From Bactericera cockerelli (taxonomy: Eukaryota > Arthropoda > Insecta > Hemiptera > Triozidae): 64,000 nucleotides of DNA. The stretch is from NCBI GenBank assembly GCA_024516035.1, contig CM044965.1, positions 28,384,919 through 28,448,918 on the forward strand, given 5' to 3'. The position numbers and the translations under genes were made by a program. The stretch's first letter is position 1; every line of letters begins with the position of its first letter. The notes under the pieces were generated by a model that was not told the origin of the DNA, made no database searches, and was given only the letters and a program-made list of their open reading frames with translations. Shown in pieces: positions 1-64,000 of this stretch.

Positions 1-283
1 AAAAGTGTTTAGACACTCTAGGGTTGGGTGGAAGATATTACGGAGTTCTGGGATGCCAACTCAAGTGAAGTAAAAAGGGTTTAGACTCTCTAGGGTTGGG
101 TGGAAGATATTCAGGAGTTCTGGGATGCCAACTCAAGTGGAGCGCTGAAGAGTCAAGCTGATGAGTTCTAAGCTGTTTTTAGTGTATTTTATATTTTTAT
201 TATTCTATTTTAGAATTTCATGCTTGTATTTACTTGTACCACATTTATATTGACCAGGAAAACAGTAATAAATAAATAAATAT
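1..283 (+). repeat. Short tandem duplication and probable LINE 3' remnant
   Basis: A unit of about 73 bases starting with 'gtttagac' and 'ctctagggttgggtggaaga' occurs twice (about 1-66 and 74-136). It is followed by an AT-rich stretch that ends in (aata)n just before 'gcatgcc'. The ending resembles the 3' tail of a non-LTR retrotransposon. The opposite arm near 20935-20985 has only one unit and lacks about 165 bases of this tail, so this is a left-arm-specific insertion or a right-arm deletion. No intact reading frame is present. Confidence 0.4.
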
Positions 284-935
284 TAGCATGCCTGTTTTAC
301 ATGTTTCCATTTCTTTGTATTCATTGCATATGTTTTCTATAACCAAATAATTTATACTATAATAGCGTTGTATGTTAATTCTTTGCCATCAAGTGTAACG
401 CGACAAAAATATCTTAATTAAATTTATAAGTATACTTCCGTGCCTGTTTACAGCCTAAGAATTCCTTATCTCTGTAGCTAATCACATATTCTTTTACTAA
501 TAATAAAACTGTAAAATATTAAAAAAAAAAAAAAATAATAATAGACTTCTGCCGTGTCCTAAGATTCTATCTTGGTTCTAATGTACTGTCTAACCTGATA
601 ATCAGAAATATATACTTGTTAACATTACCAACATTTCAGTGCAAAACATAATATATATTATTGCTCTGTCTAGTACACCCGGGTGGTGTTATGTCATACA
701 CATTCATGTCCGAAAAAATGACAAAAATAGCATATCCTCCCGTCTGACCCGTACAGTCTCATCTCTCATCCCCGGAGGTTCTCACAATAGCCCCTCACTC
801 GGAGGAGGAAGCAATACCTACGGAAAGGTTAATAGGATATGTCAGCTACAAGAGGAAGTAGAATTACTTGTGTGGGATGTTGACAAAAATCATCTTTTTA
901 GTTTCCTTGATTAGGATATCGAATATCAACAGCAA

Positions 936-1030
936 GCCAGCCTGGGTGGTTGTAGGTAGATGTTGTGAATTTCCAGAGAGGGAGGGTAAAACCCCCGACC
1001 TGATACTCCTGATAATTTCAGGACGTAACA
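936..1030 (+). repeat. Tail fragment of 5S-derived SINE, left arm
   Basis: Contains 'cagcctgggtgg', 'gagggtaaaacccccgacct' and 'aggacgtaac', which match the 3' body of the 5S-headed SINE (see 12312-12552), without the 5S head. The mirror copy is at about 20365-20455. Confidence 0.55.
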
Positions 1031-2300
1031 ATCTAATCTGAACGACTGAATTCTCCTAACTTGACGAAAAGTTTTTTTCCATGATCGCTCTTGGGTTTGT
1101 TTTACATATTTGCAAAAGAGTTCAAATTCCTCAAGGAAACTGTAGACAGTGGCATATGAATACTTTTCTCAGCAAAAAATCTCGGTAGTGGTTGTCAATG
1201 GTCTGTCGAGTTAAACTTAATTAAAGGCTTACGTAGGGTGGTTAAGGTTGATTCAAGAGTTAATGCAGCGTGAGCTAGGTACCTCAGGAGGAAAATAGGC
1301 TTTCTGACTTTTCAGTCCTCAAAAAAATTTAAGTAGTCAGGATGTGCGATCAGCTATCAGCGAAAAAAAGTGATTACCACATCATCTGATGAGAAAATTA
1401 CCTCATTTCTATAACATAAGAGATAATGAGAAAAGTGCAATTTTTGATCACATAGAATGCTCATATTTTTTATTTTTCTAGTGTGTTTGCAGGAGCAAGT
1501 ATTAGGAACTTGTAGTTTTTGTATGAGGACGTACATAATGGCAGGTCACAGGCAGTAGAATTCTTAGAAGATATAATTATAAAGAAAGAATAGAAAAGAA
1601 AGAAAAAGAAAAAAAAGAGAGAAGAGATGATGAAAAAGTACTTACTGAGGTTATTGTGCAGAAAAAAGATGACGAAAAAGTACTTACTGAGGTTATTGTG
1701 CAAAGAAAGAAATGCTAATAATTATCGCAATGGAAAGGGTTAGTAAACGTAGGTAGTTCAACTAGTTCTCAGAACAAAGGAATAAACATTCAAGAAATGA
1801 GAAAGAGTGGTTAGAAAAAGAAGAGAGATGAAATATTGTGAATTGAAAATGGAAAGAAAATGAAGATCACATGCAGAAACAAGTGGAAGGAAAAACAGGC
1901 AAACAATCATTGACTTAAAAATAATATAGGTGGGTTAATTACTAAAAAGTCTGGCTTGGGGACTTTAAATAGGGAGTAGACCAGCATTGACTTGGTTATG
2001 AGTGCTGAGTCATTTCTCTACTATCTGGCTACCATCGTTCACGATGGCGCCACCCTATGATGATGATTACTAAAAGTAGAGAAGATTGCAAGATGAAAAG
2101 CAGAGATTACAAGAAGAAGTATTGATGAAGTACATAGTAAAAAAAAAACTACAGGAATTAAAAGGCAAAGAAAAAAGATGTTGAAAAGGTTATAAAAATT
2201 ACTTCTAGAAATACGCCTTACATAATTATGTACATAATAACAAAACATGCTAACTAACCAAGTTTTTTGTGTACAAGAAAAGGTGTTGTTGAATGCATAT

Positions 2301-2306
2301 TTTATT
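2301..2306 (-). terminator. Candidate polyadenylation signal, left cuticle gene
   Basis: AATAAA on the minus strand, about 550 bases past the ancestral stop. It is conserved at the mirror position 19092-19097. No cleavage evidence is available from sequence alone. Confidence 0.35.
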
Positions 2307-2830
2307 GTGAATGTACTCTGTTGTGACTTCCTTAGTTCAACAACAACAACAAAAAATACCTATTACTTTTGCAACTTTTCTTGCTCAAGATATGTACATT
2401 TTGAAGAGTACAAAAGTTATACAGAGTTCCATAGATTTTATATGACTAGGTATTAATTTCTTAATGATGGACCATGTTTTTTTAAATCAGTCTGGCAATA
2501 CAGGAATGCATTTTTTTTCTCAGATATCACAAGCTATCTTTCAATTTCCACGCCTCTGTTTAGAAAGGTATTCTCAATCAGAGTATCGTGATTTTAGAAC
2601 TTTGCCTATTATCAATGTCAATTATGGATAAAAAATTTCAGAAATAATAATCAAGAAATTCATTAACAGAATATTGATTGAAATTAAAAGATATCTAGTG
2701 CTATCAATAGCTTGTTCTTTGACAAATGATCAAATCGAGCTATTTTCAAAACTCTCGAAATCCTCTTGTAAAATTTGGCAGTAGTAGATACTCTTCTCCA
2801 GTGGAAAGTCAAGTTTCATGTTCTTTATCA

Positions 2831-5800
2831 CTAGATAGTAGTTGTGGCTTCAGTTGTTGAGTTTAATGGCGGTAGGCAGGGTAGTAAGGAGCAGGGGGGT
2901 AGTAGGGTGCGGGGTGGACTGGTGCGGGTGTGCGGGTCTAGGGGCTGGGGTGGTGGGGGCAGGAGCGGGTGCAGGGTGGGCTGGTGCAGGGTAGTATGGT
3001 GCGTAGTATGCAGGCACTGGGTAGTGTGGGACAGGTGCGGTCTAGGTGCGGGGGTAGTGGGGGACTGGTGCTGGGGCAGGTGCGGGGTGGGTGCTGGTCT
3101 AGGTGCAGGGGCGGGTGCGGGGTAGGCTGGGTAGTATGGAGCGGGATAGTAGGGCACTGGGACTGGTGCGGGTGCTGGGGCTGGGGTGGGTCGGGGTGCG
3201 GGTGTCGTGGGAGCAGGTGCTGGGGCGGGTGCGGGGTGGGCGGGGTAGTATGGAGCGAAGTAAGCGGGCGCTGGGTAGACGGGGGCGGGTCTAGGAGCGG
3301 GGGTGGTGGGGGCTGGTACTGGTGCGGGAGTTGGGGCGGGAGCGGGTGCGGGATGAGGCGCATAGGCATAGACCGGTGCGGCATACACGGGGTAAGGAGC
3401 TGGCACGGTCTTCACGAGTGGAGCGGCATGTTCAACCTTGGGCAGGATAACAGGGGCGACAACAGGTGCGGGGGGGAGGTGAGGGGTGGGGATTCTGACA
3501 ACTGGAGCGGGTGCTGGTGCGGGAGCGGGTGTAGGGCGTGGTGCGGGGGCGGGTGCGGGTGCAGGCACGACAGGGGTGTGGACTACGGGCACGGGGGCGA
3601 CACGCGTGACCTCAGGCACGATGGTGTCGACGTGGCGCAGGGGGGCGGGCACCCTCTCCTGGATGACGGTGTGGGGGGGAGTGGGGAGGTGGCCTGGGGG
3701 ACATTCATTACATAATAGTGCTGGTTATATTATTTTGCTATACACACAGTTATAATAAATTGAGATATTATTATCTGGTTAGTTGGTTGGTTAGTATGGT
3801 TCGGTTTCATTGGAAACTCCGTACAATTAGCTTGGTGAACTCATTAAATCTATTGTGACCATTATTTTTTTAGTGACAAAGTAAGTTGCTTTCATGTATT
3901 TGCAGACTTCTACATAATTATAATTTGCCAAAAAAGAAACATACGGAAAGTATAAGTTTTCAATAGACACTTATTGATAATGCACCAAAAAACAAGAGAT
4001 TTTTTAGAATGATTGGAAAGTGATAGATGACTGACTCACTAGTAATCCATTTCTTTATTTTACAATGTACAAGCAGCGGACTCGTGACATGAAGGATGGT
4101 GGTTCGAGTCCCTAGTATGGCATGTAAGGTGAGTTCGAGTAAATTACCATAAAATTGTTGAAAATTATCCGCACCTAAACCACAACCATCAAACAAGAAA
4201 TAAACATAAGCTCATCATCCCTAGAGTAAAACACAACAGTTACGCATACATGGGAGTCAAACTTTACAACTCTATACCTGAACATACTAAACAACTAGAA
4301 TTAAAATGGTTTACATTAAAATTAAAAGAACTAATAATACCTACACATAGAACCCTATTCAAATGAGGAATTTCTCACCAAAATTACAACAGAAAGATAG
4401 TAAATTTGGAGAGAAAATAATAATAATTAAAGACACATAGACATATACATAAATAACACTTTATGATAGTTATATATTTCATTCTGCTCATTTATATTTG
4501 TATTGTATTAATTTTTTTTTTTAATTAATTTATCTGATTTTTTTTTATCATTACTTTTTTATATTAATATATATATCCTTGTACCACACATGTATTATGT
4601 TTAGCGTGCAAATAAAATCTTATCTTATCTTACCATTGGGATTAACACAAAAGCGTCTTCTTTACTTTGTCTTTGCCTAAACCTACTTTGAGTCAGCATC
4701 AGAGTGATTACCACAATTTTAATCAATCTTATTAGTCCGGGTTTTATTTCTATTTTATTTCTATAAGTTTTTTAACTATTTTATTTCAATCTTGTTAGTT
4801 CATGGTTGGTCAGGTACTCACCCAGGTCCGGCTTGTAGATGGTGGACTGGTAGCCGGCGATGTAGGGCTGGGGAGCGTAGTGTACGGTCTTGGTGTAGGC
4901 GGTGCCCACGTGGGCGGGGACTACGTGGGGGGCGGGCACATAGAGGGGGGGATGGGCGGCTCCCACGGCCAGCAGAGCGGCGAGGATGATGCACTGGGGC
5001 AGCGAGAAGACAAAAGTAGATTTTAAAAAGAGATACAATCACATACCTAAATGAACAAATATTTTTTTAAAAAGATGTAAGGGGAAAGCTCAGGCCGAAA
5101 ATTTTAGTCAGGCATAGACGGTATTCATGGCTGTCTACCCTAACTAAAACCCGTGGCTCCTCGTCAAAGCTAAACCATGCCGTTTCATTGTGGGACATCT
5201 AAATAATGTTTCTTTACCACATTAAGAATAAAGATATGTTCTGTTATTTATGTCCTGTCTCGTATAAAGACAATTTTCTTGTTAACATTTTTAGTCATCT
5301 TGGTTTTCACATAAAATTTGATTGGTTGATTAATCTAGGATGTAAGTATTATGTTACATTGTATTATATTGATAATTATCGATAATTTTGCTCATCAAGC
5401 ATGTAATTATGAATCTTCCACTCAGCGGAGATGAAAGAAAGCGGCCTAATATTAAAATGACCGGGGTTGACTTTTTGACCTTTGAGCTTACAAGATTCAC
5501 TCTGGGGTGGATGCTCTGTCTCAAGGCCTGATAGATTTCTGTGTATGGACTCCTGTGCTTCATGTATCTTAAGTGCTTAATAAGTTCAAAGGGATCCATG
5601 CTTAAGTGCTACATTAAAAACAGGATTATATTAATAATAATATCACCTTATTTCTACTGCCCGATTAGGACTAATGAGTTCCATTTTTCCAGCAGTAAGC
5701 CCAAGATCTATTACTATGTGGTCAAAATCAAAAATGGGAGGACAACTTGTTATGTCCTGGTTGGTTTCAAACTCTTGACCTCTGGATTACCAGTCATACG

Positions 5801-8008
5801 CTTTGACCATTGACCTGACGGGACATTCAAATTACGATAAGCCAGACACGCCCTCACGTTGGAATTGCAACCAATAACAGTCCACTATAGCCCGAGTTGA
5901 GGAAAACTATGGCTTATCTTTACTTTAATCGTGTAAGTTGGCCTTTGGTGACTTTAGTCATATGCTTGCCTGTTGCCTACTTTTAGACGTAGGTCTGGAT
6001 TTCTTATTCTAGCATCAGTCGTTTTATGTCATTACTAGCGGGCTGTCGCCCGCTTTGCGGGCCGAGGCATGGCCGTGAAAGCAAGAAATCCTTTTTCGCC
6101 AATGGCAGGTGTTGTAGTGGGAGTTTCGAAAAATCCCGTCTTATTGCACATCTAGACTATAAAACAAAGCTACCTACAAATTTCAGCTTCCTAGGACTTA
6201 CGGTTTGGGCTGTAGAGCAATGATCAGTCAGTGAGTGGTCAGTCAGTCAGTGACTTTGACATTTATATATTAAGATTATGTAGTTGAATTGTCAAATACA
6301 TGTGGAAAATTTCATATTTCATGCTTTGCAAAGGATTCGAAACAACGTATGCCTATTACGCAACCTGGACCACTAGATAATAGTCTAGCACCCTTATCAC
6401 AAGGACTAGCAATTCACTATATTCAAATGCGTCGACTTAAAATAATTTAATCATAAAAATATAAATTGTAACTTTTTGTCCTATTTTTTACTATCATTTT
6501 AGGGGTTTCACCCTCCACAGTAAGGTAGAATTACCTAAGGAGGAGTTTTTTTTCTCATTAATTTATGTACTAAATAATAAAGAATAATCAAATAGCACGA
6601 GCTACCAACATTTACCTCGCCCAGAATCCGTTGGGTCGGAAAAGTATTTTACTCAAATTATATTTGCCAGCGTGAAGTTAAGTAACGTCTAGCGAGGTTA
6701 GGACTTGTATTGGTGATCATTCAAGTTCAAACCCTCTTGATGCTTGCTTTTCCCGCCCCCACACAGGCTGGGTGAAATTAATTTTAGTAGCTGGTTTTTT
6801 GATTATATGGAGGGTGAAACCCTCGTCATGATATGACCATGCAGTTGAAAGAGACGTTCAACCCAAATTAAAAAATAAAATCAAGTTACCACCTTCACAA
6901 GCACGATGCAAGTTCACGCTGTCAACAGCGCAATTAAAAGAAAAATCTAAAACGCTCCCTGCAAGGCACGTTGAAAAAATAAAGTTCAAAAGCGCAAGCA
7001 AAGTTTGAATAGCTCTCGACATGGTTAAAAATACCTTGATTGGCGTCAAACAAAGGAGAAAAAGCGGGATTGCAATGAGAACGAGAAAATATAATGGGAG
7101 TCACGTTGTGCGACCCACCGCTTGCGAAAATATTTGCAAGGGAAGACGTAGGTGTAGCAGCTTTCAGTCAGAGAACTAGGGTTCGAGTTTTACTCGACAT
7201 TTTTTTAGAAAATATCAATTAGGATAAATTTATTTTAAATTACAATGACTAAGAGAAGAGAATTTCAACTTCCGAGGAGAGCTTTAGGTATCAGGAGTAA
7301 AACAACAGCAACAGCAGGTTCAAGACCTCGTTAAAGTGGTTTAAGAAAGAAAAAAATAGTAATAAAACAACCATTAATGACGAGAAAAACGGCAAATATT
7401 TATGTTAATGAAAGTCTATTTACAATGATTCAAAGTCCATTTACATAATTATATTGTATGTTGGTCACTACCACTGACATGTGGTAATGTCACAAGCATG
7501 CAAGCTGCATTGCTGTGATACATTCCTATGGAAATTTTTTGAAATTCATTTCAACTCCTAGATCCGAATTATGAAACAGGATTAGATTAACTAATCCTAG
7601 TATCCTAAACTATTCCTGAATACTCTCTCTGGTGAGAAATTTAACCAATCACAGTGCATTTATATCAGCTGTTAAGTGATAGTGCCTTGGATTAACAAAT
7701 CCTAGATGTTATTTGATCCTGCTTCATAATTCGCTTTAATGACGAGTATTTTTTGAGTTCAAAATATGTTGTGTAAAAAACTTTCTTGCCTAACTTTTAA
7801 TGAATCGATACTCGGTAGTTAGCAGTGGACTTTAGAAGGTTAGGGTTCGAATCCCAGGAGTCGCCCACATATTTAACATTTTATCAGTGGTTAGTAGATC
7901 AGACTTTATCAATTCTATTTAGATATTTTGATGAGTAGATGCTATTAAATTGAAAAAAACTTTTTACCAGAAAAGATGTTCTATTAAGCTACTTACGAGT
8001 GAGTTCAT
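2831..8008 (-). CDS. Pro/Ala-rich cuticle-type protein, left copy, frameshifted C-terminus
   Basis: Three exons on the minus strand: 7997-8008 (codes MNSL), 4822-4993 and 3693 down to 2831, all with GT-AG borders. The product starts with a signal peptide (MNSLCIILAALLAVGAA), then PLYVPAPHVVPAHVG and a long low-complexity region of PAPAP, YYPAPYY and TTPAPRP blocks, typical of insect cuticle proteins rich in Pro, Ala, Tyr and Val. Relative to the right copy, exon 3 lacks one 150-base unit and has four small indels near 3000-3080 and 2920 (-1, +1, -1, +2). The last part is therefore out of frame: it becomes His/Thr/Pro-rich, misses the ancestral stop at 2863-2865 and runs to a TAG at 2831-2833 (348 aa). 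The indels lie in C runs, so sequencing error and pseudogenisation are both possible. Expected role: secreted structural component of the exoskeleton. Confidence 0.8.
4060..4143 (+). repeat. tRNA-headed SINE, family C, left arm
   Basis: Contains 'agcggactcgtgac' followed by 'ggtggttcgagtccctagta', which resemble the anticodon-arm region and pol III B box of a tRNA. Family C copies recur at 16805-16895, 23838-23950, 26944-27140, 28715-28805, 32330-32400 and 46838-46905. Confidence 0.5.
4151..4636 (+). mobile_element. 5'-truncated non-LTR retrotransposon, left arm only
   Basis: The segment is flanked by TTACCAT on both sides (4144-4150 and 4630-4636). It encodes the C-terminal end of an ORF2-like protein with GVKLYNSIPEHTKQLELKW and a stop at about 4364, then a 3' region ending 'aaataaaatcttatcttatc'. 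The mirror site in the other arm (about 16800-16812) is empty, reading straight from 'aaattaccat' into 'tgggatta'. Truncation, a simple-repeat tail and a target-site duplication fit target-primed reverse transcription. The clade is not certain. Confidence 0.75.
5618..5825 (-). repeat. tRNA-headed SINE, family B, left arm
   Basis: On the minus strand it runs from a degraded tRNA-like head through 'cccattttt..accacata' to 'ctgctggaaaaatgg' and 'cctaatcgggcagta'. This matches the better preserved copies at 27923-28133 and 46624-46835. The mirror copy is 15706-15870. Confidence 0.6.
6035..6275 (-). mobile_element. Non-autonomous Helitron, left arm
   Basis: On the minus strand it starts TCTTAATATATAAATG and ends with the hairpin GCGGGCGACAGCCCGC followed by TAG, giving the CTAG terminus. 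It sits between A (6276, read as complement) and T (6034), the usual Helitron target, with no target duplication. Length is 241 bases. It matches the pair at 47258-47721. It has no coding capacity, so it would need Rep/helicase from an autonomous element elsewhere. Confidence 0.85.
6665..6877 (+). repeat. 5S-derived SINE, left arm
   Basis: Contains 'gaagttaagtaacgtctagc', related to the 5S rRNA internal control region, then 'aggctgggtgaaatt', 'ggagggtgaaaccctcg' and 'catgcagttgaaagagacgt'. The mirror copy is at 14822-15030. Confidence 0.7.
7565..7733. mobile_element. MITE with CGAATTATGAAACAGGAT ends, left arm
   Basis: Terminal inverted repeats CGAATTATGAAACAGGAT and ATCCTGCTTCATAATTCG bound about 169 bases, with 'aaccaatcacagtgc' inside. 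Relatives lie at 11876-12008, 13960-14121, 32098-32206, 38409-38527 and 59580-59690. No protein is coded. The superfamily is not assigned because no clear target-site duplication is visible. Confidence 0.65.
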
Positions 8009-8075
8009 GGCGGTTCTTTGGTCTTGGGCGGAGGAGTTCACTCGTCCAACTAAACTTGAGGAAATCGGTTGACTG

Positions 8076-8107
8076 TGGCTGTCTCCTGGATCCAGATCGG
8101 TTTTATA
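8076..8107 (-). promoter_or_regulatory. TATA promoter of left cuticle gene
   Basis: On the minus strand, TATAAA lies at 8107-8102 within 'gagaaaatataaaaccga'. The predicted start is about 30 bases downstream near 8076. The 5' leader runs about 70 bases to the ATG at 8008. The whole block is nearly identical in the other arm. Confidence 0.7.
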
Positions 8108-8521
8108 TTTTCTCGGCGAAGGGGTGGCTAAGGTCGCGGTGTCTATAAATAAGTCGCCGCGCCGCACAGGCCATAGATCTTACGGCGGAAAGTCGCGTGA
8201 TATTAGATATAGTATGGACCACAACAAAAGGATAGAATGACGGAGTTTCTATTTCTGGGTTGAGGACAGCACAGTGCTTGCTCTCGGGTTTTCACTTTAT
8301 TGACAACTTTAGAATAAGATTACAACAAGGATAAGGGATAATCCCTCATATTTTCAGAGGTTGGACATTGGGTTTACTCCTCAATCCTGGAAATATAGTT
8401 CCGTAGACCATCGGCCAGGGAACGTTGATGGTTCCCAAAACAAGCCTCAAGACAATTTGAAGGTACAGAGACGGTCAAAATTCTGCACAAAAGAGTAACT
8501 GGTTTATGGAGGTTTTGGGCC

Positions 8522-8743
8522 CTATAATAATAATAATACTGCTCTTTAGTGGAAGGTAACCACCAGGCGAGGTTAATACTCAAAGCATTTTCTACCACTT
8601 AACCCTCAGAGTCTTATTATTATGTGGTTACAAACTCAAATTAATGAGGAAAAATTCATGCACTGAGTGGGATTCGAACCAACGGATCCCTACACCTCCT
8701 GGATTACCAGACTAGCGCGTTAACCACTTGACTACCAGTGCAC
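8522..8743 (-). repeat. tRNA-derived SINE, family A, left arm
   Basis: On the minus strand: A box in 'tggtagtcaagtggttaacg', B box in 'ggttcgaatccca', then the core 'gaccacataataata'-like block and the tail 'cctggtggttaccttccact'. It is a full-length copy of about 220 bases, not a functional tRNA, since the tRNA-like part continues into a SINE body and occurs many times. Confidence 0.85.
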
Positions 8744-8949
8744 GGCCCTAGTACCCTTTCTGTATACCACAGAAGAATAATTAGGAAATATATTTCTTAT
8801 CCGAATATTTCATACATGGGATTGGTAGAATGTCAATTCCACAAAGGTCTTTCCAAGAAATATCTCGGATTAAGTTTTCTCTCGGTATTCCCTCAACTTT
8901 TTTTTATAAATGCAATCATATTATAATAATAATAATATAATAATAATGC

Positions 8950-9232
8950 TTTTTCTTTGTGTTATTATGTCACAATTTTAGTGGGTAGCGCAGAATCATA
9001 GGACTTTACCACTTTAATTTACAATATCTTGTATTATTTTTTTTTTGCCTAAGATTCTGCCACTGGTCGCTGCTTCACATTAAAGCAGCTACTCATTTTT
9101 CCTCACGAGGTATGAGTAGACCCCGAACATCCAAGTACAGAGCAGAAAAAATCCTCCCCCGCTGGGAATCGAACCCAGGTCACCATGTGTGCAATGCCTA
9201 GCGCGCTAACTCACTCTGCCACGGTGACTACT
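8950..9232 (-). repeat. tRNA-headed SINE, family G
   Basis: On the minus strand it begins 'gtcaccgtggcagagtgagt' (A-box-like), has B box 'ctgggttcgattccc', then 'ctcatacctcgtgagg' and a 3' end 'gctacccactaaaattgtg'. It is the same family as 10083-10378, 49897-50040 and 58063-58310. Confidence 0.75.
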
Positions 9233-9672
9233 ATGCAATCATATTATTATTTACTAATTTGACCTTTTGTGAAGGACCTCATTCGACATAGTTATTTATC
9301 CACTATCCAGTATTTCGCAAATCGTGGATTTTCTTTCTTGCAGTCTCTGTAATGTCTGGGGTTAGTAGAGCCTGGGTGTCTGCCCTGAAGCGTTATCCAG
9401 CCTGTGTTGGGCCAATATATTGCTACATTAACCACGGGAGGTTTTTATCACGCATGCATTCAATTTTCCACATGCTTACCGTTATCACGTATAGATAATA
9501 ATTCTGTCCTAGAGGCACTAAAGCTCATCTAAGAATGGACAAAGTAATATATAACATGTACATAAATGTACAAGTAAGTAGTTTGAATTAATGATGTGAG
9601 ATACTGGTACAAACAAAGCTATAAAAATATACAATAAACGTATTCCTAGTTAACGTGTCGTTTTATAATACA

Positions 9673-9735
9673 GCTACTCAAATTAACCTTACCCAGCCTG
9701 ATTGGGGCTGGGAATAGCCAATAGAAAGTGGATTG
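9673..9735 (-). repeat. 5S-derived SINE fragment
   Basis: Contains 'gctactcaaattaacctta', 'cccagcctgattggggctgg' and 'gaatagcca', the middle of the family body. Both ends are missing. Confidence 0.45.
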
Positions 9736-10082
9736 GATGATGAACACGATTGATTCGGACCAGAACGTTTACCAAAGCATGTCCTCATCAGTCTGTATGT
9801 CGCTTAACTTCAGTGCCTATTACTCCGCTAGCTTAGAACGCGGCGCCGGCGCCGGCGTGCAAAATGTAATCAGCCTTGCCAACCTAGCAGGAAGATTTAA
9901 ATTACACCAATAAGGTTTTAAATGAGTATTTCAACTTTGTTGTCCTTCACCCGAAATTTTTAATGTGTCTTGTTATCATTATTGGAGTGTTAAATAACTT
10001 GCCATGCCTTGGTCAAAGTGCCAAAAAGCTGATCGGTGCAAAGCAACGTTGCTAGTTTATAAAAAATAGTTATGTATCATGG

Positions 10083-10378
10083 AGTAGTCACCGTGGCAGA
10101 GTGAGTTAGCGCGCTAGGCATTGCACGTATGGTGACCTGGGTTCGATCCCCAGCGGGGCAGGAATTTTTTCTGCTCTGTACTTGGATGTACGGGGTCCAC
10201 TCATACCTCGTGAGGAAAAATGAGTAGTTACTTGTATGAGTAACGACCAGTGGCGGCATTACCAGAGTAAAAAGAAATTAATGTAATAGAATAATTCGAA
10301 AAGTAAAGGAGGCTCTTAGTAATGCTGCGCTACCCACAAAAATTGTGAAGAGGCCTTGTGCTTCACCACAAATAAAAT
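10083..10378 (+). repeat. tRNA-headed SINE, family G, full length
   Basis: Head 'caccgtggcagagtgagtta', B box 'gggttcgatcccca', body with 'ctcatacctcgtgaggaaaa' and 'acgaccagtggcggcattac', tail 'gctacccacaaaaattgtga' then 'ccttgtgcttcacca'. It is the best preserved copy of this family in the window. Confidence 0.8.
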
Positions 10379-10832
10379 CATACCTACCTAGTTATGTATC
10401 ATGGCTCATGGGTCTATATAAACTATTTTTGCTCAGCTAAAGGAAATCCGCACAAATAACCATGTAATTAATATAGCAACCATTAGGAGTAGAATGTGTG
10501 TTAAATCAATGAGGCTAATTATTCATGAATGAATCAAGACTAAATAGTTCTATAATAATTATTAGAAACACTTCGATTGTACGATTGTTAAATACATACC
10601 TAATAATCGTAGTTTAGTGTCATAGTAAATACCTTTAGGATAATCGTGATTCATTTATGTATGTAGATTGTAGAGTACTTTGATACCAGAGGAGCGTTCA
10701 GTACGTAAACTTGGCACTTTCTATAAAAAATAATAGCATTACTACTAAAATGGAAATTTACTAAATCGTGGGTAGATTTCTTTTACTCGTACAATCAAGG
10801 TTGAAGATTTACAATTCTATTATTAACCGGGG

Positions 10833-11015
10833 TTTTACGTCCCATTCAACTGCATGGTCATCTCAAAACGAGGGTGTTTAACCTCCACTCGCAGGAAACT
10901 CACAAACCTGCTTACCACATTAACTACACCCAGCCTGGGTCACCTCGCTGGACGTTACTTAACTTCGCTGATCCTACTAGACCGGTGCATTCAACACGCC
11001 ATCGATGCTGGCTGT
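10833..11015 (-). repeat. 5S-derived SINE with internal deletion
   Basis: The plus strand shows 'caactgcatggtcatctc', 'ggaaactcacaaacctgc', 'acccagcctgggtcacctcg', then 'ctggacgttacttaacttcg' and 'gtgcattcaacacgccatcg'. The usual segment between the last 'cagcctg' and 'cctcgctgg' is deleted. Confidence 0.75.
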
Positions 11016-11282
11016 TTATATTATGTTTGTTTTTTTTTTATCAATTAGCCTTTGACTATAATAGTAAGGTTTTGTTGAATTAAAATCAATAGACCTTACA
11101 TTAAATCATTGATAAACGCACCCTAAGTAAACTTTCGGAATCATACACAAAATTTTCATGACGTACCTAGTGGCTTGTTCCCACGTTATCCTGCCTGCGT
11201 CACGTAACCCGAGAACGAACACGCGTTTTCAAAGCAGAAATGCTAGGTATCCGGAAAACACGTGGTGTTACGTGCACCTTGG

Positions 11283-11803
11283 TACCTACGTCATACACGT
11301 GGTCATGGTGTAGTGGTGTTGCGCTCACTCTAGTAGCTACGTCATACACGTGGTCATGGTGTAGTGGTGTTGCGCTCACTCTAGTACCTACGTCATACAC
11401 GTGGTCATGGTGTAGTGGTGTTGCGCTCACTCTAGTACCTACGTCATACACGTGGTCATGGTGTAGTGGTGTTGCGCTCACTCTAGTACCTACGTCATAC
11501 ACGTGGTCATGGTGTAGTGGTGTTGCGCTCACTCTAGTACCTACGTCATACACGTGGTCATGGTGTAGTGGTGTTGCGCTCACTCTAGTAGCTACGTCAT
11601 ACACGTGGTCATGGTGTAGTGGTGTTGCGCTCACTCTAGTACCTACGTCATACACGGGGGTCATGGTGTAGTGGTGTTGCGCTCACCCTATTACCTACGT
11701 CATACACGTGGTCATGGTGTAGTGGTGTTGCGCTCACTCTAGTACCTACGTCATACACGTGTCATGGTGAGTGGTGTTGCGCTCACTCTAGTACCTACGT
11801 CTG
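11283..11803. repeat. 51-bp minisatellite, about 10 copies
   Basis: Units start at 11284, 11335, 11386, 11437, 11488, 11539, 11590 and 11641, then two or three degraded copies. The unit begins 'acctacgtcatacacgtggt' and ends 'gcgctcactctagt'. Because 51 is divisible by three and the unit lacks stops in some frames, long repetitive reading frames arise on both strands (11200-11664 minus, 11240-11671 plus). They are by-products. Each unit carries TACGTCA and CACGTG. Confidence 0.92.
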
Positions 11804-11875
11804 GTTTATCTTTGGGAGAACGGTCTGGTTTATCTTTGTTGTAGGTGATCCTGTTTTATAATAAGGCTCTTAGGG

Positions 11876-12008
11876 CCAAAATAATAAAACAGGATTAGAA
11901 TTCATAAAGCCAGACTGAATGTCCCTTAACTAATGAGCTGAGATTGGTTGAAATTTTGACTTTCAAGCGTGTCTGGCTTAGCTTAACTTTAATCCTGATT
12001 CATAATGA
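11876..12008. mobile_element. MITE, spacer copy
   Basis: Ends 'aataataaaacaggatta' and 'aatcctgattcataatg' are related to the MITE ends at 7565-7733. The interior has 'gagattggttgaaatttt' and 'gtctggcttagctta'. A further degraded relative follows to about 12125. Confidence 0.55.
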
Positions 12009-12311
12009 GAACCTAGAGCTAAATAATAAAACTCGTATTTTCCCCCTAAACACAGCGTACTATAGCCAGATTTGAGTTATAGTCTAGCTTATCTTAAATT
12101 CCATACTATTTTATAATTTGACCCTTAGTCTTCATTTATGTTTGGTGTGTACTGCGTGTAGGGATGCACCTGCACCTGGTACACGCCTTTCTACAATGGT
12201 TACATTGGTAATGGTTATAAAGTGTCCGTTGTGTTGCTGATTTCTCCATTAGCGATAGTGCAACTGGGGATCTGTTCATCATGAAAAATCGGTCCTTTTT
12301 GGGGGAGGGGG

Positions 12312-12552
12312 TTAAAGTCCCCTTCAATTTTACTGCATGGTCCATATCACGACGGGGTTTTACCCTCATTCGCTGGAAACTCACAAAAAGCTACTCAAAA
12401 TTAACCTTACCTGGCTTGAGTGTTTTTCGGGAATAGCCACCATCACGAGAGCGAATTTGAATGGTCACCCATCCAACTCCTAGCCTCGCTGGACGTTGCT
12501 TAACTTCAAAGACAGAACGAGAACTGGTGTATTGAACGTGTCATGAACGCTG
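12312..12552 (-). repeat. 5S-derived SINE, near full length
   Basis: On the minus strand the head reads 'cgttcatgacacgttcaata', then 'ccagttctcgttctgtc' and 'gttaagcaacgtccagcgag', then 'ggatgggtgacc'. These track insect 5S rRNA in order, including the C-box region of the internal promoter. They are followed by the unrelated body with 'aggtaaggtta' and 'gggtaaaaccccgtcgtgat'. Confidence 0.85.
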
Positions 12553-12821
12553 GCAAATCGGTCATTCTCATGAATCAATAAATCTTATGAACGCCTGTAT
12601 ATTCTTCAATTTATGCAATGTGCGGAACAAGCACGTTGAATATGAAACTTGACATTTACAATGATGTACGCAGGCAGCCACCTATTACCTCTCTTCTTCT
12701 TAGCTCTCCTACGTGCATTCGTTCATAACAAAAATATTGTTTCTTTGAAAGTCAATTTCATGGATTTTGATCCAATTTCCATTGAGATATTTCTATGTGC
12801 TTCTTCTTAGGGGGTTCTTTA

Positions 12822-12921
12822 NNNNNNNNNNNNNNNNNNNNNNNNNNNNNNNNNNNNNNNNNNNNNNNNNNNNNNNNNNNNNNNNNNNNNNNNNNNNNNN
12901 NNNNNNNNNNNNNNNNNNNNN
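12822..12921. other. Assembly gap of 100 N
   Basis: Exactly 100 N, the usual placeholder for a scaffold gap of unknown size. Its right edge coincides with the inner end of the right arm, so the true spacer length and the physical join of the two arms are not established. Confidence 0.99.
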
Positions 12922-12966
12922 CCACCAACCCCATGTACTCGTATGAAATATTTGGATAAGTCAACT

Positions 12967-13178
12967 GGTAGTCAAGTGGTAAACGCGCTAGTCTGGTAAT
13001 CCAGGTAGTGTATGGATCCGTTGGTTCGAATCCCACCCAGTACATGAACTTTTTCCTTATTAATTTGAGTTTAGTAACCACATAATAATAAGACTCTGAG
13101 TTAAGTGGTAGAAAATGCTTTGAGATTAACCTCGCCTGGTGGTTACCTTCCACTAAAGAGCAGTATTATTATTATAGG
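12967..13178 (+). repeat. tRNA-derived SINE, family A, right arm
   Basis: Mirror copy of 8522-8743: 'tggtagtcaagtggtaaacg', B box 'ggttcgaatccca', core 'accacataataataagactc' and tail 'ggttaccttccactaaagag'. Confidence 0.85.
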
Positions 13179-13179
13179 C

Positions 13180-13520
13180 CCAAAACCTCCAAAAACCATT
13201 TCACTCTTTGTGCAGAATTTTGGCCGTCTTTGTAGCTTCAAACTGTCTTGAGGCTTGTTTTGGAACCAATCAACGTTCCCTGGCCATGTCTACGGAACTA
13301 TATTTCCAGGATTGAGGAGTAAACCCAATTTCCAACCTCCAAATATGAGGGATATCCCTTATCCTTGTGGTAATCTTATTCTAAATTGTCAATAAAGTGA
13401 AAACCCGAGAGCAAGCACTGTGCTGTCCTCAACCCAGAAATAGAAACTCCGTCATTCTATCCTTCTGTTGTAGTCCATACTATATCTAATATCACGCGAC
13501 TTTCCGCCGCAAGATCTATG
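13180..13520 (+). other. Unexplained conserved segment upstream of cuticle promoter
   Basis: About 340 bases between the SINE and the promoter are well conserved between arms (mirror 8170-8515). An AATAAA sits near 13391 ('gtcaataaagtgaaaacccg'). It could be the 3' end of another transcript broken at the gap, or upstream regulatory sequence. No open frame is convincing. Confidence 0.3.
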
Positions 13521-13584
13521 GCCTGTGCGGCGCGGCGACTTATTTATAGACACCGCGACCTTAGCCACCCCTTCGCCGAGAAAA

Positions 13585-13618
13585 TATAAAACCGATCTGG
13601 ATCCAGGAGACAGCCACA
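13585..13618 (+). promoter_or_regulatory. TATA promoter of right cuticle gene
   Basis: TATAAA at 13585-13590 in 'gagaaaatataaaaccga'. The expected start is near 13615-13618 ('cacagtcaacc'), leaving a leader of about 67 bases before the ATG at 13684. A second AT-rich 'cttatttatagaca' lies about 40 bases upstream but is less well placed. Confidence 0.72.
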
Positions 13619-13683
13619 GTCAACCGATTTCCTCAAGTTTAGTTGGACGAGTGAACTCTTCCGCCCAAGACCAAAGAACCGCC

Positions 13684-16600
13684 ATGAACTCTCTCGTAAG
13701 TAGCTTAATAAAACATCTTTTCTGGTACAATAAAAAGTTTTTTTTTCTCAATTTAATAGCATCAACTCATGAAGATCTCTAATAAAATTGATAAAGTCTG
13801 ATCTACTAACCACTGATAAAATGTTAAATTTGTGGTCAACTCCTGGGATTCGACCCTAACCTTCTAAAGTCCACTGCTAACTACCGAGTATCGATTCTTT
13901 AAAAGTTAAGGATGAAAGTTTTTACACACAATTTTGAACTCAAATACTCGTCATTATAGCGAATTATGAAACAGGATCAAATAATATCTAGGATATTTGT
14001 TAATCCAAGGCACTTCACTTAACAGCTGATATAAATACGCTGTGATGGTTAAAATTTCTCACCAGAGAAGTGTTAAGGGATAGTGTAGGATTAGTGTTAA
14101 TCTAATCTGTTTCATAATTCGAGACCTAGGAGTTAAATGAATTTCAAAGAATTTCCACAGGAATGCATCACAGCAACGCAGCTTCGCATGCTTGCATTAC
14201 CACTATGTCATGGTAGCGACAAGTTTTAAAACAATTAATTATGTAAATGTTTCAGAGTACTTTGAATCATTATGCTTTCATAACATAAATTTTGCCGTTT
14301 TTCTCGTCATTATGGTCGTTTTATTATATTATTATTCAAACACTTTAACGAGGTCTTAAACCTGCTGTTGCTTTGTTTTACTCCTGATACATATCCTAAA
14401 GCTCTCCTCGGAAGTTGAAATTCTCTTCTCTTTAGTTATTGCAATTTAAAATAAATTTATCCTAATTGATATTTTCTAAAAATAATGTCGAGTAAAACTC
14501 GAACCCCAATTCTCTGACTGGTAGCTGCTACTGCTACTCCTACGTCTTCCGTTGCAAATATTTTCGCAAGCGGTGGGTCGCACAACGTGACTCCCATTAT
14601 ATTTTCTCGTTCTCATTGCAATCCCCTTTCTCTCCTTTGTTTGACGCCAATCAAGGTATTTTTAACCATGTCGAGAGCTATTCAAACTTTGCTTGCGCTT
14701 TTGAACTTTATTTTTTCAACGTGCCTTGCAGGGAGCGTTTTAGATTTTTCTTTTAATTGCGCTGTTGACAGCGTAAACTTGCATCGTGTTTGTGAAGGTG
14801 GTAACTTGATTTTATTTTTTAATTTGGGTTGAACGTCTCTTTCAACTGGGTGGTCATATCACGACGGGGGTTTCACCCTCCATATAATCAAAAAACCAGC
14901 TACTAAAATTAATTTCACCCAGCCTGTGTGGGGCCGGGAAAAGCAAAACATCAAGAGGGTTTGAACTTGAATGATCACCAATACAAGTCCTAACCTCGCT
15001 AGACTATTAACTTACGCTAAAGACGAATTTTCTAAATACCTTGTGACCAAGGATTCGGGCGAGGTATTTGTAGTGGTCATTTTATTTTCTATTAGACATA
15101 TTTGATTAAATCCTTTGGTCACAAACATGAGAAGATGAAATCTCCACATGATATTGACAATCAACTACATTAATAATGAATTATAAGTCGACGCATGTGT
15201 GACAGGTAACTGCTCGTTTTGTGAAGGTGTCTTATTTTATTTCAATGGTACGTCTCTCAATGGTCATATACGGGTTCACTCCATTTCAAAGAACATGTAT
15301 AAATATTCACCACCTGTGGGGCCAAAGAACTAAAAGGTTGAACTTAAGATATAAAGTCAACTCCTAGACTTACTTAATCCTCAATGAAATGCTAATACGT
15401 TAAGGGCACGATTATTGGTCAATTTAGGTAGGGGTTGTTGGCTTGATCATAAATTATGAATCTCCACTAGCTCATTTGGAAACGATTATCAAGGCTACAT
15501 AATATGACATATCGACTGCAGTAATACATGAGGTCTTGTATAGCTTAGTCTTAATGAATCCAGACCTACGTCTCAAGTAGGCACAGGAAGCATGTGACTA
15601 ATCCAAGCCACTTACAGATTAAAGTAAGATAAGCAACTTTTCTCAACTTAGCTATAGTGGGCTGTTATTGTTGAATTCAACGGAGGCGTGCGGCTTACGT
15701 AATTTAATTCCTACTCAATGGTCAAACGTATGATGGTAATCCAAGGTCAAGTTTGAAACACCGACATACAAGTTTCTCCATTTGATTTGCACATATAATA
15801 GCTTGGGCCACTCTGAATAATGGAACTCATATCCTATCGGCAGAGAATAAGGTGATATTTTATTATATAATCCGTTTAATTAGCACTAAAGCATGATCCC
15901 TTGAACTTAAGATACATGAAGACAGGAGTCCATACAAAAACCATCAGCTTGAACAGAGCTCCACCCCAGAGTGAACTTTAGTCAAAGGTCAAAAAGTCAA
16001 CCCCGTCATTTTAATATTAGGCCGCTTTCTTTCATCTCCGCTGAGTGGAAGATTCATAATTACATGCTTGATGAGCAAAATTATCGATAATTATTAATAT
16101 AATACAATGTAACATAATACTTACATCCTAGATTAATCAACCAATCAAATTTTATGTGATAACCAAGATGACTAAAAATGTTAACAAGAAAATTGTCTTT
16201 ATACGAGACAGTACATAAATAACAGAACATATCTTTATTATTAATGTGGTAAAGAAACATTATTCAGCTGTCCCACAATGAAACGGCATGGTTTAGCTTT
16301 GACGAGGAGCCACGGGTTTTAGTTAGGGTAGACAGCCATGAATACCGTCTATGCCTGACTAAAATTTTCGGCATGAGCTTTCCCCATATATTAAAAAAAA
16401 AATATCTGTTCATTTATATGATTGTATCTCTTTTTAAAAACTACTTTTGTCTTCTCGCTGCCCCAGTGCATCATCCTCGCTGCTCTGCTGGCTGTGGGAG
16501 CCGCCCATCCCCCCCTCTATGTGCCCGCCCCCCACGTAGTCCCCGCCCACGTGGGCACCGCCTACACCAAGACCGTACACTACGCCCCCCAGCCCTACAT

Positions 16601-18543
16601 CGCCGGCTACCAGTCCACCATCTACAAGCCGGACCTGGGTGAGTCTACCTGACCAACCATGAACTAATAAGATTGAAATAAAATAGTTAAAAAACTTATA
16701 GAAATAAATTGAAATAAAACCCGGACTAATAAGATTGATTAAATTTGTGGTAATCATTCTGATGCTGACGCAAAGTAGGTTTAGGAAAAGACAAAGTAAT
16801 CCCAATGGTAATTTACTCGAACTCACCTTACATGCCATACTAGGGACTCGAACCACCATCCTTCATGTCACGAGTCCGCTGCCTTAGACATTGTAAAATA
16901 AGGAAATGGATAACTAGTGAGTGATCTATCACTTTCCAATCATTCTGAAACATTTCTTGTTTTTGGTGCATTTATCAATAAGTGTCTCCATAGAAAAGTT
17001 ATATTTTCTGTGTGTTTCTTCTTTATCAAATTATTATGTAGAAGTCTGCAAATAAGTACATGAAAACAACTTACTTTTTCACTAAAAAAAAATAATGGTC
17101 ACAATAGATTTAACACGTTTCGTTACCAAGCCAATTTTTTCAAGTTTTACGTAGGGACCAGGCGGTAAAGTCGCTGTTGCATCCTGGGTACCAAAATGAT
17201 TTTTTTTGCATATTTGGCATCGTATTTGTACAAGAATCGATCCTATATCTGTTCTAATACTAACAACCTACCTCAAAAAGGCCATATATGGATGTCCGGT
17301 CCCTCGTTAAAATTTTGATAACGGCCACATGTGTGTTTCGGTCCCTCGTTAAAATTTTGATAACGGCCACATGTGGCCGTTCGGTAACGAACGTGTTAAT
17401 GGGTTCACCATTTCACCAAGCTAATTGTACGGAGTTTCCAATGCAACCAAACCATACTAACCAATCAACTAACCAGATAATGATAAATCAATTTATTATA
17501 ACTGCGTGTATGCTTTATACAGCAAAATAATATAACCAGCACTATGTAATGAATGTCCCCCAGGCCACCTCCCCACTCCCCCCCACACCGTCATCCAGGA
17601 GAGAGTGCCCGCCCCCCTGCGCCACGTCGACACCATCGTGCCTGAGGTCACGCGTGTCGCCCCCGTGCCCGTAGTCCACACCCCCGTCGTGCCCGCACCC
17701 GCCCCCGCCCCCGCACCACGCCCTACACCCGCTCCCGCACCAGCACCCGCTCCAGTTGTCAGAATCCCCACCCCTCACCTCCCTCCCGCACCTGTTGTCG
17801 CCCCTGTGATCCTGCCCAAGGTTGAACATGCCGCTCCACTCGTGAAGACCGTGCCAGCTCCTTACCCCGTGTATGCCGCACCGGTCTATGCCTATGCGCC
17901 TCATCCCGCACCCGCTCCCGCCCCAACTCCCGCACCAGCACCAGCCCCCACCACCCCCGCTCCTAGGCCCGCCCCCGTCTACCCAGCGCCCGCTTACTTC
18001 GCTCCATACTACCCCGCCCACCCCGCACCCGCCCCAGTACCTGCTCCCACGACACCCGCACCCCGACCCACCCCAGCCCCAGCACCCGCACCAGTCCCAG
18101 TGCCCTACTATCCCGCTCCATACTACCCAGCCTACCCCGCACCCGCCCCTGCACCTAGACCAGCACCCACCCCCGCACCTGCCCCAGCACCTGCTCCCAC
18201 GACACCCGCACCCCGACCCACCCCAGCCCCAGCACCCGCACCAGTCCCAGTGCCCTACTATCCCGCTCCATACTACCCAGCCTACCCCGCACCCGCCCCT
18301 GCACCTAGACCAGCACCCACCCCCGCACCTGCCCCAGCACCAGCCCCCACTACCCCCGCACCTAGACCCGCACCTGTCCCACACTACCCAGTGCCTGCAT
18401 ACTACGCACCATACTACCCTGCACCAGCCCACCCTGCACCCGCTCCTGCCCCCACCACCCCAGCCCCTAGACCCGCACCCGCACCAGTCCACCCCGCACC
18501 CTACTACCCCCCTGCTCCTTACTACCCTGCCTACCGCCACTAA
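13684..18543 (+). CDS. Pro/Ala-rich cuticle-type protein, right copy, intact
   Basis: Exons 13684-13695, 16467-16638 and 17564-18543 have GT-AG borders. Phases fit (0 after exon 1, 1 after exon 2) and total 1164 bases, 387 aa plus TAA. Exon 1 codes only MNSL. Exon 2 completes the signal peptide (CIILAALLAVGAA, cleavage expected before HPPLYVPAP) and adds a YTKTVHYAPQPYIAGYQST segment. Exon 3 starts GHLPTPPHTVIQERVPAPLR and is then almost entirely Pro/Ala repeats (PAPAPAP, YYPAPYYPAYPA, TTPAPRP), ending PAPYYPAYRH. This composition, the secretion signal and the tiny first exon fit insect cuticle proteins of the low-complexity AP-rich type. No chitin-binding Rebers-Riddiford domain is visible. 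Exon 3 is extremely C-rich against an AT-rich background. The mirror gene at 2831-8008 is divergently transcribed. Confidence 0.88.
13960..14121. mobile_element. MITE, right-arm copy
   Basis: Mirror of 7565-7733, with ends CGAATTATGAAACAGGAT and ATCTGTTTCATAATTCG. It lies in intron 1 of the intact cuticle gene. Confidence 0.65.
14822..15030 (-). repeat. 5S-derived SINE, right arm
   Basis: Mirror of 6665-6877, with 'cacgacgggggtttcaccct' and 'cacccagcctgtgtggggcc' on the plus strand. The 5S-like head near 15000-15030 is diverged. Confidence 0.65.
15706..15870 (+). repeat. tRNA-headed SINE, family B, right arm
   Basis: Diverged mirror copy of 5618-5825, with 'actcaatggtcaaacg', 'gtaatccaaggtcaag', 'gcttgggcc' and 'aataatggaactcatatcct'. 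Many small changes are present. Confidence 0.45.
16805..16895 (-). repeat. tRNA-headed SINE, family C, right arm
   Basis: Mirror of 4060-4143, with 'agggactcgaaccaccatcc' and 'cacgagtccgctgcctta' on the plus strand. It is directly adjacent to the empty LINE target site. Confidence 0.5.
17114..17395. mobile_element. TTAA-flanked MITE (piggyBac-type), right arm only
   Basis: Ends CACGTTTCGTTACC and GGTAACGAACGTG are inverted repeats, and TTAA flanks both sides (17110-17113, 17396-17399). The mirror site in the left arm has a single TTAA ('cattaaatc' near 3843-3851) and no element. TTAA target duplication is the hallmark of piggyBac transposons. The element is 282 bases, non-coding, and contains an internal duplicate of 'ggtccctcgttaaaattttg'. 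It lies in intron 2 of the intact cuticle gene. Confidence 0.85.
18041..18340 (+). repeat. In-frame 150-bp tandem duplication inside cuticle exon 3
   Basis: Two consecutive 150-base units (18041-18190, 18191-18340), both starting 'ctgctcccacgacacccgca', encode two copies of a 50-aa block containing TTPAPRPTPAP, PYYPAPYYPAYPA and RPAPTP. The left gene copy has one unit. The duplication preserves the frame. Confidence 0.9.
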
Positions 18544-19091
18544 ACTCAACTAACTGAAGCCACAACTACTATCCAGTGATAAAGAACACGAACTGGAGAA
18601 GAGTCTCTACTACTGCCAAATTTTACAAGAGGATTTCGAGAGTTTTGAAAATAGCTCGATTTGATCATTTGTCAAAGAACAAGCTATTGATAGCACTAGA
18701 TATCTTTTAATTTCAATCAATATTCTGTTAATGAATTTCTTGATTATTATTTCTAAAAAAAATTATCCATAATTGACATTGATAATAGCCAAAGTTCTAA
18801 AATCACGATACTCCTGATTGAGAATACCTGTCTAAACAGAGGCGTGGAAATTGAAAGATAGCTTGTGATAAATGAGAGAAAAAATGCATTCCTGTATTGC
18901 CAGACTGATTGAGAAAAACATGGTCCATCATTAAGAAATTAATACCTAGTCATATAAAATCTATGGAACTCTGTATAACTTTTGTACTCTTCAAAATGTA
19001 CATATCTTGAGCAAGAAAAGTTGCAAAAGTAATAGGTATTTTTTGTTGTTGTTGTTGTTGAACTAAGGAAGTCACAACAGAGTACATTCAC

Positions 19092-19097
19092 AATAAA
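19092..19097 (+). terminator. Candidate polyadenylation signal, right cuticle gene
   Basis: AATAAA about 550 bases past the TAA at 18541-18543, conserved in the mirror arm. It is the first canonical hexamer seen downstream. Confidence 0.35.
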
Positions 19098-20364
19098 ATA
19101 TGCATTCAACAACACCTTTTCTTGTACACAAAAAACTTGGTTTGTTAGCATGTTTTGTTATTATGTACATAATTATGTAAGGCGTAATTTTCTAGAAGTA
19201 ATTTTTATAACCTTTTCAACATCTTTTTTCTCTTTGCCTTTTAATTCCTGTAGTTTTTTTTTACTATGTACTTCATCAATACTTCTTCTTGTAATCTCTG
19301 CTTTTCATCTTGCAATCTTCTCTACTTTTAGTAATCATCATCATAGGGTGGCGTCATTGTGAACGATGGTAGCCAGATAGTAGAGGAATGACTCAGCACT
19401 CAGAACCAAGTCAATGCTGGTCTACTCCCTATTTAAAGTCCCCAAGCCAGACTTTTTAGTAATTACCCACCTATATTTTTAAGTCAATGATTGTTTGCCT
19501 GTTTTTCCTTCCACTTGTTTCTGTATGTGATCTTCATTTTCTTTCCTATTTTCAATTCACAATATTTCATCTCTCTTCTTTTTCTAACCACTCTTTCTCA
19601 TTTCTTGAATGTTTATTCCTTTGTTCTGAGAACTAGTATAGAACTGCCTACGTTTACTAACCCTTTCCATTGCGATAATTATTATCATTTCTTTCTCTGC
19701 ACAATAACCTCAGTAAGTACTTTTTCGTCATCTTTTTCTCTACACAATAACCTCAGTAAGTACTTTTTCATTATCTCTTTCTCTTTTTTTTCTTATTTTT
19801 TCTTTATCTCATTCTTTCTTTATAATTATATCTTCTAAGAATACTACTGCCTGTGACCTACCCATTATGTACGTCCTCATACAAAATACTACAAGTTCCT
19901 AATACTTTGCTACCTGCAACACACTAGAAAAATAAAAAAAAATATGAGCATTCTAATGTGATCAAAAATTGTACTTTTCTCATTATCTCTTATGTTATAG
20001 AAATGAGGTAATTTTCTCTGTAAGTTTCTTCTCATCAGATGATGTGGTAATCACTTTTGTTTCGCTGATAGCTGATGCCATCCTGATTACTTAAATATTT
20101 TGAGGACTGAAAAGTCAGAAGCCTATTATTCTCCTGAGGTACCTAGCTCACTCTCCAATACTCTGCATTAACTCTTGAATCAACCCTACAAAATTGTTTT
20201 GCTGAGAAAAGTATTCATATGCCACTGTCTACAGTTTCCTTGAGGATTTAGAACCCTTTTGCAAAATAATGTAGAACACCAAGAGCGACCCATGCGAAAT
20301 ATTTCAGGAAACTTTTCGTCATGTTAGGAGAATTCAGTCGTTCAGATAAGATTGTTACGTCCTG

Positions 20365-20455
20365 AATAATTCATCAGGAGTATCAGGTCGGGGGTTTTAC
20401 CCTCCACTCTCTGGAAATCAGAACATCTACCTACACCCAGGCTGGCTTGCTGTTG
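20365..20455 (-). repeat. Tail fragment of 5S-derived SINE, right arm
   Basis: Mirror copy of 936-1030, with 'cgggggttttaccctcca' and 'cacccaggctgg'. The 5S head is missing. Confidence 0.5.
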
Positions 20456-21169
20456 ATATTCGATATCCTAATCAAGGAAACTCAAAAAGATGATTTTTGT
20501 CAACATCCCACACAAGTAATTCTACTTCCTCTTGTAGCTGACATATCCTATTAACCTTTCCGTAGGTATTGCTTCCTCCTCCAGTGAGGGGCTATTGTGA
20601 GAACCTCCGGGGATGAGGGATGAGACTGTACGGGTCAGACGGGAGGATATGCTATTTTTGTCATTTTTTCGGACATGAATGTGTATGACATAACACCACC
20701 CGGGTGTACTAGACAGAGCAATAATATATATTATGTTCTGCACTGAAATGTTGGTAATGTTACACGCGTATATATTTCTGTTTATCAGGTTAGACAGTAC
20801 ATTAATACCAAGATAGAATCTTAGGACACGTTATCTGAGTTTATTATTTATTAGTATTAAATTATTTATTAGGTAATATAGACCTATGCAATGATTACAA
20901 AGAAATGAAAATAATATAAACATGGCATGCTAATATCTACCATCCAACCCTAGAGAGTCTAAACCCTTTTTACTTTCCTTATTTTACTTCCCTCACCCAA
21001 AAAAAAATGATCCTATTTTATCTGGGCGTCCACGTGCCTTCTACTACTTTGAGATTCATGGTCACAGTAGTTTTAAGAGGTCGGTGTGATAATTGGCGCT
21101 TCTTTTTTGGAACTCAAACCAATGTATAATAATAATAATGAGATCGATGGGGATTTCATATAATAATGA

Positions 21170-21358
21170 TACATTTATTTACCTATGTCCGAAAGTATTT
21201 CTTTATTCCAGCAGTTTTTTGGTGACTCTAATATGTGGTCAAATTCTCAAATCAAAGAAGAAAAAATCATGCATTGGTCGGTATCGAACCAGGACATCCA
21301 AGTTTTCTGCATTACCACTTTCGGACCAGCACCTTGACCACTGAACCACCAATGCATG
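21170..21358 (-). repeat. tRNA-headed SINE sharing the family A/B core
   Basis: On the minus strand: 'gcattggtggttcagtggtc' (A box), 'cctggttcgataccg' (B box), then 'gaccacatattagag' and 'ctgctggaataaag'. The head differs from families A and B, but the downstream core is related. Confidence 0.65.
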
Positions 21359-21667
21359 GACATTGTCAGATATTATCTCTTAGCCACCCTGTATAATTAA
21401 ACGAAACGGACCTGGGGAAATCTATTCCCAAATACAAGCTTTTCTCACAAAAGATACAATCTATGTGCGCATTACATACATATTACATTGTATAAATATA
21501 TTATAGCATATAAAGAACATGTAATGTTGTATGTTTTACTCGATATATTAGAAAGGTTCGTTATTTATTTTTCTCCACTCGATAGATATAGACTTTTACA
21601 TTACATCCCTAGTGGCTTTCCTCTGACGTCATATCGTAGGGTTCATTCAATTCCCTCTGAAAGTAAG

Positions 21668-21885
21668 AAAGGTAATTGAGGTAGAGCTAGTGTGATCATG
21701 TCATTTAACTTAGCACAGTATGTAGGTAAAGGTAATTGAGGTAGAGCTAGTGTGATCATGTCATTTAACTTAGCATGGTATGTAGGTAAAGGTAATTGAG
21801 GTAGAGCTAGTGTGATCCTGTCATTTAACTTAGCATGGTATGTAGGTAAAGGTAATTGAGGTAGAGCTAGTGTGATCGTGTTGTT
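21668..21885. repeat. 60-bp tandem repeat, about 3.6 copies
   Basis: Units begin 'ggtaattgaggtagagctag' at 21670, 21730, 21790 and 21850, nearly identical apart from a base or two. The last unit diverges after about 30 bases and runs into a 5S SINE fragment. Confidence 0.93.
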
Positions 21886-21892
21886 GACTACA

Positions 21893-21940
21893 GCAGTTTT
21901 CGTTCTGTTACTGAAGTTAAGCTATGTCCAGCGAGTTTAT
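21893..21940 (+). repeat. 5S-derived SINE head fragment
   Basis: 'ttcgttctgttactgaagtt' and 'aagctatgtccagcgag' match the 5S-like head. The rest is lost. Confidence 0.5.
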
Positions 21941-21967
21941 GGGCCAAATTATGACACAGGTTTTTCT

Positions 21968-22095
21968 TTAATTTGGGTTTAACGTCGCTTTCAACTGCAT
22001 GGTTATATCACGAAGGGGATGTTACCCTCCATTCGCAGGAAACTCACAAACCTGCTACCCACATTAACCTCACCCAGCCTGGGTAGGGCTGGTAT
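21968..22095 (-). repeat. 5S-derived SINE body fragment
   Basis: The plus strand has 'ttaacgtcgctttcaactgc', 'accctccattcgcaggaaac' and 'cacccagcctgggtaggg'. The 5S head is missing. Confidence 0.7.
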
Positions 22096-22129
22096 GTTAC
22101 CCGAACCAACCCTCTCGGTGTAGGGGATG

Positions 22130-22240
22130 TTAATTTTGATACGCGCGATTTTATCAGTGATTAAACACTCGCCTGCTATGCGGATGGTAACGGGTTCGAT
22201 TGCCCGAGCCGACAAAAAATCTAAATTTGGGTGCGCTCGT
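22130..22240 (+). repeat. Isolated tRNA-like SINE head
   Basis: 'atcagtgattaaacactcgc' resembles an A-box region and 'aacgggttcgattgcccg' a B box, separated by about 35 bases as in tRNA. Flanking sequence is not complementary enough for a tRNA acceptor stem, so a SINE relic is likelier. Confidence 0.4.
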
Positions 22241-22334
22241 GTTGTAAAAAAAAGAAAGAAAAAAGAAACTTATCGAACACTCCTAGTCAAGTTGGCCAGT
22301 CAATAAAGTAAAATGAGTCACCACGGTCAAGTTT

Positions 22335-22576
22335 TCATTCTTGAAGGAAACTCAGTTTCAATTGATTCTCAATGCCATGGTCATTATGAGTTCTAAATCT
22401 AACTAACGACTTGTTGTATAACTTTTCTCTCGTGATAATTTTATTGTTATAGACTATTGCCATCAATACTGGAACTAACATGCAAAATGCGGATACAATT
22501 CTAACGGGTAGGTATACTTTCATGTATGAAGGTGCCTCCACTAACTCTAAATAGTTCTCATCTTGATCTTGTGCCT
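22335..22576 (-). CDS. Unrecognised terminal exon with a membrane segment
   Basis: On the minus strand a good acceptor ('gtttctctctctattggtag') precedes an open frame of about 80 codons ending in TGA at 22335-22337. It encodes AQDQDENYLELVEAPSYMKV, then a hydrophobic stretch (YLPVRIVSAFCMLVPVLMAI, likely transmembrane), then a charged tail with NNKIITREKL and FRTHNDHGIENQLKLSFLQE. Amino-acid composition looks protein-like and the region is free of repeats, unlike its surroundings. No family is recognised. Upstream exons would lie at higher coordinates (see findings for 23060-23400). It could be the 3' end of a small membrane-protein gene, a gene relic or a chance frame. Confidence 0.35.
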
Positions 22577-22779
22577 CTACCAATAGAGAGAGAAACAATC
22601 AATAATTTAATGAAATTAGTGAGGAACTGCTAGCTATGAAAATTGCCAATGGTACAGTTAAGTTACCTTACACCAAACAACTAAGCTGTACTAAAGAAAA
22701 CTCTTTCTTTGTTGTTGATCAATTTCAAAAATATTAAAATATATTCTAAATAAACTTATCTTCTTTCTTTTTTTTTTTT

Positions 22780-22998
22780 TTAAGTGGGGTTTAACGTCGC
22801 TTTCAACTGCCATGGTCATATCACGACGGGGGTTTTACCCTCCATTCGCAGGAAACTCACAAACCTGCTACTCACATTGACCTCACCCAGCCTGAGTGGG
22901 GCCGGGAAAAGCCAGCGTCACGAGAATTAGAATTTGAATGGTCACCCATCCAAGTCTTAACCTCGCTGGATGTCGCTTAACTTCGGTGTTCTGAAGGT
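22780..22998 (-). repeat. 5S-derived SINE
   Basis: A well preserved body on the plus strand: 'ttaacgtcgctttcaactgc', 'cacgacgggggttttaccct', 'cacccagcctgagtggggcc', 'ggtcacccatccaagtctta', 'acctcgctggatgtcgctta'. It stops within the 5S head after 'acttcggtg'. Confidence 0.82.
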
Positions 22999-23837
22999 AT
23001 CTTCTTTCTTGTTCCTCTGATTCTTATACTGTCTGATTCCAGAAAAGACATTATATAATTATTGTGTCTCGACATTCAACCTTCTTCACCACTGTCCGTA
23101 GCTCCTGCTCTATATCCTGCTCATTCTGTCTGCACTTGTCCTAAGAAAACTACGACAATATTATTTCATTTTTCACACAGTGATTTCTTCATTTCTTAAA
23201 AAAAACGTACCTATACTCGTATGCCCATACCAATGTTAATGTGAATATCTTGTTGTTAATGTGAGTAGTTTATTAGTTTGTTCCGTCCAACCATTGTTTG
23301 TTGAAATATCACAGGTTTCTTCCACCACCCTGATACAATTACACAAATAGAAGTGGTGCTGTATTTAGACTAAAAAAACTGTACAATCTAAGGTCTGTAG
23401 AAAATAGTCGGTTAGTTATTCATTGTTTTGATTCAGAAACATACAACACCGATTAAACGTAGGCACAGATCAAGTTATACACCCACAACCACCAACCCAT
23501 TGTTATAAGAAGCCGGATCTATTTTTGATCTCATTATGTCGTTCGTTGTGTATTCGTTATGTATAAAACTTCAATTATACCAGTTTCTGATAGCGCACTT
23601 AAGTATATTCATGTGAAAAAAGAGTTGGTGGTCTGTCCTTAGATAAGTAGTTATCAAAGGTAAGGGTAAGACACAGATGACGTCATTTGAGTTGGCACTC
23701 GCTTCCAGTGACCTTGACAGAGAAATTATTAGGAACTAGCAGAGGTACCCGGCCCCTGTGCTCTACAAGGTTGAAACATATCACTTTCATCTCAATACCA
23801 CATTTCTTTCAAATTTCACTCCGAAGTCAACCTCTAT

Positions 23838-23950
23838 AGCTCGATTTATAGGCGGTGGACTCGTAACCTGGAGGTCGGTCGTTCGAATTCTAAGTAACAT
23901 AAAAATTTAGTACGACGAGTTTGACTAGTTGTAAAATCACTATTGTGATT
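23838..23950 (+). repeat. tRNA-headed SINE, family C
   Basis: 'agctcgatttataggcggtg', 'gactcgtaacctggaggtcg' and B box 'cgttcgaattc', then 'cgagtttgactagttg'. Confidence 0.55.
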
Positions 23951-23967
23951 AACATAGATAAATATTC

Positions 23968-24172
23968 TGGTTGTCAAGTGGTTAACGCACTAGTCTGGTA
24001 GTTCAGGTAGCGTAGGGATCCGTTGGTTCGAATCCCACCCAGTGCATGAATTTTTCCTCATTCATTTGAGTTTGTGACCACATAATAATAAGACTCTGAG
24101 GGTTAGGTGGTAGAAAATGCTTTGAACATTAACCTCGCCTGGTTGTTAGCTTCCTCTAAGGAGTGTTTTTGA
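23968..24172 (+). repeat. tRNA-derived SINE, family A
   Basis: 'ctggttgtcaagtggttaac', B box 'ttggttcgaatcccacccag', core 'gaccacataataataagact' and tail 'cattaacctcgcctgg'. Confidence 0.85.
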
Positions 24173-24239
24173 TAACTTTAATGGGATTATCATAATATTT
24201 ACTCATATTCTCAAGACTAGTAAGTCAGCGTCGCGTCGC

Positions 24240-24440
24240 GTCGATGGCACGTTGAATACATGCACCAGTTCTCGTACCGTCACTCAAGTTAAGCAACGTC
24301 CAGCGAAACAAACTTGGACGAATGATCATTTAAATTTTAACCCTCGTGATTCTCTATTCTCGGCCCAACCTAGGCTGGGTGAGCTGAATGGTAATTTTTC
24401 AGCGGTTAGAGGTTAAAACTTCCGTCTCGATACACTCTTC
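24240..24440 (+). repeat. 5S-derived SINE
   Basis: 'gatggcacgttgaatacatg', 'ccagttctcgta', 'aagttaagcaacgtccagcg', then 'aggctgggtgagc'. It is a complete but diverged copy. Confidence 0.78.
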
Positions 24441-24559
24441 TACACATACTCGAACTAGCAACTGTAAGGAGAAGAATATTGTAAATATTATTATTATTAT
24501 TATTGTTGGTATTCAATTTCCAATATAGTCCACGCCCAGCGGCTCTGCACGCGTCCCAG

Positions 24560-24800
24560 CGACCTTGAATGACCTTGATTACCGGTAAGTAGAGAGAGAG
24601 AAAGAGAAAATAAATCAGTAACTGGAAGTAAAACTGCATCCACTAAGAATAAGATAAAGATAAAGGCAGAGAGAAAGAGAGAGATAAAAGATAAATAGAA
24701 TACAATCGAAAAAGAGGGATTAAGAATCACGATGTAGAAAGAGAGAGAGAGAGAGAATAAGATATTAGGATAGGTAACTAGAAATAAATGAGAGAGAAGG
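24560..24800. repeat. GA-rich microsatellite region
   Basis: Several (ga)n tracts, including 'gagagagagagaga' near 24742, are interspersed with 'agataaag'. Hydrophobic minus-strand frames here are artefacts of the simple sequence. Confidence 0.7.
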
Positions 24801-25106
24801 CAGGCAAGATATTTGATATCATATAGTGCATAATGTTCATTGTCATGTAACTGTACAAGTTAGTAAAGGCTACCGTAATATGAAGAAGGAAGCAAAGGTA
24901 CTGCGAGTTTTAAGTTCGAACACCAGATTATACGTTTAATGAGATAGTTACATAATGAAAGTCAACTACACGCAGGTACGAGTATATTTGAACGGTAGAT
25001 AGGGAAAACTACGTAATAGATATCTTCTTAATAGCAATACAACCATCAGCGTCCAGCAGTCTTGCTGGAGGAGATTACCCGAAGAACAAATACTAGCTTC
25101 TTAGCA

Positions 25107-25335
25107 AGTGTCGATGGTACGTTGAATACACTAGTTCTCGTTATGTCACTGAAGTTGAACAACGACCAGCGAGGATAAGACTTGGATGCTCGTGGAGGCT
25201 GCCTATTCCCGGTGCAACCAAGGCTGGATGAGGTTCATGTGGGTAGCCGGTCAGTGAGTTTCCAACGAATGGAGGGTAAAACCCCTATCTCGACATGAGC
25301 TCGGCAGTTGAAAGGGGTGTTAAACCCCAAAACAT
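25107..25335 (+). repeat. 5S-derived SINE, full length
   Basis: Head 'gtacgttgaatacactagtt', 'ctcgttatgtcactgaagtt', 'gacttggatgctcg', then body 'aaggctggatgaggttcatg', 'gtgagtttccaacgaatgga' and 'gcagttgaaaggggtgttaa'. It shows the whole element in sense orientation. Confidence 0.85.
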
Positions 25336-26072
25336 AACATAAAAAACTTTCTTGACGGACCAATAATTTGCAGATTGAAGAAATGGTACCCAACATCAAC
25401 AGATTGGGAAAAACGTTTACTCTGTTGGGAAATCGAATGCAAGACTTTTGATATTCAGAACTTTGAGTTCCGTCCGATTGTTTTACTGTTGGCAGCATGC
25501 TAGTAATCAAGTTTGTTGTCAGTTATCATCATTGAACAGGAAATATGTGACCACCGAAGAATGTTATAGGTATTTATTTATACCATATTTTATCTGTACC
25601 AAGATAGAACCTACGTTGAAAATGTTAGATAATAATAATATTAACATAAAATAACAAATCTTGAAATGCTTGTAAATCCGGGACGAATTAAACGCCTTGG
25701 GCATTCATTACAGGAGCTTTTCTTCCTTCTTCATAATTATTATCATAATCACCATTATATTCAACTCTAGAATGACCCTGGACTCAAAGGAACAAGCGCT
25801 ATCTGTTCTGTTCTGTTTATACTGATCTGTTCACCTGTAACTTGAGGACTAAAGTGAAATATTGATTTCTCCAAGTGTTTCCAGCCTCATCGATACTGCG
25901 GAATAGATTGTATAACTGCTCTGATAGGATGGGTTTCTCTAACCTTTACTCTGTTTTTTTTTTTTTTCTAATCTAAATCTCGGGAAGAAAGAGATGGAGA
26001 AATGTGTCAACACTATATTCATACGCCGAAAGTCTCATGGAGACGATTCTTGTGAGCACAGTTCATCGCGGC

Positions 26073-26205
26073 GATAATAATATCGCTTTATTTATACTGA
26101 CCGATTAGTACCAATGAGTTCCATTATTCCAGCAGAGAGCCCAAGATGTGGTCAAATCCCAATTGTCATATCCTGGTTTGGTTTTGAACCAGAGGGACTG
26201 AAAAT
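26073..26205 (-). repeat. tRNA-headed SINE, family B, 5' truncated
   Basis: The plus strand shows 'tatcgctttatttatactg', 'ccattattccagcaga', 'gatgtggtcaaatccc' and 'gtcatatcctggtttgg'. The tRNA head is mostly lost. Confidence 0.6.
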
Positions 26206-26409
26206 TTCCAGGAGTGCAACGAGGTAATGACTAATGGTACCTGCATGTTGGGTACATTACCTCATGGAGGTTGGATGGAACTAGTGTACCACCTATGACA
26301 TTTTATGCGTAAAACATGCATATTATTATGAACTGTATTAATCGTACTGAAAGTTCATGAAACAAAAACTTACACTTGAGCTACAATATAACGGGAAATT
26401 CTTGAAAGT

Positions 26410-26515
26410 CTTTTGAATTTGAATTTGAATGGGTTTACTTTATTTTACATAGTTGGTACATACATGGATACATACATGGTACAAAATCTATTTAGATAAT
26501 TTTTTATCTACTTTC
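26410..26515 (-). repeat. Probable LINE 3' end
   Basis: On the minus strand 'aaataaagtaaacccattca' is followed by (aattca)n. This resembles the polyadenylation-like end and short-repeat tail of a non-LTR element. No coding sequence remains. Confidence 0.35.
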
Positions 26516-26943
26516 AACAATTAGATACGTTTTCTTTAGATAAAAATTCACATTTTATCTAAAAAAAAACGCAAAATTAAGATAATCGGAAACCCTTCCC
26601 AAAATTTGCACCGATATATTATGTACCGATATACTGGTCACAATAATAGATTTAACTAGGTCGCAGTGTTAATTGTTTGGGTTTTACTGAAAACCCTGCA
26701 ACCAGATCAGATAATAATAAATAATATTATGTATTGTAAAATTCATGAGGGCAGTGGACTTTCTTAAGGAAAATTCTCACAGGAAAATAATTATATTAAA
26801 AAAAGTTCAGGAGATAATAATTCTATTGAGAGGAAAATGAGATATTTGTACCAACGACCGGTCACGACTGAAACAGGAAATCATAACCATCATTTTCCTG
26901 TTAAAGAAATAGAGATAAAATTGAGTCTTATTGCAAAATTTAT

Positions 26944-27140
26944 ACGAGTTCGATCAATAAGGTGGCGGACTCGTATCCAGAAGGTCAGTGGTTCGAATCC
27001 CTTGTATGGTAAATATTTAGTAAGGCGGCCGACCTCAGTAGCTTGATCCATAAGGCAGCAGACTTGTGACCTGGAGGTCGGTGGTTCAAGTCCTAGTTTC
27101 AGCGTAGATTTAGTAAAGTGGGTTTGAGTAGTTGGGATAT
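26944..27140 (+). repeat. Two tandem family C SINE heads
   Basis: First copy 'aataaggtggcggactcgta' with 'gtggttcgaatcccttgta'. Second copy 'cataaggcagcagacttgtg' with 'ggtggttcaagtcctag' and 'gtgggtttgagtagttg'. Both show A- and B-box-like blocks about 35 bases apart. Confidence 0.6.
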
Positions 27141-27384
27141 CAGGAAAGTGTTTAAGACAAATATATGATACCTTATTTAGTAAGGCGAGTTTTCTATGAT
27201 TTGTGATATATAATATTAACATTATAAGCAGTGTGATTAACACAAAATTTATTATAATATTGTAGATTATGAGAAACTTTTTATACATATACTTTTTGTC
27301 ATTAATACTATTTATCATGTTCCCCACTACCCAAGTATTTGAGACTATTCAGTGGCCCACTTTCACCTTGATAATTAACCATAG

Positions 27385-27515
27385 TAATAATAATAATAAT
27401 AATAACACTAATGGTGAAAGGTAATCACCAGGCGAGGTTAATGCTCAAAACAATTTCTACCACCTAATCCTCAGAGTCTTATTATTATGTGGTCACAAAC
27501 TCAAATGAATGAGGT
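27385..27515 (-). repeat. tRNA-derived SINE, family A, 5' truncated
   Basis: The plus strand has 'ggtaatcaccaggcgaggtt', 'ctaatcctcagagtcttatt' and 'atgtggtcacaaactcaaa'. It ends before the tRNA head. Confidence 0.75.
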
Positions 27516-27841
27516 TGATGGTCCTCATAAAATATCAAAAGCAATGATGGAATGAACATCAAAAATACCTCGTACAAATGTTACTCCAAATTTTAGATAG
27601 GATTACCTATGTACGAGTGCAGTTGTGCACGAGATATTTGAGACTGTCTTTCATTTCAGACTATAGTGCGTTGTGATTGGTTGAAACTCCAACCTTAGGG
27701 ACAGTCTGGTTAATCTTCAACATTGTATTGTTATTAGTTGTAAGCTTAATAATGTAACTCTCGCGTTTTATAAAATGGACACGCAAGTTCGTAAATATTA
27801 TTTAAAAAAAAATAGATTCCTGGGATGAAACAGAAAACATG

Positions 27842-27912
27842 ATTGGTGTTACAATGGTTAAGGCACTGCGCTGGTTTAGTGATCCAGGTAGCATAAGGAT
27901 ACTTTGGTTGAA
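27842..27912 (+). repeat. Family A SINE head fragment
   Basis: 'acaatggttaaggcactgcg', 'tagtgatccaggtagcataa' and 'actttggttgaaa'. The body is missing, and a family B copy follows in opposite orientation. Confidence 0.5.
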
Positions 27913-27922
27913 ATAATATAAT

Positions 27923-28133
27923 AATAATAATAATATCGTCTTATTTATACTGCCCGATTAGGACTATTAAAGCCCCATTATTCCAGCAGTAAGCCCAAGA
28001 CGTATTATTATGTGGTAAAAATCCCAAATGGGAGGATAAATTGTCATGTCCCGGCTGGGTTTCGAACCCACGACCTCTGGAATCTCTGGATTCACAGAGT
28101 GCCGCCTTTACCACTGAGCTACCGGGACAGACA
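27923..28133 (-). repeat. tRNA-derived SINE, family B, full length
   Basis: On the minus strand: 'ccggtagctcagtggtaaag' (A box TAGCTCAGTGG), 'cgtgggttcgaaacccagcc' (B box), then 'ttaccacataataatacg', 'ctgctggaataatgggg' and 'cctaatcgggcagtataaat'. The tRNA part is well preserved, but the copy is one of many. Confidence 0.87.
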
Positions 28134-28409
28134 AGCATGGATTTACCCTTATTTATTAGAATCTTTGATCACATAATTATGGCTCTGAATCAAATTCTAG
28201 AATTAGGTAACTCCTTAACTCTATAATTAATAATAATAATTAATAGGTGTTTTTTTATATTACGCTTGTACATAAAGTGAACACCAAGCTCCAGATTTTC
28301 TCAACGGGGAAAGCACGACATGTCTCGCGCATTTTCTTATTTATGTCTGAATTAGACCCCGCCCACACGCTGAGGACTAGGAACTAAGAATAGTTGCACG
28401 CGGTGCCAA

Positions 28410-28452
28410 TATAAAACTGGTTGCACACGTTGAATGCTACCTAAAATCCAGT
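28410..28452 (+). promoter_or_regulatory. TATA promoter of small cuticle-type gene
   Basis: TATAAA at 28410-28415 ('gccaatataaaactgg'). The start is expected about 30 bases on, near 28440-28450 ('aaaatccagtgata'). The leader to the ATG at 28566 is about 120 bases. Confidence 0.6.
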
Positions 28453-28565
28453 GATAGCATTGCTCAGCAGTCGAAATTCAATTCGAGGCTCGAACCAGTT
28501 TCTTTAGTGTCGAAATATTGTGTCTGTTTTTTTTCGCAGTTGTAGGTTAACTTTTCCAAAACACC

Positions 28566-31500
28566 ATGTTCAAATTTGTAAGTATTATCAGATTGGTACA
28601 TTTTATTTTAAAGTAGGTAGTTTATTTATTTTATTTTTTGAGGCACGTACTTCAAATTTACATTGTTTTAGTTTTAGCTTTTAGTTATCAAATTTGTGGT
28701 TATCACTTTCGTGATATCACAACTACCCGAACTCGCTTTACTAAATCTACGCTAAATCCGGGGCTTGAACCACCGACTTCCAGGTTACAAGTACGACGCC
28801 TTATATTAAATTAATTTAATAAAGTCAATAGATTATTTTTAATAATAATAACTCATTTTAGTTAATGGTCAGCTTTCAAGAACAAATTAAAAAAAAAAAA
28901 ATGAAGTCAAAAAAAGAAAACCAGTAATTAAAGGAGGTGTAATAAATTTTCTCAACCTGACTGTTTCCGCAACCCACTGCACGGGGAATCAGCTAGTTAA
29001 TCGTTAATTTTGTACAACATTGTCTACAGTTTCGAGGAAGTTATAAGAAAATCAATCGTTTTCGTGTTGTAGAATTGCATAAGAAGAATATAATATCTCA
29101 GTTACTGTACGGGGTGGGTAATATTTTATTTTAATATTCTGTTCTAGAGGTGAAGCACGTAATTTTTTTTTTTATCAAAACCTACCTAATAAAAAAGAGG
29201 TTAATGGGGGTTATTTTTTTTTTTAATTTGCAGTCTGGTATCCCATTTTCAGTGACTCATTTTGCCTCGCCACGTTGCGAGATGTTTTGCAACGTTTCAT
29301 GCTACCATATTCCTTTATAATCAATTGAGGATGAATCCCATTGACTGAAACATTGCTTGAAACATTCTAAATTTCGTTCCAAAATGTTGCACTCAGTGGA
29401 ATTCCGGCTTAATATTGTGCTATTCACCTAATTGGATCATAATAATTAATTATGTTTTCTTATTATATAGGTGATTGTTGCACATTGCATAATCAAAAAA
29501 TTTCACGGCGTTCACAGGTATAAATTAGCTCTCTGCATACACTGCGCTATTCAGGCTCTTGCAGTGAATATTTCTGATACCACACTTTATAACTTCTGAC
29601 TTTTATTTCATGCTTCTTTTGTTGTTACGAAAGTGTAGGATGGCGTTGCATTTCGTCAAGTCGATTTATTGCCAGAACTCAAATCGTATCCCTTTCGGCA
29701 GTCAGTCAACTAACCGAATCACAAACTCATAAGAAAAATAGGATTACAAGGTCCCCCAAGTTTGAGTTTCAACAAATTGAAGTCCGATTTAAAGGATGGT
29801 CTGGCCTCTCTTTGTTGTAATCCTGAGTAGGGACATTGTGCTGGACACTTTCGGACTTACATTTTATTGTTAATGATTATTAACAATAAATTCCTTATTT
29901 CAATATTTTTCTGACATAGTATAAATCCTGCATTACGGTTCCAGAAAGCACAATAACTCATACTAGTCAGTAGTCAAATAGTATTTACAATCTTTCAGGA
30001 AATATCATGTTTTTAAATTCCTCAAATTTACATTCTTTCAGGAAATAGCATGTTTTTGAATTCCTCAAATTCATGAAGGTTGCTCATGGACTTGATTGGT
30101 CATTTACCATTTTACTTCCAAGAAATTTCTAATAATAGAAATCGGAGGTATCGTGTTCGTTTTTGTAAAAAGAAAATATTTTTTTGCTCCGATTTCAATT
30201 TTTTACATATCTGGACGTTTCATAACCTTCTGAGAAACTTTGGTTTTGTGTCTGTCGCTCTGTAACATTTCTTGTTACAGGCAAATCTCAGAAACTATCG
30301 AATGAATTTCCACGACATTTTGTAAACATATAGGAGACATTATGCAAACGGTCCCATTTTCAATTGATCAACTTCGCTTGACCACTAGCTTTTTACTTAA
30401 ACGCTTAGATCTCGTAAACGGTACACCCGATTTTATGAAATTTTGTATGTACAAATGTACATATATGCGTATTAGCGTTTTACATAGTGCATTTATATTT
30501 TTTTTTGTTAAATTTTGATTTAGCTCTGATATTTAAAAAAATCCAAAAATTTTGGACAAAACAGACAAAAAATAAGGTTCACGACTTGCCGATACAGAAT
30601 TTTTTGTAAAATCTAGAATGTAGAAAAAACGGTATTCTATCATATATTATAAAACAAATTAGAAGAAAATCGATTTAGCGATTTTGGAGATACAAGTGAT
30701 TTAGTATAAAAACTCAAAATTGCCACGTGTATACAATGTGAACCAATCACGAGGAAGTATTGTGTCCATAATAATTGGTAGTGTTTTTTGTTATTGTGTA
30801 TTGATTTGTACATCTAGTTCTTGATAAAATACGTGTATTGAATAGTAAATATCCAAGAAATAGAGTTATACCTAATAATTAAAAGGGACAATCGAAACGC
30901 GAAATTTTCTGTTTTACAAACAAAACAGTACGTTATATTTTTACAAGAACACCTTTTACGGCGTAAATTTTCTTGGCTGTCCTTTTCCAACACTGAAAAT
31001 GAAAACAGCGCCTTGTGCCTTTTGTTGCTTGCTCCTCTCTCACGTTTTGAAGTCTAATTATTCAACAGTCCCGTCACATGGCACGGCAGTGTGTCTGCTG
31101 GATTTTGCGCGTAGCATCTATTTCACATGTTTTGGCCGAATGTTCAAGGCGCTGCGCTTGTCTAGTAATCCAGATAGCGTAGGAATGCATTGGTTGGAAT
31201 CACACCCGATGTAAGAAGGCGTAATAGCACTGTGAGGGTTAGTTGGTAGAAAGCTTTAACCTCACCTAGTGATTGCCCTCCACTAGGTTGAGACGTTGAC
31301 CGCTAAATAATTGTATCAAATCAATTGCTGGACTCTGCTAGTCCTTCTTTAAGGACTAAAAGGCAGTATCTACCTATGACTGTAATAATTTTTAAAGGAT
31401 CTATTTGAGATGTTGAAATACATGTTTAATTTGTATAAAAGGTGCTTACTACCAACCTCAGGAGGACTCGACACGCGATCCTCAAAAATTGTAAAGAGAC

Positions 31501-34500
31501 GCTTCATCATTTGGAATTCAAAAGTTTTACGTTAATTTTGAAAAAATAAAATTACAATCTCTAACGATAGTACCCAGGAATCTTAAATCCTTTGCTGAAA
31601 TGTTTCAAATCCAGCCTCCGGGATGTAACGTTTATAACTTACTATACCCATGGTTCTTCACTGGTGCACTGGTAGTCAATTGGTTAACGCGCTAGTCTGG
31701 TAATCCAGGTAGCGTAGGGATCCGTTGGTTCGAATCCCACCCAGTGTATGAGAATTTCCTCAGAATTTGAGTTTGTGACCACATATTAATAAGACTCTTA
31801 GGGTTAGGTGGTAGAAAATGCTTTGAGCATTAACCTCGCCTGGTGATTACCTTCCACTAAAGAGTATTATTATTATTCTTCTTCCGATCATCGGTTTAGG
31901 CAGAATTTTCTGACAAAAAAATCTGTCAACTCCTAAGTAAAGAATACCCGAGGTTGACATTTCTGGTCCAACCGAGGCTGGGTGAGGTTCATGTGGGTGG
32001 CAGGTGGAACCTTTGTCCTCAATCAATCCTTGGTCATGGCAGGGAAGGGAGCCTAGACGTTGGATCTGGGCGACAGTACAGTTCTTCCACCGCAAGCGCT
32101 GTTATCCTGGGACCATGTCTAAATTGTCTAAGGGCCGAATCCCTTAACTCGGGCTGTAGTGCTCTGTGATTGGTTGAAATTAGCTTTAATCCTATTTCAT
32201 AATATGGCCCTAATTAGCATGCAAGCAATTATTATTTTGAGCACAAACTAAGCGGGGACAAAAAATTGTGATCCTGCTGGATTTACATAGATATATTAAT
32301 TTACATATTACCATGTCTGTGAAACAGCATTACTAAATTCACCGTGCCAAGAATTCGAACACCCGATCTTCAAGACAACAGTCCGCTGTTGAGCTTGGTG
32401 ATCTCGTCAACCTTGTAATGATCTGGGTATCCAAACCATAAAAACAAGTCATCTCTCTTGATTGGTTTATCGAATTCTCATCCCCAAGAAGAAAATATAA
32501 AGGTCAGACTTATTCCTCACTAATTGAGAGAATCAGTCGCGTGGAATAAAACTTGTCTTATTTACATCGTAGCTCCGGTAAGTGCCCAGGTGCCTTCATT
32601 AAATTCAAATCTCGAAACATCTTTGTTGAAATTATGAAAAACACTTTTCACAAAGTCTCCAATTATTTTTTTAACGCAGGACGAAAGTTGTAACCATAGA
32701 GGAGAAATAATTGTAGAGATGTCACCATAAGAAAAATTTCTTTGAAAAGCATGTTATTGAAAATATGTGGATTTCTTTTCATTTTTTATTTTCCCTAACC
32801 TACTTGGGGTTGGCATTGGTCAACCTGTTCTTCACGGTTGAGGTAGTGTGGTCCTTGCTAATTTGACGGCTAGATCATCTTAATTTCAACCCTATTTAGG
32901 ACACTAATTATTTGTCTTATTGCCTCTCGGCGTTACATGGCTGGTACCAGAATTATTTGTTTAAAGTCTCTTAGTGAGCCCCTTTATACAGTCATAATGG
33001 TAAATCGTAGGAATTTTAGACACCTGAGGCTTACATTCATTTAGAATTAGAGTGAAACGTGTGACTCTAAGGATGCGTATATCAACTGTATTAAACAAGG
33101 TGATAAATCTCTGACTAGTGCTAATGAACTGATTAGTGCTGATGGTAATATGAAGAAAAAAACTAGTATAGTAGTAGTATATTTAAAGGTGCTTACGGTA
33201 TTAATAAAACATTGAAATACAAACAAGAATATTTTTTTTATTTTAATATAACTATTATCTACTTACAAATAAATAGAGATCATTGAACTATCGTATTTTC
33301 TTCCACTGTATAATATTAACTCAAAAACCATTTTTCTTTTTCTTCTTTCCTTTTCCATTTCCTTTTCATTTATTAGAAGGAAAAAGCTGCAGTTCACTTT
33401 GGCCACACAATTGATTCTTATTTATGTATTATTTTTACTTACAATAATTATAATAACAGAATATTTATTTTACCAACAACAGAACTCAAAATGTGACTGA
33501 AATCGGAGACTAGAATTGGTTGAAATCGGAGACTAGAACGTTAGACATTAACCATTACACAAAGAGAGAAGAAGAAAAAAACAATTAATTAAAACAATAG
33601 CGATTATGCATTAGAATCATGAGAGTTATTATTATCATGTTCTTTTTTTAAATAAAGTAGCTTTCAATTCAACTGCATACTGATAGGGTTTTACCTTCCA
33701 TTTGCTGGAAACTCACAAACCAGCTACTCAAATCTCACCTAGCCTGAGAGGGGCCGGGAATAGCCAGCATCACGAGGGTTTGAATTTGAATGGTCACCCA
33801 TCCAATTCCTAGCCTCGCTGGACGTTGCTTAACTTCAGTGGCAGAACGAGAAAACTGGTGCATTCAACTTGCTATCGAAGCTGGCTTTTTATCATGTTTA
33901 TGACCAAGTATTTTAGGTGCAACTTCCATCGTATATCTATTCATTGGTTACATCAAACTTAAAAGTTCTTCCTTCTCTTTTTTCTCTCTATCTCTGTCTC
34001 TCTCTCTCACTTCTGAGACTCACTCTCTTTCCATCACGTGGTATCTACCGTGATGTTTTGTTGTCTGTATTGAATAGAATGGAAATCAACAAGGTTATAA
34101 TAGAATAGAAAGTTGCACATGATAGAGAGGACAATAGAATCTGATAGAATATTGCGTAGAAAACGAAAACTTTAGGAAAACTCGTGGATTCTTAGTAAAA
34201 ATTTAGATTTGTAACAATACTTTTATAGGTAAATAATAAAATTAATACATCGATGCAAAGGAACACCTGCTTTGTATATTCAAAGTTTAATGACTCCGCA
34301 TGTCATAGGATTTGACAGAACTTTGTTTACATTTGAAATACTTGCACACTCCATATTCCTTTGGCATTTGATGGTACACTATGCTCTGCTTTACATACAT
34401 TGGAGGTCAGGTGGTTAAGCCCTGAGGTGGTCAGGTGGTTAAGCACTGAGGTGGTCAGGTGGTTAAGCACTGAGGTAGTCAGGTGGTTAAGCACTGAGGT

Positions 34501-36600
34501 GGTCAGGTGGTTAAGCACTGAGGTGGTCAGGTGGTTAAGCACTGAGGTAGTCAGGTGGTTAAGTACTGAGGTGGTCAGGTGGTTAAGCACTGAGGTGGTC
34601 AGGTGGTTAAGTACTGAGGTGGTCAGGTGATTAAGCACTGAGGTGGTCAGGTGATTAAGCACTGAGGTGGTCAGGTGGTTAAGCACTGAGGTGGTCAGGT
34701 GGTTAAGCACTGAGGTGGTCAGGTGGTGAAGCACTGAGGTGGTGAGGTGGTGAAGCACTGAGGTGGTCAGGTGGTGAAGCACTGAGGTGGTCAGGTGGTG
34801 AAGCACTGAGGTGGTCAGGTGGTGAAGCACTGAGGTGGTCAGGTGGTGAAGCACTGAGGTGGTCAGGTGGTTAAGCACTGAGGTGGTCAGGTGGTTAAGC
34901 ACTGAGGTGGTCAGGTGGTGAAGCACTGAGGTGGTCAGGTGGTGAAGCACAATGTAGACGAGCGTCACATCACTGAGCTGTCTCTGCCTCTTTTTCATTT
35001 ATGTTTTATAAATTAAAATTAACCAGCTTGTATGTTTGGAACATTACCACAGTTAGTGGTATTGACCAAATTTATAACCTTTACAAAAAAATAAATACAT
35101 AATCTAGGTATAAAAGTAACAATTATAATATCGTCTTATTTATACCCGACTAGGGCTAATAACTCCCAGTATTCCCGCAGTAAGCCCAAGACTTACGAGT
35201 ATTATAGTATGTGGTCGAAACCCCAAATGAGAAGAAGACTTGTCATGTCTCGGATGGGTGAACCCGCGACCTCTCCACCACTGAGCTAGTGGAATTACAA
35301 CAAAATATAAGCCACACCGTCTGTCAAGTAGGAGTATCAACCAATCACAGCGCTCAATAGCCTAACTTAAGAGACAGACAGTCTTATCTTATTATTTTTA
35401 TTTATTACTATTTAATTCGAGTTTTTAACGTCGCTTTATACTGCATAGTCATATCACAATATCTTAGATATAATCCTGTTTTATAATTCAGCACTTAAGG
35501 TTAACAAGTCCGATCTTCCTTTGTTTGCCTAATATCTCTCAAACATCTAGGTCATTCTAGAAGGTAAACAAATGTTCGACTTCTAAATTTAGAACATTCC
35601 TGAGGAACTGCAGAGTGGTGGTTCACGTGACAGCCAATAATGTTGATTCCCAATACGCGAAATAATACATTGTGCACGTGCTTTTTTTAACTTTCCTGCA
35701 ATTGATGAGAAATCCAGAACAATACTCCTCACATGTTTCAACTCAGATGTGTCCCGTCATGAGTTTCACGTTTCATTCTTTCCGATTAATCTCTTATGAA
35801 GCCGTACAGTATATCCGATTAAATAATTATACCTAAATCAGATTAAAAACACATTTGTCACATTGGAAAAAACAATAATAATTGAGAAACAGTGGTTGGT
35901 GGCAACGAAAAACATGTCCTTAGTGTTTTGATTGATAGAAATATTGCTTGAAACTCCCGGTCTGAAGTTTGGGATTCAATTCCCTGGGCATGAAGAATAC
36001 TAGGTACATGCTACAAATGTTAGATCAGCTTGTAAGGCTTTGTTTTGAGAACCGAAATAATAATTTTTATTCATCCCTTCTAATGTAGGAATTATTATGA
36101 TAATTATCAAATTAGATCATAAGTTATATTTAGAACAGACAGGAAACTCGTCCTAGTTCTTCAAAAGCCAGCAAGATGAACAAGACACTTGCCGTGTTAA
36201 TTTTTTGAAGACGCAATTGAGATTCTTTGTTTTAGATAAGAAATAAGACTTTTCAGTCTTTTGATTGGATTTGAGTAGTTGTACTATCACGAAAGTGATT
36301 AAAACGAATATTCACAAAAACATAGATATAATAATAAAAAAACAGATATAATAATGAAAAATGTATATGATAGAATTTCGCCCCCGCTCTCTGTTTCAGC
36401 TGCTCGCCCTCGCCCTCCTGATCGTGGCGGCGCTCGCCTCACCCGTCGCCCACCTGGTCTACGCCCCTTATGTCCCCGCCCCCGCCCCCCTGCCCGCCGC
36501 CCCCCTCCCCGCCCCCCTCCCCTACGAGTACGTGAGTGGCTACAAGGTGCTGCGAGCAGTGGAGCCCGTGGAGCAGCACGGCTACAGAATTGTCTACTGA
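28566..36600 (+). CDS. Small secreted cuticle-type protein, 70 aa
   Basis: Two exons: 28566-28577 (ATG TTC AAA TTT, then GTAAGT) and 36400-36600 (after 'ctctctgtttcag'), joined in phase 0 across a 7.8-kb intron. Total 213 bases. The product starts MFKFLLALALLIVAALASPV, a clear signal peptide with cleavage near ALA-SPV. It continues with VYAPYVPAPAPLPAAPLPAP and a C-terminal YEYVSGYKVLRAVEPVEQHG ending YRIVY. Pro/Ala/Val/Tyr richness and the four-codon first exon parallel the larger cuticle gene, so a structural cuticle or extracellular-matrix role is inferred. Exon 2 is GC-rich within an AT-rich intron landscape. The joining of these two exons rests on phase, consensus and signal-peptide logic; no other ATG-bearing donor in between fits better. 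The downstream polyadenylation signal is at 37230-37235. Confidence 0.75.
28715..28805 (-). repeat. tRNA-headed SINE, family C
   Basis: The plus strand has 'caactacccgaactcgcttt', 'ggggcttgaaccaccgactt' and 'ccaggttacaagtacgacg'. It lies in the intron of the small cuticle-type gene. Confidence 0.5.
29000..31140. other. AT-rich intronic stretch, no gene seen
   Basis: Holds a roughly 46-base direct duplication of 'ctttcaggaaatatcatgtt' (about 29993-30075), a weak MITE-like block near 29745-29830 ('aggattacaaggtccc' to 'ctttgttgtaatcctgag'), and unassigned AT-rich sequence. Short open frames here do not look like protein. Confidence 0.5.
31150..31292 (+). repeat. tRNA-derived SINE, family A, degraded
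   Basis: 'gtctagtaatccagatagcg', 'attggttggaatcacaccc', 'gagggttagttggtagaaag' and 'ctcacctagtgattgccct'. The central core is deleted. Confidence 0.6.
31664..31880 (+). repeat. tRNA-derived SINE, family A, full length
   Basis: 'cactggtagtcaattggtta', B box 'ggttcgaatcccacccagtg', core 'gaccacatattaataagact', tail 'gattaccttccactaaagag' and (att)n end. Confidence 0.87.
31946..32010 (+). repeat. 5S-derived SINE body fragment
   Basis: 'ggtccaaccgaggctgggtg' and 'aggttcatgtgggtggcagg'. The 5S head is missing. Confidence 0.55.
32098..32206. mobile_element. MITE relic
   Basis: 'gctgtagtgctctgtgattg', 'gttgaaattagctttaatcc' and 'tatttcataatatggcc' match the interior and right end of the MITE family. 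The left end is diverged. Confidence 0.4.
32330..32400 (-). repeat. tRNA-headed SINE fragment, family C
   Basis: The plus strand has 'aagaattcgaacacccgatc' and 'caagacaacagtccgctgtt'. This is only the head region. Confidence 0.4.
32496..32577 (+). promoter_or_regulatory. Candidate promoter and non-coding first exon
   Basis: TATAAA at 32496-32501, a TCAGT initiator at 32533-32537 (spacing a little long), then about 43 bases without ATG up to a strong donor GTAAGT at 32578. It looks like an untranslated first exon, but no acceptor can be tied to it. It sits within the intron of the small cuticle-type gene. Confidence 0.3.
33651..33886 (-). repeat. 5S-derived SINE, near full length
   Basis: The plus strand has 'ggttttaccttccatttgct', 'cacctagcctgagaggggcc', 'tggtcacccatccaattcct', 'ctggacgttgcttaacttca' and 'gtgcattcaacttgctatcg'. 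Confidence 0.85.
34402..34950. repeat. 24-bp minisatellite, about 23 copies
   Basis: The unit is 'ggtggtcaggtggttaagca' plus 'ctga', with ttaag/tgaag/ttaagt variants distributed in blocks. It yields a spurious 8-aa-repeat frame on each strand (VLNHLTTS on minus, RWLSTEVV on plus). It lies in the intron of the small cuticle-type gene. Confidence 0.95.
35128..35292 (-). repeat. tRNA-headed SINE, family B
   Basis: The plus strand has 'aatatcgtcttatttatacc', 'attcccgcagtaagcccaag', 'gaagacttgtcatgtctcgg' and 'acctctccaccactgagcta'. Confidence 0.7.
35293..36350. other. Intronic stretch with SINE and MITE scraps only
   Basis: A MITE-like scrap lies near 35320-35490 ('caatcacagcgctc', 'gataatcctgttttataatt') and a 5S SINE tail scrap near 35416-35460. 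The rest up to exon 2 of the small cuticle-type gene is AT-rich with no convincing frame. Confidence 0.4.
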
Positions 36601-37229
36601 GTGACTAGCGGGTGGTAGGGGGGCGCGGGGGGCGGGGCTACAGAATCGTCTACTAAGTGACTAGTGGGTGGTAGTGGGGCGCGGGGCTGTCTACTGAGGG
36701 TTTAAGATAGTCACATTCACGGAGAAAAAGTCAGGAGGTTAGAGAGGATCAAAACGTCATCAGTTCATCACCTATAAGAAAAATGACTACATGATACCAA
36801 AAAGCCACAATATATCGAATGTTTATGTCTACGTACGTAGACTTTAAAATCCGTATCGATCTAAAACGACAAAAATTTGGTTAAAAACTGTAAAAAGGAG
36901 GACCACCTATCAAATACTCCAGTACCAATTTCAAGTTAAATCAAAGCGCCCCGCCGGAATCCAAGTTCCTCCTAAGAAGAAGCGAAATTTAAATTCACAT
37001 TAAAAAATCCTAGTCAAAATTAATTTAGAGAATAATGATTAATCAAGTCAAAATTCATCGATTGAAATTCTAAAACTGTCTGCTATGATCCATTGATTCA
37101 ACCTTTTTTTTTTGTAAAATATTTGAAATTTATAGCACTAGCATATTTTTTTCAGCTATGAAGATAGATCATTTTTCACTGCCCTAATTGTTATCAATTC
37201 AAATTCTAAGTCACTAAATAGTTTTGTAA

Positions 37230-37235
37230 AATAAA
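37230..37235 (+). terminator. Candidate polyadenylation signal of small cuticle-type gene
   Basis: Overlapping AATAAA motifs ('gtaaaataaaataaataaat') about 630 bases after the stop. It is the first canonical signal seen. Confidence 0.4.
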
Positions 37236-37496
37236 ATAAATAAATATTACTATCACTGGTGTTGGTTGATAAAGCACACCTAAAGTTATTTTGCGTCTTT
37301 ATATTTTATAAATAGGGCATCTTTTAATAGGAGTATTTATTTTATGGTTACCAACCTATACTTTTTTATAGCTGTGAAAATTATGTCCCACTCAAGTTTA
37401 TTGAACGAGAAAATTGTATGCGCGCCTTGCATTTATCCTTTGTATGCAATAAGCCTTACGTTTTGTGCAGTATTTTTTTACTTTGGTAAGCCAATT

Positions 37497-37712
37497 ATTG
37501 ATAATATCGCTATATTTATACTGCTTGCTTCGGAATTTAGGATTTATGAGTCTCATCATTCCAGCAATAACCCCAAGACGTTGGGAATAGTGCTGGAATT
37601 GGGCTCAAAGCCCGAATGGGAGGATAACTTGTCATGTCCCGACTGGGTTTCAAACCCGCGATCTGTGGATTACTCAATCAGACGCATTCATCACAGAGCT
37701 ACCGGTACAGTA
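37497..37712 (-). repeat. tRNA-headed SINE, family B
   Basis: The plus strand has 'tatcgctatatttatactgc', 'atcattccagcaataacccc', 'gataacttgtcatgtcccga', 'ctgggtttcaaacccgcgat' and 'cacagagctaccggtacag'. Confidence 0.78.
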
Positions 37713-38408
37713 TTCTTACCTACCTACCTATTTTATTAAATTTTGAATGTTAAATTTTTTCAAAATCGAAATTATTATCTACGATTCTACAAATATTATA
37801 AGACATAATATATGTTTATATAATTATATTATACCTAATTTCAATCAAACCAATTTGAGCAAATTACTTTTGACCGCTGAAAATGGAGTACAGACTCTTT
37901 TGTTGATTACAAAACAATTTTTTTTTTTTGGTTTTACATCCACACATATTATTATAATAAAATGATAATTTAATTTGTCGTCTCTTATTCACGTCTGCGT
38001 TATCTCTATATTTGCCTATCAATAATACTATTACAATAATTTAATTAGGATTTCATGATGAAATAACCAGGTAATCATTAGATTTTTTATATAATTAATT
38101 GATTCAACATGACTAGTTATTTGGTTGACATTATTTTATTTCAAAGTTCTTGTGATATATCCACCCACTGCGTTATTACATATTATCACATTATGTACTG
38201 AGATTATTATATCTAGTAACCTTAGTATGTCAGCTGTACCTACTCACCGAAGCTGAGTGGGTTCTTCGGTAGCACATGCGACTCACATGAAGATGACCCG
38301 TCTTCGAATCCCAACAAGGTGGGAATATTTTTCACCTCTATTTTAGATGGTACGAGGTGTATTCATGTTTCTTCAGGAAACAAGTAAGGGACAAATTATA
38401 GGACAGAA

Positions 38409-38527
38409 TTAAAATTAAAATAAGCAAAATTCGGGCTATAGCGCACTGTGATTGGTTGAATCTCCGACTTAGGGGAGTGTCTGGCTTATCTTAAGTTGAT
38501 TTACTTAAAAGAATCCTGTTTCATAAA
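38409..38527. mobile_element. MITE relic
   Basis: 'ggctatagcgcactgtgatt', 'ggttgaatctccgactta' and 'gtctggcttatcttaagttg', then 'aatcctgtttcataa'. It is the same family as 7565-7733, with the left end degraded. Confidence 0.45.
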
Positions 38528-39566
38528 ACTTTTTTCATACGAAATAAAAAAGGCTGTGAAACACTCATCTTTAAAAATCAAAAATAAAATACTATCATAT
38601 TCTGACATATCAAACTCCTGTATCGCCCCCTATGGTCACTCACAGGGGCGACTCACACCAGAGTGGTGGGCGAGGGGGCAGGGGTGAGATAATGCCAGAG
38701 AAAGTTCAGTATCTGAGATTGAGTTGTAAAAAAATCTCACTTTAACCCACTTGTAGAACCATACAACAGAATATTTCAACAGCATGCTATTACCTATGTA
38801 TGTATTGAGTATTGAGGAATAAAAACTGAATGTTTCACAGATATTCTTAATTCTCAGTCATTTTTTAAATAAATATTTGTAAAAAAAAAATCGGTGGGCT
38901 GCGGGATTCGTATTAGGTATTTGGTATCCGCGGGGTAACCGAGGATTTTACCGCCGATGCGACGTGGAGACCATTTGAGCTAATATACAACAAGAACATA
39001 TTTCAGCTCTTCTAATTTTACAATTTGCCTCAGAGTTGACCAGGTTATGTGCTAAAGGGTTAATGACCACAAGAACTAACCGCAACCATCTTGGAGACGT
39101 TAAAACCTCCGCACTACACTTGTGTAACATCACCGAGTTATTTTAACGATAGTAAACTACGCTTTGCTTTAGAAAATAAAGTTACAGTACTTATAGTAAA
39201 CCAAATTAGAATATTGGACTCAACATTACGGTGCGATTATCAATAACAACAGGGTGGTAAATATCTGACTTGAGCTATAATCAGCTGATTACTGATCTAT
39301 GTGTTTATAAAAATGGCATTTTAATCAATACTTTAGAATTAGACCATTGAGATTTAACCATGGACCAAAATTAAGCGTTGGTTAAAATTAAAACATAAAT
39401 AAGTGTTCGTGCTTTTCTACCACATTTTTAGTGGTTAGCGCAGAATATACAATCCTATAGGATTGTATAGTTTGTATACATTAAGAATATAGCCACTGGT
39501 TGCTATATTCTTAGTGCAAATTTGCTATATTCTTAGTGTTTTATATACACTGGCCAACCTGGGATT

Positions 39567-39762
39567 GCTTTTTTGGTTTAATGTCGCTTTCAACTGTATG
39601 GTCATATCACGACGGGGGTTTTACCTGCCATTTGCCGGAAACTCACAATTCGAAATAACCTCTCACAGCCTGAGTGGTGCCGGAAATATAATTTGAATAG
39701 TCACCTATCCAAATCCTAGCCTCACTAGACGTTGCTTATTTTTAGTGACAAAACTGGCTTGG
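39567..39762 (-). repeat. 5S-derived SINE, diverged
   Basis: The plus strand has 'ttaatgtcgctttcaactgt', 'cacgacgggggttttacctg', 'gtcacctatccaaatcctag' and 'cctcactagacgttgctta'. Confidence 0.75.
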
Positions 39763-39914
39763 CCCCAAAATTGGACCAATTGAGATTTTTATTCTGAAAC
39801 CCATCGCGTGGGGCTTCAGAATGGAAGTCTCGTTGTCAAGCAGCTTGCTAAAGCATTTTTTATTTAATCAAAGAATTGGACTGCGATCTAAAATTAAAGG
39901 AACCATGAGTATCA

Positions 39915-40349
39915 GACTAAAATCTGTACTATTATACAAGTATGTGTCGGTGCAACCTCATCCAGAATATAAACTTAAGACAAGACAGATTCTTACTAAA
40001 ATCTGTACTATTATACAAGTATGTGTCGGTGCAACCTCATCCAGACTATAAACTCAAGACAAGACAGATTCTTACTAAAATCTGTACTATTATACGATTA
40101 TGTGACGTACAAGTATGTGTCGGTGCAACCTCATCCAGTGTATAAACTCAAGACAAGACAGATTCTTACTAAAATCTGTACTATTATACGATTATGTGAC
40201 GTACAAGTATGTGTCGGTGCAACCTCATCCAGTGTATAAACTCAAGACAAGATAGATTCTTACTAAAATCTGTACTATTATACGATTATGTGACGTACAA
40301 GTATGTGTCGGTGCAACCTCATCCAGTGTATAAACTCAAGACAAGACAG
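39915..40349. repeat. 79/94-bp minisatellite, five units
   Basis: Each unit contains 'ctaaaatctgtactattata', 'gtatgtgtcggtgcaacctc' and 'aactcaagacaagacag'. Unit starts are about 39917, 39996, 40075, 40169 and 40263: the first two spacings are 79 bases and the later ones 94, because a 15-base block ('cgattatgtgacgta') was added and then amplified. Overlapping frames are by-products. Confidence 0.9.
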
Positions 40350-40540
40350 TCTTGTCTCACTCGTGAGGAGTGGGTGCTGATGTAATCTTGACTATCTTAT
40401 TTCCAACAATTAGGTAAACTCAGAAGGTGTTTGGTTACGACGTAACGAGAGTTGGGTAGATTTCACTCAAAACTGACTAACAGAAGTAACAATTAGAGGA
40501 TGTTTCTTTTTAATTGACTGCTATTAAAAAGCAACTGAAA

Positions 40541-40712
40541 GACAGCGTCGATGGCACGTTGAATACACCAGTTCTCGTTCGATCACTAAAGTTAAGCAAC
40601 ATATAGAAAAGTCAACACGCTTCTCGGCTCAACTCAGACTTGTTGAAGTTTATGTGGATGGTTAGTTTGTGAGTTTCCTGTGAACGGAGGGTGGAACCGT
40701 GGTCTCGGTGGT
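40541..40712 (+). repeat. 5S-derived SINE with best-preserved 5S head
   Basis: 'ggcacgttgaatacaccagt', 'tctcgttcgatcactaaagt' and 'taagcaac' track residues about 15-60 of insect 5S rRNA with few changes. The body is diverged ('gtttgtgagtttcctgtgaa', 'cggagggtggaaccgtgg'). Confidence 0.78.
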
Positions 40713-40749
40713 TTCTTTTGTTGTTGAATTTTTTCAATTTTAGATTTTA

Positions 40750-42500
40750 CGAATTTGACTGTTGTTAAAAGAGCTACGGAACTGGTAATCATTAGTGATC
40801 AGTGATGGATAATCTTGTAATTATTTCGAGCAACTATTACAAGATTGTAAAACTAACGATAAAATATCCCATTTCGCTTGTGCCTATTCATTTTCATCAT
40901 GAAATACTTATTACATAATTGGGTACATATTTGACGAAAATCCGGAGAATCTCTGGTATCTCGGAACGGAACCCAAATATACTCTATTTTAAATGTATGA
41001 CTAATACTCGTAATGAGTATGTAAATGAAGGCACGGAGTTATGTAGATGGAGACACCTCAGTTAGATGTATAGTAGGAATGTAGCATGGGACACTTCAGA
41101 TGTACAGCATAGTGCAAGTTCCGCGCTAATGTCCAGTTCTTATGACATAATGGGAATGGGTGAATATATTACCATGTTAGATATTACACGCTGAACAATC
41201 CCCACAGATCTTGCAAGGATTTCGACAGACATCCCGGAAAGTTTAAACTGGTGAGTTGCTAAACGCTTCTACTCCTGGGAATACCCGTAACTTTGAATCA
41301 ATCGCACAACACAGTTAGGACTGGTGCCAAGCTATGTTACCAAAGCCTACAGAATTATTCTGCAAGTTGCAAGGATTTCGAAAGATATCCTGGTAAGTTT
41401 GACTCTTGTATCATTGGTTGCAACTGTTCTTCTGGTGTCTGGAAATCCCCGGAACTTTGAACTGTACACATTAGTAGCATCGAGAGGTGAGTGAATAGAA
41501 CTCAGGTATCTTACCACAAGGCATTATTCGTTAGTAATTTAAATTATACTTATGATAACTTATTTTATTTTATTAGTGTTGGTCGTTTTTCAAAACTTTA
41601 TCATGAAGTTTGAATTGTCGCCATTGAAATCATTAATTTAAATAAACCTAAGACATGGAAAACTTAAGGAGTTATAATTATTTATCAATTATCAACAATT
41701 TCATTGTTTCATTTGGTTTGGGGATTTACCGTAAAATCTGTACCACCTTCATATCTGAATTAGATATGAAGGTTAACTTCACAAACAACAATCAATTCAT
41801 AGAAACTCACTAACACGTCGTTATCATAAGTTTGATGTTAACTAAACAAGATGTGTCCATAGGTTTGCAGGTATTGGGTCCTGTGTTCTTGAGATGATTC
41901 AGAGAATTGATTTCAATAATGACCTTTGAGACTAGTATAAACGTAAAATTATTATTGTTCTTTTATCTTAGATTTGTAGAAGTCACCAGGTTTTCCCAGC
42001 GAATGAAGGTTCAGCATCAGACATAATTTTTTAAATGTCAACAAAAAATGATTTTATATTTATTACCTATACGTACATGAAGAAATACAATACTTCCGAT
42101 ATCTTCTATAGATATTTTGTAGAAACCAAAGGACCTTGGGCAGGTCGGATTTGTAACTACCGTTATCGGATTTGTAAGTTTTCGGGGAAAAGATTCTCAC
42201 GCTGTATCTATTTAAAAAAAAATATCGCTTGTAATACAAAGATGAATATGCTCAAGCCATTGGAAATGATTTTTTTCCATATTGAATGATAAATAAAAAT
42301 GCGTAATTATTTCTTATAATAAATGTGAACATATAAAGATTTAAAAGGTCTCAAAGATAATTGTGAATAGAATAACATATTTCAGAATTTTCAAAGGGAT
42401 AATTCGAAAAGTTCGAACAGGATGATTCGACGACAATTTGATTGTCAATTTGTGTACTATGACAATAATGTCTAATAAGGATGCTCCATTTAAATTATTT
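40750..42500. other. No gene seen; diffuse duplication
   Basis: Two related blocks, about 41205-41325 and 41360-41470, share 'tgcaaggatttcga', 'atcc.ggaaagttt' and 'aactttgaa'. This suggests an old direct duplication. The rest is AT-rich with no recognisable feature. Confidence 0.4.
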
Positions 42501-43514
42501 ACCAATCAATCAATTCATGATATTGATAACCAACAGAAAGGTCAATGGCTTGACGAAGACAGCCTCAGCAAGATTCATGCGATTTCAAGGTGGACCATAC
42601 TCGTGGTAAACCCAGATCTCAATACCACCATGCGTCCTGAGACCCACAAGCAAATGTGCCACCTTGTGCATGTATAATAAAGGTGTGTGTTTACAGTCCA
42701 GAAGAGAAATGCACTCAAGGTCTTCTCGGGTCCTTCAACTGTCACATGAAGCATGTGTGTATGCATCTTGCCGCAAGAGTCTTGGAGAAGGAAGTGAGAT
42801 CAAAAATCTGAGCGAACTAATAATGATGAGAATGGTTCAGAAGCGTTTGTCAGACTACTGTTCAAAATTATATGTTGAAGATGTTGACTTTGAGGAAAAA
42901 AAAGAAGACTATTATGAAGATTTGGAAGAAAAAGAAGAAAGAGAAGAAGATAATAATGATGATGACGTAGATTTTGAAGAACAAAATTCATTTTTCTCCC
43001 TCGAATTCGATCATTCGATCAAAACGAGAATGATGATGATAATAGCCAAACAAAAGAAGAAGATATTAATGATCATGAGAAGAACGAAAGTAGATAGTTC
43101 TCGTAGGTATTTGTGTTAATCACAATAATGATTCAAACTTGCCCTAGTGCGTACATTTATCCCTACTTGATTCAAACCAACCGAACCTTAGGTTAAAAGT
43201 TCGCCGAATAAAATAAGGAAAATAAAAAATTTGATTCTAAAAATAATAGGGAGAAAAAAAGAAAGAGAAATGAACAATGGCAGCAAGGATACAAAATAAT
43301 AATAATACAACATTTGATCTAAAAAGCAATAAAATACAAAAAGAAATGTCTGCAGGATACCAATCATCTTGAAGACATCAGAGTAACTTGGGAACCAGAA
43401 TTGGGTCACGCTTGGTGTTGATAATCGGTTCGGATCATAAACCAGATTGCATAATGATTACAATGGGGAAGTCCCCAGCCAAACAGACACGAGAAATAAC
43501 CGAGACCTCTTCAA

Positions 43515-43678
43515 GACCCATGATCAGATATAAGCTAGAAGTGCTATCAGAGCCATGATCAAACACAAGCTAAAAGTTCTATCAGATTCATGATGAAACA
43601 CAAGCTAGAAGTACTATCAAGACACATGATCAAACATAAGCTAAAAGTGCTATCAGATTCATAATCAAACACAAGCTA
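43515..43678. repeat. 35-36-bp satellite, left part
   Basis: Units of the form 'aagctagaagtgctatcaga' plus 'ttcatgatcaaacac'. About four degraded units precede the retrotransposon insertion at 43679. Confidence 0.85.
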
Positions 43679-45159
43679 CGCCACCGGAGCATTCTGCACG
43701 ACACCAATACAAGCCCTTCAAATCGAAACCAATGAGCCGCCATTAAACGTTAGAAGGAAAACTCTAGCTGTCAACTATGCAGTTAAAGCTCTAAGTATGT
43801 TAGATCACCCGTACTACAAACTCCTTAAATTTCCCAGATACCTACAAAAGTGTAAAGACAAGAAAATAATTTCGACAACCGTATTTCTGGAAGACTACAC
43901 TCTCTATTTTAATAAAATTCACCAGCTGACCCACCAAATACCACCACCTTGGACAAAAAATAACATATCGTGCAATTTTTCTCTAAATATCCACGCCAAA
44001 AAACTTACAAGTCCACAAGTTATCAAGTCACATTTCTCGTCTCTTCTACAAAACTACGACACTTATACTCACATCTACACTGATGGCTCCAAGGACCAGA
44101 ACAACGCAGGATGTGCCTTCACTATACCTAACCAGCAAATCACCAGAATGTTCCGACTGGACCCGATATCAAGCATTTACGCCTGTGAACTATACGCCAT
44201 ATACTCTGCCTTGAAATATATAAATGACGAAGAAAATTATAATTCACAAAATAATTACGTCATCATATCCGATTCACAAGCCGCCCTACAAGCAATTTCC
44301 AATTTCTTCCAAATTAAAAATCAATTACTCATGGAGATTCAGACTCTCACCGATCAACTCCACCTGTCAAGAAAACAAGTCTCCTTCCTATGGTGCCCAA
44401 GTCACTGCGGGATCCAAGGGAATGAAATTGTAGACCGAGCAGCAAAGGAGTCTCTCACCGCCCCCAACATACCTTCCTACGAGAACCTTCTACCCAGCGA
44501 CCTCATCCAATATCTCAAGGACCAAACCTTCAAACACTGGAGAGAAACTTTTCGCCAAATATCCATAAAAATATCCGAAATAAAACCTATTCCAGCTACA
44601 TGGCAGTCCTCCTTTCAAAAATCACGCCTTACTGAAACAACCCTCGCAAGACTGAGAACAGGACACAGCCGTCTCACCCACCAACACCTCCTCAGAAGAG
44701 AAGACCCTCCAGACTGTCCGTGTGGCGAGCGCCTTACAATAAAACACTTGCTAGTCTCATGCACCCTCCACTCAGTCGCACGGAACCAGATATTTCCAAT
44801 CAGCCAACAGACCATAGGACAATTGCTTCAGGACTCGGACGATCAAATCCATAAAGTTATGTCTTTTATACAGAGAGCCCGAATCCAAGGATTATAGATA
44901 GTTTAGAATATTTATTATTATTAATATATTTGTACTTTTATACCAGGACACTTGTGAGATGGGATAATTACATTAAAAAAAAAAAAAAAAAAAAAACCCA
45001 ATCATTCTAGCCCACAATGATCTGACCAAACGCAGGTCACTTGTGAGATAAAATGATTTTATTTAAAAAAAAAAAATCCCGAAACTTCCCATCCCACAAT
45101 GGCCTGAGATGCTAAATTGGGAATTTAAATATTGTACCTAAAAAAAAAAAAAAAAAAAA
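43679..45159 (+). mobile_element. 5'-truncated non-LTR retrotransposon inserted in satellite
   Basis: Bounded by ACACAAGCTA on both sides (43669-43678 and 45160-45169), which is also part of the satellite unit. It carries the 3' end of ORF2 (43680-44897), then a 3' region with three A-rich tracts (about 44972, 45065, 45140) separated by related 'cttgtgagat' and 'cccacaatg' blocks. Structure fits an I/Jockey-like LINE that keeps an RNase H domain. Confidence 0.85.
43680..44897 (+). pseudogene. LINE ORF2 3' fragment: RT end plus RNase H
   Basis: The frame is open from the insertion boundary at 43680 to TAG at 44895-44897, about 405 codons with no internal stop. It begins mid-protein with ATGAFCTTPIQAL and NEPPLNVRRKTLAVNY, typical of the segment after the reverse transcriptase palm. 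It has an RNase H domain with catalytic-type motifs: IYTDGSK (first Asp), YACELYAIYSAL (Glu), IISDSQAALQAI (Asp) and a final WCPSHCGIQGNEIVDRAAK (His/Asn/Asp). The C-terminus has a Cys/His cluster (CPCGERLTIKHLLVSC). Endonuclease and most of the RT are missing, so the copy cannot move by itself, although the frame is intact, which suggests recent insertion. Confidence 0.88.
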
Positions 45160-45505
45160 ACACAAGCTAGAAGTGCTATCAGATTCATGATCAAACACAA
45201 GCTAGAAGTGCTATCAGATTCATAATCAAACACAAGCTAGAAGTGCTATCAGATTTATGATCAAACACAAGCTAGAAGTGCTATCAGATTTATGATCAAA
45301 CACAAGCTAGAAGTGCTATCAGATTCATGATCAAACACAAGCTAGAAGTGCTATCAGATTTATGATCAAACACAAGCTAGAAGTGCTATCAGATTCATGA
45401 TCAAACACAAGCTAGAAGTGCTATCAGATTTATGATCAAACAAAAGTAAGCTAGAAGTGCTATCAGACCTGTTTGATCAAACAAAAGTAAGCTAGAAGTG
45501 CATCG
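45160..45505. repeat. 35-36-bp satellite, right part
   Basis: About nine units of 'aagctagaagtgctatcaga' plus 'tt[ct]atgatcaaacac'. The units are more uniform than the left part and lead into two variants with 'caaaagtaagctagaagtgc'. Confidence 0.93.
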
Positions 45506-45509
45506 ATTC

Positions 45510-46620
45510 TGCTAGTGTTTCTCAGATTTTATTCTAAAGTAATATTTTCAACATAATTTTAAAGCAGGTAATGTGTGTGTACTGTGTATACTGTATACTA
45601 AAGTTTTTGGGCTATTCACATTAGAAATTGCTGTAGACATATTACATACGTATCTGTGCTACCTCATAGGTACGGTTTTACAGACTATAACGTTACAGTA
45701 AACCAATACAATATGCCAATGTATGAGTTTATTACAAAATATGTATTCCGGACAGCTCGCAGCTGATGAGGTCCAAGTGTCACTCTAGGTCAAAACAGCT
45801 GTGTTCCGGGATGTCGACAGCTGTCTGAGGGCCAACCAGGTATCGTAAAGATATCCAATTACAATAAAATTCTAAGGTGCTTACAAAAAGATAAAATATT
45901 TGTCCAGGACTGAAGAGCCATGGTCAGTGTGTCAAGGGTTCTGCATCCATTGAGAATTTTATTCTTAGTCACCAACTTTAACTTTTGGTATAGATATTAT
46001 TATAATAAATTTAAGAGATAGATGCTATTATAGTATATTTTTTTAAATACATAGGTAAAATATATTATACATAAATATGTTCATAATTATACATATACCC
46101 ACTTATTATAGATAGGATAATAATACCTACAAATTGTATAATTCTATGTATGTATTTTAATTAATAAAGGTAAAAAATTACCTTTATGAATATTTGAATA
46201 TGCATAGTAGTTTATTTCAATAGCTATATTTTTATTATGCTATAATAATTATATTTATATATTTATTTTTTTATTCTAGTGCCATAGTAATCTGTTGTCT
46301 ATTATTACAATTATTATTGCTGGGTCATTATCCTTCATTGTTTATGTTACAAAACACACCAGGTATCACCTAGGCTATTTTTAAACTCGTTCATGGTAGG
46401 TATTTGGTTTACATTCTGTCAAGAGTGTTCTGGACTGGGTTTGCCCGAGTTTTATAAGGAAGAAGTGTTTATTCTTTTTAACTTTTCTGTTGCCGTTAAA
46501 TTACCTTGGCTATGGTCACATTAGTAGATACATCTATCCCTTTTTGTGTTTACATTGGAAGGTCAATTGTCAATTCTCATCAATGTTCTGATATCTGTTT
46601 TATTTGAAACAGAAAATATT
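45510..46620. other. No gene seen
   Basis: AT-rich sequence after the satellite, with no SINE and no protein-like frame recognised. Confidence 0.5.
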
Positions 46621-46623
46621 TAA

Positions 46624-46835
46624 CAATCTGTCCAAGTAGCTCAGTGGTGAAGGCGGCACTCTGTGAATTCAGATATTCCAGAGGTCGTGGGTTCGAAACC
46701 CAGCCGGGACACGACAAGTTATCCTCCTTTTTGGGATTTTTACCACATAATAATATGTCTTGGGCTTACTGCTGGAATAATGGGACTTTCATAGTCTTAA
46801 TCGGGCAGTATAAAAAAGGCGATACTATTATTATT
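46624..46835 (+). repeat. tRNA-derived SINE, family B, full length
   Basis: 'gtagctcagtggtgaaggcg' (A box), 'gtcgtgggttcgaaacccag' (B box), 'ttaccacataataatatgtc', 'gcttactgctggaataatgg' and 'cttaatcgggcagtataaa'. Sense orientation. Confidence 0.87.
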
Positions 46836-46837
46836 TA

Positions 46838-46905
46838 CCATTGATGAAACTTAAACCACCGATCTCCAGATTACGAGACCACCACCGCGCCGATTTATCA
46901 ATCGA
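46838..46905 (-). repeat. tRNA-headed SINE fragment, family C
   Basis: The plus strand has 'gaaacttaaaccaccgatct' and 'ccagattacgagaccaccac'. Head only. Confidence 0.4.
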
Positions 46906-47257
46906 TCTAATTAGGCCAAATTTTAGGAGGTCAAAATAATCAAAATTGGACTGCTTCTGAATTACCAAAACCATTCAGGTAGAATAGTAAATTGTGAGTC
47001 CAGTTTTTTAATCCCTTTTAAAACTTTAGATGGGCGGTCAGTTCTGCTAAAAAGCGTTAACTAGATACCGATATTTTGCCGATGGCGGATTCATGTGAAT
47101 CTTTTGAGAATCTTTGGTATAGGAATCATAAGTTTTTTTGCTATCTAGATTCGTCTTACCGCTATGCGCCCAAAAACAGAAAATTGTGGGCGGGCAGTAG
47201 TGGTTTTCTTTTAAGAGATACTTTTGGATTTTCTTTTAGGAGATTCAGAATTTTCCA

Positions 47258-47498
47258 TCTCTATATATAAATGTCAAAGACACTCACTGACCACTGACCA
47301 CTGACTGATCATCGCTCTACAGCCCAAACCGTAAGTCCTAGGAAGCTGAAATTTGGTAGGTAGCTTTGTCTTATAGTCTAGATGTGCAATAAGACGGGAT
47401 TTTTCGAAACTCCCACTACAACACCTGCCATTGACGAAAAAGGATTTTTTGCTTTCACGGCCATGCCTCGGCCCGCAAAGCGGGCGACAGCCCGCTAG
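47258..47498 (+). mobile_element. Non-autonomous Helitron, upstream of a tandem pair
   Basis: Starts TCTCTATATATAAATGTC after an A. It contains 'cagcccaaaccgtaagtcct' and 'gctgaaatttggtaggtagc', and ends with hairpin GCGGGCGACAGCCCGC plus TAG (CTAG end). Length 241. The next element starts on the following base. Confidence 0.88.
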
Positions 47499-47721
47499 TC
47501 TTAATATATAAATGTCAAAGTCACTGACTGATCATCGCTCTACAGCCCAAACCGTAATACCTAGCGAGCTGAAATTTGGTAGGTAGCTTTGTCTCATAGT
47601 CTAGATGTGCAATAAGACGGGATTTTTCGAAATTCCCACTACAACACCTGCCATTGGCGAAAAAAGATTTATTGCTTTGCGGGCCATGCCTCGTCCCGCA
47701 AAGCGGGCGACAGCCCGCTAG
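47499..47721 (+). mobile_element. Non-autonomous Helitron, downstream of a tandem pair
   Basis: Starts TCTTAATATATAAATGTC directly after the CTAG of the first copy, and ends with the same hairpin and CTAG followed by T. Length 223. The 5' flank is the G of the first element, not the usual A. Confidence 0.88.
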
Positions 47722-48870
47722 TTATAATAATATAACAAAGTTTTCCCAATATGAAAGCACAATAATGCTAAAATTCTGCCATCCCTGGGACGTCAAGGAC
47801 CTTTTCAAAAAGTTTTTCACCTGGAATTTTAGCGGAACTGACCGCCTGGGGCTCTGAAGTTCAAAAAGTTATAACTTTTGCTATTTTAACGAAAATACAT
47901 TTCCCAAAAAAAAAAAAAAATTGTATCTCTTATAAGAATGCTACAACTGCCTGGATCTGTTCGACGGACCTTATTATGGGAGAACGTTTTGAACAATTCC
48001 TAAAAAATTCTTGAATATCGCACAAAAAAGCCACTTTTCACCGTTTTTGGTTATAAGTATAGCGACAAAACGGTGCCAGATAACCGAAAAATAATGATTC
48101 CTGTGCTAAATATTTAAAAGAACTACCAACCTAAATCTGCTATCGAAATTTCGGTATTCAATACAGAAATTTTGGCAGGCGGAATATAAGATTTTCAGAG
48201 TTCACCTAATATACATAGATCTTACGCTGCTTTTATCAGTGTTTAAGGATTTCACAGTCCGCAATGAGGTATTCTTACTCTACCACATCATGGAAGATTT
48301 TGGTAGATGAGCCTTATGAATTTTTCCGATTTTTTTGTTGTTGAAAATACACGTACAAACTCGCAATAATGACACTGAATTTTTTTTGGATTAATCTCTA
48401 CACTATAATTACAATTTTGTGTTTGTGAACAAGCTATTTTCCCTCCACACAACCTTTTCCGGTGGTGTATGAATTATATAGACACCCAGATCCAACTTTT
48501 AAGCTCTTGCATTTTCCAATGATTCTATTTTTGTTGTAACGTCCTGATATATTATTTTCGGACGGAAATTTTTCATTCCAACAACCAGGAATTGTACCAG
48601 TTATCTTCAGCAAGCCTGAGTCGGCCCAAAAAATAATTCCTCAGCAGACTACTTAATTATAACCGAATATATACTAATAAAAGCCAAAAAATTGGTCCTT
48701 TCACGGCCGAAAATTACTAAAACTAATAAAAAAATTAGAACCTCAAATTTTCACTCTGGATAATTCATTCGTTTCCTCGAATCCCACAACCCATACCGAG
48801 CAACACCTCTCAATGTCAGCGAGATGGAACTTCCAGAGCAAACTTCCCCGCGGTAAGCTCAGGAGTAGGG
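47722..48870. other. No gene seen upstream of the 48.9-kb promoter
   Basis: AT-rich sequence with no recognised repeat or protein-like frame. The last 100 bases become GC-richer towards the promoter ('cgagcaacacctctcaatgt'). Confidence 0.4.
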
Positions 48871-48875
48871 TGATT

Positions 48876-48910
48876 TATATAGGAGCCTCCCGGGGTATCT
48901 GCAGTTCAGT
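48876..48910 (+). promoter_or_regulatory. TATA/Inr core promoter, probably of the scarface-like gene
   Basis: TATATA at 48876-48881 ('gatttatataggagcc') and TCAGT at 48906-48910, with the A at 48908. The 32-base spacing is right for an arthropod TATA plus initiator promoter. It is the best core promoter upstream of the coding exons at 58.4 kb on this strand. Confidence 0.55.
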
Positions 48911-49143
48911 TACCAAACGTGAGATATAACAACCGGCTGCAGTGAACAACCTCAAAACAAAAAACTTTCATTCAATTAGTTTTTTATTTCGGTTTTCATA
49001 CTTTTTCGACAATATTTATTCAGATCGGTCCTGATTTTCAACGAATTTTTCAGTGGTTTTTTTTTCAGTGTTGTGAATATTATCGAAAGTTGTTTTTCAG
49101 TGTTGGTTTTTTTTCTGCGTGAATGAGAAGATAAGCAAATCAG
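48908..49143 (+). other. Candidate non-coding first exon of scarface-like gene
   Basis: From the predicted start to a donor 'aaatcag|gtaaga' at 49143/49144. It has only a tiny upstream frame (ATG AGA AGA TAA near 49122), so it would be 5' untranslated. The next exon on this strand with a good acceptor and ATG begins at 58380. Linkage is inferred, not shown. Confidence 0.4.
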
Positions 49144-49896
49144 GTAAGATTTGTTTTTGATATCTCCACTTAACCTAATTTTATTCTTATGAGCAAGATA
49201 TTTCAATTAACCCGCCATTGTCGGGTGCTTAGACACAGGAGTTAATTTCAGTTCATTTATTTTTGAGTTCTTTATAGTGTGTCATAGCCTTTCTTTATTT
49301 TAACCATGAAACAAGAGCTACTTTAGGTGCTTGTGGTTCAAGTTAGAGCTTGCCCATTCCTTAGTATATCTCCCCTTTGATGGGCGAGAAGTGACACAAT
49401 ATTTAAATTGAATTTTCTGTTTTGACCCCGGGATTTTTCGTCCGGTACGTGGGAATCTCACAATTAAGCTATTTGTGCCCTCAAAAAGTATTTTTTTTAT
49501 TGAATATTTAGTTCAGATACAGAAATAGTATGTATTAGGTGTTCCTTGTTCTACTGAGAGCGATGAAACAGTCAGTGAGTGTTTTCACAAATTTACCAAT
49601 ATAATAATGGTTTTTCTGTCAGCTACTCAGCTCTGGGATTTGAACACAGGATCTTCCACTCATAAGTAGTTGAAAATTATATTCTAAACTCATACTCATT
49701 TTAGTCATGGTTAGGTAACCACGAATTGAAAAATCTTCACTTTAGAAAAGCTGTGAGAGTATAGAGGATGCGCCTCCCACTGTCAGATAATTCTGTAGTA
49801 CCTAAGTTACCTTTAACATCGTATGAATAATACTGACTTGAAATATAGATTTTTATCGAAGTAAATGACATTCAGGTGTTAAAATTTGAATTATTT

Positions 49897-50040
49897 GTGG
49901 TGAAGCAAGAGCCTTATCACATATTTTGTGGGTAGCACAGTTTTTCTTTTACATAATTTTTCTTAATAATTTACTTTTTTTAATTTTAACTGTGGTAATG
50001 CCATCACTGGTCGTTACTCATACAATTTACTACAGAATAT
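49897..50040 (-). repeat. tRNA-headed SINE family G, 3' part
   Basis: The plus strand has 'gtggtgaagcaagagcctta', 'ttgtgggtagcacag' and 'ccatcactggtcgttactca'. The tRNA head is missing. Confidence 0.6.
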
Positions 50041-50049
50041 TTTCCCATC

Positions 50050-51470
50050 GAGGAACCTCATACATACATTAATTATATTAAAAAAAGGCTCTTCACTCAT
50101 GTACCTATAAACAATGCCACTTTTCCGAATAAGGACCCTTCATTTACTTGTTCAATATAACCTATTATAATAAAATTATTATAAATCATTGTTCATAGCA
50201 AGTCATTTCGTTAATCAAGCACACCTAATTGCCCCACCAGAGATCATTGACACCTTACCCCACTGAGATCGGGAGTACTCTATGGCGCAGCATATCGACC
50301 TATATTTCAGCGTCTCACTAACACAAGGATCTGTACAGATCTAGAATCGAAGAATCACTTTCTCTTTATGTAATAGCCTCACACATAAATAAACATATTG
50401 TAACTGATTACCTCATGTCCTCTTCACTACACACCGGTTCAAATTCAAAGAAAATGGTGACTCGTCAAACGTCAAATGACAACACATTGCTGGTTAACTA
50501 GGAAATAGAAAACCATGTTCCAACCTTAGGAATAGAGGTTTGTTACCCACTCCAGGAAAAAAAATTGGCAGAAAATCCTCGTATTTTGTTTTTAGATTAG
50601 GCTGAGTTTTTTCCAATTCTCCCCAAATTAATTCAAGAATAATTCAAGTAGGTATATTATGATATCAGAATTGGAAATTTCTGCTTTTTGCTTCTTCTTT
50701 CACTTTGCCTTTTCTCGAACCAACTTGGGTTCGATCGAGCTACAGAGGTCGGTTACTTTCTCAGCTTCGTAAGAACAATTAGAATTTAGAGATTTTTGAT
50801 CCACTGAGGACAATTGAGGAATTTTAGGCAGGACGTGAGGAGGTCATGAGCCCCCCTGTGAAGCACAAACCATTACATAATAATCCAATGACGTCAGTGA
50901 GGGCCTTGACTTAGTGAACCGAAGAAGAGGATGAACCAAACATAAAAATATGAACCAAATGACTGAGTGAGTCACGCATCGAACTGAGGATCAACACAAG
51001 AGTTGGAACAAGAAACAAGGTGGTATGGAGACCAAAAAAGCCTGATATAACAACAGCAATGTAAAAAAAATCCAATTTGGAAACAACAATAAACAGAGAA
51101 TAACAACAACAATATCCGAAGTATCGATCATATCAAATAAAAAACAACATCAATAAAAAAGATATAAAGCCTGGTACTAGTAGTATTAAAGCAGCAATGG
51201 ACAGTTGCAATTACGGAAGTGCATTTGGCTGTCCATCTACCGAATCAGATTCACTTGGATTGCTTGTCTTGTTTGGTCTGGTACTTGGCTGAATGCAAGG
51301 TGCATTCGATCTTCCTGTATTCAGGCATTACTAAAGTGAATGAGTAATTGTCATTATGCAATTTACATAAAAAAATATTTATCATATTTGTGTTAATAAC
51401 AATGGTAATATCACAATCACTGAGACTTGCCTCACCAAAATTATGTATGTCGTACTTGGGACTCCTGCAC
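50050..51470. other. No gene seen (intron of predicted gene)
   Basis: AT-rich sequence with no recognised repeat family and no convincing exon. Confidence 0.4.
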
Positions 51471-51482
51471 CACTTTATTGAT

Positions 51483-51597
51483 TCTGGCTGGGGATTATAA
51501 ATAGGGAGGAGACCAATGTCTGACTGGGGAGACTATAAATAGGGAAGAGACCAGGTGGTCTGGCTGGAGGACTATAAACAGGGAGCAGACCAGGGCA
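51483..51597 (+). repeat. Three tandem units each containing a TATAAA box
   Basis: Units of about 38-41 bases: 'tctggctggggattataaat', 'ggggagactataaataggga' and 'tggaggactataaacaggga', each followed by 'agaccag'- or 'agaccaatg'-like sequence. TATAAA lies at 51496, 51534 and 51573. A single related block, 'ggggactttaaatagggagt', occurs in both arms (about 1957 and mirror 19430). Confidence 0.8.
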
Positions 51598-51674
51598 AAG
51601 CGGCAAAGTCCTATTCGAACTTGCTAGCTGGTAGTTCTTAAAGCGTTCAAAACGCTTTAAATTAAAAGCCTGAA

Positions 51675-51917
51675 ATGTCCGCACGATGGTTAGTCCCTCT
51701 GATAATAATTATTATTATTACGGGACTACCTCAAAAAACCGATTATTGGTTCTGTGAGCTAGGACAAACCGGAAAATTCTGGCGAGAGACAATCATCTTC
51801 GGCATTAGCCACGCCGCTACTACAATCTTATTGGACGTCATTCTACTTCTAACATCATCTAAGTATCATTTGTTTCAAAGTAGTAGACAATATCAAAAAG
51901 ATACAAATTTCCAATAA
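51675..51917 (+). CDS. Hypothetical small membrane-type protein, 80 aa
   Basis: The frame starts MSARWLVPLIIIIIITGLPQ, signal-anchor-like, then has KTDYWFCELGQTGKFWRETI and a second hydrophobic part with ISHAATTILLDVILLLTSSK. It lies about 100 bases downstream of the last TATAAA of a triple TATA repeat, and its stop overlaps an AATAAA. No family is recognised. The poly-Ile comes from an (att)n microsatellite, which argues for a chance frame. It is listed because of its position, not its sequence. Confidence 0.2.
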   Translation: MSARWLVPLIIIIIITGLPQKTDYWFCELGQTGKFWRETIIFGISHAATTILLDVILLLTSSKYHLFQSSRQYQKDTNFQ

Positions 51918-51919
51918 AA

Positions 51920-54900
51920 AAAATTCAGTAAAAATCTTTTGTAAAGAAAAGAAAAATTCATTAATCGTTTACAATTACATGAGAGCACTTTTGTGTAAGT
52001 TATCACAAGCACGATAGAGGTCTGGACTAAGAGATCAAGGACCAATCACCGAAATCAGGATGTATTGATCCTTGCTGAGCATATGCCCGTGAACTTGGAA
52101 TCACTTTCGATTTGGTTCAGGTATGCTGAGAAGAAGTCCATACAGTAGATAGCTTCTGAGAACTGGTTATACCAAATCAGATTCTACTGGATGTATTCGT
52201 TGTGTGCTTGTTCTTGTTGTCACATAGGCTGCTGCCATTTCCAATCATTTGATTTAGATTTAAACTTCGCCGTCGGATAGGAAAACAGGTGTAGCGGGCT
52301 ACACTCTTCTCTTGTGGGTAGTGCATGAACATATATACATCTTATACATCTCGAATACCCTGAGTACGATCATAAATGTCCGTATTCATTGCTTGGAAGA
52401 TTATCGAATTTTGATTTAAAACATCCGTTCTAATCAGGAATTTGAGATCACAACCTCTGGAGTGAGAGCAGTTATCACAATAACATACAATTTCGTCTTA
52501 GAGATAGAAATTTTCTGGTGAAATGAATATCTGGAGTACCCTCACAGTTTTGAATAAAAAAATAAAAGCCTATTTGTATGGATTGCAACCAGAGGTGGAA
52601 TCCATGATCAAAGAAACGGGATTTATTTCACCTACAACTTAAGGAAAATCTATCGTTATAGCAAAGCTTTTGAATGATAATAATTAAAAGAAAAAAAAGA
52701 AAACTTCTGTGCTATTCCCTAAAATTTACAATTTACACAATTCCTCAAGGTTATAGATAGTTAACATATGAATGTATAGCTTACAATTCCAGAAAATCGG
52801 TCTTGATGATATTTTGTGAGATGCCCGGTATATTTAATTCACTTCTTTGGATCTCGCTCGCTGTTTCCTAGATAGAGATTACATCATGGATTTATGTTGT
52901 CTCGGCGAGATTATGAGATTACTCACTCACTGACCTACTGACTGCACCCACGCCTCGGCACTTTCACATCTCAGTGGCGCTGGATCAGTCAATCAGTGGC
53001 GATTGATACTGGATTGAGCGAACACTATTTCTTTCTAATGGAGCACACCATAAACAGATTAAATTTTGAATTTTTGAAGATGTTTTTTTTTTTTTTTTAT
53101 ATGGTTGATATTGATGAAGATCAAACCGTGCAAAATATTCCAAGAATTTCTGTTTTAGTTCTACTTTCTAGTTGATTTTTATTTTACTATATTGATGCTG
53201 CTGTTGTTCAAAATCTATTGCGTGACAAAATTACTTCAATTATTAGTCATTAGTAAACATACAGTCATATTTTCACAAGTAGAGTTTGTCCTTCTGACTT
53301 GAAGACACTATTGTTGAAGACACCTTCCTGAAATAGCAGGGAACTCTGTGATGAAAGAACAGATGGCCTCTAAAATTGACCTGTAAGGATATAATATATG
53401 TGATGATGTTGTGATCAATTCAACAATAGGTATTATAATGAATTATGTTGGTTAAAATGATAAAGGGAATGGAAAATAAGAAATAATAATAAAATTTCAG
53501 GTTGGCATCTCAGCATTTATGAAAAGTTGGAATAGTTTTACCTATTATAGAGCATGTTCTATCTAATTATATTGTTATTTATATAAAAAAAAACAGTTGC
53601 AAATTCAATAGCACAGAAAAATGAAGCTCCAAATGATATCATTTGCTTAATTGCCTGCTCAAAATACCGTCTTTGGTATAAATGGATCAAAAGAAAGAGT
53701 ATAATATATTCATTGCACCAGAATTTCATCCTGATTCACCTAAACTAAATGTCCAACATACATACTGAGCCAAGTGGTGACTACATCACAATGCTAAAAG
53801 TTATTACATTTTTAAAATAAATTATTAATTGTCTTGTGTTATACTATACATAGATATGTACAAATATATCACTCATTGTTTTCTGTATAATAGGTGTGTG
53901 TACATATCATTCATTCTATTGTGAAGTATAAGGACTGTAAGGTAAAACTATGTATAATACTCATTGTATTGCGTATACTTGTATAAATATGTATACAATT
54001 CTTTGTTATGTATGCGCAAGAAGTAAGACAAGGTCAGACGAGAGCCAAATTCCCCCGAAACAATGTCATCTCTGATTGGGAAGATAATAGAAGAGACATT
54101 GGAGATGGACTTGAAAACCAGGGTGACCAGAGTCTCTCAACATACTACCTCAGTTACCTTACTTTGGCCTGTGAATCATTTATTGTACTTCTTATAAGTA
54201 CGTATTTATCAATTATTTACCAAAGTTTTATGCTTCTTAAGAGTTGTAATTTTAGCTGCAAATCAAGCATGCTCTACTGTTCTACTGATGTAGCCTGTAA
54301 TATTTACATAGGTATGCTTGGAAGTCAAACAGTCAATCTTTCTGTAATGACTCTCTGCTTTCTGGTCTCTAGCAGGGAGGTATTTTTCTCTCGCGAAATG
54401 TACGTTTAGGGGCTGCTGACTTTAATTGCATCGCGTGAAGTGTTCATTATACGACAGAATGTGTTAATGATTCAAGGGGGTACCTCACAGCAGCCTGAAT
54501 CTTGTTGAGTCCACCACAATACTTGCTCTTGAAACTAATAATAGCTAGCGGCAAGATGAGTTCCAATTGAAACTTTGCAGGGATGATTCAGAAGAGCAAT
54601 TTGAAAAATATTTAATTATCCTTCCTAAGAGGCTTTTGCAAAAGTGGAAATATTCTTTTGATAAAAGAAACTCAAGAGTACCTCCTTTGTAACATGCGCA
54701 TGCAATGTGCCATAGGGGCGACGATTTTCATACATGACGCAATATGGGATGTGAAAATTCTTTGTGAAGAAACATTTACAAATTAAATTTTTCTATAAAT
54801 TCTTTTGTTTTTCTGGAATTTTTCACCAAAACAGTGATTTCCCAATTTACTGTAGGTATGTGTTGGAAGAAAATGCTGTAGGTATTAGCACCGCCTTTGA

Positions 54901-57785
54901 TCAAGTTTTATTTTATATTTTCTATCTTGTACTTGTAAATGTATAGAATTTATACTATGTAAATAAAACTTCATTGAATTTTTATCATAATAATTGTGTT
55001 GGTAGGAGTTTGACAGGCCTCATCTATGCTAATTATAATTATTATACTTGTATTTTGATGTAAAGTGTGATAAAGAGAGCCCGCAAGACAACTGCTTGTT
55101 TCAAAATCTAGGATTCACACTTAAAGAAATATTTGCTGAGAACACTAGACAACCACATCATAACCTTAAAATATGTAGGAGTCTTAATTCTTATGCAACA
55201 TTATTCAAAGAACAGTATTGGAAAATGTTTGTACTCTTAGAAGATGTTTGTTCAAAGACTAAATAAAGCACTACTAGGTAGTACTTTTCGATAGTTATGC
55301 ACTTTTTTCACTTGTCTTATTTACAATAGACTTACAACCTGGTAGACTTACAATTCTTACTCCAGCAATATTTTGGAAAATACATACAACAGCATAATAA
55401 TATAATATGTATAGGAAACTTCTAATTAAAAATTTCTCCCTGTAAATGGTACATGCAGATATATTGTTTACCTACATAATTATCAAAGTCGGATACAGTG
55501 TTGCAAGGCGGATGTGTTTCGCTAGGATGATCTCATTACATCCAGTACTTCGGCTATCTTGTCGAATCTTGGGTGAAAGTTTCTTCAATAGTTTTTTGTA
55601 CTCTCTTGCCAATGTCCTTCATTATCATTACTCATCACTAGTAATTCTTACTGCGACCATTTTGTCCAAGGTAGTAGTTGTTCTTTTTGTTTCATCTCAC
55701 CATCAATACTCATACATAATACATATTATTATACTTATTCAAAATACTTGTTATTCTTACTCACCAACTTGGATTTTGTAGGTGTTACGTAATTTTGTAT
55801 ACTTTTGTGTCTACTGTGTGTGTTTTTACTATCTTGCTCTTCTCTTATGTTGTGATATTGTTCATGATTGAGATTCAAGTTGTTACGAGAACATCCTTGT
55901 GTTCAACGTTAGTGTCGAGGGTGTGAGCATAAGAAATCAGAGGCTCGCCTATTTGCTTGTGTCTTCTCAATGACATAATCGCGTTTTGACATAAGAGAAT
56001 AATATGTTAAAAGATTGTTTCAGGAGGTATTATGTAGGTGACATTCTTTGAAAAGTAGAACATGTTAAGTGTTTTCGATATAGAGATTACTCCAGTTACC
56101 TCTTTGTAAACAAGACCATGTAACATTTTACATGGGTATGCTATATATTTAAATGCAATAGTGGAGTATTCTATTTTTTGGCTCATAGAGTGCATGGATT
56201 ACGGAAGTTCCGAATAGTTCACAGAGGTTAAGGAATGTCCACTAAGGTAGAAAAATTTCTAAAGAACTCACATGTCTAAAGTCTTTGAAATTATATTTTT
56301 TTTAAAACCATCTGTAAATAATCATGGCTGAATTTTACATAGTGTCTTAAATCGAGGTCATGGCAAAATCTAGTTTGTCACTCGCCTATTAAGTGTTGCT
56401 GATTTGCAATTTTTTAATTGCTTGCCCTATGGGTGGGCGGCTGATGAAACTTGCCAAAGTGAAATCCGCTCTCCACCCAAACTGGGATTGCAAAACTTCG
56501 GGTAGGAGGATTAAGTAATGATTCCTTTTTGAGATAGCAGGTAGTCTGTCCAAAAGATATTCTTAGGTTTGCAATTTAAGTATCTCATTTCGCAAGTTTT
56601 TTTTCTAATTTCATGCTTTAAGAGTTATTGGATTAGACTCAATTATTGAATTATCACGTTTGAATGTAGGCAATCAAGACCTATAAATTTAATTGATGTA
56701 TAATGAAATAGTGCTAGAGTGGTCTCAGGAAACTGACTGTCTAGCTTCCAGATAGTATTTATGTGAGGGTTCTGACTTCGGATCTCCACCTGTGCATGAA
56801 CTTTTCAAAATTTGATTTGAGAAGTTGACTAGATATTTACCGTATATCCAAAAGTAGCTTCTAGATGTATGGAATTCCAAGTTTATCTTGTCAGTTAAGG
56901 ACTAATTTACATAATTCATCACACATGATATGTGGGTCAGTTACTTGGTGATTTCGGCACCGAGATCCATTGTCCGCCATAATAGTGCAGTATTGTTGCA
57001 GATTAACTGCTCAGGCCATATTTTTATACGCATAGGTAATAGAGTTCACCATAAATTATCCTTGGATATATTATCTTAGCCATTATCATGGTAATTCATA
57101 GCCAGTCACTCATTCATGTTATAAAGTAATACTTTGTATTTATTTATTTTTAATACTATTTTTTTATTATTCATAGTAGAATTATCTTATAGTAGGTACT
57201 ACTTTGATTCGATTCCATTCGTTACACATGTCAAGACAATAATAATAATGTGAATACAGGGTGTGAATGAAAACTGGACTTTTTTATTTTTACATTTTTT
57301 ATACTCTGTGTTCGAACTAATTCAAACATTGATGGGTTAAATTGATCATTTAAATTAAAATTATCAATTCATATTGACCTGTTTGATAATAATAAACCAT
57401 GTACCACCCAGTAGATCTTATTTATGCATAACAAGAATAACAAGACTTCTGGTCTTTAGCTGAATGTTTAAAATAAAATGCTACCCACTCAAGTTAGTTC
57501 AAATTAGGGTCTCCTCAAATTGAGGTCTCACCAATTCAAATATTTATGAGTAAACATGATTGTAATTTGAGTAGGTTTTGCTAGATTATATAAATTTTGT
57601 TGATAGGTGAAATAAAGTAATCCTATTAGGTTATTGACTTCATGATATTTGATCTAAAAAAAAAAAGTATAAGAACATTAATTAACAGCTTCGATCACAC
57701 ATGCAATACAACTATTACCGTTATTTTTAGGAGGCGTTCTCCAGCGAAAAAAAACTATTACCGTCGTATCCACTGATGATAAGTA
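51920..57785. other. Long repeat-poor AT-rich stretch, no gene recognised
   Basis: About 5.9 kb, nearly free of the SINE and MITE families that fill the rest. Open frames at 54008-54409 (133 aa, containing KFPRNNVISDWEDNRRDIGD and then hydrophobic residues) and 55048-55266 (72 aa) have no recognisable domain. 'gtaaataaaacttcattgaa' near 54958 contains a polyadenylation-like motif. It is inside the predicted first intron of the scarface-like gene, but could hold an unrecognised transcript. Confidence 0.4.
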
Positions 57786-57789
57786 ACGT

Positions 57790-57930
57790 TGAACATGATT
57801 TGAGATTTGCAATTCTCGCCCAATTCATGGCTAGGTGATTTTAAAGTGGGTAGCTGGCAAAATTCTAAGCAATTGAAGGGAGAAACCTTCGTCCTTAATA
57901 ATTCATAATTATCAGGACGTTAAAACCAAA
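57790..57930 (+). repeat. Diverged 5S-type SINE relic
   Basis: 'cccaattcatggctaggtga', 'gtgggtagctggcaaa', 'gaagggagaaaccttcgtcc' and 'caggacgttaaaacc' follow the order of the SINE body. The head is barely recognisable. Confidence 0.4.
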
Positions 57931-58062
57931 AAATAAAAAGATTAGACATGGCAGAAAACTTGTCATGGGATCTGAGCGTCCGTTATTATATCCTTCTACC
58001 ACCACGAGTTATGTATTTGTGCCATCTGATGGACACATCGTTCTTTATATTATTTTCATATG

Positions 58063-58310
58063 GTGGTTTTTCGTGTGCTTTTATGTTAGAACTTTAGTGG
58101 GTGGCTCAGCATTACAAGACTCGTCATAAAATCATTTGTCCAGATTACATATTAGAGTATTCCTTCTCGTTGTACTGCCGCTGATTTGACTGGTTGCTAT
58201 CCAAACAAATAATTACTAACTTCTAATCACAAGTACGAGTGGATTCCGTACCACACAAAGTATAGAATTTTTTTTTTTATACACAGTCGAGATTCGAACC
58301 TGGGTCAACT
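58063..58310 (-). repeat. tRNA-headed SINE, family G, diverged
   Basis: The plus strand has 'agaactttagtgggtggctc', 'gactggttgctatcc', 'gtggattccgtaccacacaa' and 'gtcgagattcgaacctgggt' (B box complement). It ends about 70 bases before the acceptor of the first coding exon. Confidence 0.6.
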
Positions 58311-58381
58311 GCGTTCAATCCACGTGCGCTACCAATTATTACAATAGTAACAATAGTTCATTTCCTTCTTGTGTTCCAGGC

Positions 58382-61300
58382 ATGCACTCCCCGTGTGTCA
58401 GGATAGCAGCCTTGCTACTCCTGCTGGCCTGCGTCGGCGCAGAAGACAAATGGTCCTGGGGCGCCAAGGACAAAGCCTCAGGCGCCTCCTCCGATGACGT
58501 CACAGCCACCAAGGCCAGCCTTGTGGACGACATCATAGCCTCGGGGCGGCAGGGCCGCAACCTGCAGGGGTATGACGAGGTGTACGCGGACCCCGGGGTC
58601 CAGGATGTTCTCAAAGGAAGCAACGAGACGCATGCGCGGCATCTGATCCGGGACAGGCTCTGTGACCTGGGGCTGGGATCCGTGAGTGCCTCTCATTTAT
58701 ATTGATAATCAATTATAGCAGACTCTCGAGTCTTCGGCCCGAATGAGACCTAAGAGTCCCTTTATTTCAGTAGCATGGAACCGAAAACCATTATATTATT
58801 ATGTGGTCAATGGTGAGATGCAAACCAATGAATCTCTACGCTACTTTGATTACTTGCCTGGCGCCTTGAACATTCAACCACCAAAACTTACTGATTTATT
58901 TTAAATAATTAAAAATCCTACATAGGTAGCCACTAATCAATCAGAAAATAACGTTGCATAAACATTTCCGAAAATTGTCCATGTCCACATACCTATTGCA
59001 TATTCCATCTGCCTTCACATTTTCAGTGGTTGAAGAACATTAATAATTACTAATCGAGTATTTAGGATGATATTCACTACACACAATCATCAACATCGAA
59101 TCATTTTTCTTTCAGTGCGATGAAGAAAGCATCGAGCCCAAGCGACCCAACTACATTAGCCCACAAGAAGTGATCTACGCTCAACCGGTGGGTCTGAAAC
59201 CGGTCGGACGGCCCATCACAGCCATTCCCATCAAAACGGGCCACTCCCTGCGACCCAGCTACTCGGGTGACGGCCCTCCCGGCTACTCTTCCGGCCCAGG
59301 CTATGGCCCCCCGCGGCCCGTGCCCTTCAGTGCTTCCGGCCCTGGCCCCATCTACTCTCGGCCGCCCAACAGTAAGATTTCGGCCCCGTTCTACGGCAGT
59401 CCATCTCGGCCTTCTCCGGTGTATGAGCCGAACATTGCCGACACGCTCAGTGGCGGAGAGAAGAAACCCGTGGTGGTCGTGAACTCTAACCATGGGGTGC
59501 AGGAGCACATCCACCACCACTACCATCATGCGGACAACGACGTGAAGGGTGAGGGAGCTTCTTCTGTACCCATCTAGGACTAAATTATAGAATACGATTA
59601 CAACAAAGTTACGAGAAGACCCGAGACCTTTCCATCAATCAGAGCTAACCATTTCTTTGTTATAATCCTTCTTTGTAATTTGGCCCTTTAGACGAACTAA
59701 CCCCCTATAATTTAGTGAATCAGTCAAAACAGAAATGTGAGAAGTAGTACTATACACAGTATAATGATAGTACGAGTATAAAAACTTCAATAATATATTT
59801 ATAAGATAACATTACAAACTCTGGTAGCAGATACATGATTAAGAATCATTCTGGAACACTTTGACATTCTCTCTCGCATGCTTTCTCGCATCATGTAAAA
59901 TCATGTTTACCCTTCTTAAGTTTTTCAATAGATGTCTCTGGTTGGATCAACAGGAACCGGCCTCATCAGCAACACATTTGAGACGGGCACCAACTTCCCC
60001 GCGGCCTCTCCTCAGAGCTTCGTGCCTCCAAGGCCCGTTTACAACAACCCCGGCGGCTCGCTCTACGGAACCACTGGAAACGGCTTCGTCGGCACTTCTC
60101 CCTCATATGGGGGCGGGGCAGATACTTACGGGTCCAAGAGTCCCTTCTATAAGAAGGAGTACAATGTGAAGCGACCTTACACGAGCAGCAGCAACAGTGA
60201 GTTTTTTACTTCCGAGCTCAGCTTATCATAATTTAGATACCGTGGATATTGAAAGTTTTTATTGAAACGTACCTAGTTACTTACCTAATGAGTCACATTT
60301 ACGGGATTCAGTAACATTGTCATTCTATCTATGACACAGGAATTCAATTATTCGAGTTATTTGTTTGGGCTGTACCCGAGTTCTGATCCGAGCTTTATAT
60401 TTATTTTCCTAACCCTGCTCTACACGCTGGTATTAGACGATAATATAAATAAGGCAATTTTAATAATAATAATTCTCTCTCTTTCTCATTGCCCATTGGT
60501 CGGCTAACCCATGCTTCATGCTTCACGTTACCTCCCTGCCCTCAGACTACAACTCTGTAGGCTCCGTTGGGCCTACAGGAGGCTACGCAGACAAGTATCC
60601 CCAGTACGAGTCTCCTCGCCTGGACAACTCAGGAGCCTTCAGTGGCGGATTCACCGGGGGTTACAACGGCATTGAGGAGAACTGCTACTGCGTGCCCTAC
60701 GACCAGTGCCTGCCACATGAGATCTCCAGGAAGGACGGACTTCTGATTGATCCTAGGAGCAACCACAAAGACATCGAGGCTATTGGACTGGACGATGTTG
60801 TAGTCACTGACGGTGAGTTATTCACCTCATCCAGCCTAGGTTAGGGCGGAAACAGACAACTTCTTGTGAGTTTGATCCTGGCTGTTCAATATTCTTTAGA
60901 ATAGTGGTTTAAAAAAAATTAGGAGGATGTTTTATTTGGAATGTTCAACATTACCTATTTAATACTCATAATTATAACATTACCACATCTTAGACTTGAG
61001 GAAATTGAGGAATGTTTAGAATGTTGAAATGAGCATAAATAAATAATTTATTTTACTTCTACAGTGACCATTCTTACTGCATATCATGTACTTCTCCAGT
61101 GACAGTATTATTCTTGACTATATTCGGGGTTTCCCTCGTGTCACAATTTCTTCATTCATGCAGAAGGTGTATGTTTCAAGTAATTAGTGTAGCATTCATT
61201 GAACCAAGTTGTGTCAGATGGAGTAGCTAGTCATAAGGACTACCTAATGAACCATGTACTGAACTAATCAATAGGTACATTAGTTGGTGACTAACATCAG

Positions 61301-61676
61301 ATTGGTAAATCATTTGGACACAACCATAAAATTACCAATGTATCATTGACAAATGATTGAGTATTTTGGTATCTTACGTATTGAGTTTCCTCATAAGATT
61401 TGAGAACTATTAAAAAGCTATAATTCTAAAAGAAAAACTTAACAAACCACAGATAAAATAAATAAACAGTTCAATCATTGTCTCTTCCCAGGCAATGGCA
61501 CCATCATCTCCCACCACAAGAAGAGAGAAGATGACGCTAGCCAGGAGGATCTGAGCCTGGACTCCTCCCTGGAGACCAAGTCAGAGGAATCCAGTGTAAA
61601 GGAGGGAGACAAGAAGGAGAGGAGGAGGAGAGAGACAGAGAGTGATTCCGTGGCCGACGACAGCAAACTGCAAGCG
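58382..61676 (+). CDS. scarf: Scarface-like inactive serine protease homologue, N-terminal half
   Basis: Coding exons 58382-58681, 59116-59548, 59954-60196, 60546-60812 and 61492-61676 (1428 bases, 476 codons), open at the 3' side beyond the window. Acceptors and donors are consensus and phases match if exon 3 begins at 59954. The protein starts with a signal peptide (MHSPCVRIAALLLLLACVGA), then RQGRNLQGYDEVYADP and ARHLIRDRLCDLGLGS, and PKRPNYISPQEVIYAQPVGL. A Pro/Gly/Tyr/Ser-rich linker with a His cluster (HIHHHYHHAD) follows, then a clip-like Cys motif (NCYCVPYDQCLPHEISR, GLLIDPRSNHKDIE) and an acidic/basic segment rich in Glu, Asp and Arg. This order matches insect Scarface, a secreted catalytically dead trypsin-like protein acting in basement-membrane and JNK-linked epithelial processes. 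The protease-like domain should follow downstream. The name is recalled from motif order, not a search. Confidence 0.7.
58730..58890 (-). repeat. Chimeric tRNA-headed SINE (A-like head, B-like tail)
   Basis: On the minus strand: 'caaagtagcgtagagattca' (family A head), 'gaccacataataatataatg' (core), then 'ctactgaaataaagggactc' and 'ctcattcgggccgaag' (family B tail). It lies in the intron after the first coding exon. Confidence 0.6.
59580..59690. mobile_element. Short MITE in scarface-like intron
   Basis: Imperfect inverted ends: 'actaaattatagaatacgat' and 'aatccttctttgtaatttgg'. The inner complementary part is 'attacaacaaag' and 'ctttgttataat'. It begins about 30 bases after exon 2's donor and is related to the MITE family at 7565. 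Confidence 0.5.
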
Positions 61677-61734
61677 GTGAGTGCTCGTTGCTGTTCTGGT
61701 GGAGGTGGTACTGTCTAAAACATGAGGAAACCTG

Positions 61735-63396
61735 ATATACAGGGTGTCCCACCAAACTTGGACACCTCAGATTACTCGGCCCCTGAAAGAGTTTTTGAAA
61801 AATAAAAAATCCTAGAGTACATGTACTAATTATGCGGTTTCATTCATGAAATTTTTTTTATACAGGGTGGTTCAAAAGTCAGAAATTGAAGTGTCAACTT
61901 TCGATTTTTAAATGGATCGACCTGAATTTTATTTGATAATTTTACTTCTAAATGGTTCCTGAGTATTTTTTTAAACAAAAAATTTACATACAGGGTGGTT
62001 TTTTTTCGACCAATTTTTTTTCTAAATCTCGAATAACTCAAGTTCGTTTAACTTTTTCGATAACAAGAATAGAAAGTGTTTGTGTAATGAAAACACGCAC
62101 CTTCAATTGGCATCAAAAAAATTTATACAGGGTGGTTCACAAGTGAAATAATGACTTGATTTTTTTTAAAACAGAGTTTTTTTTAATTTTTTATTTGGGA
62201 TTAATAATTCTAACCTAATTTTACACATTTTTTATTAGTCATATCGAAAAACAAAACTAAAGTGTTGTACAGCATGAGACATAATTTTTTTGTAACACCC
62301 TGTATATGGGCATTCAAAGAGACGTAAAATTAAATAGAAAGACTAAATGTGCAAGAAAAACTTCCATTTTTATTGATATTAAAAAGTTATGGTGTTTTAA
62401 CTAATATTGTCACATGGACCACCCTGTAGATATTTTCTTAAATCATCATACGGGTAGTCGAAACTGTCTAAAATTCAACGAGGAGTCCAAATCTGAAATA
62501 AAAAAGTGAATTCAAAAAGCAATTTTCAATTTTGTGTCTACACCTACCTACTTTTTATTTCAAGTTTTAAAATGATTCAGTGTGGACACCAAATTGAAAA
62601 TGGCTTCAAAATTCGTGTTTCATACTTGTTTTTCCCCATCATTCGAAGTCTTCGTTAAATTTTATACAACTTCGAGTACCCATATGATGTTTTAAGAAAA
62701 TATCTACAGGGTGGTCCATGTGACAATATTAGTTAAAACACCATAACTTTTTAATATCATTAAAAATCGAAGTTTTTCTTGCACATTTAGTCGTTCTATT
62801 TAATTTTACGTCTCTTTGACTGCCCATATACAGGGTGTTACAAAAAAATCATGTCTCACCCTGTACAACACTTTAGTTTTGTTTTTCGATATGACTAACA
62901 AAAAATGTGTAAAATTAGGTTAGAATTATTAATCCTAAATAAAAAATTAAAAAAACTCGGTTTTAAAAAAAATCAAGTCATTATTTCACTTGTGAACCAC
63001 CCTGTATAAATTTTTTTGATGCCAATTGAAAGTGCGTGTTTTCATAACACAAACACTCTCTATTCTTGTTATCGAAAAAGTTAAACGAACTTGAGTTATT
63101 CGAGATTTAGAAAAAAATTGGTCGAAAAAAAACCACCCTGTATGTAAAATTTTTGTTTAAAAAAGTACTCAGGAACCATTTAGAAGTAAAATTATCAAAT
63201 AAAATTCAGGTCGATCCATTTAAAAATCGAAAGTTGACACTTAAATTTCTCACTTTTGAACCACCCTGTATAAAAAAAATTTCATGAATGAAACCGCATA
63301 ATTAGTACATGTACCCTAGGAATTTTTATTTTTCAAAAACTCATTCAGGGGCCGAGTAATTTGAGGTGTCCAAGTTTGGTGGGACACCCTGTATAT
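61735..63396. mobile_element. 1.66-kb palindromic (foldback) element
   Basis: Two arms of about 810 bases (61735-62544 and 62580-63396) are inverted copies around a loop of about 35 bases. The outer ends are ATATACAGGGTGTCCCACC and its complement. Each arm contains several internal ACAGGGTGG / CCACCCTGT modules (about 61862, 61990, 62126, 62298, 62420). It has no protein-coding capacity. The target duplication is ambiguous because ATAT or TA at the border is itself palindromic. It lies in an intron of the scarface-like gene. Confidence 0.9.
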
Positions 63397-63461
63397 GTAC
63401 TCGTTTACTAAAGAGTATGCACACAAGTCATAAAAAATACGTAAAACAAATAGCTTTCTTA

Positions 63462-64000
63462 TCTATATCTATAAAAGAAAGCTGTCTGTATGTATGTATG
63501 TGTGTATGTATGTATGTATGTGTGTATGTATGTTCTTTATACAAATCCACACCGTTTGACCGAGAAACCTGAAATTTTGCACATAGGTCCGCTTGGATCA
63601 GGAAATTCTTCTAGGCTAGATTATATCTCCCTGAGGTTAAGCTACAATGAGTAAGGATAAAAATGGATGGGTGACGCAAAAAAAAATGCACGTTTTTTGA
63701 CATAAATGACATTTTTTCTCGAAATTTGTCGCGACGACCTATCAACTCAAAGCGAGAAAGTTTTAGCCAAGGGTTCGAGCTTTCAATTGACATATCGATC
63801 GCGAATTTCTGATGAGCCGTTCTTGAGCTACGCCGGGTAAGGTAAAAAAATGGATGGGTAACATGTAAAATATTCACGTTTTTTGACCTAAATGACATTT
63901 TTTCTCGAAATTTGAAGTGACGACCTATCAACTCAGAGCGAGAAAGTTTTAGGCAAGGGTTTAGGCTTTCATTTGACATATTGATCGCGAAATTCTGATG
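63462..64000 (+). mobile_element. Helitron-like 5' end, cut by window edge
   Basis: 'tctatatctataaaagaaag' is followed by a (tatg)n tract, then 'cacaccgtttgaccgagaaa' and 'cctgaaattttgcacatagg'. This order (TC start, AT-rich, short repeats, 'gaaatttgg'-type block) resembles the Helitrons at 47258-47721, but sequence identity is low and no 3' hairpin is in view. Confidence 0.35.
63650..64000. repeat. About 186-bp tandem repeat, nearly two copies
   Basis: 'acattttttctcgaaatttg', 'gacgacctatcaactca' and 'gcgagaaagttttag' occur near 63710 and again near 63895. The period of about 62 codons gives a two-fold repeat in the minus-strand frame 63611-63979, which is judged non-genic. The array may continue past the window. 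Confidence 0.85.

Follow-up and report, generated by a model that had tools for sequence, protein, structure and literature searches.

Mirror-image arms flush with a scaffold gap in the psyllid Bactericera cockerelli: very probably two allelic contigs joined in the wrong relative orientation

The palindromes of mammalian Y chromosomes have nearly identical arms, which are kept alike by gene conversion. Mirror arms and a spacer are common to these palindromes and to the locus of Bactericera cockerelli described here. However, substitutions and insertions set the arms of the psyllid locus apart, and one of them ends at an assembly gap. A second system with similar features is false heterotype duplication, where both haplotype copies end up next to each other on the same scaffold, separated by a gap, and a gene is falsely added (PMC9516828). 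Half read depth, gaps between the copies, discordant read pairs and one-copy k-mers are given as marks of false duplications (PMC9516828). The present locus resembles these cases in its adjacent copies, its gap and its additional gene, but its copies are oppositely oriented, while the word "inverted" does not occur in the main text of that study.

Artefactual duplicates on opposite strands were described by the curators of the Diaphorina citri v3 assembly (PMC9632033). As in the present case, the organism is a psyllid and the copies, which are only putatively allelic here, lie side by side; the RunxB duplicates of D. citri are found on opposite strands (PMC9632033, PMC9933525). The v3 assembly was built from Canu unitigs with an N50 of 29 kb from pooled adults, which were joined by Chicago and Hi-C scaffolding, and it had 23,672 redundant scaffolds (PMC11659978). 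Its rounded totals imply approx. 1 kb of Ns per Chicago join and approx. 100 Ns per Hi-C join (PMC11659978). A gap of 100 Ns, as observed here, would match only the Hi-C joins of that assembly and not the Chicago joins.

The window, i.e. the whole stretch of 64,000 nucleotides that was analysed, was compared with itself. The inverted matches formed one single chain from left-arm position 68 (right arm 20975) to left-arm position 8739 (right arm 12964), composed of 151 exact segments of at least 13 bases with 5583 anchored bases. The two arms had 3960 13-mers in common, whereas 20 simple base shuffles gave 4.35 on average and never more than 12. At the inner end, the similarity could be extended by eye from left-arm positions 8796–8828 to right-arm positions 12960–12922 and thereby up to the base adjoining the Ns; positions 8796–8827 of the left arm were aligned with 29 matches, 3 mismatches and 2 indels. 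The left arm (68–8828, plus strand) is the putative allele 1 at the overlap end of a left contig and the right arm (12922–20975, minus strand) the putative allele 2 at the overlap end of a right contig. The initial annotation had proposed mirror arms at this locus, and they were recovered by the chain and the 13-mers with coordinates that agree within about 10 bases.

The only run of Ns in the window is the 100-N scaffold gap at 12822–12921. The right arm starts at 12922 on the first base behind it, which is consistent with the earlier description. A gap between the copies, flush with one of them, is thus found here as in false heterotype duplication. The spacer extends from 8829 to 12821 and would be the part of the left contig past the overlap. 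When 8828–12821 was used as query (E ≤ 1e-3), 21 blastn matches were obtained in 20986–64000; they were scattered and none was longer than 212 columns. The spacer contains a long and regular minisatellite at 11282–11801 (51-bp unit, 10.2 copies), and another one is located at 34405–34950 (24-bp unit, 22.8 copies). 5S-rRNA-like sequences were detected at 12435–12554 and 33762–33885 (minus) with 41 and 44.2 bits at an Rfam cut-off of 38. The pair lies inside a dispersed repeat family and is perhaps a 5S-derived SINE.

At the outer edge, the left arm passes into a 72-bp tandem repeat (1–139, plus strand, 1.9 copies) which reaches base 1 of the window, so that no boundary can be seen there. Right-arm sequence past 20975 gave no blastn match within the first 67 bases of the window. 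The arm limits reported initially were correct as coordinates, but position ~67 could not be retained as a true boundary in view of the tandem repeat, and the arms may extend past the visible outer edge. A true inverted duplication would be expected to reveal, at some point, arms that end against unique DNA. Such an end was not seen on both arms, as the right one begins at the gap and the left one reaches the window edge. This layout is what two contigs overlapping at their ends would give, with base 1 as a putative contig end.

In a cheap-gap alignment of six blocks, 160 of 6706 columns (2.4%) were substitutions; this count omits left-arm positions 1–552, 1178–1245, 2803–2818, 3840–3843, 4151–4661, 6002–6668 and 8740 onward. 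The four main blastn blocks between the arms had 3.7, 6.0, 4.1 and 4.3% substitutions. A fifth block with 4.8% overlaps the first one in exonic repeats, and the short outermost block (277–359) was worse than the rest with 12 mismatches in 82 columns. Forced global alignment resulted in 14% mismatches, or 6.6% over seven blocks, and these values are high because the alignment runs through insertions. The longest identical run between the arms was 149 bp. Homogenisation of the arms by gene conversion, which is typical but not required of a natural giant palindrome, was not found, given 2.4–6% substitutions together with insertions. Left-arm positions 6085–6659 showed a weak and gap-rich alignment to the right arm with a score of 209, while 30 shuffles reached 113 at most. 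Thus, this segment is not simply unrelated to the right arm.

Each arm carries a private insertion. A 282-bp element whose terminal inverted repeats nearly match and which is flanked by TTAA at either end is present only in the right arm (17114–17395, minus strand), and the left arm has a single TTAA near 3840 at this site. An insertion similar to a LINE 3' end, a label given by inspection, is present only in the left arm (4151–4629, plus strand). It has TTACCAT on both sides and is followed by 17 further extra bases; one TTACCAT is found near 16804 at the corresponding site of the right arm. Close to the insertion sites, the arms show minor additional differences. A tRNA-like SINE occupies the equivalent place in the left arm (8524–8743, minus strand) and the right arm (12964–13175, plus strand) and was therefore inserted before the arms separated.

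Further mobile elements were observed elsewhere in the window. A stretch of 1.66 kb at 61735–63396 matched its own reverse complement over the full length with 91.9% over 1674 columns. It begins and ends in sequence like ACAGGGTGTCCCACC and looks like a fold-back transposable element. At 43665–44894, the open reading frame of a LINE was found, for which Pfam indicated an RNase H domain. A search of 2514 candidate proteins gave 23 matches at E ≤ 0.001. Of these, the first seven were named as Cacopsylla, Diaphorina or Cyamophila, with Cacopsylla melanoneura (56% identity over 99%) and Diaphorina citri (65% over 61%) at the top; two of the lower matches were named as beetles and 14 were without a name. 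Psyllid sequences are thus closest to this LINE, and this single transposon points to a psyllid as the probable source of the window.

Both arms contain a copy of the same gene, with exon limits predicted by inspection of splice signals. The left copy (2863–8008, minus strand) has exons at 8008–7997, 4993–4822 and 3693–2863, and small indels in a C-rich part disturb its frame close to the 3' end. The right copy (13684–18543, plus strand) has exons at 13684–13695, 16467–16638 and 17564–18543 and is open with 387 codons plus stop. A TATAAAA-like sequence is located upstream of exon 1 in both copies. A 150-bp exonic repeat is present with 2.4 copies in the right arm (18017–18369, plus strand), and the left arm is short by about one unit. 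The 387-residue product of the right copy has a repeat region rich in Pro, Ala and Tyr and, as judged by inspection, a start similar to a signal peptide. The protein, shortened by four residues at its start (383 aa), matched no Pfam family at E ≤ 0.1, and hence no chitin-binding domain of the R&R type. No relatives were obtained at E ≤ 0.001 among the 7999 candidates with most words in common, a list probably filled by low-complexity words, or among 80 candidates of another protein search. The gene named in the initial annotation can thus be traced in both arms, but its designation as a cuticle gene, for which composition was the sole basis, found no support in Pfam. The product may be a low-complexity cuticle protein without domain. 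A literature search for cuticle proteins together with inverted duplications or palindromes in insect genomes found no report, which is no proof of absence. Open frames at 58220–60841 are candidate exons of a clip-domain serine protease homologue, with a Pfam match (CLIP_1) only at 60473–60841.

Over 334 compared codons, the coding sequences differed by 12 synonymous changes (about 290 sites) and one nonsynonymous change (about 712 sites). For this comparison, four of the 388 codons of the right copy (including stop) were set aside for indels and 50 as missing from the left copy. The count depends on one placement of the exonic repeat, and another placement adds a second Ala/Val difference. 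This pattern suggests that both copies were probably under selection through most of their divergence. As the changes are mostly synonymous, the damage to the left frame would be recent or a sequence error; a duplicate in decay could have such a frame as well. Taken together, the substitutions, the private insertions and the synonymous bias fit alleles or young duplicates alike.

The loss of bases was strongly one-sided in one part of the alignment. In the three bins covering left-arm positions 5400–6001, the right arm had 54 single-base losses, 14 losses of two to five bases and one longer loss, i.e. about one per seven aligned columns. The left arm had two losses, one of them of a single base, with 497 matches and 8 mismatches. 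The corresponding right-arm sequence at 15557–15960 (minus strand) is probably a stretch of low quality. Outside these bins, single-base losses were balanced with 52 in the right and 48 in the left arm (by subtraction). A weaker excess in the right arm was seen at left-arm positions 7400–7800 (15 versus 5 single-base losses), while it was reversed at 1000–1800 (20 in the left versus 9 in the right arm). Within a SINE inside the stretch, the right arm lacked a base in 25 columns where the left arm and two or more of three other copies in the window had one; the reverse was found in one column. The stretch was picked after viewing the alignment, which used cheap gaps, and the binomial test was carried out on totals of 68 versus 3, while the bins give 69 versus 2 when the longer gap is counted.

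Unpolished long-read consensus yields base losses with few substitutions. The right contig was probably weakly supported at this stretch because ordinary divergence should add substitutions as well. The losses are thus probably sequencing error, which does not by itself prove allelism. Homopolymer error is not claimed as a general cause of the indels, since 28 of 48 single-base indels in the first alignment had no like base alongside. The arms had been described as diverged in the manner of alleles; this fits the data, except that some of the differences have the look of base-calling errors in the right arm.

A real inverted duplication, with divergently transcribed gene copies at least 4 kb apart and a gap that hides the inner end of the right arm, was considered unlikely. 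Both arms retain the gene structure and the upstream TATAAAA-like sequence, the copies have few nonsynonymous changes, and assemblers tend to break at palindromes, all of which would agree with such a duplication. The right arm would, however, have to reach its inner end within the gap, precisely at the point where the match ceases to be visible, and the outer end would have to lie at the window edge or past it. Moreover, a long identical tract from recent gene conversion is lacking at a longest run of 149 bp, and the one-sided base losses suggest that few reads supported the right contig. The natural giant palindrome that had been envisaged initially is therefore less supported than an artefact, with one arm flush with the gap and no breakpoint seen on both arms.

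Allelic arms in opposite orientation would also result if the haplotypes differed by a heterozygous inversion or another true rearrangement and one scaffold had received both arrangements. This is highly improbable: it is not needed when a small misoriented contig explains the orientation, and no inversion breakpoint is visible within the window. Hairpin and template-switch artefacts, in which one molecule is read on both strands, give rise to inverted copies too, but copies of one molecule should not differ by insertions with duplicated flanks in each arm, and 12 synonymous substitutions versus one nonsynonymous would be unexpected. Such an origin has next to no probability and was rejected on account of the private insertions and the coding pattern.

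The mirror arms are very probably an assembly artefact in which two allelic contigs with overlapping ends were joined in the wrong relative orientation. This is favoured because the match is flush with the gap, no breakpoint into unique DNA is seen on both arms, the coding changes are nearly all synonymous, the insertions are private and a right-arm stretch looks unpolished. The left contig (ending at 12821 and starting at base 1 or before it) and the right contig (from 12922) would be two alleles of one locus whose ends overlap by ~8–9 kb. The assembler would have left them unmerged because of the insertions, the substitutions and the unpolished stretch. The scaffolder would then have placed the two side by side across a nominal gap of 100 Ns, with the left contig wrongly oriented, and the overlap would thereby become a mirror image. 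Both the allelism of the copies and their misorientation during scaffolding are most likely on these grounds. A reversed haplotig beside its allele, as already considered in the initial annotation, is better supported than a palindrome by the flush gap, the mostly synonymous changes, the private insertions and the unpolished-looking stretch. An allelic copy in reverse is consistent with the data, but the layout points to two contigs with overlapping ends rather than to a haplotig wholly inside its allele. Against an artefact, 2.4–6% substitutions are high for the two alleles of one individual, and the outermost block exceeds even this range, although pooled individuals, as used for D. citri v3, would allow such values. 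Alleles and a young duplication under selection cannot be told apart by sequence alone.

The locus shows warning signs that can be read from the sequence of an assembly by itself: inverted copies of which one abuts a gap, differences of the kind seen between alleles, and a segment where bases are lost from one copy only. There is a small chance that the locus is a fairly young inverted duplication in this psyllid, comprising a pair of divergently transcribed genes for Pro/Ala-rich, probably secreted products with a shared spacer, which were both kept by selection. In that case, the locus could serve as a natural test of divergence in inverted duplicates with a shared spacer. If the arms are an artefact, as is favoured here, they would inflate gene counts and feign a palindrome and a common promoter region where there is neither.
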